From Lepisosteus oculatus (Eukaryota > Chordata > Actinopteri > Semionotiformes > Lepisosteidae), in assembly GCF_040954835.1 (NCBI RefSeq), contig NC_090696.1, positions 72,601,722 to 72,665,721 of the forward strand: a stretch of DNA of 64,000 nucleotides, in the 5' to 3' direction. The notes under the pieces are model-generated. The model saw only the letters and a program-made list of their open reading frames with translations. It was not told the DNA's origin and ran no database searches. Made by a program: the position numbers and the translations under genes. Positions 1-64,000 of the stretch are shown piece by piece; position 1 is the first letter of the stretch, and each line of letters opens with the position of its first letter.

Positions 1-860
1 AGCTAGGCACTGCCTAGATCAGGTCGTCCCTCAGGAAACTGGATAGAGATGCAACTGTTAGGCCAACAGCAATTTTGAAACAGGTCAATGGCTGAGATGG
101 GAGAAAATGTCCGTGGGTTAATAATATACAGGTCACTCCACAAAAGGGGCTTGTATAGGATTGAAAAATAACATTTCGAATCCCTCATGCTGGAATAAAA
201 AGAGCGCCTAAAGCAACAAAATTGAAATATATACTGAAAGCACGTGGCAATAGGTTTCGTGGTCAGACAAAACGAAATTGGAACATCTCAGTAGAAATGT
301 AAAGTGTTACATCTGATAGAATCCCAGAACAGGGCCTCACTCAATCAACACCATCCCCTTCTGTCAAGCAAGGTGGTGGCAGCATCATGTTATAGTTCTG
401 CTTCTCATCAGCAGGGACTGGGAAGCTTTTCAAGACTGATGGGATTGTGGAAGGAGCAGAGTACTGACAAATTTTGGACCACCACATTCTGCCACATGCT
501 TCAGACCCAAACCTGGGATAAAACTTAACCTTCCAGCAGAACAGTGCTTCAAAGCACAAGGTCAAACCAGTGCTGGGGTGGTTTAAGAACAAGGAAGTCA
601 ATGTGCTGGAATGACTTGAATCCAGGTGAGAAACTGATATCTGGACAGACTTTAAAACTCCTCTCAATAACTGATCATAAAGCTAATTAAGAGAGAGCTT
701 GAGCAAATCTTTCAAGATTAATGTACCAAATCAGCGTGCAAAGCTGGTAGACACTTACCCAAGAAGACATGTAACTGCTTGCATAGGTGTTCCAACCCCA
801 TACTGAGTTCATGGGACTGGTTACTTCATAGACATTTAAAAAAACATATTTTTTTTTTCA
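1..860 (+). mobile_element. Tc1-like DNA transposon remnant, cut by window edge
   Basis: The stretch reads as a decayed Tc1/mariner-family transposase. Positions 86-150 match the usual stretch meaning 'MAEMGE...' and positions 245-290 the 'WxxVLWSDE' region (here read roughly as RFRGQTK). Positions 350-400 give the hallmark '...SPSVKHGGGSIM' segment before the third catalytic acid. Frame breaks and stops are frequent, so it is inactive. The 5' part lies outside the window and I could not place the right terminal repeat with confidence; the end given is approximate. Confidence 0.72.
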
Positions 861-2739
861 GTCACTTTAAAGTTGGGTAAAATTTACTGTAACATACGTT
901 ACTCCTAGTCTCCATTCTGAGCATTAGGAGTGTGGGAATCCCAGATAACATCTGCAGAACCAGAGAGTGTGTGGATCTCGGATTGTTCTTATCCATCACC
1001 ATTGGCTTCATCGATGACAATCTTTCTCAACCACAAGCAGTAGCAATGAATGGATATATGATCAGTGACAATAATGAACTGTGAGTAAGAGGGAAGATGA
1101 AAAACATGTTCATTTCAAAGTTAGTTTTGAGTTAATTTAGCACACAAAGCAATGAGTGACCTGTACCTTACATGCAGTTTGATGGCTTTAGAACTGTCAC
1201 TCCCTGGAAGTAATAAATCTTCCTATATTCAAATTTAACACATGAGAATGGTCGGTTTACTTTATTAATCAAGAGTCTGTTTCTGATATAAACAGTCCCA
1301 GTCTCATATACCTCTCCTCTGGGTCTCAACAAATTCTTCTATACGTTATAGACTATAGATATCAAACTCAGAAATAGAAATCGGACTTTATAAAAATCAG
1401 TACAGATATGCATACATAGGAAGACACAGATAGCACTGTTTTTATGTTTTCTATATTACTATGGTGTAGTTTAGAATGTATGAAAGTGTTAAATCTTTTT
1501 TGGGGGAGAAGCAGAAATATTTCCTAACCGGAAGATACTCTGCTTTCATTATGATCTTCCCTACATGATGTGGGCGAAAACTCTTCATTTAGTCTGTGTT
1601 CAGTGGCAGCAGACTGTATAATAATGGTTTAAATTTAGAAACCTTTGATAAAGCAGTCAATGGAGAGGAAAGAGAGTGACCATCTTTAAACCACAAGAGG
1701 ATTTCGGAATAAACATACCTCTGTGACAGAAGGAAGTGTAGGAGTTTTGTAGGCCAAAAGGAAAAGCCTCTCACACCTTGTACTGCTGCCGATAAATAGC
1801 TCTGGCATTCTGGTAAGTAACCAATACAGAGATTAAATTCTGACTTCGAATATTTAAAATACTATACAAAGGATACTTGCGTTTGTCAAATCATCTGGCA
1901 ACTATTGTTTTAAAACTCATTTTATCACCCAGGAAAGGTAAGGTAAATTTGTTTATGCTTTTTTATTTACTTCTATAACTTTTACTTATTGTTGATTTCT
2001 GCATTTTACTGCGTTAACAAGGAATTCATATTGCATGTACTCTAATGTGTACTATGGTTGAAATGATTTCAATTGGATTTCTTTACTGGAGAACATGCAG
2101 CCCAATATGGTGTCATACTATCTATTCAAAAGCTTGATTTTTGACTTGACTTTTAGTGAATATACACAAGACAATAATATTCAAGTGTTTAAGTGGACTA
2201 CAAACTGGCTCATTTATGCATTTTGATTAACAGATTCGGAAGCTCAGAACTCTGCTACTACTTTTATATTTTGGAAAGCTTAGAAAGCTGTAATTATAGT
2301 GTTAGAATTCTGCTAATATACTTCTGTTTTAAGGAACTCAAAGGAAATAAAACATACTTACTTTATCAACATGTTTATGTATGAGCTAGGAGCATCAATT
2401 GTTCGGCATTATAAGACACCCAAGTTATGATTTGTTCATGAAATAAATTTGTTGGAAAATCATGAAAAGCCAGGGGGAGCATTGAATCTTTAAATTCAGT
2501 TCAAATGTTTCCTGATAATCTGTCAATATACTGTATTAATCAAGATAATAAGGAGAACATCTGTGTGTTAGTCTATCGATTCATGATGATGATCTGAAGA
2601 AATGATGATTTCTACAAGCAAACGATACATTGATTAAACAGCAGAGAAGGCAGCTTCTCCAATAATTTGCTTCTTCAATAACTCAGTGGTTTGCAGCGTT
2701 GAAGCAACTGCTAATTTTGACAACTTTTTCTCTTGACAG
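861..2739. other. Upstream region of gene A, with a possible 5' UTR exon
   Basis: No coding exon is recognisable here. A candidate non-coding first exon for gene A ends at 1812, where CTG is followed by a strong donor (gtaagtaa), and an AT-rich TATA-like stretch (AATAAACAT) lies near 1707, about 100 bp upstream. SCPP genes usually have a wholly untranslated exon 1 a short distance before the signal-peptide exon, so the position fits. The rest is AT-rich DNA without a repeat I can name. Confidence 0.3.
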
Positions 2740-2754
2740 AAGCAGACTGTAACA

Positions 2755-5700
2755 ATGACAGCTACCATAATTATTGTTTGCCTGCTGACAGCAGCTTTTG
2801 CTAACCCTGTAAGTATGTTTACTCAGAAAATAAATATATTTTGACTATCGAAACATTTCAAAACTGCTTTTGATATTAACATATATAATGACTGGCTTTT
2901 TTTTCCCCTCTGCTGTGTCAGATTTTAAAAAATAATAACATGGAAGAAAACATCCCAGATACCCACTCGGTGAGTCATTCCTTCTTGCCACCTTTGTATC
3001 TGTTACAGCCACTTACTGACATGTCAGGATGCTTGGATGCATTCCCCTTGATTCTCTAAAAGCAATTAAATGTTCAAAGGTGAATCACAAGCAAAAGATA
3101 AAGTAGGTATGGAGAAGCTTAATGAAATAATTATTTCCTCTTGAACAGAGGGTTGTTTTTTTAGGCTGTAAAAGTAGATTCCGGGACAGAAAGGGTTGTA
3201 ACTCTACCAAAATGTGTATGGGTTACAGGAGTTTTTTCCCCATTGGTCACTGTATGGCCACAACAACACAGGCAAATTCAACTGTCAGGACACAAGAAAG
3301 GTTACTAGTCAGGGAAAACCTATCATGCTTGTCATTCTGCCATTCTGACACTGATGACAGCACTGTATCTTGTCAGTCTTTTTAATGTAAGCTTTATTTT
3401 TGTTAATTTGCCAATTATGTTTTCATTATTTTCACTTTATATACAGTATATTATATAGAGATAAATTACATCTGTAATAAATAAATAATATATAAACTTG
3501 AGATAATATAAACTATAGGCAATATATACATGTACAAAGACATATACCAATCTGGGGTAATAATTCGTGAAATTGTGTTGGTCAAACACAAAAACAGTTC
3601 TGGTCTGTGGGAATCCACACCATATTTATGTCCTTTTTCCTGGGACAGGAAATACAGACCTTTTAAGCAGAATCTGGGATTTTCGTGCAGAATCTGCATG
3701 AAAAGTCACAGGAAAAGGGTTTATTGGGAACGCTTTTGGTGGGCTCTGCTCAGTTGAGTTTACTTTTGTTTTGGTGAGGTATGCGATTTCGGCTGCTTGT
3801 ATGCTTATATGGTTGCAGTTGGTAAATGAGCTCCTGGTGGAAGTGTTGTTAGGGATCTAGATTTATAATTTGAGGGTTGTGGGCTCAAATCATAGGTGAA
3901 GGCACTGCTGTTGTACTATAGAGCAAGGCTCCTTCAATAAAGTTGTAGCAGGGCATTATCAACAACTCTTAACATACCAAAGAGCATGCAGAAAAAGTTC
4001 ATTATTTCAAAGATATTAAGGAATAAAACTGGCATTATTTGACATGTTTTCTCTCTTTTCTGGTGTATGTCTAGTTTCACCTGGGACTCACAACTGATTT
4101 ACAGTAATTATTTAGCTGATGCTTTGGATATAAAGAAAGTATGCAGCAGCAGCAATTGATGTACAGTAGCAATAGGCCTATACTTTTTTCCATGTGTTTT
4201 GGAAGTGTTTAGGGAAGAAAAACATTCCAAGCTATGGGAACATGGGGAAAACACTGTAAGGCGTGCAATAAGCAAATGCAAGAAATGAGCATATGATGTG
4301 TACTGTACCTCCTTTAAGGAAAAGAACACAATTACTGTAATTAAAATTAAATTTATATGAATTAAATCATTGCAAAAAGAAGGACAAAAGTTGAAAAAGT
4401 TAAATTAAAAAACTGAGCTGGAATGGGAATTCAACAATGAATCAATTTACTTTTCATAATATAGGTATTTGGTGTACTTTTTTTCTGTTTCTCACTATTT
4501 GTAGGCTGCCAACAGCACTTCCATGGAAACATATATGTCGGTAAACAAGGTAATTTGAAATATCTATCTAAATTAATTTTACTCCCTAATTGGAGATGAG
4601 GAAATCAGCCCTTGCATTAAAATTGATCACATTGTATTCCTGTAAAATAAAAAACTCTGCTAATAATACAAAACTATAAAAGCAACAACTGAATTGAACT
4701 GAACAAAACCTGTCTATATTTAAGTAGGATTACTTTTGACATTCTGCTGTATATATATTTTATTTTCACAGACCCTTGCATACAGTTCATCTTCATACCA
4801 GGTAAATGTTTTTTAAATATCACCATGAATATTTTCTGCAGGTAGAAATTAATAATGTAGTTTTTAGAGGTTTAATGTTTTATTTGAGAGCACAGATTTA
4901 ATTTAACATTTTTTGTCTTCTATCTTTCTAGACATCTGAGGAAAGTGATACTTCAGAAGACAAGGTAAATAAACCCTTTAAATTTAGATATTAATGCTAA
5001 TATTAAGTTTTTTATTGCTCAAAAACATTATTTACATGAACAGCCTATTACTTGTGATAATTAAAATAGATCATAATATTTGTCATGTCAGACTTTTAAG
5101 ATGTTAAACATCAAACCTCATTGTCATTGATGTTTCAATCTGTTTTGGTTGCAGAGCTCTTTAGAAAATACATCAGAAGACACGGTAATTTCACAAACAA
5201 AAAGATTTTATTTGAAAGTAAGGGCCTACGTAGATTAACATCTCAAAGACAGTGGCAATAATGAAAGCTTCCTATATTTTGATGAGCTCATTCTCCTGTA
5301 TCCTAAATTAAGGCCAAAGCAGTAGGCAGAGCATGTGTTGTGCAGGTGGTTATTTCCTTATCAGCCATAAACTACCTTCCATTATCCCTCCACCCCTCCC
5401 AAAACACCAGCAATTTCTTCCTGACAGGAACTTCCCGTGGCTACAAAAATGAGGCCACAGTGCTAGCAAATTATCTTAGTCTTTCTAATAGTATATAATG
5501 AAGGAAATTATTATACAAGGCATTATATAAGGTGATAAGAAAACAAAAATAAAATTCCCCAATTACTTTTACTTTGCAATTTACTTACATTAAATAATTG
5601 CAGAAACATCAAGCATTCCATTGCCATTCTGTTCATCAGTATTTGTTAATCTCATAAATTACTTATAAGTACTACTATGTACTAATAAGTAAAACGTAAA

Positions 5701-8700
5701 TATAGAGTTTTGCAAAAGTATTCACCCACTGCACATTTTCCACATTTTGTTGCTGTTTGTGTTTGCAGTCATGGCATTTTCAAATAGGACTTCATATTTA
5801 GAATCTGCAAAACCCACCCCTGTCTAATTAAGTTACACAAACTAGATTTTTAATGAAAATTTGAAGATTAGGTGCAATTTGTAATTGCATACATTATCAA
5901 TCCCTTTGCTACGATAACACAATATCAGTTCAGATGTGAGAAATTAGTTTGAAAGAAAAGATAATTATTGTAACATTTTCACAAAGGACTTTCTATAGGG
6001 GATGAATACTAATGCAATCAGTAATTTGACTTAGACTTTGCATATCTTTTTAGCATGTTTTGCTAACATTCTGCATCTTTCACCTGTAACAAGTTTGATC
6101 ATTGCTATTTTGAAAATATAAAACAAATTGTGATATTATTGAGAGGGGAAGAATATTTACAGTGTCGCTTATTTACGTCATATGAGATGATTTAGTTAAG
6201 CTTTGTTATAATTTATTACCTTTCTTTGCAGTCTTCTGAAGAAAGCAGTTCACTGGAAGACACGGTAATAGTACCAATCCGATATATTCAAACTGTTTTT
6301 CAAGAAAAAAGATTCGCTCTTTTAAAAGACATTTTAACCTTTTGACACACAATTACACAAAGGCTTTGTAATGCTGCTCCTCTAATGACAAAATATATAA
6401 CTTCAAATTTGTATAGTACACAACTATCTAAAAATCATAACAAATATAAGAAAAGGAGGCCATAAAGTCAGTCTAGCTTAACCAATCAACTGATTGGTGT
6501 AAACATCTCACCCAGCTGTTTACTTGAAAAGAAAAATGGCATCAGCTTCAAAAACATGGCTGAACAGCTTGTTCCCGACTCCCACAACGCTATACTCCAT
6601 GTAAAATACTGCCTCCTGTTTTCTACTTTACTTCAATTTAGTTTCCAGTGTCTCCTCTGTTTGTGTTTTACAATTTTGAGAGTTCACAGGTGGATGTGCA
6701 TAATTTCCATTGTTTAGGAATAGCTTTCTGAGGTGTCATTGTCTTCTGATTTTATCCCTTGCAGACCTCTGAAGAAGACAGTACTTCTGAAGACATGGTA
6801 ATTATAGTTAAATGAAAATCCACTTCACAATGAACACTTTACTATATTTTCACCCTGAAGGAATTATCAAAAGCAAGTTCTGCATGTAAGCTTCTGTAGT
6901 TGCTGCAGGAAAAGGTGTTAGTGGTCCAATGGTGACACTCTCCCCTCAGGACCAGAATTCCCAAACTATAAGCATGCTTTGCTGTAGAAGGTGCAATCCT
7001 TCAGATATCAAAACAGGCCTCCAATTATCTGGCTGTTAACAATCCTGTGGCACTGTTCTTAAAAGCAGGGACATCGACAATGTGGCCCTGGCTAAATTCC
7101 ACTTGGGATCTGGATTTCATTAAATGTCTCCCTGAGCTCAGCTGGAGAAGTAATTTCTCAATTTTGCATCTGTTCTACTGTGTAGTGGGGCTGATGGTGA
7201 CAAGAGGTAGACAAAGCAGGTTCCCTCTTCTATCTACAATACTCTGGGATTTTTTTAATTATGGGGGTAGTTTTATGTTAGGTGAACAGGCTGTTTAATT
7301 TGGTAAGTGAGAACATATCTTTACAGAAAGTGACCCAGCCAAACAATAACAGTATTTTTAAGCCACAGTTAGCAGTCCATGCGGAGAAAATAATGAAAAT
7401 AATGTGCAGCTATCTAGTTTAAATGTTTCCAAGTCTAATTTATTTGAGATACAAAAAGATCAAACAATTTTTTTATAATGAAGTGTAATCAACTCTAAAA
7501 TAAATTATGGACATCAATGTATAAGAAATCACGCATTAATAATTAGTAGAATTTAGTCTAACCTAGCTGTTCAACTTTTCAAGTGCAGCTGTATAGAAAG
7601 TAAATTTGATGATCATTTATTCTTTGACACAAATGGGAAAAGCTTGTTAGGGACTTATTTTGTTGTTTATGTGTTAATTGCACTTTTAAGTTGAGGTATG
7701 TTTACTAAAACTAGGATTTACAAGTGACAAGCCACATAAAACATTCAACATTCAGTTTCTAATATATTATACTGCCTTTCCAATGTACTGAAAATGTGGT
7801 TGCAGTATTAAAGTTTGTGAAAAAAAAGAAAACATTTGCTGGTGTCTACCATCAGATGGCAGTGTTGCTGGTTTGGAGGCAATGGAAAGACCTTACAATA
7901 GAACACAACAATGCAGTGTTTTTTTAAGGCTTGGAGAAAGTAAGATAAAAATACATACAATATGCAATCACTAGGAAAAAGTGAATGGAAATTTTAAAAA
8001 AATATGCACTACGGTGTGTGTTTCCTGAACTGTATTAAAAACATAAGCATTCATAAGATATTTCAAAGACATTGATTCCAATATAATAGAAAGCACATCC
8101 ATAAGAGTACAGAAACATCTGTCCTATTATTAACAAGAACAAAGTAAGAAAACCTACTGTGTGTCACTCCCAACAATGGCTTTGACAAACCAGATAATCG
8201 TGTTTCATCAGGTTACTAATTCACTTATATAATGGAACAAAAACAGAATTCTTACATCTTACAACTTAAATATGACCCTTCCCATTACATATTTTGCAGA
8301 CGTCTGAAGAAGACAGCTCATTGGACAGGGTGAGAAAAAAATTGTTTTAACTCTACTTTGGACTAATTGAAATGTTTCAACTGTTATATGAACTGTGATA
8401 CAGTATGTGGAGTGGCATTAAAAACTCAACAAATTAGTACTCAATACACAATGCTACATATTTAATGCCTCTCATTATATTTTGCTTAAATGTTACCAGT
8501 AATAAGTATTACTGAAATTAATTATATTCATGTCAGGTAAATGACATACAAAATGTTTTCTACAGGACAAAAATAATCCGTACTTATTTGAATGATCAAA
8601 TCCCTTCTGTACCCTCATTATTACAGACTTCTGAAACAAGCGAGAGTACATCAGAAGACAAGGTTAGTTTTTACAAAAATTGATTTATCAAAAATAAGTA

Positions 8701-11082
8701 ACATGCCTTTTTTTCCATTTTAATTGTGGAAATAGCATAGTCTGCATAGCAACACTGAAAAATTCTGTGTATCTTCACAGACCTCTGAAGAAAGGGACAG
8801 GTTCTTTGGTGACAAGGTAACCCATACTCGACTTCACATACTGTACCTTATTCAGGATCTCAATCCCATTTTTCAAGGAATCAAAATATTGTAAATGCAG
8901 TATTGACACTTACAGTCTAAATGACATCTTTATCTTTACAGACATCTGAAGAGATTTATGATACATCTGAAAGCAGGGTAAGGCATCAACTTTCTTAAAT
9001 TCTTGAAACACATGACATCAATGTTTTTAATGGCCTCTGGCTGGCTCAGCCAGTAATATTGCCCACATGGAGAACAGGCTGAACTCTGGGACCCAGCCTG
9101 CAGTGGCTGTTTGCCACAAGTGGCAATGCTCTCTCTGCTCTCTGGCAAGCAGTGACCCATGTGAGTCCTGCAGGGCTGTGATGACATCAGCGAATGGTTC
9201 CCGTCTCGTCCAATCAGAAACTAACCTCCCTTGTCAGACGCCATGGAGCTTGCAATGTGTTAGGAGTGTATGGGTGGATGGATAGGAGGAGCATGTCTGC
9301 ATAATCAAAGTCTCCATGTGCAGAGGCACAGTTGTGAGCAGAGATGTACTCTGAAGCATGTCTGCTGTGCTTTTATCTCAGCATTTATCTCAGCGATCTC
9401 AGCAAAGCTGGGCCTGGTCGTCAATACTAGGATGGGAAATCAGGTTGCTGCCATAAATTGTGCTGATAGATCCATCAGCTATACGTTTTGCCCTGATCCA
9501 TGATTTCCAAACTTAGGCCTCAGTGTGGTGACTGGGGACACCATACTGATGGTGCTGCCATTGAACACATTAAATGTTCGATTGAGATCCTGACTGTTTG
9601 ATTATTACAGATTCCCCTGGCATTGTTCGTAGGGCTGTTAACCCTTCTGTCCAGGCTGTAATCCACTCTGGGCCTCCACAATCGGCCTTCCTAAAGCAGC
9701 CCCTCTGTTGAGTTGGCAAAACAGTTTGTCACTTCCCCACCTGATCAGTTGTGTAGTGGGTCTGCTGGCACAGGCATAACAGCTGATGCTTTCCAGCCAG
9801 GGGGTGCTTTACATCAGTGGTACTGTATATGAAGTGAGTCACCTCCCATAAGTAAAGTGCTTTGCTACTGAAGTGCAATTAATTAGATTTGGAAAACGTA
9901 ACTAAAAAAACACGTTTTATTCCTTTGAATCTGCAGAGTGATGAGAATGGAAATACCAGAGATGACAGTCGAGACAGCGACGAGGTTATCAGAAGGGTAC
10001 GTTTCATTTCCTGTATATTATGTGTCCGTTTAATTAAAAAACAAGTCTATTTTCTTCCTCTTCCTCATTTCATTAGGAACTACACTAAATTAAAGAACAT
10101 GGGAGCATAAGAAGGTCTGCAAATGAGAGGAATCATCAGCCCATTTAGGTCGTTTCATTCTTTGTAGCCAGTTGATCCAAGGAACTCATACTGAAATGTG
10201 AAAGAAAAAAGTGGACGTATCAGCGTACATGGCTGGGTGTCTTGTTCAAGACTTTGTGTAAAGGAAACTCCCTCCCGTTCTCAATTTTAAATGCACTTCC
10301 ATATCCTTTCCATTTCTGTCATGATGCTGTATGGCGTTTGCTCTCTTAAAGTCTTTCCTATTTGTGTATAACTATACCCAACAACAACGTATCCCCTTCA
10401 ATTCGACTCGACTAGAAAGTATTTTACATGTACTTCAGCTAAATGGTTTTATTACTGTCAAATAAAACTCGAAATCAAATGCAAATAATCTGCACAGGGG
10501 GCAAAGCCATGTCCTATAGGAATACAAAAACAGTCACTTCAATTGATATTTTAATTCTTGATGTTCAAATAACTATTTTAAAAACATATGTGTACTATTC
10601 ACATCCTACAGAGGTTGCAGAACAAACACAATAACATTTATTTCTGTGATAAACTTTGTTCACTGGAAGGTGGTATTGATTTTAAGGAATGTCTTGGAAT
10701 TTTGTATCACCAGAACAGGGTAAGAGTTTTTAAGATCAAACTCAAAAGCGATGAAGACAGCACCTACAGCCACAGCACGGAGCACAACACGAGCGACCGG
10801 AGAGACATCAGCGGGGAAGACGGTAACGAGGAGGAAGAGGAAAAAGATGGGGAGGATTATAACAGTGAGAACGGCCACAGCACGGAAAGCGACGGTAACG
10901 ACAGCAACGCCGACAAAGGCGGCTACAAAAAAGGAGAAAAGTGCGATAAAGACGGGGACAGCGACGACTGCGACGAGGAAAGCGACGAGTATTCCTTCGG
11001 CGACATCGGAGACGACACCTATGAGCTAAATGATGATTTGCTCATGCTTGACGATGGGCAAATCGAAGCGCACTCCTGGTGA
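2755..11082 (+). CDS. Gene A: acidic SCPP with an array of micro-exons (scpp1 candidate)
   Basis: This is a secreted acidic phosphoprotein of the SCPP family, read from about 14 coding exons joined in phase 0. The exons are 2755-2808 (signal peptide, MTATIIIVCLLTAAFANP), 2922-2969, 4505-4549, 4772-4801, 4932-4964, 5155-5184, 6232-6264, 6765-6797, 8300-8329, 8627-8662, 8781-8816, 8942-8977 and 9937-9996, plus a last acidic exon ending in TGA at 11082. Each has AG/GT borders. The eight exons from 4932 to 8977 encode 10-12 residue cassettes such as TSEESDTSEDK, TSEEDSTSEDM and TSEEIYDTSESR, which are rich in Ser-x-Glu sites for the FAM20C kinase. The acceptor of the last exon is uncertain: 10612, 10714 and 10735 are all phase 0. 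The last exon is Asp/Glu/Ser-rich and ends near YELNDDLLMLDDG. The total is about 285-325 residues. A poly(A) signal lies at 11879. The family call is firm. The scpp1 identity is a guess from position next to gene B. Confidence 0.78.
5699..6012. mobile_element. Tc1-type MITE-like remnant in an intron of gene A
   Basis: The left end (GCAAAAGTATTCACCCACTG, 5711-5730) and the right end near 5990-6010 (CTATAGGGGATGAATACTAA) resemble the inverted termini of fish Tc1-like elements. About 300 bp lies between them and no transposase segment can be recognised. It probably is an internally deleted, non-autonomous copy. Confidence 0.5.
6440..6620 (-). mobile_element. LINE 3'-end fragment (CR1/L2-like)
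   Basis: The stretch carries the conserved 3'-end wording of the fish LINE also seen at 15330 and 25610: 'TAAGAAAAGGAGGCCAT', 'GGCATCAGCTTCAAAAACATGGCTGAACAGCTTGTTCC'-type sequence and a following CCCACAACG segment. It is short and diverged. It sits in the intron between the exons at 6232 and 6765 of gene A. Confidence 0.5.
6890..7300 (+). repeat. Diverged SINE-like interspersed repeat
   Basis: Segments such as CCTTCAGATATCAAAACAGG, TGGCACTGTTCTTAAAAGCA and GTGGCCCTGGCTAAATTCC follow the same order as in the fish repeat seen in the opposite direction at 26478. A 252-nt open frame here (7047-7298) looks accidental. It lies in the intron between the 6765 and 8300 exons of gene A. Confidence 0.4.
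9025..9860. repeat. GC-richer island in a gene A intron, probably an old repeat
   Basis: This block is clearly richer in G+C than the surrounding intron and has sharp edges near 9025 and 9860. It carries three short open frames, none with a recognisable domain, and no SCPP-like exon. I could not assign it to a family. An insertion of an interspersed element is the simplest explanation. Confidence 0.3.
10085..10330 (-). mobile_element. LINE 3'-end fragment (CR1/L2-like)
   Basis: Sequence such as GAACATGGGAGCATAAGAAGG and the following 'AATCATCAGCCCATTTAGG' and 'CAAGGAACTCATACTG' is a diverged copy of the minus-strand 3' end of the LINE seen at 25610. It occupies the last intron of gene A. Confidence 0.4.
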
Positions 11083-12759
11083 TTGTTTCAACTGTCTTTT
11101 CTCTTCTAAAGCCTTTTATTTTATATTTACTCTAAGTTCAGGGAAAATGTCAGCTGGTTGACGTCTTTTAAACAACTGTGCACAATAGATGTGTGGTAAA
11201 TAGTGAAGCAAGGAAAACAAAACTTGATATATAAGGATTAAAAAAATGCATTATGTCAGTGGATTCCTGTATAGCTGTTACAATCCCAAGACTGAAACAA
11301 AAAAAATTGTCAATTTTGTTTTGTCTAAATTAGCACAACAATGTGCACTTTATATTCAGAAATGTTTATTTTATTTTTCCTTTTCCTATTTTTACCTTTC
11401 AATTTAAAATCACCAGACTCAAATTCACAACATCAAGGCAATAGAGTTCAATCAATATATTGATAAATAATTTGCAATATATGCAGATACCTTCTGTTAA
11501 TTTTGAATCTGGTAATTTTCGAACATCATGCACACAAAGAAATCATAATGCAATACAAACCGATGGATTTTTTTCAGTTTCACACTTATTATCACAGTGA
11601 ACTTTGAACAAAAACATTTCTACAATATGTTTGATTTGCTACACATCTGGTGTATAAATTGTGGAAACTGAAGTATAGTATGAGCAGGTTTTCTGAGCTT
11701 TGTATTAACTTTAGACAATGACTTTATAAATGCCAGCATTATGTTTAAGGAAATATCTTTTGCTCTTATTACTTTACATTGTTATATTTTTATTGAAATC
11801 TCTTTATATTCAAAGAGATAGTTGTATTATACAATGAGAACTCTTCTTATTATTTAAGTGACATTTTAGTGTTTTATAAATAAAAAATATATAATTATAT
11901 ATTAAAAAGTAATTTTGTCCAGGAGGTAATTATTATAATAATAGTTCTGTTTAACATGGAATTAAAGACACTAACCTCCAAATATATGTAATGTACTCAA
12001 GGCAAATGTAATTCTTGACTGAAATGAAATTAATTGCTATTATTAGAATATCTGTAAGATAAAAAAAAATCAGGAATGGATATGTCACAGAAATCATTAA
12101 TCTGTGCTTTAAAGTATCAATTATAAAATGTAAAGTCTTTATTCATTTAAAGCAAATCTGAATCTTTTGTTTTTATTTCTGTGTTTGATCTTTTCTTTTC
12201 ATATTTTTGAATATATATTTTCATAATATCACAGTATTTAAGTTTGTACTTATTTATTGAAGATCCCAGATAACTTTATTTATTAAAAGCTACTGAATTT
12301 AAAAAGATATTTCATTGTACACGTTTATTCTTACTTTCTACTTCATAAATTACCAAAGTAAGAAATAAAAATGTGATGTTTTGAAAGTTTTTTTCATCAT
12401 ATTTAAGGATCCCAGAGCACGGTCACATTAATACACAAATAAACTCTTTACACATTGTAGTGCAAACAGTACAAAACTCAACTATAGGTTATCGCAGCAA
12501 CTCAAAATGGGAATGATACACAAAATAAGCTTTTTTTCCTCCAAGGAGGTAGAAAGTAGATGGATAATTTATTTTTCTCATTGAATGATTTTGTGATTAA
12601 TTTTTCAACTGGAAAGGAAATCTGAATCTGAAATCTGAATCTGAATCTGAAAAAACAAATTATAAATGTATAAACCAGGAAACTATGTTGATAACTAAAA
12701 CTTTGATTGCTGTTGTTATTTTCACTTCTCATAAATTGCTTTCAGTAGGAACTAAAATG
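11083..12759. other. 3' UTR of gene A and AT-rich flank
   Basis: The stop codon of gene A is followed by a long AT-rich stretch. Several AATAAA signals occur, the first convincing one at 11879-11884, so a 3' UTR of about 0.8 kb is likely. A short run of GAATCTGAAATCTGAATCTG lies near 12620. I see no gene after the poly(A) region. Confidence 0.4.
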
Positions 12760-13088
12760 GGTGTCTGATGGCACAGTGGTTAGCATTGGTGCCTCACAGT
12801 GCTGGGGCCCTGGGTTCAATTCCTCAGTTCCTCAGTTGCTACTATCTGCTTGGAGTTTGTATGTTCTTCCTGTGTCTGTGTGGGAGCCCAGGTTTCCTCC
12901 CACAGTCCAAAGACAAACTGGTAGGTTCGCTGCCTTCTGGGAAAATTGGCCCCAGTGTGTCTGTGTCTGTTTCTCTACTGCGATAGACTGGCATCCTGTC
13001 CAGGATGTATCCTGCCTTGTACTTGTAGCTTGCTGGGATAGGCTCCAGCCCCTCTGTGACCCTGTATTGAATAAAGTATGGATGGAAT
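12760..13088 (+). mobile_element. tRNA-derived SINE, fish type
   Basis: The 5' head (GGCACAGTGGTTAGCATTGG followed by GGGTTCAATTCC) has the spacing of a tRNA-like A and B box. The body contains the widespread fish SINE tail: GACTGGCATCCTGTCC, GTATCCTGCCTTG, GGGATAGGCTCCAGCC, and a GGATGGAATG end. It appears nearly full length. An overlapping open frame of 109 codons is a by-product of the repeat. Confidence 0.85.
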
Positions 13089-13894
13089 GAAAACTAGACT
13101 GGTGTCTTGGACGACCAGTAGAAATCCATGCCCTTCTAGACATACAAATTATCAGAGTATGAATTGAAAATATATTAGATTATATTAGTTATATTAGATT
13201 TTTTTCAAAGCCCCGTTTTGTGACCCTCACAAGGACAAGTGACTATGTGGGATAATGGATGTGTGGGTGTTTTGCTGTACACACAGAGCCCCAGGGAATA
13301 TACTTGTTCTTCAAGGTTTTACAAACTCTAACTATAAACTTTATTCATAAAAGGCTTGGGATATGTTGTCTGTTCTGTCTTGTACAGAAAATACACCAGC
13401 TTGTTAAATTGTTTCACCGTGATGTGCTTGTGTAATGAAATGGTAGAGATATGTTCTATAAACTTCCTTCCTTTTAAAAAAAAAAGTATTTGAACGTATG
13501 TTTTTTTAAATTCAATGAACAGGGTCTTCACATGCAAAAAAAATAAGGGAAGCATTCAGCCTGTAGTCAGCACATTTTTTTAAACCGATACAACAACACA
13601 TGATGCAATGTTTTGGACACATGCTGTCATTTGGATGAAAATATCTCAAGCATCCATAAGCTGGTTCTCTGTCACCATTTAGGAGAAAGCACAAAAGAAA
13701 ACTATAAATAATAGTTGCACTCACTACATAGCAATTTCAGCCTTCGTGCCTCCATTTAGATAATTACATCTCTCATTCAGGAGTTTCTGAAAGGAAAACT
13801 GCTGCAACACTATGCAAGCTTGTTTGGTAGAACAAAAAGTTTAAACACTAGAGAGGGGCAATTCTTTCAATTGTTTTAAACTATTGCTTCCTGC

Positions 13895-14165
13895 TGATAG
13901 GGTTGTGTGGTGGTGAGTGCTGCTGTTTCAAAGCTCTTGGATCCTGGGCACGTGTCCCATTATGTTGTCTGCATGAATTGTCTCCAGGTGCTTTGATTTC
14001 CACCCATTAATGGGTGTCTCTAAATTGTGTGCTTGTCCTTGGATTGACTGGCTTCTGCACCCAGGATGTAGTTCTGTTTTGGCCTATGCATTCAGCACAG
14101 GCTCTGGGTTACCCCTTCCAGGAATAAGTATCTTTCTGCTAATGGATGCAAAGAGAATTGTCTTT
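13895..14165 (+). mobile_element. Old diverged SINE of the same family
   Basis: GTTGTGTGGTGGTGAGTGCTG, TTGGATCCTGGGCACG, TCTAAATTGTGTG and GGATTGACTGGCTTC follow the order of the SINE at 12760, but with many changes. It is considerably older than that copy. Confidence 0.55.
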
Positions 14166-15329
14166 CACTGAACTCATTGAACCGTGAATTGAAATAATAC
14201 TCAAATAAAGGTATACTCCTACTTCTTCAGCACTAAGGCTACACCAGTTATCAACTAAAGTATTATTAAATGTTCATAGTTTCAAATTATTCTCACAGTT
14301 TCTATCATTGTTTCTTAGTGCTATATATACTGTATTTCAAAAGCATTCAATATAATATTTTGTATAATTGTGAACTACAGGTGCAAAAGTGTACATTCAT
14401 AGATTCATAACACAGTTGTAACTAAATCACAAGAATGAACCTGCAGAGAAAATTGCCAAGTTTGCATTAAATTACATAGATTTATTTTATTGTGATTTCT
14501 AAATGACAGTACTCAGTGTTAAAAATGCTGACAAGAACATTAAGAGAGTAATGTACACAAAATATTTTCTTTGCTGACTCTGCAGAATGCTGTGGCAAAC
14601 AAGTTTTCAACAATTTTATTGCCTTCTGTTTTTTAATCATTTAATAACAATGATTGCTAATTCTTTATTAAGTAAATCTGATATGTACAGCAGGAAAAAA
14701 AGCTCATTTAGATTCTCAGTAACACCTCACCTCATATGCAGCCTTAACTGATCTGGTTTTCAGTAGAGCAGAAACTAGAGAATACATGAAACATTCTTTT
14801 AAATTGCTACACCCCTGCTTTATAAGAAATACAATTAGAATTACAGCAGTAATTCAATGCAAAGAGTAATAAAGAAATTATGATATAGGAACAAATAGAA
14901 TTTGGAATACTGTATCATTCTAATTTCATTATAGCTAACACAGCCCTTTTCATCTTTCTTTAAAAGTGGATTGAAAACCATTTTACAGAATGAAGAGAAC
15001 ATGGAAATCTGTGTTAACTACTATGTCACCATGCCATACTGTAATCCATTGCACACAAAACATACATTGTCTATGTTTTATTACTAATATTCTTCATAGG
15101 GGTTCGTATTAACATACTATTAGATGAATGATTGAACACTGCATTCAACAGATTCTCTCCACTTTGGACAGTAACAGTTAACTATAGCTGTGTTAATTTA
15201 GCTAGGCAGCAATACCATCTGTGTTAGGCAGTAATGTTTAATTTATAGATGTACTGCATGTGTATGGGCATACATTGCTGTCGATGTGGGGACAAAATCT
15301 GAGAAAATATTCCCACAAAGATAGTAACA

Positions 15330-15510
15330 CCTAACACCTAGATGAGCCCATCTAGCTCATGTGGTTATGAGCAGCTACTATAAGTGGTCAAAGTACTGTA
15401 TCTCTTTGAAACATTTCTTGAAAGAACACAGGGTATCAGCTTCAACAAAATGGCAGGGTAGTTTGTTCCAGACCCCCATAATACTTGTTTAAAAACAGCT
15501 GAGAAAGATT
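15330..15510 (-). mobile_element. LINE 3'-end fragment (CR1/L2-like)
   Basis: GAGCCCATCTAGCTCATGTG, 'CAGGGTATCAGCTTCAACAA' and 'TAGTTTGTTCCAGACCCCCA' match the 3' end of the LINE family seen at 25610 and 6440, in minus orientation. Confidence 0.6.
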
Positions 15511-15805
15511 CACGTTTCATACATCCATGTTGACTATCCTTTGAATCCTATTTCCAAATAAATGATTGTTCAAATGATCATATCCATACTTCTTGTGAAA
15601 TACAAATAAGGCTTTTGGTGTCATTGGCCAGTCAGTGTATATTAGTCCACTCTTGAGTGGCTTCAGGAATATTTTTGGAAACTGTCTCTGAAAAATATAC
15701 CCTGTTCCCTTAAATAAAATAACACCAGATATCACATTTTTAAGTGCTTTTCTTAAGTGCTTCAAGAACTTGTAACCTCAATTAACTAATACTAATAGCC
15801 ATTCA

Positions 15806-15935
15806 AGTAAGTAGCTGCATCAGCACGCGTAGGCTGCAAAAGAACAAGTAAAGGTTTATTCCATGCTAAAAAGAGAAGAAAAGAAACACAACATTTCGAC
15901 TGTGGAGCCTTCTTCGGGGACTTCTTCCGCCTGAG
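15806..15935 (-). mobile_element. Single arm of the 'GCCGAAACGTT' retroelement
   Basis: Read on the minus strand, this is one arm of the repeat that is also found at 60340 and 62259. It runs from a GAAGAAGGCTCC...CGAAA-type core through TTCAGCATGGAATAAACC-like sequence to GCAGCCTACGC-like and GACGCAGCT-like ends. The copy is diverged (AACATTTCGACTGTGGAGCC). See the findings for a possible family. Confidence 0.6.
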
Positions 15936-16884
15936 ACATGAGACATACTTAGCATACTGGTGCTGTTATTTGCATCCTTAATCCAATGCTATACTGTGAA
16001 TAAAAGCCTTTGCCAATTTAATGGAATGTAAATTGAAACAGAAAAAAATTAGATAGTATTCATTAAATGTATTAGCCATTGCATTTTCTCATTCAACTAA
16101 AATCATACATTGCTTTTTCCTAAACATCATTTGCTTTTTTATTGATGATCTAATACCGAAAAAAAATATTTGTTATCTTCCATTGCAATATTCTCTTCCA
16201 TCTCTTGCTTGGATTTGCTAATATAATTTTTTATGTGTTGTTCTTTTTTAATTGTTTTATATAGTGCTTTCTTTCTCCTTATAAATTAATGGGTTTGTTA
16301 AACAATCTGGTTAACTGCTTTATAGCCTTTAGTTTACTTGCCCGAAAGATTAGTTATTTTATTTTATGAACCCCATTTACCTAAACACTGTCTGACACCG
16401 CCAATTACAATCCATTTTGCATGACATAAATTAACATTAAGCTCATATCCACTTGTTTTGGATTTTCACATCAAATAAAATATTATAGTTTATTTATTTA
16501 ATCTTTAAATAGAATTCAAATTGGTTTTAATAAGGGAATGTAAGTAACATGGTATGGTTGGCTGTCTTCTGTTATTACTTTTTATGTACATCCTTTTTAT
16601 TACATCTAAAAAGTGAAATGTCTAGTAATTTTGGAATTTTGTCATGATTTGACATTAATTGAAAGTAAAAGGCATCCTTTCACATTAATATGCTCCTACA
16701 TTTATATTTATGCCTGGCAAAATATAGCTGGATTGTATTGGTGAAAACAATGAAAACTATGTACATCAACATGATCCATCGTCCAATAAGATATAATAAA
16801 CCGCTTAATCCTGATAAGGGTGGTGGCAGTCTGGAATATATACTGGAATATTATTCTGGGCACAAGGTAAGACAGTAGACTTGA

Positions 16885-17108
16885 CTGGACAGTCCGTCAC
16901 AGGGCACACACTCACCAACAAACCTAAGCGCAAAGGAATGATTTAGAGGTTAACTAACAATTAATCAAGGCTGCATATCTTTGCACGTCTTTGGAAGGTG
17001 GGAGATAACAGGAGCACCTAGTATGAGGAGACGTGCAGACACCATGCAGAAGGAACCCAATCCAGAACTGAACCCAAGAGCTATGAGGCCCTAACACCGC
17101 CATGCCAC
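16885..17108 (-). mobile_element. SINE, minus strand
   Basis: GTCCGTCACAGGGCACACAC, CTTTGCACGTCTTTGGAAGG and GAACTGAACCCAAGAGCTATGAGGC-type sequence are the reverse complement of the fish tRNA-derived SINE (B-box region last). The 3' tail is missing. Confidence 0.7.
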
Positions 17109-18419
17109 GCTATGTCATATGATGACAAAGGATATACCAGAATCCTCTATTTTCTGGTGTTGCCACATCCAAAGTAATTTACTCAGTTTTGTTGTTCCAG
17201 CTTTGATCTTATACTGTATAACCTCACTTCATCACTCTTTTGGGCTAGAAAGTAACAACAATTTACTGTGCACAATCAGGAATAAGAGAGAGGTATTAAA
17301 GGCACTTTTCACTGCTGGAATTTCCTTAACTTCTGAACGTTACTGATAATTTTTCATTCTAAAATGTAAAACTGTAAACATTATGCAGAATATTATGTAG
17401 TTACCCTTTGATCCTTTTGGCATTCAACATATTCAACATATTTATGAAGTTAAGTACAACTAATGACAATTGTTTTGTTATGATTAATCTATGCCAGCAA
17501 ATAAACTTTTGGTAGGGAGAAAACGTGGCTATCAACAATAGTCATCTAAACATGTATTTTGTAAAGAATAGGTACTGTATTACACACCACAGTGTCTTCA
17601 GAGCAATAAAAGGTTTAAGCACTTGTTTTGTATTTACAACAGGCACGTTCCTAACAGTCTGACCAGATGTAATTATGACTCACCACAAAAGTTCATTCTG
17701 AAGGTTAGCTGTTCAGGTGTTACAAGAACTGTATACATAGAACTTCAAATTTTAAGTTAAAAAGCATTTCTGAACTCAAGGCTTAAACCATACTGAAGAA
17801 TATTTTGTATGTTACACTCCATTTTTTCAAATTAAAAACCATTTCATGATATATGCGTAGCAACTATTTTCAAATCTTTAAATCCTTAGTCAACATGCAA
17901 ATCCCTGTAAGCAGTACTTAAATGAAAATACTCAAAACTTCACATCAATGGAAACTAAATATGAAAAAGAAAATGTGGAGTAAATGTGGAGTACTGTTTT
18001 TGTGCATTTTTGTGCACGTCCTAAAATAAACTGCTATGAGCCACCTGACTCAAACGGTAAAGGAGAAAGGGGGAAGGGATGTGCTTCTTACTTGTTAATG
18101 TAAATATTTTCCTAAAGGAACTGCAGTAATGGAGTAAGTAATGGAGTTGTGAAGGTGGAAATTGGTTTAATATATATTCTCCTTACAGTACTTTTTTGTG
18201 GTAATTATATACATTTAGAGCCCAAAACATAAATCTTTGATAAGGCCCCCAATCAAGCAGAAACCTCCTTAGCTATTATTTGGTCATAGGAGCTTGTTTT
18301 GGGGGGGGTAAATATATCTTAAGACAAAGGAGTGTGTGGGATCTTCCCTCCCTCAAGTGAAAGTTAGTCACACCTTACAGCCTTGCTTTCGTCACGGTGT
18401 AGAGATTTGTTGTGTTCTA

Positions 18420-18543
18420 CCTGAGGCCCTTTAAAAAACCACCAATCAAGAAGAGCTCGCAGTCCATAGAAGGAGACCTGCCTGCTCCTGGAAACAGCTT
18501 TCTCAGAGCTGAAGTGCCCATAGCCACTAAGCAAAACTGTAAG
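18420..18543 (+). promoter_or_regulatory. Candidate promoter and 5' UTR exon of gene B
   Basis: A TATA-like CTTTAAAAAACC stretch at 18428-18440 precedes a stretch ending in ...AACTGTAAG with a strong donor (gtaagg) at 18544. The distance of about 480 bp to the signal-peptide exon of gene B is typical of an SCPP untranslated exon 1. The exact transcription start cannot be told from sequence. Confidence 0.35.
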
Positions 18544-19021
18544 GTAAGGAGAAAGGCTGCCTTGAATTCGATATTTCTGTTACGTGCAATACTGCATTTT
18601 GATCTGCTTCTCATCATTACATTTGCCTCCAATTTTCTGGAGAGCAAACAGCGCAGAGGAGAGCAGAGAACATCACAGTCACCTGTTTTGCTTTACATAT
18701 TTTGCAAAATATTTACCATCAGTCCAAACCAAGTTCAAAGAGCAAACAGGACTTACTGCATGCATTTTTACCTTATACAGATGCAGGTTAACATTGATGG
18801 GGTCTTAAATGCCTGAAAGCATTTTTTTTCCTTCATATGTACTGTACTTCACAATGCACTGTGTTAGAACTATGTCATCACTGAACTGCATGTGTCCTTT
18901 TAAAGCACAGGTGTGTGTCACCTATTTCAATGATTTAAAGACATAGCTTTCATCTTATCAACAATATTTGTTGGAAGAGTGTTGTTATTAATACTGTGCT
19001 CTATGACCTATTTTCACAGAA

Positions 19022-22000
19022 ATGAGCAGGATCATGAAGACCATTTTGCTTCTATTTTGCTTGTTAGGGATGGGCTACACACTTCCAGTAAGTTATCGCT
19101 GTACTTAAGTGTAATAATACCTGTTTAATTTAGAATTCAAAAGCAGACATTTCAGATCTAATTGCATCTCATGGCCTTTTTATTTTCTAGATTCCCCAAG
19201 AAGATGTCATTCTTGTAAGTACAGTAAATCATTAATTTAATGAAATAGCAAGTCTTACAAGTATAGGTCAGCTAAGATCTGTCAGTATTCAAATGTATTC
19301 TATTTATACTGGGAAAGTTTCTCCACATCCAGGAAACAGATAGCTTGATTAGCTGAAAAAGTCTATTGGTTTTTGTATAGCATATATACATGCTATGCTT
19401 TTATTTGTTGTTTATAAATAATCATAAATGTCAGATTAAATTTAATATACTTTAAACAATGATAGAGCCAAAGGCAGACTGGATTCATTGACAGAGCTCA
19501 CAGAAAATAGCAATACAATACTCATAATGTTAAGTCTTGAAAAGTCTTTGCAAAAATCCTTCTGTTTCTGTTATTCAGAAGGCATTGATGCAACTTTTCC
19601 AACACTTAATTTAAGACAGAAGTAGTACCAGAGACTGGCAAATTACTAACAAAGTACCCATCATTGAAATGGTCGAGAAAACTGAATCAAGTAATTATAG
19701 ATCAATAAGTCTGATTTCTATTAAGAAAATAATTATTAGAAATACACCATAAGACCACCTTTGTGAAAATTATATCATAATAGTCAACACAGATTAAGAA
19801 GAGTTAAGTCTTGCCTAACTATCTTGTTAGAGTTTTTTAACAAGCTACAACAGCAATGGATAAACATTATATATAGAGTATATGATGTGGCATATTTACA
19901 GTACATTTTCAGAAGGCTTTTTAAGAATTTAAGAATTAATGATTAATTCTTAAATTTGTGGTGGTAAGCATTCAGAAAAATGTGTGTTTGACTTGAAGAC
20001 GGGTTATTAAATAACCAGTTTCAGTACAGACGAAGGGTGAATGCATAAATTTAGCGATTATAATTAGTGGAGTACCACAGGGATCAGCTGTAGGACCAGT
20101 GCTCTTCTTAATTTATTTCAATTATCTAAATTCTGGTATAGTTAATAAACCAGTTTGCAGATGATAAATAAGGAGGGCAAGCCAACACTGTAGAAGCAGC
20201 AAAATTATTATTTTTTTAAATTAGATAAAATTCAAGACTGAAAACACCTGGCAGATGACATTTAATGTAGAACAGAGCAGGGTTTTGATTGCAAGTAGTA
20301 AAAAACTATAAATACAAAATGGGATCTGATCTAGAATATACTTCATATGAAAAAAGACTTAGTAGTTTATGTTGACACACCATCTAGAAAATATGGGAAA
20401 GCAATTAAACAGGCAAAAGGATAGGACTTATAGGTAAAAGCACAGAATTTAAATAAAGGGATTTCTACAGTATGTTCTATTTTTATAATACACTAGTATG
20501 TCCCTCATTTAGAATATTGTTTATTGTTTTAGTCACATCAGTGGAGAAAAAATATTGCTGAGCTGGAAGCCATCTACACAAGATACATTGTGGGCCTTAA
20601 GGGAATATCTTACACTGACAGGCTCAAGGAGACCCACTTTTTGTAGTCTTGAACAAAGACTATGAGGGCACCTGATTCAAGTATTCAAAGTCCTCAAAAA
20701 AGTTTGAGGATTTTTGAGAAAAGAGAAAGTTGACCATTTATTGTGTACAGATTTCTTTAGAATGAACAGGGAAACATTAACCATGGAGCACAAGTGGAAA
20801 CTACACAAAAGTACATGTGAAAATGTAGTAAAACTGTGTTTAAGCAAAACCAAAGGCTTCTTTAAAGAAAAGGGCGAATTAGATCTTTGGATCAATTAAT
20901 CGCTGCAGAGCTTTCTGGATTGGTCAAGTGTCCTTGTGATCTTTCTTATGTTCTCCTGTAGCAGTAAATAGAGAGGAACTGTTTGATATTCTGACAACAG
21001 ACTGTAAATCTTCCATATGCATCAGTATCAGTTTTATCTTGATTGCAGTTGGATTCAGTAATTGACATCCTGTATACTTTGCTTTCCAGCTCTTTGCAAT
21101 AGTAGTTTTTTTATTTTCTGTTTGTTTCCTCCCAGGCAAGTGGTAAAAACAGCAGTGCCATAGAAGAAGAGGTAAGAATGTTGTGTAGATATTGCATTAT
21201 TGGTCAAATTAATTACCACACATTTATGCATTATGCATTGTCCTTTAAACAACAGTAAATCAAGGTTTTCATTCTTTGGTGTACCCATCGTGCCCATTTA
21301 AATATTACTATATATATATATCAATGTGCCGATTTACAGTTTAGAAGTGACAACCACTCCATTCTGAATTCCATAGCTGCTATGTGAACTAGTGACTAGT
21401 TAACTAGCTTAAACTAGTGAGGTCTGTAGCAAACGAGAGATTATCCCATAGTCTAGAAGTAAGGGCTGGCAGGTTAAGCTGAGAAGACACGGCTGCTCTC
21501 TTCCTGTAGGGGTACACCAGTCCATTAGCATCCATTCAGAACTTAGAATATTCCCTATCTGCTGTTCATTCTATACCATCATGCTCTATCATTGCAGATT
21601 CCAGGCTTTTGAAAGAGTTTTAAGTGGTACAGTCCTTTTGGAGACATATATCACTTCTGGGGTTAATGGGCTTGACTTAGCCCTAGGTCAGGTATACTTG
21701 ATGGTCACTGGTTTGCACATTACAAATTGAGTTCTATCGTTTTCATGTGCCCATAGCATTGTATAATTACATCAGAACTGTGATATAAAACCTAGGTTTG
21801 CCGGAACACATTTAGATTGTTACATGCTCAAATAATTATTTGAAAATACAGTCCTTATTTTTCACTGTCAGTGAAATATATTTTGAAGACCGCTTGACCA
21901 TCAAATATACCAAAACCGGAAAGGTATAATTAGATTTATATATAGAAATCATTAAATGAATAGGGCATAAAGGATATGCGATATGATTGAATATATGATG

Positions 22001-23563
22001 AGTTAAAACTAACACAGGTCTGCTATTATTTTGTTTTCAACTTAGTTCCACTTCAATGGGAATATCACTCTTCTCAGCCTGGATAGAGATGTTTCTGGGA
22101 GAGGAAACGGGGATTCTAAAAGCAGTTCTGAGTCAAAAAGCAGTTCAGAGGAGGATTCTGACAGCAGTTCTGAGGAGCAGTCTGGTGACAATGGTGGTTC
22201 AGGAGACACTTTGAGTATTAGAGACGCTGGTTTATTTGAAAACGGTACAACGACTTATGTCAGTTACATATTCAGAGACTTCAGTGGTGATGACAGCTAT
22301 GGTGAAGATAAAGTAAATCATGAAATCAGAGTTCCTGTCATAGAGGGAAATGTACAGAACACGGCTGCCATTAGAAATCTCACAAATGAAGTACGTGGTT
22401 TTGAAAGCACTAGGGCAGATACAAGAGATGGAAATCTTAAATATTTTAGTGTTCAGAAAAGTGTAGAAGCCCAAGATAATGAAGTGCTCTTATTTGCAAA
22501 GCCTGGGGAACGTGAAATGAGTAAGACACCCTATGAAAAACGACATAGCGATGATAAAGCAGAGAATGCTGCTGATCTATTCACCTTCCAAGAAACAATA
22601 GACAACTATGACTTTGACGACGAAGGCATGCAGGGAGATGATCCCAGTGGTTCTTCATCTCACACTAGTGCCAATAAAAGTTCCAGAGAATCAAAAGACA
22701 CCAGTGACTCTTGCAAGTCCAGTGATTCTAGTGACTCCAGTGATTCTAGTTCTTCATGTAGCTCAAGTGACTCCAGTGATTCCAGCTCTTCATGTAGCTC
22801 AAGTGACTCCAGTGATTCCAGTGACTCTAGTGATTCCAGTTCTTCATGTAGCTCAAGTGACTCCAGTGATTCCAGTGACTCTAGTGATTCCAGTTCTTCA
22901 TGTAGCTCAAGTGACTCCAGTGATTCCAGTGACTCTAGTGATTCCAGTGATTCTAGTGATTCCAGTTCGTGTAGCTCAAGTGACTCCAGTGATTCTAGTG
23001 ACTCTAGTGACTCCAGTGATTCTAGTGATTCCAGTTCGTGTAGCTCAAGTGACTCCAGTGATTCTAGTGACTCCAGTGACTCCAGTGATTCTAGTTCTTC
23101 ATGTAGCTCAAGTGACTCCAGTGACTCTAGTGACTCTAGTGATTCCAGTTCCTCATGTAGCTCAAGTGACTCTAGTGACTCTAGTGATTCCAGTTCTTCA
23201 TGTAGCTCAAGTGACTCCAGTGATTCCAGTGATTCTAGTTCGTGTAGCTCAAGTGACTCCAGTGATTCTAGTGACTCTAGTGATTCCAGCTCTTCATGTA
23301 GCTCAAGCGACTCCAGTGACTCCAGTGATTCTAGTGACTCCAGTGATTCCAGTTCGTGTAGCTCAAGTGACTCTAGTGACTCCAGTGATTCCAGTGACTC
23401 CAGTGACTCCAGTGATTCCAGTGATTCCAGTGACTCATGTGGCTCAAGTGACTCCAGTGACTCCAGTGACTCTGACTCCTCAGACTCCAGTGACTCATGC
23501 AACACCTCCAATCACTCAGATAATGGCTCTGATCATAACAGTAGCAGTCAGGAGAAGAAATAA
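19022..23563 (+). CDS. dsppl1: Gene B: DSPP-like SCPP with Ser-Ser-Asp repeat domain
   Basis: This is a dentin sialophosphoprotein-like secreted protein. Coding exons are 19022-19087 (signal peptide; the inner start at 19034 gives the family-typical [18 protein letters not shown]), 19191-19214, 21136-21171 and the long last exon 22046-23563. All joins are phase 0 and the total is about 547 residues. The last exon begins with a mixed-composition, DSP-like part of about 190 residues holding three N-glycosylation sequons (NIT, NGT, NLT) and a Ser-Ser-Glu cluster. Then comes [13 protein letters not shown], with MQGDDP at 22628-22645. In mammalian DSPP the same motif is the site cut by BMP1/tolloid between Gly and Asp. 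Roughly 270 residues of Ser-Ser-Asp repeat follow, like dentin phosphoprotein, which binds calcium and nucleates apatite. A cysteine recurs about every 14-26 residues in the repeat, which is unusual. No RGD was seen. A poly(A) signal is at 23845. The symbol follows the published gar naming as I recall it. Confidence 0.88.
19640..20965 (+). mobile_element. Decayed LINE (CR1/L2/Rex1 type) in intron 3 of gene B
   Basis: Reverse-transcriptase landmarks appear in order. AATTATAGATCAATAAGTCT reads NYRSISL, at about 19695. TCAGAAGGCTTTTTAAG near 19910 reads like FQKAF. GTGGAGTACCACAGGGATCA near 20067 reads GVPQGS and is followed by [25 protein letters not shown] lies near 20157. Further on come the CPSFRIL-type and SLEQRL-type segments and a 3' end like TTTCTTATGTTCT (20941-20954). 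Stops and frameshifts interrupt every part, so it is dead. The 5' end is missing. Confidence 0.8.
22713..23500 (+). repeat. Ser-Ser-Asp coding minisatellite of gene B
   Basis: Near-perfect repeats of AGT-GA(C/T)-(TCC/TCT/AGT) codons, interrupted twelve times by a TGTAGCTCAAGTGAC anchor that encodes Cys-Ser-Ser-Ser-Asp. Anchor spacing varies, as expected from unequal exchange or replication slippage. Long open frames on the other strand and in the shifted plus frame across this block are consequences of the period-3 repeat, not genes. Confidence 0.9.
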
Positions 23564-23844
23564 ACACCATAATCTTGAAGGATCATTGAAATAAAAAAGA
23601 AATACATGGGTCTTTCAATCACAGATCTTGTAATTTAAGTATTGCTGTCAAAGATATTTAGTTTTTTACTATTTTTGACACAAAATAGAAATATTTAGAT
23701 ACAAGGTTGTGTAGTATTATGGTTTATTGAGGTATTGATTATGAGAGCAAAGGAGCTTAGGTATAAATATTGTATTATAATGTATGGTTCATTGTCAATG
23801 TCCATTTTGTGGAATATGTAAAAATTGTTAAGTATAGTATGTTA

Positions 23845-23850
23845 AATAAA
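23845..23850 (+). terminator. Poly(A) signal of gene B
   Basis: A canonical AATAAA lies 282 bp after the gene B stop codon and is followed by an AT/T-rich stretch. No other good signal lies nearer. Confidence 0.6.
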
Positions 23851-23879
23851 CATCAAATATTAAGTCACGTTTCTTGTAT

Positions 23880-26470
23880 TATTTGTAGTTTGATTGCATT
23901 TTTGTTGACTTAAATATAATGCATTATTGTTGTTATTATTTTTACCAACTCCTTTTTCCAAGCTGGTACATTCATAACAACCAATGAACTGGACAAAATA
24001 GTGTGATGATAGAAGACAATGTAATGAACAATGGTCAGTTCTTCGGATGAGAAGTTAAAAATGAGGTTCTAAATGCTTAATCACTGAATATGCAGTATTA
24101 GTTAGTGTTCATAAGAGTACTGGTGTTAACTATGGTGCCCTTCCTAAATTCCACTCTAGACCTCTGCATTCTGGGCTCCCCAAATCTTTCACTTAATTCA
24201 ACTGATGAAGCTTATTTGTTTTTGCCTTTGGTACTTCATGGTAACTTCCACAGTCAACTAGAAATTCACTATTTTTTAATCGGAAAAGGTAATACATCCG
24301 ACCACCCAAAAATAGCTTTCGTCCAGGAATTTCAATTCATAGTGTTTGTCACTACGATAACAGTGTGGTAGTGCTGTGATTGCCCACTAAATACAAAGAC
24401 AGGATGAGATTCTTTCCCAGAAGCATAAGTAAACAGAATGACTTCAGCCCTACAAAGTAATATAACAGTGGTTTAAGACTAAATATACGACCGAAAATAG
24501 CATGGTTACCTGCAGCTAGATGATTTCCATTGTCTGGGTGAGAGAAGCAAAGAGAAAAGACATCTACATATGTAGGTTGGTAGTGAAGCACAAGAGAGAG
24601 CCAGAACATTAGCCAAGGTCAAAGGTGACTTTTAAAGGCAATGGAATAGTGGCTGGACACCCAACTGGTCTGTTCCTTAAACATCTTGCATCACAGCGCC
24701 ATCTGGTAGTTGGGAGGGGAGCTACATCCTTATTCATGGCAGTGTGAACACCATTGTCTATTCCCATGAAAATAAAAATAAGCATCCTGAGCTACTCTTT
24801 CATTATATAAATAATAATACAAATATTTTATTAGCATTATTCATTTATAATAATATAAAAAACAATATGTATATATATAATGTTATTATATAATTGAGGT
24901 TGTAATAAGTGCGTTTGGGAGTTATGGAGTTTTGGTTTACTAACTAGGCCTTTAAAAAATTGGTTGTAAAAGAGGAGGTGTTTCAGAAATTAACGGCCAA
25001 GTCCAGTTCCAGGTACAGACATATCATTTCATCTGAAGTTTGTTAGTTCATTTGTTATTTTGTTTTTTTCCCTGTAGTTAACCCAGGTTAATTTATTTTC
25101 TGAGAACCTTTCATTCATAGAATTTGCTTTATTCTTGGAAAGTTCTGTCTGCTGCAATTCTCAAGTTTTCTTCACTTTTGTCAATGTGGACATTGGGTTT
25201 TTGGGGTGAAGTTCGATTTAAACATTAGGATAAGGTTTAGGCAAAGGTATGGGTTTACTGTAGGGATGGGCTATTGTTAGGGATCAGATAAGAATAAAGT
25301 CAGGATTTTAACAGAGATGTCACAATTAAACAGTAATTAGGAAAATGTGTGGTGTTTTCTCCGAGTTCTTTTCTAGTGCAACCAGTGCAACACTGTCTTA
25401 TTTTTAGCCATTTGTACACCATACACTGCACATAGAGGACCTACTGTAGATTTTTACCAACCAGCTAATAATGCAAACCAGTCATTTATCACAAAGTGCA
25501 AATCCAGCAACTAATACTAATACTTTGCAGTTTCATCACAGTTTTAAAGTGAGAGAGCGTACAAGACAATGAAACAAGAGCCTGCAGAGATGAGACAAAA
25601 AAAGCCAATGGTTACATTAGAACATATGATTACAAACAAGCAGAGTCATTTGGCCCATCTAGCCTTTACCAATTTATTGATCCAAGGACTGAAAGAAACC
25701 AGGGTATCAACTTCAACAACAGGCGTTACGCAAAGAGGGGTCTCCTGTTCTTGATAACATTACATATTGATATGTCTAGATAGTATTATTGTGTTTGCTG
25801 AATTCTTTTTCTGGTGAATGATACGTTTTATATAATGATTTGGAACTAGCAGCTAATATTTTAAAAGGCATGCGCTCCCAATTACGTTAAACAATTCTCG
25901 GTTCCAAGCCTGTATGAAAGTACACGTCTCTTCTGCATGAAGGGTAGCATCACAGTACCATCTCACTATCATCCACTTCTGTCTACAACTCTGAGGTAAG
26001 AATTCCAGAATTACTTTTCAGTGTCCTTAATCGATCAATATATTCAACACTAAAAGTTGATTTTTAGGTCAATCTTTGATAAAGTCTTTTTCATTACTAG
26101 GCCCTTTCAGGTACAGTAAGAATAAATTCACAACATGCTTTGCCTATCCCGGTTGCAGTGTTAATATTGATTCGACACCTCAAACAAATGTCTTTGATTC
26201 TGAAAAAGTAGGAAATCTAGTTTGATCGCAGGAACAAACCCAAATCTGTCCTTAGTGTATATTTTCAGAAACAGGGGGGAAATCAGTGTTTGTTGTCATT
26301 GTTCTCTCAAGCTTAAAAATGATAAAGATTTTAATTTTCCTTTTTTATGAAAATCACAATGTTGAAAACACACAATTTTAGAAATTCAAAAATGTAAAAA
26401 CTAAATTTTTCATAGTACCCATTATACAGTATATATATAATATTATTATTATAATTAATTATAACAATTA
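23880..26470. other. Spacer between genes B and C, left part
   Basis: No gene is seen. At 24030-24250 is an old copy of the SINE-like repeat seen at 26478 (TCTTCGGATGAGAAGTTAAA, then CATAAGAGTACTGGTGTTAA and TGCCCTTCCTAAATTCCACT). AT-rich microsatellite-like DNA follows at 24800-24895 and again at 26425-26475. Confidence 0.45.
25610..25755 (-). mobile_element. LINE 3'-end fragment (CR1/L2-like)
   Basis: TTACATTAGAACATATGATT, CATTTGGCCCATCTAGCCTT and GGTATCAACTTCAACAACAG are the minus-strand form of the LINE 3' end (compare 20920-20960 on the plus strand). Short, clearly a 5'-truncated copy. Confidence 0.65.
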
Positions 26471-26477
26471 TAATTAC

Positions 26478-27338
26478 TTACACTTATATAGCGCTTTTCT
26501 GGATACTCCACTCAAAGCGCTTTTACAGGTAATGGGGATCCCCTCCACCACCACCAATGTGCAGCCCCACCTGGATGATGCGACGGCAGCCATAGTGCGC
26601 CAGTAGGCTCCCCACACACCAGCTATCAGTGGGGAGGAGAGCAGAGTAATGTAGCCAATTCATAGAGGGGGATTATTAGGAGGCCATGATTGGTAAGGGC
26701 CATGTCACGTACAGTTCTTTCCGGGCCCTATGCGGACGACACAATCCAGAATAGTGAAGACACAAGGGGAAAAACGGTCATGCAGGAGAAGGGTCTGGAG
26801 ACGGGGGGCGTGTCCATGCAGTGCAGGTGTCCAGGGGAAGTGAGTCCAGGCGAACAATCCATGTAGGAAATCCAAACGGGAAATCAGAAACAAGGGCTGA
26901 AGTCCATAGCCAGGCGATCCATCCGGAGGGGGGGGAACAGGAACCGGGTCGGAACCGGCGAGGGGAACCAGGAACTAGGAACCGAAAGTTAAAAGCATAA
27001 CGGAGCCAGACGCAGCAGGACCCCCGGGCTCTCACGATATGGAAATCAATGAGGAACCAGGAGTAAGGTCCGCGTCTGGCTTTTAAGGGGGAGCGGGATT
27101 AAGGACCAGGTGCAGACAATGGGGCATAACAAGGAAGAGCTGGAGCGCCCTTAAGAGGAGGGGTTAGCAATCGTGACAGGCCAATGGGAAGTTTTTGGCC
27201 AAGATGCCGGGGTCACACCGCTACTCTTTTCAAGAAACGCCCTGGGATTTTGAATGATCACAGACAGTCAGGACCTCGGTTTTACATCTCATCCGAAGGA
27301 CGGCGCCTGTTTACAGTATAATGTTCCCGTCACTTTAT
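26478..27338 (-). repeat. SINE-like fish repeat, split by an LTR insertion
   Basis: The left piece (26478-26702) starts with ACTTATATAGCGCTTTTCTGG and includes GGGGATCCCCTCCACCACCA and GTGGGGAGGAGAGCAGAGTA. The right piece (27179-27338) resumes with GGCCAATGGGAAGTTTTTGG and runs through GAAACGCCCTGGGATTTTGA to a CATCCGAAGGACGGCGCC segment. Joined across the insertion, the order is that of a very common fish repeat whose far end resembles 5S rRNA; that end is not preserved here. The orientation is inferred. Confidence 0.7.
26703..27178. mobile_element. Solo LTR of a Ty3/gypsy- or ERV-type element (fossil)
   Basis: The 476-bp block begins TGTCACG and ends CGTGACA, which are perfect inverted ends with the TG...CA termini typical of LTRs. 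It is flanked on both sides by GGCCA, a 5-bp target duplication. The host sequence is a recognisable repeat that continues on either side. No internal region is present, so it is the product of recombination between two LTRs. The intact ends and duplication suggest a fairly recent insertion. The exact family cannot be told from the LTR alone. Confidence 0.82.
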
Positions 27339-27349
27339 ACCATATGTAT

Positions 27350-27682
27350 GTATGAAGGGTGGCACGCGGCACAGTTGTTAGCCATGCTGTCTTGCAGCAG
27401 TGAGGCCCTAAATTCAATTCCAGGCCTGGGGTGCTCTCTGCATGGAGTTTTCATGTCCCCCAGCGTTTGTGTGGGTTTCCTCTGGGTGCTCCGGTTTCCT
27501 CCAATCGTTCAAAGGCATGCGGGAAGGTTAAATGGCTGCTGGGAAAATCCAGCATGTGAATGTGGGTCCTGCAATGGACTGGCATCCAGGGTGTATCCTG
27601 CCTTGTGCCCGTTGCTTGCCAGGAAAGGCTCTGCCTCCTCCAAAACACTGAATTGAATATAGCGGTTAGAAAATGGATGGAT
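27350..27682 (+). mobile_element. tRNA-derived SINE, fish type
   Basis: GGGTGGCACGCGGCACAGTTG, ATTCAATTCCAGGCC, GGGTTTCCTCTGGGTGCTCC, GACTGGCATCCAGGG, GTATCCTGCCTTGTG, GAATATAGCGGTTAG and AAAATGGATGGATA occur in the order of the copy at 12760. It is nearly full length and moderately diverged. Confidence 0.82.
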
Positions 27683-27689
27683 ATATATA

Positions 27690-30600
27690 TACAGTTATGC
27701 ACACTCCCTTTATTGTAGAATATTCTTCCATTAAGTTTGAGCAATTATTTTCTAGAATTACACTTACACTTGAGTTAGACAGCAGCAGCGTTTTTTTTTG
27801 TTTCAGAGAATATTCAGAACTCGTGCTTATTTAAATGTGTTCAGTCCTGTAATTTTGCTTTGCTTTGCATCTTGATTCAAGACATGATTCAACAAGGCTG
27901 TGTCTGCTTGGCTGCCACCATAATCCTTTAGTAAGACATAAACACACGTGGCTTCATGTTACAAGTAATCCAGCTGCATTTTGTTGGATAAGCGACACCA
28001 TTTTGTAATCTGTTTAATTTGTCAATTTTCAAGACTTTCATTAAAAGTTGGTGGCTAAATATAATTTCTCAGATAAATGAATACAGCATAACAACTAAAC
28101 ATTAAAGCATCATCTTTGAGAATCCATATATCCAACATAGTCCTAACAGTAAAATAGTGAATGTGCTTGCACTTGACCTGTCACTTATAGGATATATTTC
28201 TTGAGACAGTGATGTAGGTCATTTGCCAGTACACATTCCAGTGTAAATCCTGCATATTATTACAATTTCAGTTTGTCTGCTGAGGTAACGCATGAAACAA
28301 AGACATAAACGTGTGGAGAGTTTCCTGTAATGCATTTTGGTTTATATCTTAATCAATATCTTAAGCATCTTCTGGAGGTCTGTGTCAAAGGATTCAATAA
28401 AAAAAATGTAATTATTTAATGTCAGTACCAGGACAAAACTTAACAGGTTAAGCCAAGAGACAAGAAGCCAGAAAAATTAACAGGTGAAAAGAATTATTAC
28501 TTACTTGTTATTTCCCTGTTTAGCTTTAAAATGTATGCATAAGTATCTTTGTGATTTTTACTCAGTTTATTATATGGGATGTCCTTTGGTCCTTATACTA
28601 CTATGAAAATATACTTAGAAATATTAAACACAAATCCAGGTCGCCTCTTTTAAATTGACAACAATACTGTATTTTACAATGTCTTAACACTTGCAATTAC
28701 ATTTCTGGAGCAGGAGGAGAGGAAGGAGTTAATCCCTAAGGTCCTCACCTCTTCTTTATCTGGGGCACGCCAGTAATCCATAATTAGTGGCATCATCGAT
28801 GGCTGCATCTTCAATCATCTTCAAAGCTCTGCTATAAATAGGTGTGTCTCCTTTAGAAGAACAGCGTGTCTTCTGTGAAAAACGTTTCATGGTGCCAGTT
28901 CTCTCATTTTTCTTTCTTTTATGTGTTTGATAATCAGGATGTTGCAGCTTACATTTACAGAACGGGACCAGTAAGAGAGACGGAGCGTCAATTGATGGAC
29001 TGCTTAGTCAAACAGGAAAGTATGCTACACCACGGAACCAATGTAATGTGGAATTCAGGTCCAAAAAACTGGTTGCCTGGAGCAGTTCAAGTCCAAAGGG
29101 AAGATTGTTTCAGGACTGTTTCTTGGAGTCGCACCTGTCTCCTTGACAGGTGACTTAGCAAAAGGCAACAGGCATTAGAAGTATTTTTAATAATAGTAAT
29201 AATAATAGTATGTATTGGGGAGCTTAACCAGTCTCAGGCTTAAGTTCATGGTGTTGTTGTTCTTGGGGGATAAAGCATTTAACAGGTTTTTATGACATGT
29301 CCTAGCACTGAAAGGATTGTATTGTGCCATTTCTTTTAGATAAAAGATGTTAGCGTCAATTCAAGAATTTGTCCGTTTAATCTAGATTCAGCAGTGCAGG
29401 GGGCTAAGGCTTCATATTTGCGTTTCAAGCCTTTTTCTTATCAGCCAACACTGATTGAACATTCTATGTTTTTGTAGCGTCTAATTTTACTTGAAGTGGC
29501 ATAAAGAGTGCATTTTATATTACGTGCAGAAGAGCTAAGGTTCAGTTTATGTAAAAAGCCTCTCGTACATGGGAAGATTACATTTTCACACTGAAAACAA
29601 CACAAAAGAAATCTGGACCTTTTTTTCTCTGTGCAGTCCTTTTAGTGTTTCCATTATGAGACGTGTAACATCAAAACACAGAGTGTCTGATGTGATTCAC
29701 CTACAACTGTTTGTTAGGACAAACAGGAGTTAGCAGGCCACTGGGCATAACAGTAAGGACTGCTGATGTTGTTACTTTTTTAATCGAAGGACTCAAAACA
29801 ATGAATCCACTGCTTGACTCTTAAACACTGACATTTTTTATTTATAGATTTTTGCTGAATGACTGAAACCCTTAACAAAGTGTTTGGTAGTCCCTTTATA
29901 ATGAAGAACAAGAGAATATGTAAGTTCTTTTTCATGTTTTATATTTGTATATATTAATAAAAGGATGATCTCTTCATTGATGCAAAAATTCCAAGTAGCA
30001 ATATATGGGAGCACAATATTCTTGAAAATATATTATTTTGTTGGCAATATCAAGTTTTTATTATTGAAAGGATGTGCTAATAACACTGTGCTTAATAAAA
30101 GCACAATTTGCTACTGTGCAATTTACACAATATTTTCAAAATACATATTTATCTTAACCAACAAACATATGATAGCTGCAGCAAAATTAAATTACAATAA
30201 AAAACTGCCTTTCTCTGTTTTTAACTTAAAAATTGACATATTCAATCCAAATTTACTTTCTGGGCTCTGATAAACGTACAACTGATATAGTTTACAGCTG
30301 TTCCACTTTTCAATTCAAAAAGCTTCACATTTCCATCATTTCAAATTACTAATTTTGAAATCTTTAAAGTTGTGTCTACAATGCAGGTTTTAGTTAATGT
30401 TGGCTTTTAAAGACTTAAAAACAGGAATCTATATCAAAATGTATTAATATAAATAAAAGGAAAACACACTCAGAACTATCTTAATATTTGTCACTGACAA
30501 AAGTCACTGCATTTTATAGGACTTAATGACATTTGCAAGCTGCCCTGCCTTTTATAATACAAAATACCAGCAGCACCCAGACAAAAAACCAACACAGTGC

Positions 30601-32010
30601 AATAGTCTGTAATATACAGTGGAGGAGGAAGAGTTGGTGTGGACATAAAATAGAATTCAATTGCTTATACATTTGGCTGAGAAACAGCAATGGTGTCAAC
30701 CCTATAAATGTGACCAATGTGTGGGTGTCTTTCAACCTGAAAAAGTATCAGTTTTGTGCAGGTTAGATGAGGGAACACTATATTTTATCCAGGAAATGGG
30801 GAACCCTCAGTAAAAACTGATGCAGAAAATAAGATCTGTCCGGAGTAGGAAAGCATGGCCCACATTCGGCCTGCTGCTTTCTTGATTTGAAAGTCTGCAT
30901 CCTGGCAAGACGGAAAAAGTGGAACCATTCATCTGGTTAGTAAATACAATTGTGACAGTAAGGGAGGCGCCAGAGGCAAAATGCAAACTGCAATATGTCA
31001 TGAACATGAAAATGCCCCGTTAATGGGGTTGACTGGGTGGTGAACTGCAAATGGGCAGGAGTGGCCACAATTCTCAAGATTAAGTGAAACATTCCTGAGA
31101 AACACTTCATTTTCAGACCAACCTCAACAATGCGTTTGCGAAGGGCATTTGTTGATGTGTTTGACTTCAACCCACTGAGTCTGAGGGATGACTGCCTAAC
31201 CATATGGACAAGGAAGTCAGCCCACCCCTGTGATAAATCAAAAGACTCCTAGATTGATACTGGAGCTTTGGGTGGTGGAGGGGATGCTGAGAAATCGTGG
31301 TTCAAAGGCCTGTAATGATTTGCAGGAACAGCAGTTTGTCCTTCTCCCAGTGTCTCCCCAGACTTTCAGTATGACTGAAACTTGCATTGTCCAAAACCAA
31401 ATATCTGGTGAAAAAAGTTTAGTTTAAAAGAATAACTGGGCTGTATAAATTGCTCTTGTGGATTGCATGGGTATTTGAGTTTACAATATCACATAAATGT
31501 GAAAGGAAGAACACAGTCTAATTACAGTAAAGCACCTTCAGTTAATACAGCAAATCACTATTATATCATTGACTTTCAGATATATGAGGAGCATCATTTT
31601 ACTTTTAAAAAATAAACACAAAGACTGAAAAAGTATTCAGACAGTTCTAAAATAATGCTTAGATATCATAGAAGTGAAAAAAAAAACATACTGGAAATTG
31701 TATCCCTTTTCCTGGGACTTATCAGGTTTTTGTGTTAGAGCCGAGAAAAATACAGTATACAAACAATGTAAAAATAGATTTTGAAGGAAAAAGGAAAGAA
31801 TAGATTTAGAAAGCAGTCCCAAACCTTTTTCAAGACAGTCAATTAAGCTAACAGTTGTCTAGCCATCTTGTAACCACAACGTCCATCTGGTGTTAAATAT
31901 ACCTCTGTTTGCGTTTCCCATAGTGTAGGCGTCCCATTCTCTCGTAATTATGGTGACACTTTGCCTTCTTAAGATGAGTGCTGATTGGTTGAAAAGCTCC
32001 TGGGCACCAT
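27690..32010. other. Spacer upstream of gene C
   Basis: AT-rich DNA with no supported gene. Open frames at 28866-29153 and 29965-30270 show no signal peptide, splice context or domain I recognise. A decayed transposase remnant lies at about 30740-31205 and is listed separately. Confidence 0.4.
30740..31205 (-). mobile_element. Possible Tc1/IS630-type transposase remnant
   Basis: Read on the minus strand, the stretch gives STNALRKRIVEVGLK, similar to the 'STxTVRRRLxEAGL' end of the DNA-binding half of Tc1-like transposases. About 170 bp later it gives an out-of-frame DEWFHFFRL segment, like 'SDESRFxLFR'. Spacing and order are right, but the copy is badly decayed and I give it moderate weight only. 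Confidence 0.45.
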
Positions 32011-32147
32011 TTAAATTAAATTGCACCTTTGAGTATTGGAATTTTTGGGGAATTTCAAAATTAATCTCAAATACGACAGAAGGACATTTAGGCTTCCGAA
32101 TTTTTCTGACTTTCTTTTATCGTCATCTATAGGAAGACTGTTTTCAG
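32008..32147 (+). promoter_or_regulatory. Candidate promoter and 5' UTR exon of gene C
   Basis: AGGAAGACTGTTTTCAG ends at 32147 directly before a strong donor (gtaagag). A TATA-like CATTTAAATTAAAT lies about 130 bp upstream at 32007-32020. The donor is 842 bp before the signal-peptide exon, as expected for an untranslated SCPP exon 1. Confidence 0.35.
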
Positions 32148-32759
32148 GTAAGAGATAAAAAATAAAATATGTTATAGTATGCTCTTTCAAAAGGCTGGAA
32201 AAGTGGGGTAATTTTTCATTGCAGTAGTCATAGAATAATGATTTCTGTGTTTTCCAAAAGACAAAAATGACATTTATTGTTCAATAATGTGTCTGAAAAT
32301 TTCATGTTTGAATAATAGGAAGGATGCACTTAATATTAAATGCACTCTTAGGCCTCCTTCACACCACAATGATTATGTACCTTTGTTCCATAATTATTAT
32401 AGAAATAAAATATGATAAAATCTGTAAAGTTTAAGTCCCTTTAAAGAGGATTTAAAAAGACTCGGACTGGCCAAAGTGGTTCTGTTAATGGCAAAAACAT
32501 TATTATATAGTAATATAAATAAGAAGCATCTTTTGTTAACAATCTTGCTAGCATGCTTAGATTTGCTCTTTAATAATACATCTGTATATTTCGTTTTCTT
32601 ATTTAACCTTTTGGTCAGATATGATGCAAACGTTTTTTTCTCTGGTTCCTGAACACCAATGCCTGAATTACAATGTGACTGGACTTTACTGCCCTCTTGT
32701 GGTGACAAGAAATGTTGGGTTTTTTTTTGTGCAGTAGTAGCGTTTCACACTTATACAGC

Positions 32760-32832
32760 TGAAACACTCTTCTTTTCCTATCATCGTGAAATAAACCTTT
32801 ACCTGTTCCTTTGCAGCTGACGCAGCTCCCTT
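32760..32832 (+). mobile_element. 3'-end fragment of the 'GCCGAAACGTT' retroelement
   Basis: AATAAACCTTTACCTGTTCC followed by TTTGCAGC and TGACGCAGCT is the end of the repeat seen complete at 60484-60609. It lies in the putative intron 1 of gene C. Confidence 0.55.
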
Positions 32833-32988
32833 CTCAAACTTCATTATATATATATGTTTCTATAGTTTGCTGTCTTTTTAACAAATCTTCTAATTTCTAA
32901 AAAAATCTTATAGTTTAACTGTATTTCAACCACTGTAAGACAATTTAATAAATCTGTTTTAAATTTCCTTCCAGAAAGGTCTTGTAAA

Positions 32989-35900
32989 ATGAAGATTGCC
33001 CTGTTGTTCATATGTTTCTTGGCAGTAACCCTTGCTTTACCAGTAAGTATATTTTGGAGATAAAAAATATATTGTATTCTTTGACAATATTATGCACTGA
33101 TAGCAAACTAAATAACTTGAGATATATATTTTAATACTGTAACTTGAAACTGTTTTTAATATTAAAACACACATCGTCCACCAATATAAACTGCATATTT
33201 ATCTGCTTCTTTATTATTTAGGTACAAAGGAAACGAGTAGCCAGGTCTGACAGCTCACAGGAAAGAGGGGTAAAAAATTATACTTTTTAATTAAAGGAAA
33301 CAATAATTGTGATGAGAATTACAATGTCAGATACAAATACATTTGTTACAGATATATCACAATATGTGCTTATGCAGGGAGTCACCAACAGTTCAAATTG
33401 CTATTTTACTGTATTTTATTCTAATTAAAAGGAACCAATTTCCACTTTATAAATGTACAGTCCTAACCTTTTACTTTTTTGCATGGTGTGTAAAGTACTA
33501 ATAACTTGTTGATTAAAAGTACTGGTGTAGTCTCTTGAACGTAATAGGATAATAATCTTTTACTGGAATTAAAATGTCCATTCCACTGAGTTTAACTTAT
33601 GCTCATAAGTGCAACCTGAACTCTTAAAAAAAACCAACACAATAAGTACAGTTTCCCCAAGGATAGAAGTTATTTTCTTCTCTCGCTCTGGTGTCCTGTT
33701 CTGCAGAGCGACTCCAGCGAGTCAAGCAATGAAGACCGAGACACCAGTGAGGAGTCTGAAAACGAAGAGGACAATGGAGGAGAGGAAGAGGGGGAGGACG
33801 ACAATGGGGAAGAGGAAGATGGAGGAGAGGACAATGGAGGAGAGGAAGAGGAGGAGGACGACAATGGGGAAGAGGAAGATGGAGGCGAGGACAATGGAGG
33901 AGTGGAAGAGGGGGAGGACGACAACGGGGAAGAGGAAGATCGAGGAGAGGACAATGGAGAAGAGGAGGAGGAGGACGACAATGGGGAAGAGGAGGAAGAA
34001 GATGGAGAGGATGACAACGACGAAGAAGAGGAAGATGGGGAAGAAGACTGTGCGGAAACTAACAATGGGGAGGAAGGTGAAGAAGAGCCTGGTGTCTCTG
34101 AAAAGAGTGGAGTGAAGGTAAAATTTCTGCTAGTGCCGTCTCCAGTAGGGCCTCTACCTAATGGATGATGGTTTAGCACAATACCTCGCCAGTGACACGG
34201 ATGGATTAACCATGATTGGTAACATTAAGATACAAATGACCACAATGTGATCTCAGTGGATGTGGATTTATCTGCTCTGCTGCCCGTTTCGGCCTTTACA
34301 TTGTATTCTGCCATCCACCCATTTCCTCATGCCTCCTTCCAAGTTCAGGGCGGCAGGGGAGCTGGAGCCTATCGTGGCAAGCAGCAGGCGCAAGGCAGGG
34401 TACACCCTGGGTGGGAAACTAGTCCATCGCAGGGCAGACACATGGACACAGACATGCACTAGCCCAGTTCTCCCAAAAGCCAGTTAACCTGGAAGAGAGC
34501 CACACGAACATGGGGAGAACATAACTCCACACAAACAACACCCCAGGTTAGGATTTTACATGTATGTTTCTGTGTACATTTACAGTACGCGTTACACTCC
34601 GCTAAAATGAAAATAATTGGAAATGTGCCGATTCAACAAATTATCTTTATTTTTATGATCAAATCTAGGTGTTTTATTAACCACAATTGCTATTATAAAG
34701 TTATACCAACATGCATTACATGAAAAGAAAAACACGCTGAATGTTTTGCACATTTGGTCTAACATATGTTTTACTTTTGGGTGTAATTTTCTGTGTTTGT
34801 CTGTAAGTACATTAGTTTAATCAGAAAATTGCATTTATCATTATTGGATTACATACATTTTAAAACACTGAATTTTACACAATAGGATAAGCATGTGAAG
34901 TCTATTACAAGATTTTAAGAGGATAAAACAGTATGCATGGAGAAAATGATTTTAAAACATATTTTATATGTTTACCACACAATAACTGAGCCTTCTGTTG
35001 ATGTTTCAGCTTATTAACTTTCAGTATATACATCTTTATATTGTGCAAGAGAGTGTCTCTCCACTGAATGGAATTTTTTTTGTGTGGGATTTCATCATAT
35101 TCAAATTAAAAATAAATTAGTAGTCTTAAATTATCACAATCTATGATAATTTAAAGTCAATTTTCTCCAACCATTTTCTCATGTTAATAGTGACTGTTCC
35201 CACCCACACTGGTTATCATGTGGATGTTGACTCCACTGCTGCATAGTGTGCCATTAATCCACATTAATTTTCACTATAGTTTAAGGTCACTATTTTGCTA
35301 GCCTAATTGGATTGGTCCTAATACCACACTTTTTTTTACAGGCACTGAAAAGGCAATACGGACATTGAAAGGCCTTTGTTTTATTTACAGATAAAATTAT
35401 GATGGACATACAGTACACACTTATTCATGAAAAACTGTTACACCTGAAAAGCATGTTACACCTAAAGCATTTTGTTGGGTATTTTTTCTTAGACAGTTTC
35501 TTAGACAGCAATTAGTACTTCAACAGTAATTGTGTGAGTACAAAAAAAAAAAGTTGCTCAATAATTTACATTTATGGTGTCAGAATGCTTGGACTATATA
35601 TTAGGTGTTACAAGTTATAGAGTATAATATTTGATGCATGTAACACTACAATGACAGAATTGAACTGCAAACTAGTAGTAACTGAATAACTGAATTCCAC
35701 AATATGTAGTAAATCTATAGAAATTAGAATGATAAAATGTTCAAAATTATGAAAAAAAAACAAATTTAGCATGTTCTGAAACTGCAAATCCTACGTCCCA
35801 AATGCAGAAGAAAGTAACACCTGAGTATCAGATTTTTAAAAAAGGAAATTCGATATGAAACAGTCTGAGTTTTTGGTTTAATAACTTTACCATCAACAGA

Positions 35901-36917
35901 AGTTAGTGTCTATCGGGTTATTAATGCTCCATTAAATATGTACTCAGCTACTGCAGGTTACTAAGGATTTGTAAATCCAACCCCTAAGGTGCTGCCACAA
36001 AGTGTATTTGCAGAGTGAGGTGGTGATGCTGTGTGTGAGGTCTTCCTAGTTAATATTTATTAAGTCCTGTTTCACAGGCTCCAAAACATACTTGTACAAT
36101 ATATTCTGCTGAATGAAAATTCTGCATTCTTTATACTTCTTCACAGGGTAATGGAGATGAGGATGGCGACAATGGAGATGAAGACAACGGGGAAGATGAA
36201 GATGTGATCAGTGGCTGCAATGGCTATGATGAGACTGGAAATGGCATCACCAGAAATGGAGAGGGAGAGGGGGATGGCGAAGGGGCTGAAAACGGCGAAG
36301 ACGGAGCCGAAGCTGATGGGGACGAAGAAGCAGAGGAGGAGGAGGAGGAGGGAGAGGAGGAGGAGGAGGAGGATGCCGAGGGCGATGAAGACGAAACCTC
36401 CGAAACGGTGGACTATGACGGCGCTGAAAACGGTGAAGACGAAGGCGACGCGGACCCCGGCACTGCAGGAGAGGGAGAGGACAACGAGGAAGGCAATGGG
36501 GAAGGAGGAGAAGGCGACGATGAGGAAGAGGGTGAAGAAGAGCAAGAAGAAGAGGGAGAAGAAACTGGCGATAACGGGGATGGAAAGGGCAGTGAAGACT
36601 CCGGCAATGCTGGACGTGGAGATTCTGATCATGAAGAAGACAACGAAGAACAGGAGAATGGGGACACAGAGGAAGAGTCTGATAACGGGGGAGAAGAACA
36701 CACGATGTATACTGAAGAGGGCCCAGGAGATGACAGCAATCACAATGACATTGAAGAAGAGTACGACAGCGAAGACAACAGCGATAGTGAGCAGGAATAT
36801 TACGAGACGAGGCAGCACGAAAATGCTATTAAAGAGAATTCCGAACAAACTGAGGAATACGGATCTGAAGAACACGGGGATTACAAAAGCCACGAAAATA
36901 ATGGAGATGACGAATGA
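32989..36917 (+). CDS. Gene C: acidic RGD-containing SIBLING, DMP1-like
   Basis: This is a secreted, extremely acidic matrix protein of about 427 residues. Exons are 32989-33042 (MKIALLFICFLAVTLALP), 33222-33269 (VQRKRVARSDSSQERG), 33707-34117 and 36147-36917, all phase 0. Exon 4 starts SDSSESSNEDRDTSEESENE and then has about four 20-residue Glu/Asp/Gly/Asn repeats. The last exon is Glu/Asp/Gly-rich, holds the integrin motif GRGDS (RGD at 36615-36623), and ends with a Tyr-containing tail. The N terminus recalls mammalian DMP1: signal peptide ending ALP, then V-x-R, a 16-residue exon and a Ser-Ser-Glu-Ser-Ser cluster. It lacks the MQxDDP cut site of DMP1, and its poly-Glu runs and Tyr-bearing tail also recall IBSP. 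Family and secretion are firm. DMP1 rather than IBSP is inferred from the N terminus and gene order. A poly(A) signal is at 37430. Confidence 0.85.
33767..34050 (+). repeat. 60-bp coding minisatellite in gene C
   Basis: About four to five tandem units of 20 codons (pattern EDNGGEEEGEDDNGEEEDGG), the later ones degenerate. It would expand and shrink in 60-bp steps without breaking frame. Shifted-frame and minus-strand open frames here are shadows. Confidence 0.8.
34305..34555 (-). mobile_element. SINE, minus strand, in intron 4 of gene C
   Basis: CCATCCACCCATTTCCTCAT, GGGAGCTGGAGCCTATCGTG, GGGTACACCCTGGGTGGGAA and ACATGGGGAGAACATAACTCC-type sequence are the reverse complement of the fish tRNA-derived SINE. 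The tRNA-like head is not preserved. Confidence 0.8.
34556..36146. other. Remainder of intron 4 of gene C
   Basis: AT-rich intronic sequence with no exon-like segment and no repeat that I can name. Confidence 0.4.
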
Positions 36918-37429
36918 ATAACAGCACTTTTATCCATGAAGAAAATGATGAAAAAATGTAGATTCCAGCAATATGATTTCGACAGCATTGACATGGGAGG
37001 TTGGTGAGAGACGAAACGGAGTTGTGCATCCCTGCATGATTTCCCGGGAAGGAAAATATATGTACGATTGTGACAGCAAACACAACATAAATCAAAACAC
37101 GCTTTGCTTCAGCAAAAAAAAAAAACATTTTCAACATTTCTTTGCAAAACTGTTTTCTTCCATAAATACCTCAGCTTCAGGACAGTTATGTCACTTCTGT
37201 AACTAAAGACTGAACAAAATCATGAGGTCAGAATCTCGGGTAAAGACTGACAAAACATTGGTATTTTTTACCATTTGTATAAAATGCATAAATACTGTAC
37301 ATACATAAAACGATCAGTTTTGACTCTACTTGCAATGTAATTTACATGAAGTTTATCATTTTCTGTATTGAAAGCCCTATTTTATTAATACAGTTTGTGT
37401 TTGTACCAAATTTCCCAATGTGTAATTTG

Positions 37430-37435
37430 AATAAA
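37430..37435 (+). terminator. Poly(A) signal of gene C
   Basis: AATAAA 513 bp after the gene C stop, followed within 30 bp by a second ATAAA-type motif. Confidence 0.5.
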
Positions 37436-37459
37436 GATCCACAGGGTTTTACATGAATA

Positions 37460-40400
37460 AAGCACTGCTTACTTGCATTGAACAACAGATATTAGCAAAC
37501 ATTTGTGTAACGTGAATACGACCTGTTTGTTGGCTTATGATTCCTTTTTGCAGTACTTTTGCTTCAGGTTACCATAAAGTTATAAAAATATCTAAGTATG
37601 ATAGGTGTATATTCAAAATACAGTGTTAGAATATAACTAATGTAATTTCCAGCATTTCTTTCTATAGCATTATTCTTAAGAATCACAAATATGCTAATAT
37701 AAGAAAGGAGACATACATTGTATGTCTGTCATTTCATTCAGTTGCCCCTTCATTCAACCTTTTCACTAACTTAAAATGAACCACTCAATGAACGGAGTGA
37801 AATGCACTATTCTTCTTAATGAACCTGTAAAACCGTTAAATGGAGAAAATCTTTGATGAAATCTATATACACAAGAACATTTTGTCGCCCCACCCTGACG
37901 AAGCCGAGTTTCCCTTACCGAGTTCAGTAAGATCTGATCAAGAAAGCTTTTCAATCCAGCCACCCCACCCCACCTCTTTTTTATCCCGCAGCTTAGAAAC
38001 TCGTCACCTGATGCTTTAGCAGCAAGGAAATGAAACATCAGTAAAGGGAGAAAGCTACAGGTCTTTTTGAATGTAATTCAATGTACTTCAGAGAGAGTTA
38101 TACACTGTAAGCAAATTATATGAGAATTATAGATGTTTATTTTTGTTTCAAATATTGAAAAAAATCTCAGCGTTTGACTACAGGGATGAGAGACCTCTAA
38201 AGCAAACTAGGCTGTTACTACACGTAGTGCAGAAGAACCGGTAGGGGGCACTCTTCACTCTAGTTAAGAAGGTCTAAGCTACCAGAGATCCTGGGCTAAT
38301 CAAAACAGTGAGAGTGTCATTCTCAGTGTCCTAGCTAAATGCTACTCAGAACTTGCACAGTCCGAGGTACCTCAGCTTCCCTTTCTTCCCTTTTAATTTA
38401 ATCAGTAACACAGCATCTCACTTTCCCACTTGATCTGTTAAACCTACTGTAAAGTAGCACAGAACGGAATTAATTGCGCAAGTTTCTACTGCAGATGTGA
38501 AGTTTTCCTCTCAATTCCAATTTCAACACCCTCTTGCCCCTTGGAAAAAGGACAGGCTTACCCAGTGTTCCCTCCTGACCTCGTTCATTATACAAAGAGC
38601 AGGTAGCAACATTTTGCAGGACCACATAAAAAGATTTTTGAAGCAACGTTTTTTAAAACATCACCCTTTTGCTTTCTAATTTTTTGGAGATTTTTTTTAA
38701 ATATGAAGGCGTCTTTAGAAGGTGTGAATCAGCCGATAAATAGCCAATAAAAAACCCAAAATGTTTGTGCAGCTGTGAACATTTTTAGCGTAGAAAAGTG
38801 TATTTAGGTCTGTGATCCTGTTATCCTCCAAATGTACAGTTCACTTACATTATTAGACAGGTTACATATATTTTAATACAGTACATACACCCATTTAGGC
38901 ATGTCAAAGTGCTTTATTGTGGAAAGAAATAACTGAGAAATTTTACCGGGTATGTGAAGATATATTTCCATTATGATAAATTTGCTCTACTTTTTTGGAA
39001 TGTACTGATTTTCCAGAATTACACAATTTTCAGAATTTGATATATTAGATGAATCCATGCTGTATAAACTTTGTTACTAGTGTGGAGCTCCTTATTTTAT
39101 AAAAATGTTGAAGGAATTATGCTGTTCCCGACTGAACATATATGCAAAGTAGATCCCAGAAACAAGGTACTGTAGCTGATGAAAAAAAATAGGAAAATTG
39201 CGTTCTTTTTGCAGAAAAAAAGTCAATGCAGGTCAGCCTGTTGCTAGGTAAAGTTTAGCCATGACTTTTGTGTGAAGAGTCATATGACTTAAAGGAAACT
39301 CTTCACTTAATTGTAACTTATAAACCAGTTAGGGAAACAACAGATCGACGTAATTGTTTTTTATTTCAAAAACTGTTTACTACACTTAAATGGCATATTT
39401 TAAAGATAAAGCTACAGATTATCCTCCAGTACATGGGACTACATTCCCCAATAGTTTAATAATAAATCATTGGGCTATATAAATTATTGATGTTACCCAC
39501 AAAGTGATTTTGTCTTATCAGGTAATCTCATATCAATCCAGCCTTCATTTTAATTCGGGAACCAAATGAAACTATAGCAGAGGTTTATGCAACCTTAACA
39601 GCAGAACACATACCAGGTGGCACCTACAACCAATTATGAGGAAATGAGTGAGGCCATGACTGTTGAAATAAGACGTGCTGCCAAGTGAACAGCAAATGAC
39701 TTAGATGACTTTAAAAATTCTAATATATGTTAAGACTATGAGCAACCATAATTTAGCCTAAGTTATACTGAAATTACAATCTTCAAAACTCACAATCACA
39801 GAAATTTAGTGAACAGCCAAAGTTTTGTACTACCTCATACATGTCATTTTTCCAAATTCATTTGATGATAATGTTAGGTCGTCCTGCTCATTCACATCAT
39901 TTCTTCCTACACACACAAAAGTCCATGCAAAGATGAGACCATGTTTGATAAAACCTAGACAAGAGCATTGAAAAATATAGTACCAATATTATCTGCACTT
40001 ACTGAATAATTGCTATGTAACACACCTCCTGGAGACCTTTTTATACTATTATTTTATGCAAATGGAAGGATAAGCCCAGCGTACATACTGAGACATATTT
40101 AAATAACCTTGAAATGCTGAACTCAGCAATGACTTAATAGGTTGCAGCTCCTATACGAGCCTGTATTGGATGAAGAGGACAGAAAATAGATGCTAAAGGG
40201 TGTTAACGTGATGTGTAGTTATCTTTTAGCACCCTGCCTGTAACAACATGTAAATTCTTCATTACTGTGTTTCAGCACCTTTTTGCAGGGGCTGGTTTTT
40301 GTCAAACCATTATGCTTTTGGAGGGATATTTCTTCCTCACAAGACCTCTCACTGTGAGGGAGGATGAAGACATCACTATTAGAATAACGTAATTCAAAAA

Positions 40401-40880
40401 TAATAAAATTGCATTTGTGAAATTTTATAATGTTCCTTTTTGGACGCAGTACCTGCCTTTAGAAGTTGAAAACAAATGTCAATGTAGGAACACCTCTTTC
40501 CCCTAGTTCTATTTGCATAACACTATTACTGCAATTGCTGTTACACCTTTTAAACATCTAGTCCATGGCTAAGGCACAAAAAAGTTAAATGTTAAAGTTA
40601 AAAAAACATGTTCTATGTAGCATAAATTGCTCTCATGTTTATTTAGAATAGTGCAGGTGACAGCACATTTTGTGCCTATTTTCTGCTGTAAACATTTTAA
40701 AACACTGTGATTTCTCTTTGAGATAAAACTAGTGTCCTGCCTAAATCACTATAAATATAAGTAGATTTTTGTCTCAGAATTCAGTCATACGTTAAATAAA
40801 GAGGACAACTGTCGTAATGCTTTTCATTTTCTTTGTGTCCACTTATGTGATTATGTGTGGGAGGGGGAGGTATTTTGAGA
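37460..40880. other. Spacer between genes C and D
   Basis: No gene is supported. Open frames do not exceed 90 codons and none has a signal peptide plus splice context. No clear repeat was recognised apart from AT-rich runs. Confidence 0.4.
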
Positions 40881-40883
40881 TTT

Positions 40884-40984
40884 TATAAATGGACATCTTG
40901 TATATTAAGTGAACTTTTTTAAGGTTTCAGTTACTGTGTGGGGCAACAACAACAACCATTGACTCGATTCCTTCCAAGAGAGAG
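40884..40984 (+). promoter_or_regulatory. Promoter (TATA) and 5' UTR exon 1 of gene D
   Basis: TATAAAT at 40884-40890 is followed, at the proper distance, by a candidate exon of about 70 nt ending CCAAGAGAGAG at 40984 with the donor gtaaag. The arrangement closely parallels that of gene E, which supports both. The transcription start would be near 40914. Confidence 0.55.
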
Positions 40985-41361
40985 GTAAAGTGTTTTTCTT
41001 CATTTGAAACTATTGGCGGGTTTTATTCAATGTCTAAACCACATATGGTGTTTTTGAACACTTACCGATATGGTTATTTTTCTTGACGAGTGTTTTGCTA
41101 AATACAAAACTAAACATGCATTACAAATACACCTTTTCTGTGCAAAACAATATTTATGAACACGAAGCGTTTCGGCATAGATGGTTAGAGACACAGATAT
41201 TAAACAGAAACATTCACATTCAGAATTGTAAGTCTAGTGAACTCTTATAGGTCTAGTTGGCTATTTCTGTTTCTCAAGGCAAAGCTATCTGTGCTTTCAT
41301 TATAGACACAATCGGGACGTTAAGCTGTGATTAAAGTATTCGTTCTTTTGAAGATCTGAAG

Positions 41362-43133
41362 ATGAAGTCAGTGATTCTGCTACTTTGCTTTGTGAGTGTA
41401 GCTTTGGCTATGAAGGTAAGTACGGTTATGAAAATCACAGATACATCTCCACTCTCTTAGCATGTAGCATTTTGCTATAATCAACACAATAATGCAATGT
41501 GTGTTTTGATCAAAAAGCTAAAAATGTTTTGTTTCTTTGTTTAGGCATTTCACTATCCCTACAAAAGACAAATTTCATCAGGTTGCATCGATGAACGTGG
41601 GGTAAAGTGTTGACATTACTCTTGTTATTCTATGTTACCTAAATCTGCAAAACCTCTAACACTGCTTTTTCTAAAGCACTAATTTCTAAACCACTGGTCA
41701 AGTCCTGGATTCTTAATTGCTGGCTGATTTCAATTTTTAAAACTAAGGCATACTTCAAAACTTGCTTTTATCTCATACAAGTCTGATTGGGATTTGTAAC
41801 TGCTAGCAGCCCTGTACAAATTTCTGTGTTTCAGAATTTCTCTCGCTCCGGTGTGTTTTCTCAGATTTAGCTAATCTAACCTGTTCTTCATAACTTCATT
41901 ACCTATTAACAGCTTTTAAGCATGGACAGAAATAAGGGAACTATTTTTTCCTGAATAAATTGAAGGCACAGTCTATAAAGATCCGCAGGCCAAAGCTGTG
42001 CTTTTTTAAAACCAAGGAGTGATTGCAGTTTATTAAATATGTTAGAGCAACAAGGGACATCAACTGATTTGCCACATGCTAATTTGCCAGGAAAATGGGA
42101 CAAACCTCGTCATAGAATAGATCGTGATATTTTGCACCACACACATCACATCTCTCTGCCTTCCCCAGTGTCCACTTTTTAGTCATAACCAACACGATAT
42201 ATGATCAATGTGACCTGGATCATGATGCCAATTCATATGCCTTAAACTGCACATTGTATTGTTTTACATGTATAGGGCTGCCACAGTCCCCCAATACCAG
42301 GATATAACATTTATAAAGGAACACAATCCCATGGGTTAAGAAAGATTTGCACATGCACTGATGATTCTGTTTTTTCTCTTCAGATGTATTACAGGACTCA
42401 CAAGTTACAAAATGGATACTATGTTTTCAAGTATTTCCACGTCTACCCCCCAGGACATCCGCGATATGTGAGGGTAATTTTTCTCTTGTGTGTATGTTTG
42501 TCTCTGTCGCCCAATTGTGGCCAGTAAGCCACTTGTCTTGCACGATTAAAAAAAAAACATACAACCATCTTCAGAGGAGCAATAAGCAAAATACCTAAGA
42601 ATCCTGTAATGAATGCATGTAATATTGATATCATTAGAAGGAATTCAATTGTTTTCATTCCAGTTTGTTGCTATTTTATTTGAGAAGGCAATTAAAGCAT
42701 ATATGTTTATATATTCACACAAGGGCAGCACAGTGTTCTGACACTGGACTACTGTCTAAAGATTTGTGGGTTCAAGTCGCCCCCTGTTGACTCCAGCGCT
42801 TTTCACCCGATCGCTCCAGTGCACCCGGATGCATGAGAGGGGTCCCCCTACTGTTGGGGCTCAGCCCAGCCATGCCCAATCATACCACCCGGGGGAAGAG
42901 TTACTCTCCTTCGCCCTCACACCGTGAAAAACGGGCAGAACAGCTGACTGCATGGACTGACCTTGCCTTAAACATTTACACAGGGGCGCCGTTACATGGG
43001 TGATGAAGACCAGCGAGAGCCCGAAAGTGAAGAGGATGGGAATTCTAACGGGGATGCTGACATCGCTGAGAAGGCTGAAGTGGGTCAAGGCGGCAAGCAG
43101 CCAAATGAGGTTCTGAGCGATGCCAAAAACTAA
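41362..43133 (+). CDS. Gene D: short SCPP with Tyr-rich exon (IBSP/MEPE-like)
   Basis: This secreted protein of 116 residues has coding exons 41362-41415 (MKSVILLLCFVSVALAMK), 41545-41601 (AFHYPYKRQISSGCIDERG), 42384-42473 and 42984-43133, all phase 0. The third coding exon encodes 30 residues starting MYYRTHK and containing GYYVFKYFHVYPPGH. The aromatic run resembles the IBSP exon with YYLYKHAYFYPH. The last exon is acidic (EPESEEDGNSNGDAD) and holds candidate Ser-x-Glu phosphosites. The mature chain has a single Cys in CIDERG, which recalls CVEEQ near the N terminus of MEPE. No RGD or C-terminal ASARM-type acidic Ser cluster is present. It is much shorter than mammalian IBSP or MEPE (over 300 residues). 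Gene E is its tandem paralogue. A poly(A) signal is at 43352. Membership of the SCPP family is well supported, the individual orthology is not. Confidence 0.82.
42720..42900 (+). mobile_element. Possible SINE head in the last intron of gene D
   Basis: GGGCAGCACAGTGTTCTGAC followed 30 bp later by GTGGGTTCAAGTC has the A-box/B-box spacing of a tRNA-derived SINE. The body that follows differs from the other SINEs in the window and its end is unclear. Confidence 0.4.
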
Positions 43134-43351
43134 AAACAAAAGGGCAAAAATGATCAAAGCTTCCTTTCAATAGACGCTAAAGCTGCGGCATTGCGATAGT
43201 GCATGACGATTAAAGTGATAGATTAAAAAAAAAACTAAACAATCAAAACCTTCCAGGTAACAATTGCCTAGCAGCTACTTTCTGTAAGTTATGGACTGAT
43301 GAGGAAAATACGTAAGGTTTTCTTTTTCTTGTTTAACTGTAAAAAAGAAAA

Positions 43352-43357
43352 AATAAA
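43352..43357 (+). terminator. Poly(A) signal of gene D
   Basis: AATAAA 219 bp after the stop; a second one lies near 43510. Confidence 0.55.
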
Positions 43358-43559
43358 GTGTAAAGTGAGATGTGAACATTAGACTCATGTTCTGTTTGGA
43401 CAAGTTGAAAACTTCAGGTGGAAAATAATACATCCTCTTGTTACGCCGTCAATTGATTCAGTGTAAAATGGGACTTCCATTTATGCGACCTTTGCAGAAT
43501 GTTCAAAAAAAATAAAACATTCCTTCTTATTCAACAAAGAATGTGTTTGTGATTTATCG

Positions 43560-46190
43560 CTGCTGTTCTTTCAGAAGCAATAAACCGAAATATTTCTTGA
43601 AGCATTCAAGGTGATGCAAAGTTACACACCATATTTTGGATATCGCTGCAGATACACTTCAGGAGAGATGGGGTTTGCCTGAAATTGCCAAACATGCCTT
43701 AGAAATGTTTTAGATCAACACCAGCCACAGTAAATGGAGAGCCACATTTCTTAACTTGTCATTCCAGATCAGCTCTGAATAAAACAGTTGCTTGCTAGGG
43801 TAAATGCTGCAGGTTTCCCAGATCTCTGTTAATAAAGCATATTTAAGGTTTCATATACAAGACCTGCAGGGCTACGACTATCCAGGAGCTATGGTGGTTC
43901 CCTGTGTTCTAGATTGTAAGTAAGGGACTCAATTCAATTCATTGCTACTGTAAGTCCCAGCATGTTTACTTTATTTTCTGTATAAGTTCAGTCTGTAAAA
44001 CAATACATACAAGAGCCTCAGAATTGGGGCTAGACGTAAGAGGATGCAAGTTAAAATAATATGGAGCACAAGAAGAGGACGAACAAGATATACATTTTCA
44101 AACTGATCTAAATATTGAGTAGAAATTAGTTACAATGTTCTTGACTTACCAAGTTGTTTTATCCTGTGTTGGAATTGTTGGAATGTCCAGGATGCTTATC
44201 TTACCAGATCAGCTGAGTGCTCTGGTGTCTCTCTGGAGGTGTGGGTTTAAAACCCACTCCTGACAGACAGGTTTAAAAGCATAAGATTTAAACACAGAAA
44301 TGTTAAGATTAAATCGTACAATATACTAATCAAAACATTATTTGGAATATTGTATACAATATTGGTCATCATATAAAATACTGCTGCTCTGGAACATAGA
44401 GAGGTGCTCTGTCTAGGACAGTGAATCTGCCTGCTCCTGAACAGAGAAGACTGGAATGAGATCTGAGGCAAAAAAAAAAACAAAACAAATTAAAACATCT
44501 AAATTCCCAAAAGCCTTTGACAAAGTCACCCTTGTGAACTTTTTTTTAAAATATTGTTTTCTACTTTTCAGTGTGGAATTACCCTTCCTGACTAGAACAT
44601 TTTCCCACTGACATGGTCAAGATGCCTCTATATCGCTTTACACCTTGGTTTCCTTTGATATCAAAGCACTTGGCCCCCTCTTCCTTCAAACCATCCCAGT
44701 CATTTCGTTCACAAAACACAGTTGGCATTGCTTTTGATAAACATTTCTCTCCTTTTTTCTCTGAGGGCAGAACCCATCTGCGGGATATAGCTCCACTTGA
44801 AATAGTTATATAACTAATCCCCCACTTCAAGTTGCCCAGCTCTATTTCAAAGCAGTTCAGTATGTTTTGCGTGTCCCTTTTTTAATCAGCAGTGACTGAA
44901 GACCTGGGAAAGCTGTTAAGGCTCCAGTCAAGGCAATATCCATCTTAACAGGGTCTATGAATGCCTGGCTGTTATGACAATCTTGAGACAGAAACCCTTC
45001 AGCACTGGAGGTTAAGACTTCTCATATACCTCCTAATTGAAATATCACATTCTTAATTTAAAATATTAAGGTCAATTAAGAGTCCTATCTTAATCAAAAT
45101 AAAATAACTGAACTAATCTCATGGTCAACTTGAACTCTTTGCTTTCAACTCTTCATTTTGTTGGGAGTCCTTTTATTACATTTTAGAAGTCTGTACTTTT
45201 TGAGTACATAAAACCTTTGGAAGTTAACAACTGAGTGACTCGTTCAATCAATAAAGGGTTATACCCTCATAACGTTTTAGATACACTAATAAATCTGAAA
45301 AATTAAATCTGACATTCTTAATATAGAGTACGTCTTTCTAAGTGGAAAACATGTTAAGTTATTTAAAAACACAAGTGGACAAAAACAGTATAGTTATGAA
45401 AGGACTAGAAAAGTAGATTAAATTAACATAGTATCCCAAAATAGTTTTTATTGCGTCACTTTGCTCCAGCTCATGTCAGTTAGGGCAAAACAAACTGGAC
45501 CTCAGAGCTTTTATACGTTTTTCAAGCGTTTTGAAAGAAAAAATCATACTCGAAAACTATATCTCCCTGAGGTGAAGGATCTTTCTAAATAAAGTTATAA
45601 ATCATGCCTTACAAGTTATGAACTTCTCTAGAAAGCTCAATACAGGTAGAAATTCAAACAGTCCTTAAGAAAGGATGCATGTGTTGGTAGAATGAATGCA
45701 GAAGAAATATTTAAAGATTTTTAACACACTGACATCTAAGAAAAAAGGTCAGCTTCTGTATAACTGTTTTATGTTCACTTTCTTAACTACATATTATTTT
45801 TCCAGTATGCCATGTGATTATTATATAAAGATCATTAAATATTTAAAAAGCACAGCTAATTGTGTTATTTTTTCCTGGAAAAATAAAAACTGAAACCATT
45901 ATGGTATTAATTAAGTTTTAAATATAAACACCATAGAAAGAAAATTGGTAGAAAGCAGCCAATAACAAGTCATAAAAATATGTTCCTTGAAAAACATTTT
46001 GATATAAATAGTTGTTAATGTCAGCAAGGAATGCTATATCAGGAAACATTCCATTTTTTAGCTCATTTTGAAACAAAAGTTGGTCAGTCACTTGATTCCC
46101 TTACAGAAACAAACAACAACTCTGCTGCCCACCCAGAAAATTACATGTGGGAGTTAAATTACATGACTGACATTATAGCAATTCTGAGAT
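43560..46190. other. Spacer between genes D and E
   Basis: AT-rich spacer without supported coding exons. It contains the tRNA-Leu-like relic at 44185 listed separately. The overlapping frames at 44579-44830 (minus) and 44613-44813 (plus) show no domain. Confidence 0.4.
44185..44265 (+). pseudogene. tRNA-Leu-derived relic
   Basis: The 5' end (GTCCAGGATG) and the 3' half (GGAGGTGTGGGTTTAAAACC, then CACTCCTGACA) resemble the tRNA-Leu(CAA) genes at 51339 and 52931. The D arm and anticodon arm are scrambled, so it cannot fold properly. It lies about 7 kb from the live array. Confidence 0.5.
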
Positions 46191-46210
46191 CGAATATTTC
46201 TTGGATCTCT

Positions 46211-46302
46211 TATAAAAGAGCTCCTGTGCTGGCTGGGTCAGAATATCTGAGCTGAATTCTCAAAGGGTTGCCAATACATTCTCTCTGCAAGGCTACAGAA
46301 AG
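46211..46302 (+). promoter_or_regulatory. Promoter (TATA) and 5' UTR exon 1 of gene E
   Basis: A consensus TATAAAAG lies at 46211-46218. About 30 bp later the likely exon 1 starts (near 46241) and ends GGCTACAGAAAG at 46302 before a donor (gtaatg). The next exon, from 46768, holds 9 nt of leader before the ATG. Confidence 0.65.
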
Positions 46303-46776
46303 GTAATGTCATATTGTTATAATATTACATTTGATATATTATATTATATTTGATATCAACTTTGATTACAAGACATACAGTATGGTCTACTTACTGTAAT
46401 TAGAACACAAATAAAGGTTTGGTAATGCTGATAAGATCTTAATATGCCTTGTGCTCGAGCCTTTAATCTTTGATTTTGCAAAAACTGATTAAAATGAATT
46501 AACTAAACACTTGGTGATTAATATCCGTTTTGTCAATCTAGAGATAGTTTTATTCAAAAGTATTAAATGACAATTACATTATTAGTATATTTCCTTTCTA
46601 TTGAATAAAATAAATTGAATACATATTATTTGTTGAGTGGTGTAGTCTTAAGCCAATTTCAGTAAACACTTTTGATTTTGTTTTTGCATGCTAAATGTTG
46701 GCATTCATTCATGAATTTACTAAAAAGTTTTTTTTTTAACCCATTATAACAATAATCTATTTCCTAGGCAAACATC

Positions 46777-49605
46777 ATGAAGTCTTTACTGATCTGCTTT
46801 TTCCTTGTGAGTGCAGCTTCTGCCATGATAGTAAGTCTGATGTTTTCTTTAAGACACAATTTATAGAAATTATTTTCAGCGACATGCAATACTTATTTCA
46901 TAATAATCAAAACCTATACAATCACAAAAGTCATGACTTTAAGAACAATCAATTTAAATACGCAATATTACTTATGCATTTTACAAAAACAAAAAACAAA
47001 AACAAATACAAAAACAATTAAATTCTGAAGTCAGAATTTTTTAATACTCAGAATTTCTCTTTTCAGCTTTATGTTAGAACTAAAACATGGGTATTTGTAT
47101 TTTAAATACACAACAGTTATCTTTCTGGATGCTGTCATATTTCCTAAAAAAAGACACTCAGCATAGCATGTTTTAAACCACAAAGTAAGAGAAGTACCAC
47201 ATTATCACATTTCTGATAACGCAGTGACTGCAAAAGACTGAAGAAGAATAAAAGATTTCCAAAGCTTTTTCTATGTGTTAAAGAATCTATTTACTTCTAG
47301 TATGAATACTTCTAAAAATCACCTAAATGTTTTTGCTATTGCTGTTAAGGGAAAAAGTAATGTGTTAAGCCATGGTCTCTAAGACATTTAAGAAGGAATA
47401 TGTTAAATTACTACAGTATATATTCAAAGCTTTCCCATCAAAGAAACAAATACTCTGTGTTTTGTTAAAATAATGATAAAATACAAGATATGACCTCATA
47501 ACATTTAATTTAGGTTTGAAAAAGCTATCATTCTTTCTATAGCTTAAGATAAAATGTTATAGCTTTAAGAAAAAACATATTAGGTAAATAAATGTTTTCC
47601 TGTTAAATGGTTTTATCTGTATTTAGGGGTATTTGGGAAATAAAATTGTCTTATGGAAAATGATATTTTTTGACATAGTCAACTGTATCTATTATTCAGT
47701 TCAAAAGAAACCATAGCTCTGCTTCTTTCACTGAACTATCTACAAGCATCTGTATTACACGTTGACATAAGAGTGAAAACATTTGCAAACCAAAAGTGGA
47801 ATCCAGATGATCGAAATCCTACTGAAATGTTATAGTAGAGGTTTGAAAGGATATTGGAGATGTAGTCAAGAAAATGTTTTATCACAGGGGATGTACATAA
47901 ATTAATACATTGAATAGACCATAACGTTTGTGACAAATGTTTTCTTTTCAGTACTTGATATTACCTATTTGTTTCGTCTTAGGCAATAACCAACTTAAGT
48001 CATGCCTACTACAGGATGAAGGTTTCCTATAAGAGAGAAGCTTGGAAGGCCAAACCTGTTTAAATGTAAAAATTGTCTCTCTCTAAATGTATTCCATTTG
48101 TTTCCTGTTTCTTTTTAAATTTCATTAGATGTTCCGCCACCCCTTCCGCCGACCTGGGTCAAGATGCTTTGAAGAACAAGGGGTAAAAAAAAGTTCTTGA
48201 TATTTAATTGTGCTTACTGGGCTCAAGCCAATTTCACAACACCACTGTTAAAAAAAACCCTGTCTGCGAATTTGCATGTGCAAAGGTGATGTCTGAATGC
48301 ACAAACACTGTACACAGGTTCACTGGTTTAGCCACATTAGAAAGATACATCGCTGCAGTCTTCACTGTATCACTGGAATTCCAGCAGTGTAAACAGACAG
48401 CAATTGTGACTGACACTGACCAACTCAGCAATAACCCAGGACAGACTGCGATTGCTCCTACACTGCAACAGGTGTAGCTCATAACCTGCTTAGATGTCAT
48501 AAAAGACCGGGTTTCATTAATCAGAGGATTTTGAGCACAGGCACCCTCTCAGTAGATTTGAGTCATTCTTTGGTCATGGCTAGGCATCGGTATCGGTGAT
48601 AATGTTTTCAATAACATTACTAAGTAAAAACAACGTAGTTCTAGGCTTGACACCAGCTCCACATCAGACAATTTACATCTAAAAGAATTAAGACTGATTT
48701 GAAAGAGATGTATTAAATTGCTTCGGTGGGATGCTTATTTGAAGACTGAGTGTTTTTGAAGGACTGAGTGTAATTATTCTTTTTTACCACTTAAATATAT
48801 GGTATTGTGAAGATATTATAATATCTTACGTTTCCACTTCAATATCAAGGACTTGTAATAGAAATTGTAAGTTAATACATTTCTATACTTTCTTTAAAAA
48901 ATGGTTTATCTATGAGGAAAAGACAGGAAAGAGACCTGCAACTTTTAAAACAATGTCACTTTTCTATCATTTTGTTATTTTTATCAATCAGTCCCTTTTC
49001 ATTTTTACTGTTCTTCAGATGTACTACAGAGGCCGGATGTACCAAGACGGGCACTATGTTTACAAATATCTCTACGTGTTTCCTCCAGGACAACATCCAA
49101 AATACCACGTATGTTACTTTTTAAATATTGCATTTTCTATAATTGACGGATGTATTTGGTCGTCCTAATAAGTGATACATTTCAATGTAAAGTATTTTGG
49201 CAATTCAGACCAAACAAGTAGGAAAATATGCTACTATACAGGTAAACCAAAAATGTTAAAAGTTAAAGACAAATGTTAACTTATGTGAAAAACAGAAGCC
49301 TCAACATGTTTAAAACGGCATTATACACTATTTAACAAATCTTTCCTGTATTTTACTAGACTTAACGTGTTTTTTACGACGTAACTCATGATAACCAGTA
49401 AATAAATTCTGCTATATAAGAAGCACACTTCACCTGCATAAATGACACTGTTATCAGCTGTTTTGGGGTATCTGATTTTTATTATTTGATATCTACACAG
49501 GGATTAAACCGTTACCATCCTGTTGTGTTAGCGGACAAAGAAATGGCGGAGGAAAACGAAGAAATTGTGACTCAACAACAGGAAGGTCAAGAAAATGCTT
49601 CCTGA
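46777..49605 (+). CDS. Gene E: short SCPP, tandem paralogue of gene D
   Basis: This secreted protein has 100 residues, or 113 if an extra exon is used. Sure coding exons are 46777-46830 (MKSLLICFFLVSAASAMI), 48129-48182 (MFRHPFRRPGSRCFEEQG), 49019-49108 and 49501-49605, all phase 0. A further phase-0 segment, 47983-48021 (AITNLSHAYYRMK), has a good acceptor but a weak donor (gtttcc), and gene D has no equivalent, so it may be optional or false. The 30-residue exon begins MYYRGRMYQDGHYVYKYLY and continues VFPPGQHPKYH; it aligns without gaps to that of gene D. The lone Cys (CFEEQG) again resembles MEPE CVEEQ. The last exon is mildly acidic and Gln-rich (EENEEIVTQQQEGQENAS). In mammalian order this slot would be IBSP or MEPE. 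A poly(A) signal is at 49726. Confidence 0.82.
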
Positions 49606-49725
49606 ACACAGAAGTGTAAATAAAAACGTAAAAGAGATAGGTATCAAGATTAAGAACTGTATGTTAAGACCTGTGCTGTAGTGAAACGGGATTGTAGCAA
49701 TGTAAGCAAATATAAAAAGGAAAAA

Positions 49726-49731
49726 AATAAA
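49726..49731 (+). terminator. Poly(A) signal of gene E
   Basis: AATAAA 121 bp after the stop of gene E; another AATAAA lies only about 10 bp after the stop at 49618. Confidence 0.5.
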
Positions 49732-49799
49732 ACCATCTTTAGAGGAATGCAAGGCAATACAATCTGTGATGTCTCTGCATTGTTTAAATAAATGTATTT

Positions 49800-51009
49800 A
49801 ATTATTTTTCGTATTAACTCTAGTTTCATTTTTATACTCGCCTTACACCCTGTTTATAACACATAACTCATAAATATACTCAAGGCAACGATAACCAATC
49901 AAACACGTGTCACTGCGAACAATTGCCCAATCACAGTCTCTGTTCTTATTCTTGTTAGTTTTGTCCAATCGGAGCCCGCGATGCTGCCAAGTGGAATGCT
50001 GTGGCTTTAGCCAATCACGTGTCGGTGAGCTTTTTGCCACCGCTGTTCAAAATAGCAGCAAGAGTTGCTTTTGTTTCCTCCAACAGTTTTCCTACATATA
50101 TATTTTTATTTAGATGGCATTTCCAATTAATGACACCCCCACCCCGTTCTCCGCAGTTTTTTATTCAAAATTAAAAGCATTCACCTATGAAAAACAAACG
50201 TAAAACCAACAGTTAACACGCACTTATTAACAAACTTCTAAGTTCCTCTGCATATGTTTCTGATACATTCCTCAAACTTCGCAAGAAAAATACAGAATGT
50301 CTTCTTGAGCATACCACTAAAAAACATCGTTAACACCATGCAATACAAGAACCCGAGGTAAGCGTTTTAGTGCTGCCTCCGATGTGAGTAATATTAAAAC
50401 TGAAAACACAACGCATGCAGAAAATGTCTGCAACTCAAAATGCTTAGCCAGCATTAACAAAAACACACAGCGCTTGGTAAAAATGCTCTGAAGCTGCAAA
50501 TCTTTGTTTATTCCGGGCAGTGCATTCCGAAAAAGTGACTCTATAAGAAACGAGAAATGCTGAACTCTAACCACGTTGTTGCCAATACTAAATAAGTAGT
50601 ACTTGTGCTTACCATGTGGATAAACTCGTACAGGGACTAGAGTACACTGGACATCTTTCCGCCGAATAAAATCCAGGATTTGAATATGTTTTTAATAACA
50701 GCATATTCAATACGATGAATGCCTTAAAAGATACTTATTCGTAAAAGAAAGAACAATACTATAACAAAATGCGGTCTTTCAATTGTAAACGCTGAAATGA
50801 TTACTTGCTCAAGATGTGATAGATCATCCTTAAATTTTGGAAAACTGTTGCTCGTCCGTGATTTCACAACAATAGCTGAATCGACGCCCTAAGCGGTAAA
50901 ACCGGCCCTTCTTTCGCGTAAAGCAGAGAATGGGAACGAGGGAACACGGTATGATATCACGTCCGATTTACAAGGTCTTACAATTAAATCCTAGGAATAA
51001 AAAGTAATG
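49800..51009. other. Spacer; older copy of the tRNA-flanking unit
   Basis: No gene is supported. The segment around 50467-50530 (GCGCTTGGTAAAAATGCTCTG, then CCGGGCAGTGCATTCCG) is a diverged copy of flanking sequence found again at 51980-52035 and 53450-53515. The duplicated unit of the tRNA array thus extends left of the first tRNA gene. Confidence 0.5.
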
Positions 51010-51082
51010 CGCCCAACGTGGGGCTCGAACCCACGACCCTGAGATTAAGAGTCTCATGCTCTACCGACTGAGCTAGCCGGGC
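51010..51082 (-). tRNA. tRNA-Lys (CUU), copy 1
   Basis: The minus strand reads GCCCGGCTAGCTCAGTCGG at the 5' end, with anticodon loop CTCTTAA, T-loop TTCGAGC and a 7-bp acceptor stem (GCCCGGC/GTTGGGC). Anticodon CTT gives lysine. A TTTTT Pol III terminator follows within 10 nt. The 73 nt include the discriminator G. Confidence 0.97.
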
Positions 51083-51338
51083 ATCTGCGTCACTTCCCCC
51101 TGCGCGTTTCCTCAATCACACTCCCACTCTTGCCTCCTGCGTCGTTCATCATTGAATAGGAAATTACGCAATACAGCTACTGTTCCACAAAAAGGACAGC
51201 CGTTTTACACTGACGTCACTCCTTCGGAGGGAATCCAGACTGTGTAAAGCACACTCTGTATGGTTCCGAGTGGCTCTGAATGGTTACACTCAGTTTGGTG
51301 TCTTACTGGGGCTTTCAGGAAGACCTACTTCACAGCTC

Positions 51339-51451
51339 GTCAGGATGGCCGAGTGGTCTAAGGCGCCAGACTCAAGGACTCGTGTCTTTCCAATCCGCTT
51401 GGGTGTTCTGGTCTCCGAATGGAGGCGTGGGTTCAAATCCCGCTCCTGACA
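51339..51451 (+). tRNA. tRNA-Leu (CAA) with intron, copy 1
   Basis: The 5' half is GTCAGGATGGCCGAGTGGTC... with anticodon CAA at 51373-51375. A 29-nt intron (51377-51405) follows one base after the anticodon, as in vertebrate tRNA-Leu-CAA genes. It has a long variable arm, T-loop TTCAAAT and a 3' end CTCCTGACA. A TTTTTT terminator follows at about 51459. The T stem has one G-T wobble compared with copy 2. Confidence 0.95.
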
Positions 51452-52536
51452 GATGTGCTTTTTTGCCTTTCTGAAGCTGCCAATGGCTATAGGAGGAGAA
51501 CGGAAAAACCGCTCAGCAGCAACTCGAAGGGCACTTTGTGAACACTGGAGGTTGATTAGCAGAGAGACAAAGTTAGACAGCCTTCGCTTTCTGCATTCAG
51601 AACTCTTTGGGCTCCCTGTAATCAAGGACAGATTTGCGCTAAAATGTGCTTTTAGATGTCAAAGACCGAAATACAAACGCAGCAGAAGAAAGCTGCAGCA
51701 CAACGCAATTTGCCAGTGTACTGCATTGTTAAAATCGCTATATGCTTCTTGGATCTCTTGTACGCATACAAAGAGACTCCCGGTTTCATTTGATATATTC
51801 GCCCCATCGATTTGCAACGCACCCCTCAAACCTCACAACCCAATGCCAAAAAGGCGTCATTTGCAACAAGCATTCCACTGCGAATACGCAGGCAGGTCCG
51901 AATAAAATAAAAGCCTGAATAAAATCTTGCCGAAAAAATCTGCAATCCAAAGAGTGCAGCAGCATGAATTCAACAACGGGCACTCGGTAAAAACGTTTTG
52001 AAGCCGCAAATCCTTTTGATGCCGGGCGGTGCATTCAGACACTGCTATTCTGATAAGACATGAGAAATGCCGAGCACCAAACACATTGTTGCCATCAATA
52101 CTGCTCCTTCTGCCTTCGCTTTAAGCTGTATTCAGCGGGCACGTAGAGTTTTAAAAGGCAGGACTATCTTGCACTGTGTGAACTCCAGCATGTCAAGTGA
52201 CTGAAGCTTTTTTAATCACAGCATTTACAATGCCATACATGCTCCAAAAACGCTACGTTTTAGCTAAAGAAGCAGCAGCTTATTAGCTAAAGAAACAGTA
52301 AACGCTTAAGTGTCTACGTACTACTCCTCACTAGTGCTCCTGCTGCCGTATCTTCAGGCTCTATTCAGTCGTTCCGTAGAGTTGTCTGCAAGTGGCAATA
52401 TCTGAATCGAGACCAAGAGTGTTAAAAACGCTGTTTTACGCAAAGGCAGTAAGGTAGTGGGGATCACACGGTACGACCTCACATCCTGCTTGCACGGTCC
52501 TGTGAACAGGCTGGGGGGATCAAAAGGAAACAAGCA
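51452..52536. repeat. Tandem-duplicated spacer of the tRNA array, unit 1
   Basis: Most of 51452-52536 reappears, with a deletion and small changes, at 53044-53862. Shared blocks include the stretch right after tRNA-Leu (GCCAATGGCTATAGGAGGAG), CGCCCCATCGATTTGCAACG and a stretch just before the next tRNA-Lys (GGGGATCACACGGTACGACC). The open frames of 150 codons on plus and about 80 on minus are not conserved as proteins and are taken as chance. Confidence 0.85.
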
Positions 52537-52609
52537 CGCCCAACGTGGGGCTCGAACCCACGACCCTGAGATTAAGAGTCTCATGCTCTACCGACTGAGC
52601 TAGCCGGGC
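52537..52609 (-). tRNA. tRNA-Lys (CUU), copy 2
   Basis: Identical in sequence to copy 1 over the mature tRNA. A TTTT terminator follows on the minus strand (reverse of AAAAGG at about 52522-52527). Confidence 0.97.
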
Positions 52610-52930
52610 ACCTGCGTCACTTCTCCCTGCGCGTTTCCTCAATCACACTCCCACTGTTGCCTTTTGCGTCGTTCATTATTGGATAGGAAATTACGCAATA
52701 CAGCTACTGTTCCACAAAAAGGACAGCTGTTTTACACTGACGTCACTCCTTCGGAGGGAATCCAGACTGTGTAAACAGCTTATCGTTTGTATTCCTCCAA
52801 AGGGCCCTAGCAAAGGACAATATTACACCAAAGCTGGAAAGCACACTCTGAATGGTTACGAGCGGCTCTGAATGGTTACACTCAGTTTAGTGTCTTACTC
52901 TGGCTTTCAGGAGGAGCATCTTCACAGCTT

Positions 52931-53043
52931 GTCAGGATGGCCGAGTGGTCTAAGGCGCCAGACTCAAGGACTCGTGTCTTTCCAATCCGCTTGGGTGTTC
53001 TGGTCTCCGAATGGAGGCGTGGGTTCAAATCCCACTCCTGACA
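52931..53043 (+). tRNA. tRNA-Leu (CAA) with intron, copy 2
   Basis: Identical to copy 1, intron included, except for a perfect T stem (CCCAC instead of CCCGC). Terminator TTTTTT at about 53051. It sits 321 bp from tRNA-Lys copy 2 in divergent arrangement, as copy 1 does (256 bp) from Lys copy 1. Confidence 0.95.
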
Positions 53044-53862
53044 CACATGCTTTTTTGCCTGTCTGAAGCTGCCAATGGCTATAGGAGGAGAATGGACAAA
53101 CCGCTCAGCAACAACTCGAAGGGCACTTTGTGAACACTGGAGGTTGATTAGCAGAGATATAAAGTTAGGCAGCTTTTGCTTTCTGCATTCAGAACTCTTT
53201 GGGCTCCCTGTAATCAAGGACAGATCTACGCTAAAATGTGCATTTAGATTCATTTGATATATTCGCCCCATCGATTTGCAACGCACCCCTCGAACCTCAC
53301 AACCCAATACCAAAAAGGCGTCATTTGCAACAAGCATTCCACTGCGAATACGCAGGCAGGTCCGAATAAAATAAAAGCCCGAATAAAATCTTGCCGAAAA
53401 AATCTGCAATCTGCAAATCTGCAGAGGGTAGCAGCATGAATTCAACAACGGGCACTCGGTAAAAACGTTCTGAAGACGCAAATCCTTTTGATGCCGGGCG
53501 GTGCATTCAGACACTGCTGCTGAAGCTTTTTTAATCACAGCATTTACAATGCCATACATGCTCCAAAAAGGCTACGTTTTAGCTAAAGAAGCAGCAGCGT
53601 TTCAACAAAGTCTGATCTTCAAACAGTAAACGCTTAAGTGTCTAAATACTACTCCTCACTACTGCTCCTGCTGCCGTATCTTCAGGCTCTATTCAGTCGC
53701 TACGTAGAGCTGTACAAACAGCAATATCTGAATCGAGGCCAGGAATGTTAAGAACACTGATTTACGCAAAGGCAATAAGGTAGTGGGGATCACACGGTAC
53801 GACCTCACGTCCTGCTTGCACCGTCCTGTGAACAGGCTGGGGGGATCAAAAGGAAACAAGCA
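53044..53862. repeat. Tandem-duplicated spacer of the tRNA array, unit 2
   Basis: Shorter sister of 51452-52536. About 130-140 bp present in unit 1 (the 51660-51785 part) is missing here, joined at CATTTAGATTCATTTGATAT. A 225-codon minus open frame (52882-53559) runs through the tRNA-Leu gene and is not a protein gene. Confidence 0.85.
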
Positions 53863-53935
53863 CGCCCAACGTGGGGCTCGAACCCACGACCCTGAGATTA
53901 AGAGTCTCATGCTCTACCGACTGAGCTAGCCGGGC
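53863..53935 (-). tRNA. tRNA-Lys (CUU), copy 3
   Basis: Same mature sequence as copies 1 and 2. There is no tRNA-Leu partner next to it. Confidence 0.97.
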
Positions 53936-54466
53936 ACCTGCTTCACATTCCCCTGCGCTTTTCCTCGATCACGCTCCAACTGTTGCCTCCTGCATCGTCT
54001 ACAGCAAACAATTAGAAATACAATAGCAATACAATACAATCACGGTTCCCCTAAAACCAATTATTGAACAGTTGAATTGGTGACTACATTAAATACTTTT
54101 CTGCATTGTTTAAATCGGTATTGTTTAAATCTTTTATGAACACGAAGAGACCGCCAAGTTTAATTTTATATTCGCCTGATTCGTCTGTAACACACCTCAA
54201 ACGCTATTTTTCATCTTAAGAAGAGGGTACTTCTACGACCAATTGCAGTCTCATAAAAGGTAAATGTTGTTTGAAGTGTGTGGTTGGTCAAGATGTGAAA
54301 AGACCACAATTCAAACTCGTTTCCCCTGTTTTTTACAGAAATACCTGAATCGTGCCCCAAAGCGGTAAAAAATACTAAATTACAGAACGGCTCAAAGGTC
54401 GAGGTACGACATCTGTCTTATTTGCACTGTACTTCAACACGATGCGGGACGGATGAAAAGCTAACA

Positions 54467-54539
54467 CGCCCAACGTGGGGCTCGAACCCACGACCCTGAG
54501 ATTAAGAGTCTCATGCTCTACCGACTGAGCTAGCCGGGC
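54467..54539 (-). tRNA. tRNA-Lys (CUU), copy 4
   Basis: Same mature sequence. The flank on its right (ACCTTTTTCTGAATCGCTTC, then CATCCTGATATGTAACGATG) differs from copies 1-3 but is shared with copy 5. Confidence 0.97.
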
Positions 54540-56093
54540 GCTGACAGTGTACCCGTCTGACCTTTTTCTGAATCGCTTCACAGTCTTCGCCTCTTTAAGA
54601 ATCGTGTTTTATGTATAACCCATCCTGATATGTAACGATGTTCCGGGACTGTAAATGAAATCCTGCAGGAGCCAGTAGAACAGGACTGGAACGGATCTGA
54701 ACCAGCGAGTTTTATTTCCCTAAATCTCCGTTCACTGCGTGCATTCAGTCTGATGAACGCCTTGGCTCTGTGTTGTTAAATGCAGTCCCCTGTGGCCTTC
54801 GTAATGGCGTCTTATTTTGAATACATCACAGTCTGGTGTAGGACAGCTTTCTCAGTATCAGCTAGCCTGCTGTACTACGTGTGCTGTTTGTGTAGGCATT
54901 TCCAGAGCACCGGGCTCCTCTTGCCGATTAGTTCAGGTATTCAAATCATAGTGCCATAAACGCCAAGAGCACGCGTTGGACTCCTGTTCGTGCTTAAAGG
55001 ATTGTAATACGCTTATATTTTGCACCATGTATCGGGCAAACCCCAACAAAACGTTTTAGTCTTGGCTCAAATGTGCTGCATTTCATTATACCAAAAGAAA
55101 AATAAAGTGCACAGAACAGAAAGTGAAATTTAAAACGTGGAGGTAGCATTACAACATAGTGCAGTCAATAAGATCGAAAATTAAAAAGAGTAGTTGATTT
55201 GAGTAATATTCAATCCTTACATTACATTTTGTAAGCTAGATAAGTGTCTCTGTAAATCTTTGCACCTTGTAAATTCCATTATATTTAATTTAACTTTTAA
55301 TAACAGTATTTGCAGTTCAATTCGTGCGCATAAAACATGTTGTTAGCGTAAGAAATAGCATTCTTCAGAGGAAATATTGTCAATACGTTGTTTTCACTAG
55401 CATGAAAATAATGTGGAAAAGGTGTGGCCATTGTTGTCTCGCATCCCACTGAAGGTTAGAGATTCGGTTTAATGCAGAAGATAACCAATGACGTTTTGAA
55501 GGAACTCGCGTAAAAATATTCAAACTTTTTCCTACGCCTTAAAACCGAATTAGTTTTAAAAACTTAAAACTGATGTACTTGTGTAATTTATCATACAAGT
55601 GAAGTAAATGTTTAACTATATGTTTTTATCAGAAACTTATTTGTATCTTCTTGGCTGTTTCATTGTAAACAGTGTGTGCAATGCGATCCACAAAACACGC
55701 TTTTTATATCCCGCTTCCCTGAAGCTGTTGTATTTAAATGATTATTTGCAGTAAACATCAAATGAGTAGTGAAGTCATTAATGAGCCCTTAGAGCGGCAT
55801 GCTTAAAAAAAACTGTGTCTCTAGGTAAGTGTCTCTGTAAATCTTTGTTCCTTGTAAATTCCAGTAAACGCTTAAGTGTCTACGTACTACTCCTCCTGCT
55901 GCCGTATCTTCAGGCTCTATTCAGTCGCAACGTAGAGTTGTCTGCAAGCGGCAATATCTGAATCGAGACCAAGAGTGTTAAAAACGCCGATTTACGCAAA
56001 GGCAATAAGGTAGTGGGGATCACACGGCACGACCTCACGTCCTGCTTGCACGGTCGTGTGAACAGGCTGGAGGGAATCAAAAAGAAACAAGCA
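54540..56093. repeat. Spacer between tRNA-Lys copies 4 and 5, mosaic of duplicated blocks
   Basis: 54540-54830 is repeated at 56167-56460. 55864-56093 repeats the stretch before Lys copies 2 and 3 (CTTAAGTGTCTACGTACTAC and GGTAGTGGGGATCACACGG). A smaller block, TAATGAGCCCTTAGAGCGGC, occurs at about 55780 and again at about 56561. No protein gene is visible. Confidence 0.7.
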
Positions 56094-56166
56094 CGCCCAA
56101 CGTGGGGCTCGAACCCACGACCCTGAGATTAAGAGTCTCATGCTCTACCGACTGAGCTAGCCGGGC
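56094..56166 (-). tRNA. tRNA-Lys (CUU), copy 5
   Basis: Same mature sequence as the other four copies. Left flank like copies 2-3, right flank like copy 4, so the copy sits at the junction of two duplication types. Confidence 0.97.
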
Positions 56167-56794
56167 GCTGAGAACCTGCCTGTCTGCCCTTTTTCTGAAT
56201 CGCTCCACAGTCTTCGTCTCTTTCAGGATCGTGTTTTACGTATAACCCATCCTGATATGTAACGATGTTCCGGGACTGCAAATGAAATCCTGCAGGAGCC
56301 AACAGAACAGGACTGAAACGGATCTGAACCAGCGAGTTTTATTTACCCAAATCTCTAGTTATGCCGCCGTTCAATGCGTGCATTCAGTCTGATGAACGCC
56401 TTGACTCTGGGCTGTTAAATGCAGTCTCCTGTGGCCTTCGTAATGGCGTCTTCTTGCGTTCCGCTACAATCCTTGTTTTTCTTGATGCGGGCTGCTTTTA
56501 AAACATCATCACGTATTCTGTGCTATGTACTGATAGTTTCACGGCCGTGTAGTGAAATCATTAATGAGCCCTTAGAGCGGCATGCTTAAAAAAAAGACTG
56601 TGTACTCTATCAACGGGCACCTGGTTTTCCTCCCAGCTCCCAGCTCCCGATTAAATGTTGACTAACAGGTAGATCAGAGTCAAATTGACCCTTTCGTTCG
56701 TGTTTTTTCTCCCCCTGTGTTTGACGGGTGTACTGTAGAGGGTTGCGACCTAGGAGTGAATCTGGTATGCAACGGACTGATATATATAGTTCAG

Positions 56795-56832
56795 GTGGGC
56801 AGCTGCGTCAGTATGCGTAGCCTGCAAATATA
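56795..56832 (-). mobile_element. End fragment of the 'GCCGAAACGTT' retroelement
   Basis: TTCAGGTGGGCAGCTGCGTC followed by AGTATGCGTAGCCTGCAAA is the reversed 3' tip of the repeat at 62461-62502. Only the tip remains, followed by a TA run. Confidence 0.5.
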
Positions 56833-57038
56833 TATATATCCGACTAGCGAATCTGCTTCCTCGAATCTCGGAACTCGTTATGACTAACCTCACTGCATGC
56901 ATTCAATCTGCTGAGCACGTTAGTTCTACGTGTTCAGCCTACGCTTGACCTTGATGTAGTAAGGGAAAAGTGGAATATCCAAATTAGTCAAATACTTTAT
57001 GAAGACACTTGGGGTCGCCGTCAGCGCCTCTCGGATGT

Positions 57039-57112
57039 GGCCGGTTAGCTCAGTTGGTTAGAGCGTGGTGCTAATAACGCCAAGGTCGCGGGTTCGATCC
57101 CCGTACGGGCCA
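57039..57112 (+). tRNA. tRNA-Ile (AAU)
   Basis: GGCCGGTTAGCTCAGTTGG start, anticodon loop CTAATAA (anticodon AAT), T-loop TTCGATC, and 3' end CGGGCCA. 74 nt without intron. TTTT follows after a few bases and a longer T run at about 57128. As far as I recall, the sequence equals the main vertebrate tRNA-Ile-AAU. Confidence 0.97.
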
Positions 57113-57324
57113 GCTCTTTTATCATCTTTTTTTCCCACTTTTATCGATTAAGATTGTTTTAGACGATTAATTCACGAGAAAATAATCTTGCTTCAAAATA
57201 ATTTAAAAAGAAACAATCGAAACAATGTCTAACAGAGAGAAGTGCAGTATAAATTATATTAAACAGTAAAACTTGTTTAATATGAGATACGGTACTAATA
57301 AGGGTTTAATTGTTCTCCCGCCCT

Positions 57325-57445
57325 CTGATAGTCGGTGTGCGGGGAGCGTACTGGCGCACTTTAGCTGCCGTAGGATCATCCAAGTGGGGTTACACCCTAG
57401 GGGAGGGGAGTCCCCCTCACCTGTTGTTATTCGGTCTTCCGAAGA
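57325..57445 (+). repeat. Fragment of the SINE-like repeat seen at 26478
   Basis: GGCGCACTTTAGCTGCCGTAG, GATCATCCAAGTGGGG and GGGGAGTCCCCCTCACCTG are the opposite-strand form of the 26500-26590 segment. An open frame of 106 codons covers it by chance. Confidence 0.55.
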
Positions 57446-58865
57446 GCTGACAGAACTGGGCTCAGGCGACTTGCAGAATCTCAGTAGCGCCGTAAAACTA
57501 GTTTATTCCCTGAAATGCTTTGTTTCGGAAGAGCGAGCATCGCATGCCCCGTGTCGACTAAATGGGTCGCATAACTTAAAAGAAACGGGATGAGGAAAAT
57601 CGTGCATAAGAGGTTTGTGCTCACATTGTATCTTAACATGTTGCGATCTCAAGTTTTGAAAGAATACAGAGCTAATGCAACTTGCAGCCCTTACAGACGA
57701 ATTTATTTTCTAACAGAAGATGTCGCTACACGCCGAATATCCTGCCTGTCTTGTGCTATAGAACAGGTGGTCTTCAGAATTTATCATATAAAAGTGTTTC
57801 GACTTCTAAAGTTTTGTTATATAAAATGCTGTTTTTTTCATCGCTATCTTTTCACATTACATAAAAGATATATATATATAGAGAGAGAGAAACGAGAGAT
57901 TTATAAATACTCATTATAGCTTCACGCTATTTATCGATTTTTCATTGCCCTTTCCCGCAAAACTGGAAAAAAGATTTGATGTGCGTTTTTCTTATCTTGC
58001 CAGTTTTGACTATGTAGGAGCCAAACACTGTGAAGAAGGAACGAAATAATGTGCTCCTGATGACGACTTGATAAGGAAGAGACAAAGGGAACTAAGAGGG
58101 TTAACATCCTTTTATTGTTCCTGGACATGGTTTTGACGTGCTTCATGTATTTTCAGAACGTCATTTCCTTCTTTTTAGCAGTTAATGTTTAACACAGGAC
58201 TGCCCTATTCATGGGGTATGCTCTGTAGTTTGCGCGTTTTCTTCTTTCGTATTGTACACTTAGTTAAACTAGATTGTTTTTGTAACATGTTCAGACACCG
58301 AAGGCTTTTGCAATGGCATTGATCATTCGGTTCTGCCAGACGACACCTCTGTCTTTATCTTGGACATGCCAGCATGTAGTGTGAAACGGCGCTCTGGGGA
58401 GCTCCTGACATTGTGCTGCGTATGTTCAAACATCTCGATGAAGCGCTATTCCTCTCTCCCCCCAATGGGTTTCGTCAGTCTAGAGAAACGTCATTTAATT
58501 TCCCACTTTAAAATGCCATCGGTTTTCCCTCAACCTCGGACTTCAGTAAAACAAGGGAATATACATATGTAAATAAAAACAAAGGGACGTGTTGGCAAAT
58601 ACTTGACCTTTATGACAACCACATGACTTCCGCTTATTCGAGAAATTTGATCTTGAAATGTGTCTGCCTTCGCAGGCCGAGAGCCGTAACCTGCCGCTTC
58701 AGCTGCCCCGCGCTTCCGATGGGATTACGGACAGCTCTTGTGCAACATACCTGTGGGAGGAGTTACGATTGCAGAACGCACACTGTCCAACTGAAAAACC
58801 TGCTACATGAAATAAATTATTTACATAAAACTTGTCTGTTTTCCTACAATGCGTACACAGTACAT
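57446..58865. other. Gene-free stretch right of the tRNA array
   Basis: No coding or RNA gene could be supported. It holds a short TATATATA/GAGAGAGA simple repeat at 57868-57890. The open frames (for example 57590-57919 and 58623-58898) show no domain. Confidence 0.4.
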
Positions 58866-58866
58866 A

Positions 58867-59140
58867 CAGTGCCGAGAAAACGTTTGAGAGCCCCCTAACT
58901 TGGTCAGAACTAAAACGTACTTGGATCTTCATGAAAGTCCAAATTAAATTATAAATATAACCTTACTAAACATGCAACACGAAGACGAGTATGTATATTT
59001 GATTATTTAAATAACAAAATAATACAGCAGTGAATGTCCTCGGGTGAATATGTATGTAAAGCACTTTTACATGGGTAACAGGTGGCAGCTACATGTTTCC
59101 TGTAACTTTTTATCAGTCTCCCACAATGCTAAAAGCATTC
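58867..59140 (-). mobile_element. Tc1-like transposon fragment
   Basis: It starts with CAGTGCCGAGAAAACGTTTG, the same inverted terminal motif as the Tc1 copy at 61211. At 59097-59130 it has CTGTAACTTTTTATCAGTCTC, the reverse of a segment near the right end of that copy (62710-62735). It is a right-end piece in minus orientation; no transposase core is visible. Confidence 0.6.
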
Positions 59141-60338
59141 AACTGTTAAGTCATGAAAACAAATAGGGATTTTATCATTGTCGTTTTTAGAGTTATTTAA
59201 AGATAATTGTCACTTTTTAACCTTATGGTACTGAAAGAGTTCTGAGTGAAAAATGTGATCATATGTTGTTTTGTCTTCCGGCATTGTATTGTGGCTGTAT
59301 TGTGTTACTGTTGTACATGTTATACGTACAGATGTATATGCGCAGATGCTGAAGTGAGAAATTCCAGCACCTTTTGGGTGAAGGGGAAACTTAGTGAGGT
59401 CACATGGTACATGACCTAAGTGAAATTTAGCTGGGATATTACGGTTAACACAACTACTCTCACAAACAGTGCCATAGGATCTTCAATGTCCAGGGAATGA
59501 AAGCTTTGTCTTTTCTCCTAATACAAATGATGAAACCTCCTAGAACACAGTGTCCTTTTCGCAATACTAGGGCATTGATCTGGAAATTCTGGTTCAGAGG
59601 GAGTAATGATCCACAATCATTTACATCAACAACCACATTTCCTTTAGAGATCTGACATCACAGTATTGACTAGGTACAGCCTTGCTTAATTTTTTAGATG
59701 TGTTATAACTATGTGTTGCATAACGATCAATTTAGACACAAGCCATATATTGTTTAAGTACTGATACCAAATTCAAGATGGGGCAAACATCTGACTGATG
59801 ACACTTAAGAGCACAGTGTTACACATGGATAGCAGAAATATAGTAACCCCTGTGTCATATATCACATTTCATGGTTCATCATTTCAAGCCACTGTACAAC
59901 AGTCATAAGAGACAGGTATACACAAATGAAACAAATTAAAATTAAAAGCTCAACTATGAAGTGAGTTTAAAGATTTAATTGCACTTTATCAATGCTAAGC
60001 TTCAGTGAAATAGAAAGGGAACAATCTGGGAATTATGCTCATAGGATTGTCACAATTTGAATTCACTAGGGACTTCAGGGTCCACTCATCAATCAAGGAG
60101 CACACTGTAACACTGCTAAAAACTGACAGGGTGCATTCTGTACTGGCTCATTCCTGGTCAACTGCACTTAATAAATGAAAGGCAGGATCATTAATATTTG
60201 TAGGCACCTGAGGGATCACTGCCAAACTGCAGTTGTATGAGCTTTTAACCAAATGGGCTCCACAGAGCGGCCAGCAGGCAGATCACAGTCATCAGGCATC
60301 TCCTTAAAATGGAAATTTTAGGATTAATAACCATACAA
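59141..60338. other. Gene-free stretch
   Basis: AT-rich sequence with no supported gene and no repeat that I recognise. Confidence 0.35.
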
Positions 60339-60609
60339 AGAACACGTAATAGGTTTATTCCATGCTGAAAAAAAGAAGAAAGAGAACACAAGTTTCGGCC
60401 GTGGAGCCTTCTTCAGGTGTGAGAGAGACAGGGCAGTAGGCAAAGGTAAAGTAGCGGGAGAACACACCTCTTGATTGGCCTCTCTTTCTGTCCCTGAAGA
60501 AGGCTCCACGGCCGAAACGTTGTGTTCTCTTTCTTCTTTTTTTCAGCATGGAATAAACCTATTACTTGTTCCTTTGCAGCCTACGCATGCTGACGCAGCT
60601 ACCCACCTA
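60339..60609. mobile_element. Inverted-repeat (foldback) copy of the 'GCCGAAACGTT' element
   Basis: Two arms face each other: 60341-60420 (minus sense) and 60494-60609 (plus sense). Each contains a GAAGAAGGCTCCACGGCC core near the centre and TTCAGCATGGAATAAACCTA toward the outside; the plus arm extends to GCAGCTACCCACCT. The centre (60421-60493) is unique. No clear target duplication was found here. Confidence 0.75.
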
Positions 60610-61210
60610 AATATTAGAATGTCCATTACCCCTGACCAAAGAGGACATCCAGAGGGCCTGATTCACATAGTCAGAATCCTTAAAGGCATTAACAGGATAA
60701 AGAAGAGAACACAAATGCAAACTAACTCAGGAAACCTTCTTGAAGAAAAGGCCAGGTTGCATTTTAAGTTTAATTAACTACAAGCCGAAAAATGAGGTAC
60801 ATGGGCTAAATGATCTTCTCCAGACTTTTGCAACATTCCTTATGTCTATGCATAATGTCACGTTTGCAATGCAATCTTATTTAAAGTAAAATAAAATCAG
60901 ACTTAATGTGCCAAATCGTGTTTAGGATAGATTGATGTATTTTCTTCTTGATTTAAGTACTCTTCATAATACACATGCTTGTTTTGCATATTGTACTCAA
61001 AATGACAAATACTTTCATCCTGACTGTGCGTCTTTTCAATTACTGGGCACTAGGTTTCACATGAGCCTCTTGCAGGTTCCTCTAATAATGGAACTTCTCC
61101 CCTGTTTTTCCTTGTAATTATTTTAACGGAAGAATCATTACATTTATCAGTAATTTAGTCATATTAGACTAAGGAATTTGGCAGAGTTACAAAGTTTATT
61201 AATACTATTA
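60610..61210. other. Gene-free stretch
   Basis: ATGAGGTACATGGGCTAAATG and CTTATGTCTATGCATAATG at 60791-60855 are possible traces of a LINE 3' end. Otherwise no feature is visible. Confidence 0.3.
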
Positions 61211-61989
61211 CTGTGCCGAGAAAAGGCTTGTGAACGCAAACTATTATAATTAGCATCTCAATTTCTTACCATGATGATAAATTCTATCACCATAATAACT
61301 TTTTTAAATTACAACTGGTATAGTAGTTTATGAAGTAAAACGTACTGTAGATGAATAACTGAGAATCAGTGTACATGTATGTGAAATAGTGAAAAGTTTA
61401 AGTACTACAATTAAGGGAATAATTATAATGATGTGGTTAATAAATGGATGACAAGTCTTTAAGTATAAGGTTGGACCACCTTATCCTACAGTTTACAATG
61501 GATGGAAATATTGTGAGTTTGGTCTTCTCAATACAGGATAGTGGAAATACACACAATCTAAAGGAATTTCAGAGGACCTCAGAAAATTAGTAGTTAATGC
61601 TTATCATTTTGGAGACAGTTACAAAACTACTTCTAAACATTTGGGACTCTATCCATCTACTGTTAGACAGATACTGTAGTCTACAAATGAAAAAATGTAA
61701 CAATGACCCTATCCAGCTCCAGTCATCCTGCAAATTGCTCCCTGAGCCACTCAGAAAACCATCCAAGAAGCCCATGGTGACATCTAAGGCTTTCCAGGCC
61801 TCACTGAAGCTTATATCATTGTTCAGGCCTCAACTATCAAGAAAAGACTGAACTGGAATGGTTTTCTTGGGACAACAGACAGGAAGAGGGCATTGATCCT
61901 TACTTGCTGCCCATCTCAAGTTGGCCAAAGAGCACCCGGACCATGCACAAGACTACTGCAAGAGCTTAAGCCCTTTAGCCCCAATGAAT

Positions 61990-62085
61990 AGTGCTGGCCT
62001 GCGTTGTACGCACTGCTTGCCAGGATAGGCTCCCCCACAGCTCTGTACTGGATAAGATGGTTAGAAAATGGGTGGATGGATGAAA
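61990..62085 (+). mobile_element. SINE tail inserted in the Tc1 copy
   Basis: TGCTTGCCAGGATAGGCTCC, TCTGTACTGGATAAGATGG and AAAATGGGTGGATGGATG form the 3' tail of the fish SINE family seen at 12760 and 27350. Only the tail is present. Confidence 0.7.
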
Positions 62086-62258
62086 AATGTTATGAATAGT
62101 AAAAACCAAACACTGTCTGACCCACAAAGCTTGCCATCATAGATGGAACTGGGAATCTGCTGTTGTATCGGCACATTCTGCAGGAGAGTATCACACCGTC
62201 TATTTGTCAGCTGAAGCTGAGCCAAAAGTGGGTCATGCAGTAAGACTATGATCCTAAA

Positions 62259-62502
62259 GGAACAAGTAATACGCTTATTCCATGCTGAAAAAAAGAAGAG
62301 AGAAACAACGTTTCGGCCGTGGAGCCTTCTTCAGCTGTGAGCTCTTCTTCAGGTGTGGCCACCTTCTTCAGGTGTGAGCTCACACCTGAAGAAGGCTCCA
62401 TGGCTGAAACGTTCTGTTTTCTCTCTTCTTTTTTTCAGCATGGAATAAACCTATTACTTGTTCCTTTGCAGCCTACGCATGCTGACGCAGCTGCCCACCT
62501 GA
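62259..62502 (+). mobile_element. 244-bp inverted-repeat retroelement with 14-bp target duplication
   Basis: The insert is flanked by ACTATGATCCTAAA at 62245-62258 and exactly again at 62503-62516. Inside, a truncated minus-sense arm (GGAACAAGTAAT to about 62335) faces a longer plus-sense arm (62382-62502) across a short spacer that holds extra copies of CTTCTTCAGGTGTG. The 3' tip is CGCAGCTGCCCACCTGA. The variable-length target duplication points to target-primed insertion, not to a cut-and-paste transposon. Confidence 0.85.
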
Positions 62503-62839
62503 ACTATGATCCTAAATACACAAGCTGATCTGCAACAAGATGACTGAAGAGGTACGTAATTTCACATTTTGGATTGGCCAAGTCAAAGTCTGAATCTAAA
62601 TCCCGAGGCAATGTTATGGCAGGGGCTTGAAGCAAACTGTTTAAGCAAAGAAACCCTCAAATGTTACTGACTTTTGAAGCAGCTGTATATGGAAGAATGC
62701 ACAATTCCTCAAGCAAGAGACTGATAAAAAGTTACAGGAAATATGTAATTGAAGTCACTGCCGCTGTATGATATATACTGTATAATATATATGAGAATAT
62801 GGATCAGCCTACAGGTTTGACAATTTTTTGGCACTGTAT

Positions 62840-64000
62840 ACGTGTTACTGTAATACTTCAGTACAGTATTGATATAATTCACAGCTGGTTCTTTCAGGAA
62901 ATGTCTAGTTTGCTATTTTAACAGTAACCTATCTCTTTTCCCTAACCTCCTTCAAACATCCAGTCAGTTTTCTATTTGCCTAAAGTTGAAATGAGGTATC
63001 AAACATCCCTTCTGGTCGGTGTTATTATTGTAGATCATACTACAAGTCAACATCTATGTGACATACCCCACAGAATTAAGATGAGGGTACATTTTTCTTT
63101 GCAGTTGCGTATGTTCTGTACTGGGAAGCATCATTTTCTCTACCTGTGATCCAATGTTCTGTGTGAATTGTGAATTATAGATAATCATCTCAACATTAAT
63201 CTATTTATTACTAGTATTTAAAATAATTTAAGCAGGTGAACTTAAGATTTTTTTGTACCATATATTACTTTGCAATACAAAGTTTGCGGAATTCATCATT
63301 GAAATAGAATGTTATACACTTCCTAAGAATACATATTTGATATTTACTGTATTTTAGTAAAAACTGCTGGATTGACGCAAAACATTTGATTTCATTCAGC
63401 AACTCAGTGATCCACATTCCCAGTCTTGAAGAGTAACAACTCTGTAGATTTTAAAAGGGTATTAGAATATTGATTTGACTTAAGACCTGGAAACAGCGGC
63501 AATATAAGAGAATTTTGGTTTTAATTGACTCAAGAGTTATCTGTCCAATCAATCAATTTGAATTAGAATCTCAGATTTAATGAATTCCAGAAGGCCCTTT
63601 GGCTCTCCAAATCCAGGTGTAAAAATCATCAGTACAGTTGAAATATTACATAAACAGTGAACACTGCGCAGTGACAAATATTTATAAAAAGAAGACGGAT
63701 ACAAGTGCCCCTTGTATACTGAACAATCGTGAATATTCGCAAAATACTGATAATTGTTGGCTGTTTAAAAGCCAGGAGCACTTAGCGCGCAAAACCATAT
63801 GACCAAGCCAATATTTCCCACTGCAGGTACAGCAGAGAAAAACAAGTCAGTGGTTGTGAGGATTATTGTTTGTAAGGACAGACTTACATTTGTCAATAAA
63901 ATTAATTTCCAGTCACACAAGCCCATCAGAAGATTGAAGGGGATTCCTTAGAGAGCTACAGTATAGTAGAAGGAAGCTTCGCATCTGCAAAGATGGTAAA
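62840..64000. other. Gene-free end of window
   Basis: AT-rich DNA without a supported gene or named repeat. Confidence 0.35.

Follow-up and report, generated by a model that had tools for sequence, protein, structure and literature searches.

We analyzed a window of 64,000 nucleotides (C1:72601722-72665721 of a 1.2-Gb assembly) together with 100 kb of each flank, 264 kb in all; positions are counted from the first letter of the window and are negative upstream of it. A single piece of the assembly carries, in this order, sparcl1, a gene denoted here Z, a scpp1-like gene (neighbour A), gene B, which is the main subject of this analysis, and an ibsp-like gene (neighbour C) (Table 1). The gene read as sparcl1 belongs to the SPARC family, has an acidic exon and lies on the minus strand ~39-48 kb before the window; it contains FOLN (1.8e-10), Kazal (8.9e-10) and SPARC calcium-binding (1.4e-17) domains. 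Gene Z follows 12-14 kb before the window. By composition and position, neighbours A and C are candidates for scpp1 and ibsp, respectively.

Several other features surround these genes. Signal-peptide-like exons are found in the flanks at -39174, -51221, -61257, -80266, -89466 and -97807 on the minus strand and at 145829 on the plus strand; the exon at -39174 likely belongs to sparcl1, some of the others perhaps represent P/Q-rich SCPP genes, and those at -80266 and -89466 encode an identical peptide. Two tandem, mutually similar small SCPP-like genes with a MYYR...YPPG.HP-type exon (41362-43133 and 46777-49605) have no Pfam match at E <= 1. A tRNA cluster (51009-57114) consists of five tRNA-Lys(ctt) genes on the minus strand and one tRNA-Ile(aat) gene on the plus strand; Rfam alone lists two longer tRNAs, at 51339-51451 and at 52931-53043, which are probably intron-bearing.

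Table 1. Gene B, its neighbours and the predicted cleavage sites (window positions)
Feature	Position	Strand	Remarks
Gene Z, triplicated site	L010:6935-7018 = window -13065 to -12982		LHGDDP, IHGDDP, MQGDDP, 33 bp apart
Neighbour A, acidic SCPP-like gene	2755..11082	+	many short exons (TSEED... repeats); last exon read from sequence
Gene B, signals upstream of exon 1	18430 (TTTAAAAA), 18442 (CCAAT)	+	read from sequence
Gene B, predicted 5' untranslated exon 1	18450..18543	+	donor AAG/GTAAGG at 3' end; 5' end approximate; read from sequence
Gene B, coding exon	19022..19087	+	20-aa signal peptide, then mature LP; signal cleavage point by eye
Gene B, second in-frame ATG	19034	+	within exon 19022..19087
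Gene B, coding exon	19191..19214	+	IPQEDVIL; predicted
Gene B, coding exon	21136..21171	+	12 aa; predicted
Gene B, last coding exon	22046..23563	+	DSP-like part, cleavage site, Ser-Asp/Cys array and stop codon; predicted
Predicted BMP1/tolloid site	22607..22645	+	13-residue YDFDD..MQGDDP motif, in frame in last exon of gene B
Predicted released phosphophoryn-like chain	22637..23560	+	308 aa: 199 Ser, 69 Asp, 15 Cys
Ser-Asp array	22715..23497	+	9-bp unit AGT-GAY-TCN, Cys blocks
Neighbour C, Glu-rich acidic SCPP-like gene	32989..36917	+	RGD at 36615

Gene order and the predicted structure of gene B

For bichir and gar, a 2026 survey names as acidic genes dmp1, scpp1, dsppl1, ibsp, mepe and spp1 (PMC13367325), and the gene order observed here fits this published set for cluster I, the fish order being that of a listing in the text of the survey; mepe, a member of the set, was not recognised among the genes of the region. 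Given that sparcl1, gene Z, the scpp1-like gene, gene B and the ibsp-like gene are all located on one piece, the order points to the unduplicated cluster of a ray-finned, probably non-teleost, fish and to the identification of gene B as dsppl1; gene Z would occupy the dmp1 position. The dsppl1 gene has been published for ray-finned fishes including bichir, gar and some teleosts (PMC13367325) and for coelacanth and reptiles (PMC4707025) as an acidic SCPP gene listed between scpp1 and ibsp, the place that gene B takes, a likeness of description rather than of sequence. In the green anole, DSPP is described in a comparable place, 5' of IBSP and between DMP1 and IBSP (PMC2803795). Gene B is a gene of a known kind, within which the Cys-studded chain and the triplicated site of gene Z described below are variants.

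Four coding exons are predicted for gene B on the plus strand, all in phase 0 and with GT/AG borders, and the product consists of 547 amino acids. A signal-peptide exon and phase-0 introns, both present in this model, are typical features of SCPP genes (PMC4707025, PMC3039539); for green anole DSPP, in contrast to the four coding exons predicted here, perhaps two have been reported (PMC2803795). The mature N-terminus, LPI, is formed at an exon junction and conforms to the hydrophobic-Pro-hydrophobic ER-exit rule that was defined for DSPP (PMC6097701), where the corresponding residues are IPV. When compared to the 1.2-Gb assembly, the last exon matches only gene B itself; the protein has no match at E <= 10 in the protein database and matches none of the Pfam families. 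It also contains no RGD motif, which is not decisive for membership in DSPPL1/DSPP because RGD is missing in 16 of 35 mammals as well (PMC2803795); the place of a degenerate RGD, RGQ in green anole DSPP (PMC2803795) and RES in gene B, is a weak likeness.

Two additional open frames overlap the last exon. The frame one base off the array (22602-23594, plus strand) runs without a stop for 330 codons and is hydrophobic in composition (V, P, T, L, I, A), a feature shared by mammalian DSPP and resembling the -1 frameshift products described in human DSPP disease. On the minus strand, an open frame of 283 codons with LES/LEL repeats (22660-23511) is probably a side effect of the 9-bp repeat.

A predicted tolloid cleavage site in two neighbouring genes

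The preliminary description of this DNA had drawn attention to a DSPP-type proteolytic motif, and the motif is indeed there: the last exon of the predicted secreted protein encodes it in frame. MQGDDP comprises residues 237-242 of gene B and is encoded at 22628-22645, within the largest and most 3' exon; the scissile Gly-Asp bond is predicted between 22636 and 22637 (Gly239 codon 22634-22636; Asp240 codon from 22637). A cut at this bond had been proposed to leave a chain of about 308 residues, which is the length counted from the present model. The same description had placed the motif directly before the Ser-Ser-Asp domain; the motif does precede the array, but ~25 residues separate DDP from the first SSD, so that "directly" holds only loosely. 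Human DSPP reads YDFDD at the corresponding place, and the site of DMP1 reads MQSDDP.

The site was compared with a pig DSPP peptide, YEFDGKSMQGDDPN, that is cut at G-D by BMP1, MEP1A (meprin alpha) and MEP1B (meprin beta) (PMC3179315). The corresponding 14-mer of gene B has a BLOSUM62 score of 57 and 9/14 identical residues; this score was reached by none of 50,000 shuffles of gene B residues 1-262 (maximum 48), and the next best score among the six frames of the window was 26. The string MQGDDP was obtained in 0 and MQxDD in 64 of the 50,000 shuffles of these residues. When Met-Gln was replaced by Ile-Glu in the test peptide, cleavage by BMP1 and MEP1A stopped but that by MEP1B did not (PMC3179315), and mouse DSPP was no longer cleaved when Ala took the place of the Asp after the cut (as related in PMC3398931); Met-Gln and this Asp, important in mammals, are retained in gene B. 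The site is likely to function as a cleavage site, at which gene B would be cut at Gly-Asp.

The site is not a one-off, because a second copy is present in neighbouring gene Z, where it forms a tandem triplet that is new here. In the 1.2-Gb assembly, ATGCARGGNGAYGAYCC occurs twice, with no occurrence on the reverse strand and none of the reversed control; given a chance expectation of ~0.66 per strand, calculated from the base composition of the 264-kb region, two occurrences alone are not striking. Both, however, are in frame in SCPP-type genes of one cluster, B and Z, which are the only genes in the assembly found to encode exact MQGDDP. The pattern NY[DE]FDD[EK]G..GDDP is common to the two genes, with 10/14 identical residues and none of 50,000 shuffles as good, whereas outside the site there is no detectable similarity between them (score 31; 1721 of 2000 shuffles as good). 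The occurrence of the site in two neighbouring genes suggests that the processing step is very old; probably, the site is older than the B/Z duplication and is not specific to DSPP.

The Ser-Asp array and its cysteines

The chain behind the site contains 62 SSD, that is, a long Ser-Ser-Asp array, in which only two residues are other than Ser, Asp or Cys. The serine codons of this chain are 107 TCN and 92 AGY, so that the AGY-only pattern of mammalian DSPP arrays (PMC2803795) does not hold for gene B. In the array, the third base differs from the modal codon of its class in 98 of 261 codons; this variation, combined with near-invariant residues, suggests constraint on the protein, although the duplicated copies are not independent. 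The array of gene Z is built of a different unit, SDSSSSSSSEEGKG, and the serine codons of its C-terminal chain are 168 AGY and 97 TCN.

The distribution of cysteines in gene B is the reverse of that in mammals. Fifteen Cys, 12 of which sit in SSSCSSS, are spaced 12-27 residues apart in the C-terminal chain, whereas the mature N-terminal chain is free of Cys; mammalian DSPP is described as having a lone Cys in DSP, which links two DSP chains, and an array without Cys except for two in platypus (PMC2803795, PMC4707025, PMC3039539). The green anole array has spaced Arg (PMC2803795) where that of gene B has spaced Cys. Among the published descriptions compared, there is no close counterpart of this Cys-rich array, and a search of the open literature, with the gar and coelacanth papers outside its scope, found no report of a disulfide-cross-linkable phosphophoryn chain. 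If gene B were cut by a tolloid protease, the freed chain would be a polyanion capable of disulfide cross-linking.

Age of the site and of the arrays

Gene B shares with mammalian DSPP the Y[DE]FD..MQGDDP motif in the last exon, the hydrophobic-Pro-hydrophobic start and the SSD array; with green anole DSPP it shares the MQGDD site and mixed TCN/AGY serine codons (PMC2803795). The motif had been regarded initially as DSPP-type, a label that proved too narrow: MQXDD also occurs in published DMP1, most commonly with Ser as X (PMC2803795), and the site is present in gene Z. The motifs SSEE, SGDD and MQXDD, which are listed for lizard DMP1 (PMC2803795), are all found in gene B, at residues 75 and 83, 122, and 237, respectively. 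SSEE and SGDD are short and not rare (2557 and 1697 of 50,000 gene B shuffles); SSEE precedes SGDD in 36 of 50,000 shuffles, the motifs having been picked after the sequence was seen. The DMP1 C-terminus, HNKPXXDXDDNDCQDGY, is missing in genes B and Z, which end otherwise, and a six-frame scan of the 264 kb for pieces of this tail detected only HNKP, at 100950 (plus strand) and 128150 (minus strand), neither in a recognised SCPP gene. The Pfam DMP1 family (PF07263) matches neither gene B nor gene Z and has no match genome-wide at E <= 10; compared with an approximate DMP1 fragment, gene B showed no wider similarity than its shuffles (668 of 2000).

Taken together, the gene order and the site lead us to conclude, with a probability of about 0.8, that gene B represents dsppl1 in a ray-finned fish, probably a non-teleost, and encodes a secreted acidic SCPP that is cut between Gly239 and Asp240, at a site older than the divergence of dmp1 and dsppl1. 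We infer that the product would leave the ER via its Leu-Pro-Ile N-terminus, would be heavily phosphorylated on Ser-rich stretches and, after secretion, would be cut at this bond by a BMP1/tolloid-type astacin protease. The products would be an N-terminal chain of 219 residues, starting at Leu21, and an extremely acidic Ser-Asp-Cys chain of 308 residues, the latter binding calcium and collagen and nucleating mineral. The site would already have existed when dmp1 and dsppl1 separated and would have been retained while the remainder of both proteins drifted beyond recognition; its conservation between species is drawn here from published descriptions.

It appears improbable that the motif is a relic, present but uncut in vivo, or that the protein works in its uncut form. 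Such a reading is compatible with the result of the literature search, which found no experiment on a fish protein, and with the LH or IH that replaces Met-Gln in two of the three gene Z repeats, but one full MQGDDP with its upstream context has been kept in both B and Z, the remainder of which cannot be aligned. The same lack of alignment outside 14 residues, along with the ease with which short-unit arrays are expanded by slippage, could be taken to indicate that an unrelated acidic SCPP separately acquired both a tolloid site and an array of SSD. We consider such convergence very unlikely: the common NY[DE]FDD[EK]G context reaches beyond MQGDDP, the gene order fits, and SSEE, SGDD and MQGDD occur in gene B in the order given for DMP1 in the lizard paper (PMC2803795).

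A further alternative is compatible with the mechanism proposed above and differs only on history, namely that the site is ancestral but the DSP/DPP pair is not, the arrays of fish and lizard dsppl1, of mammalian DSPP and of gene Z (Ser-Glu-Lys) having undergone independent expansions behind a single inherited tolloid site. We give this history roughly even odds. Independent expansions in mammals and reptiles have been proposed by McKnight and Fisher (PMC2803795), and the mixed codons of gene B, unlike those of mammals, imply that its array may have expanded independently; the different unit and codon usage of gene Z are in line with this history. Conversely, fish and lizard both have mixed codons and occupy similar places in the gene order, and the array of gene B sides with that of the lizard, as predicted by its place before ibsp; there could have been one inherited array, with only the mammalian array being new. 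The earlier proposal that the split of a precursor into DSP-like and DPP-like chains predates the separation of ray-finned and lobe-finned fishes seems half right. The site with its upstream context matches mammalian and lizard DSPP and has a second copy in gene Z; because it is not DSPP-specific, it dates tolloid-type cleavage of a common ancestor rather than the DSP/DPP pair. The arrays behind this old site, which is common to gene Z, may be younger, and a DPP-like product may have had more than one origin.

More tentatively, tolloid cleavage at YxFDDxGMQG/DDP might be the trait with which the dmp1/dsppl1 pair originated, predating the duplication, with both outputs remodelled here: the dsppl1 chain with its 15 spaced Cys could form a disulfide-linked phosphorylated gel, and the triplicated site of the neighbouring gene would give alternative cut points. 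As far as compared here, published conservation of DSPP-type processing covers mammals and one lizard; with the same site present in two otherwise unalignable ray-finned neighbours, the age of the site can be tested in gar, bowfin, bichir and coelacanth. The triplicated site of gene Z is a natural test of the residues needed by the protease, and a phosphophoryn studded with Cys would be unusual among polymers of the mineral matrix. The old, constrained part to which these observations point is tolloid cleavage, not the SSD array.
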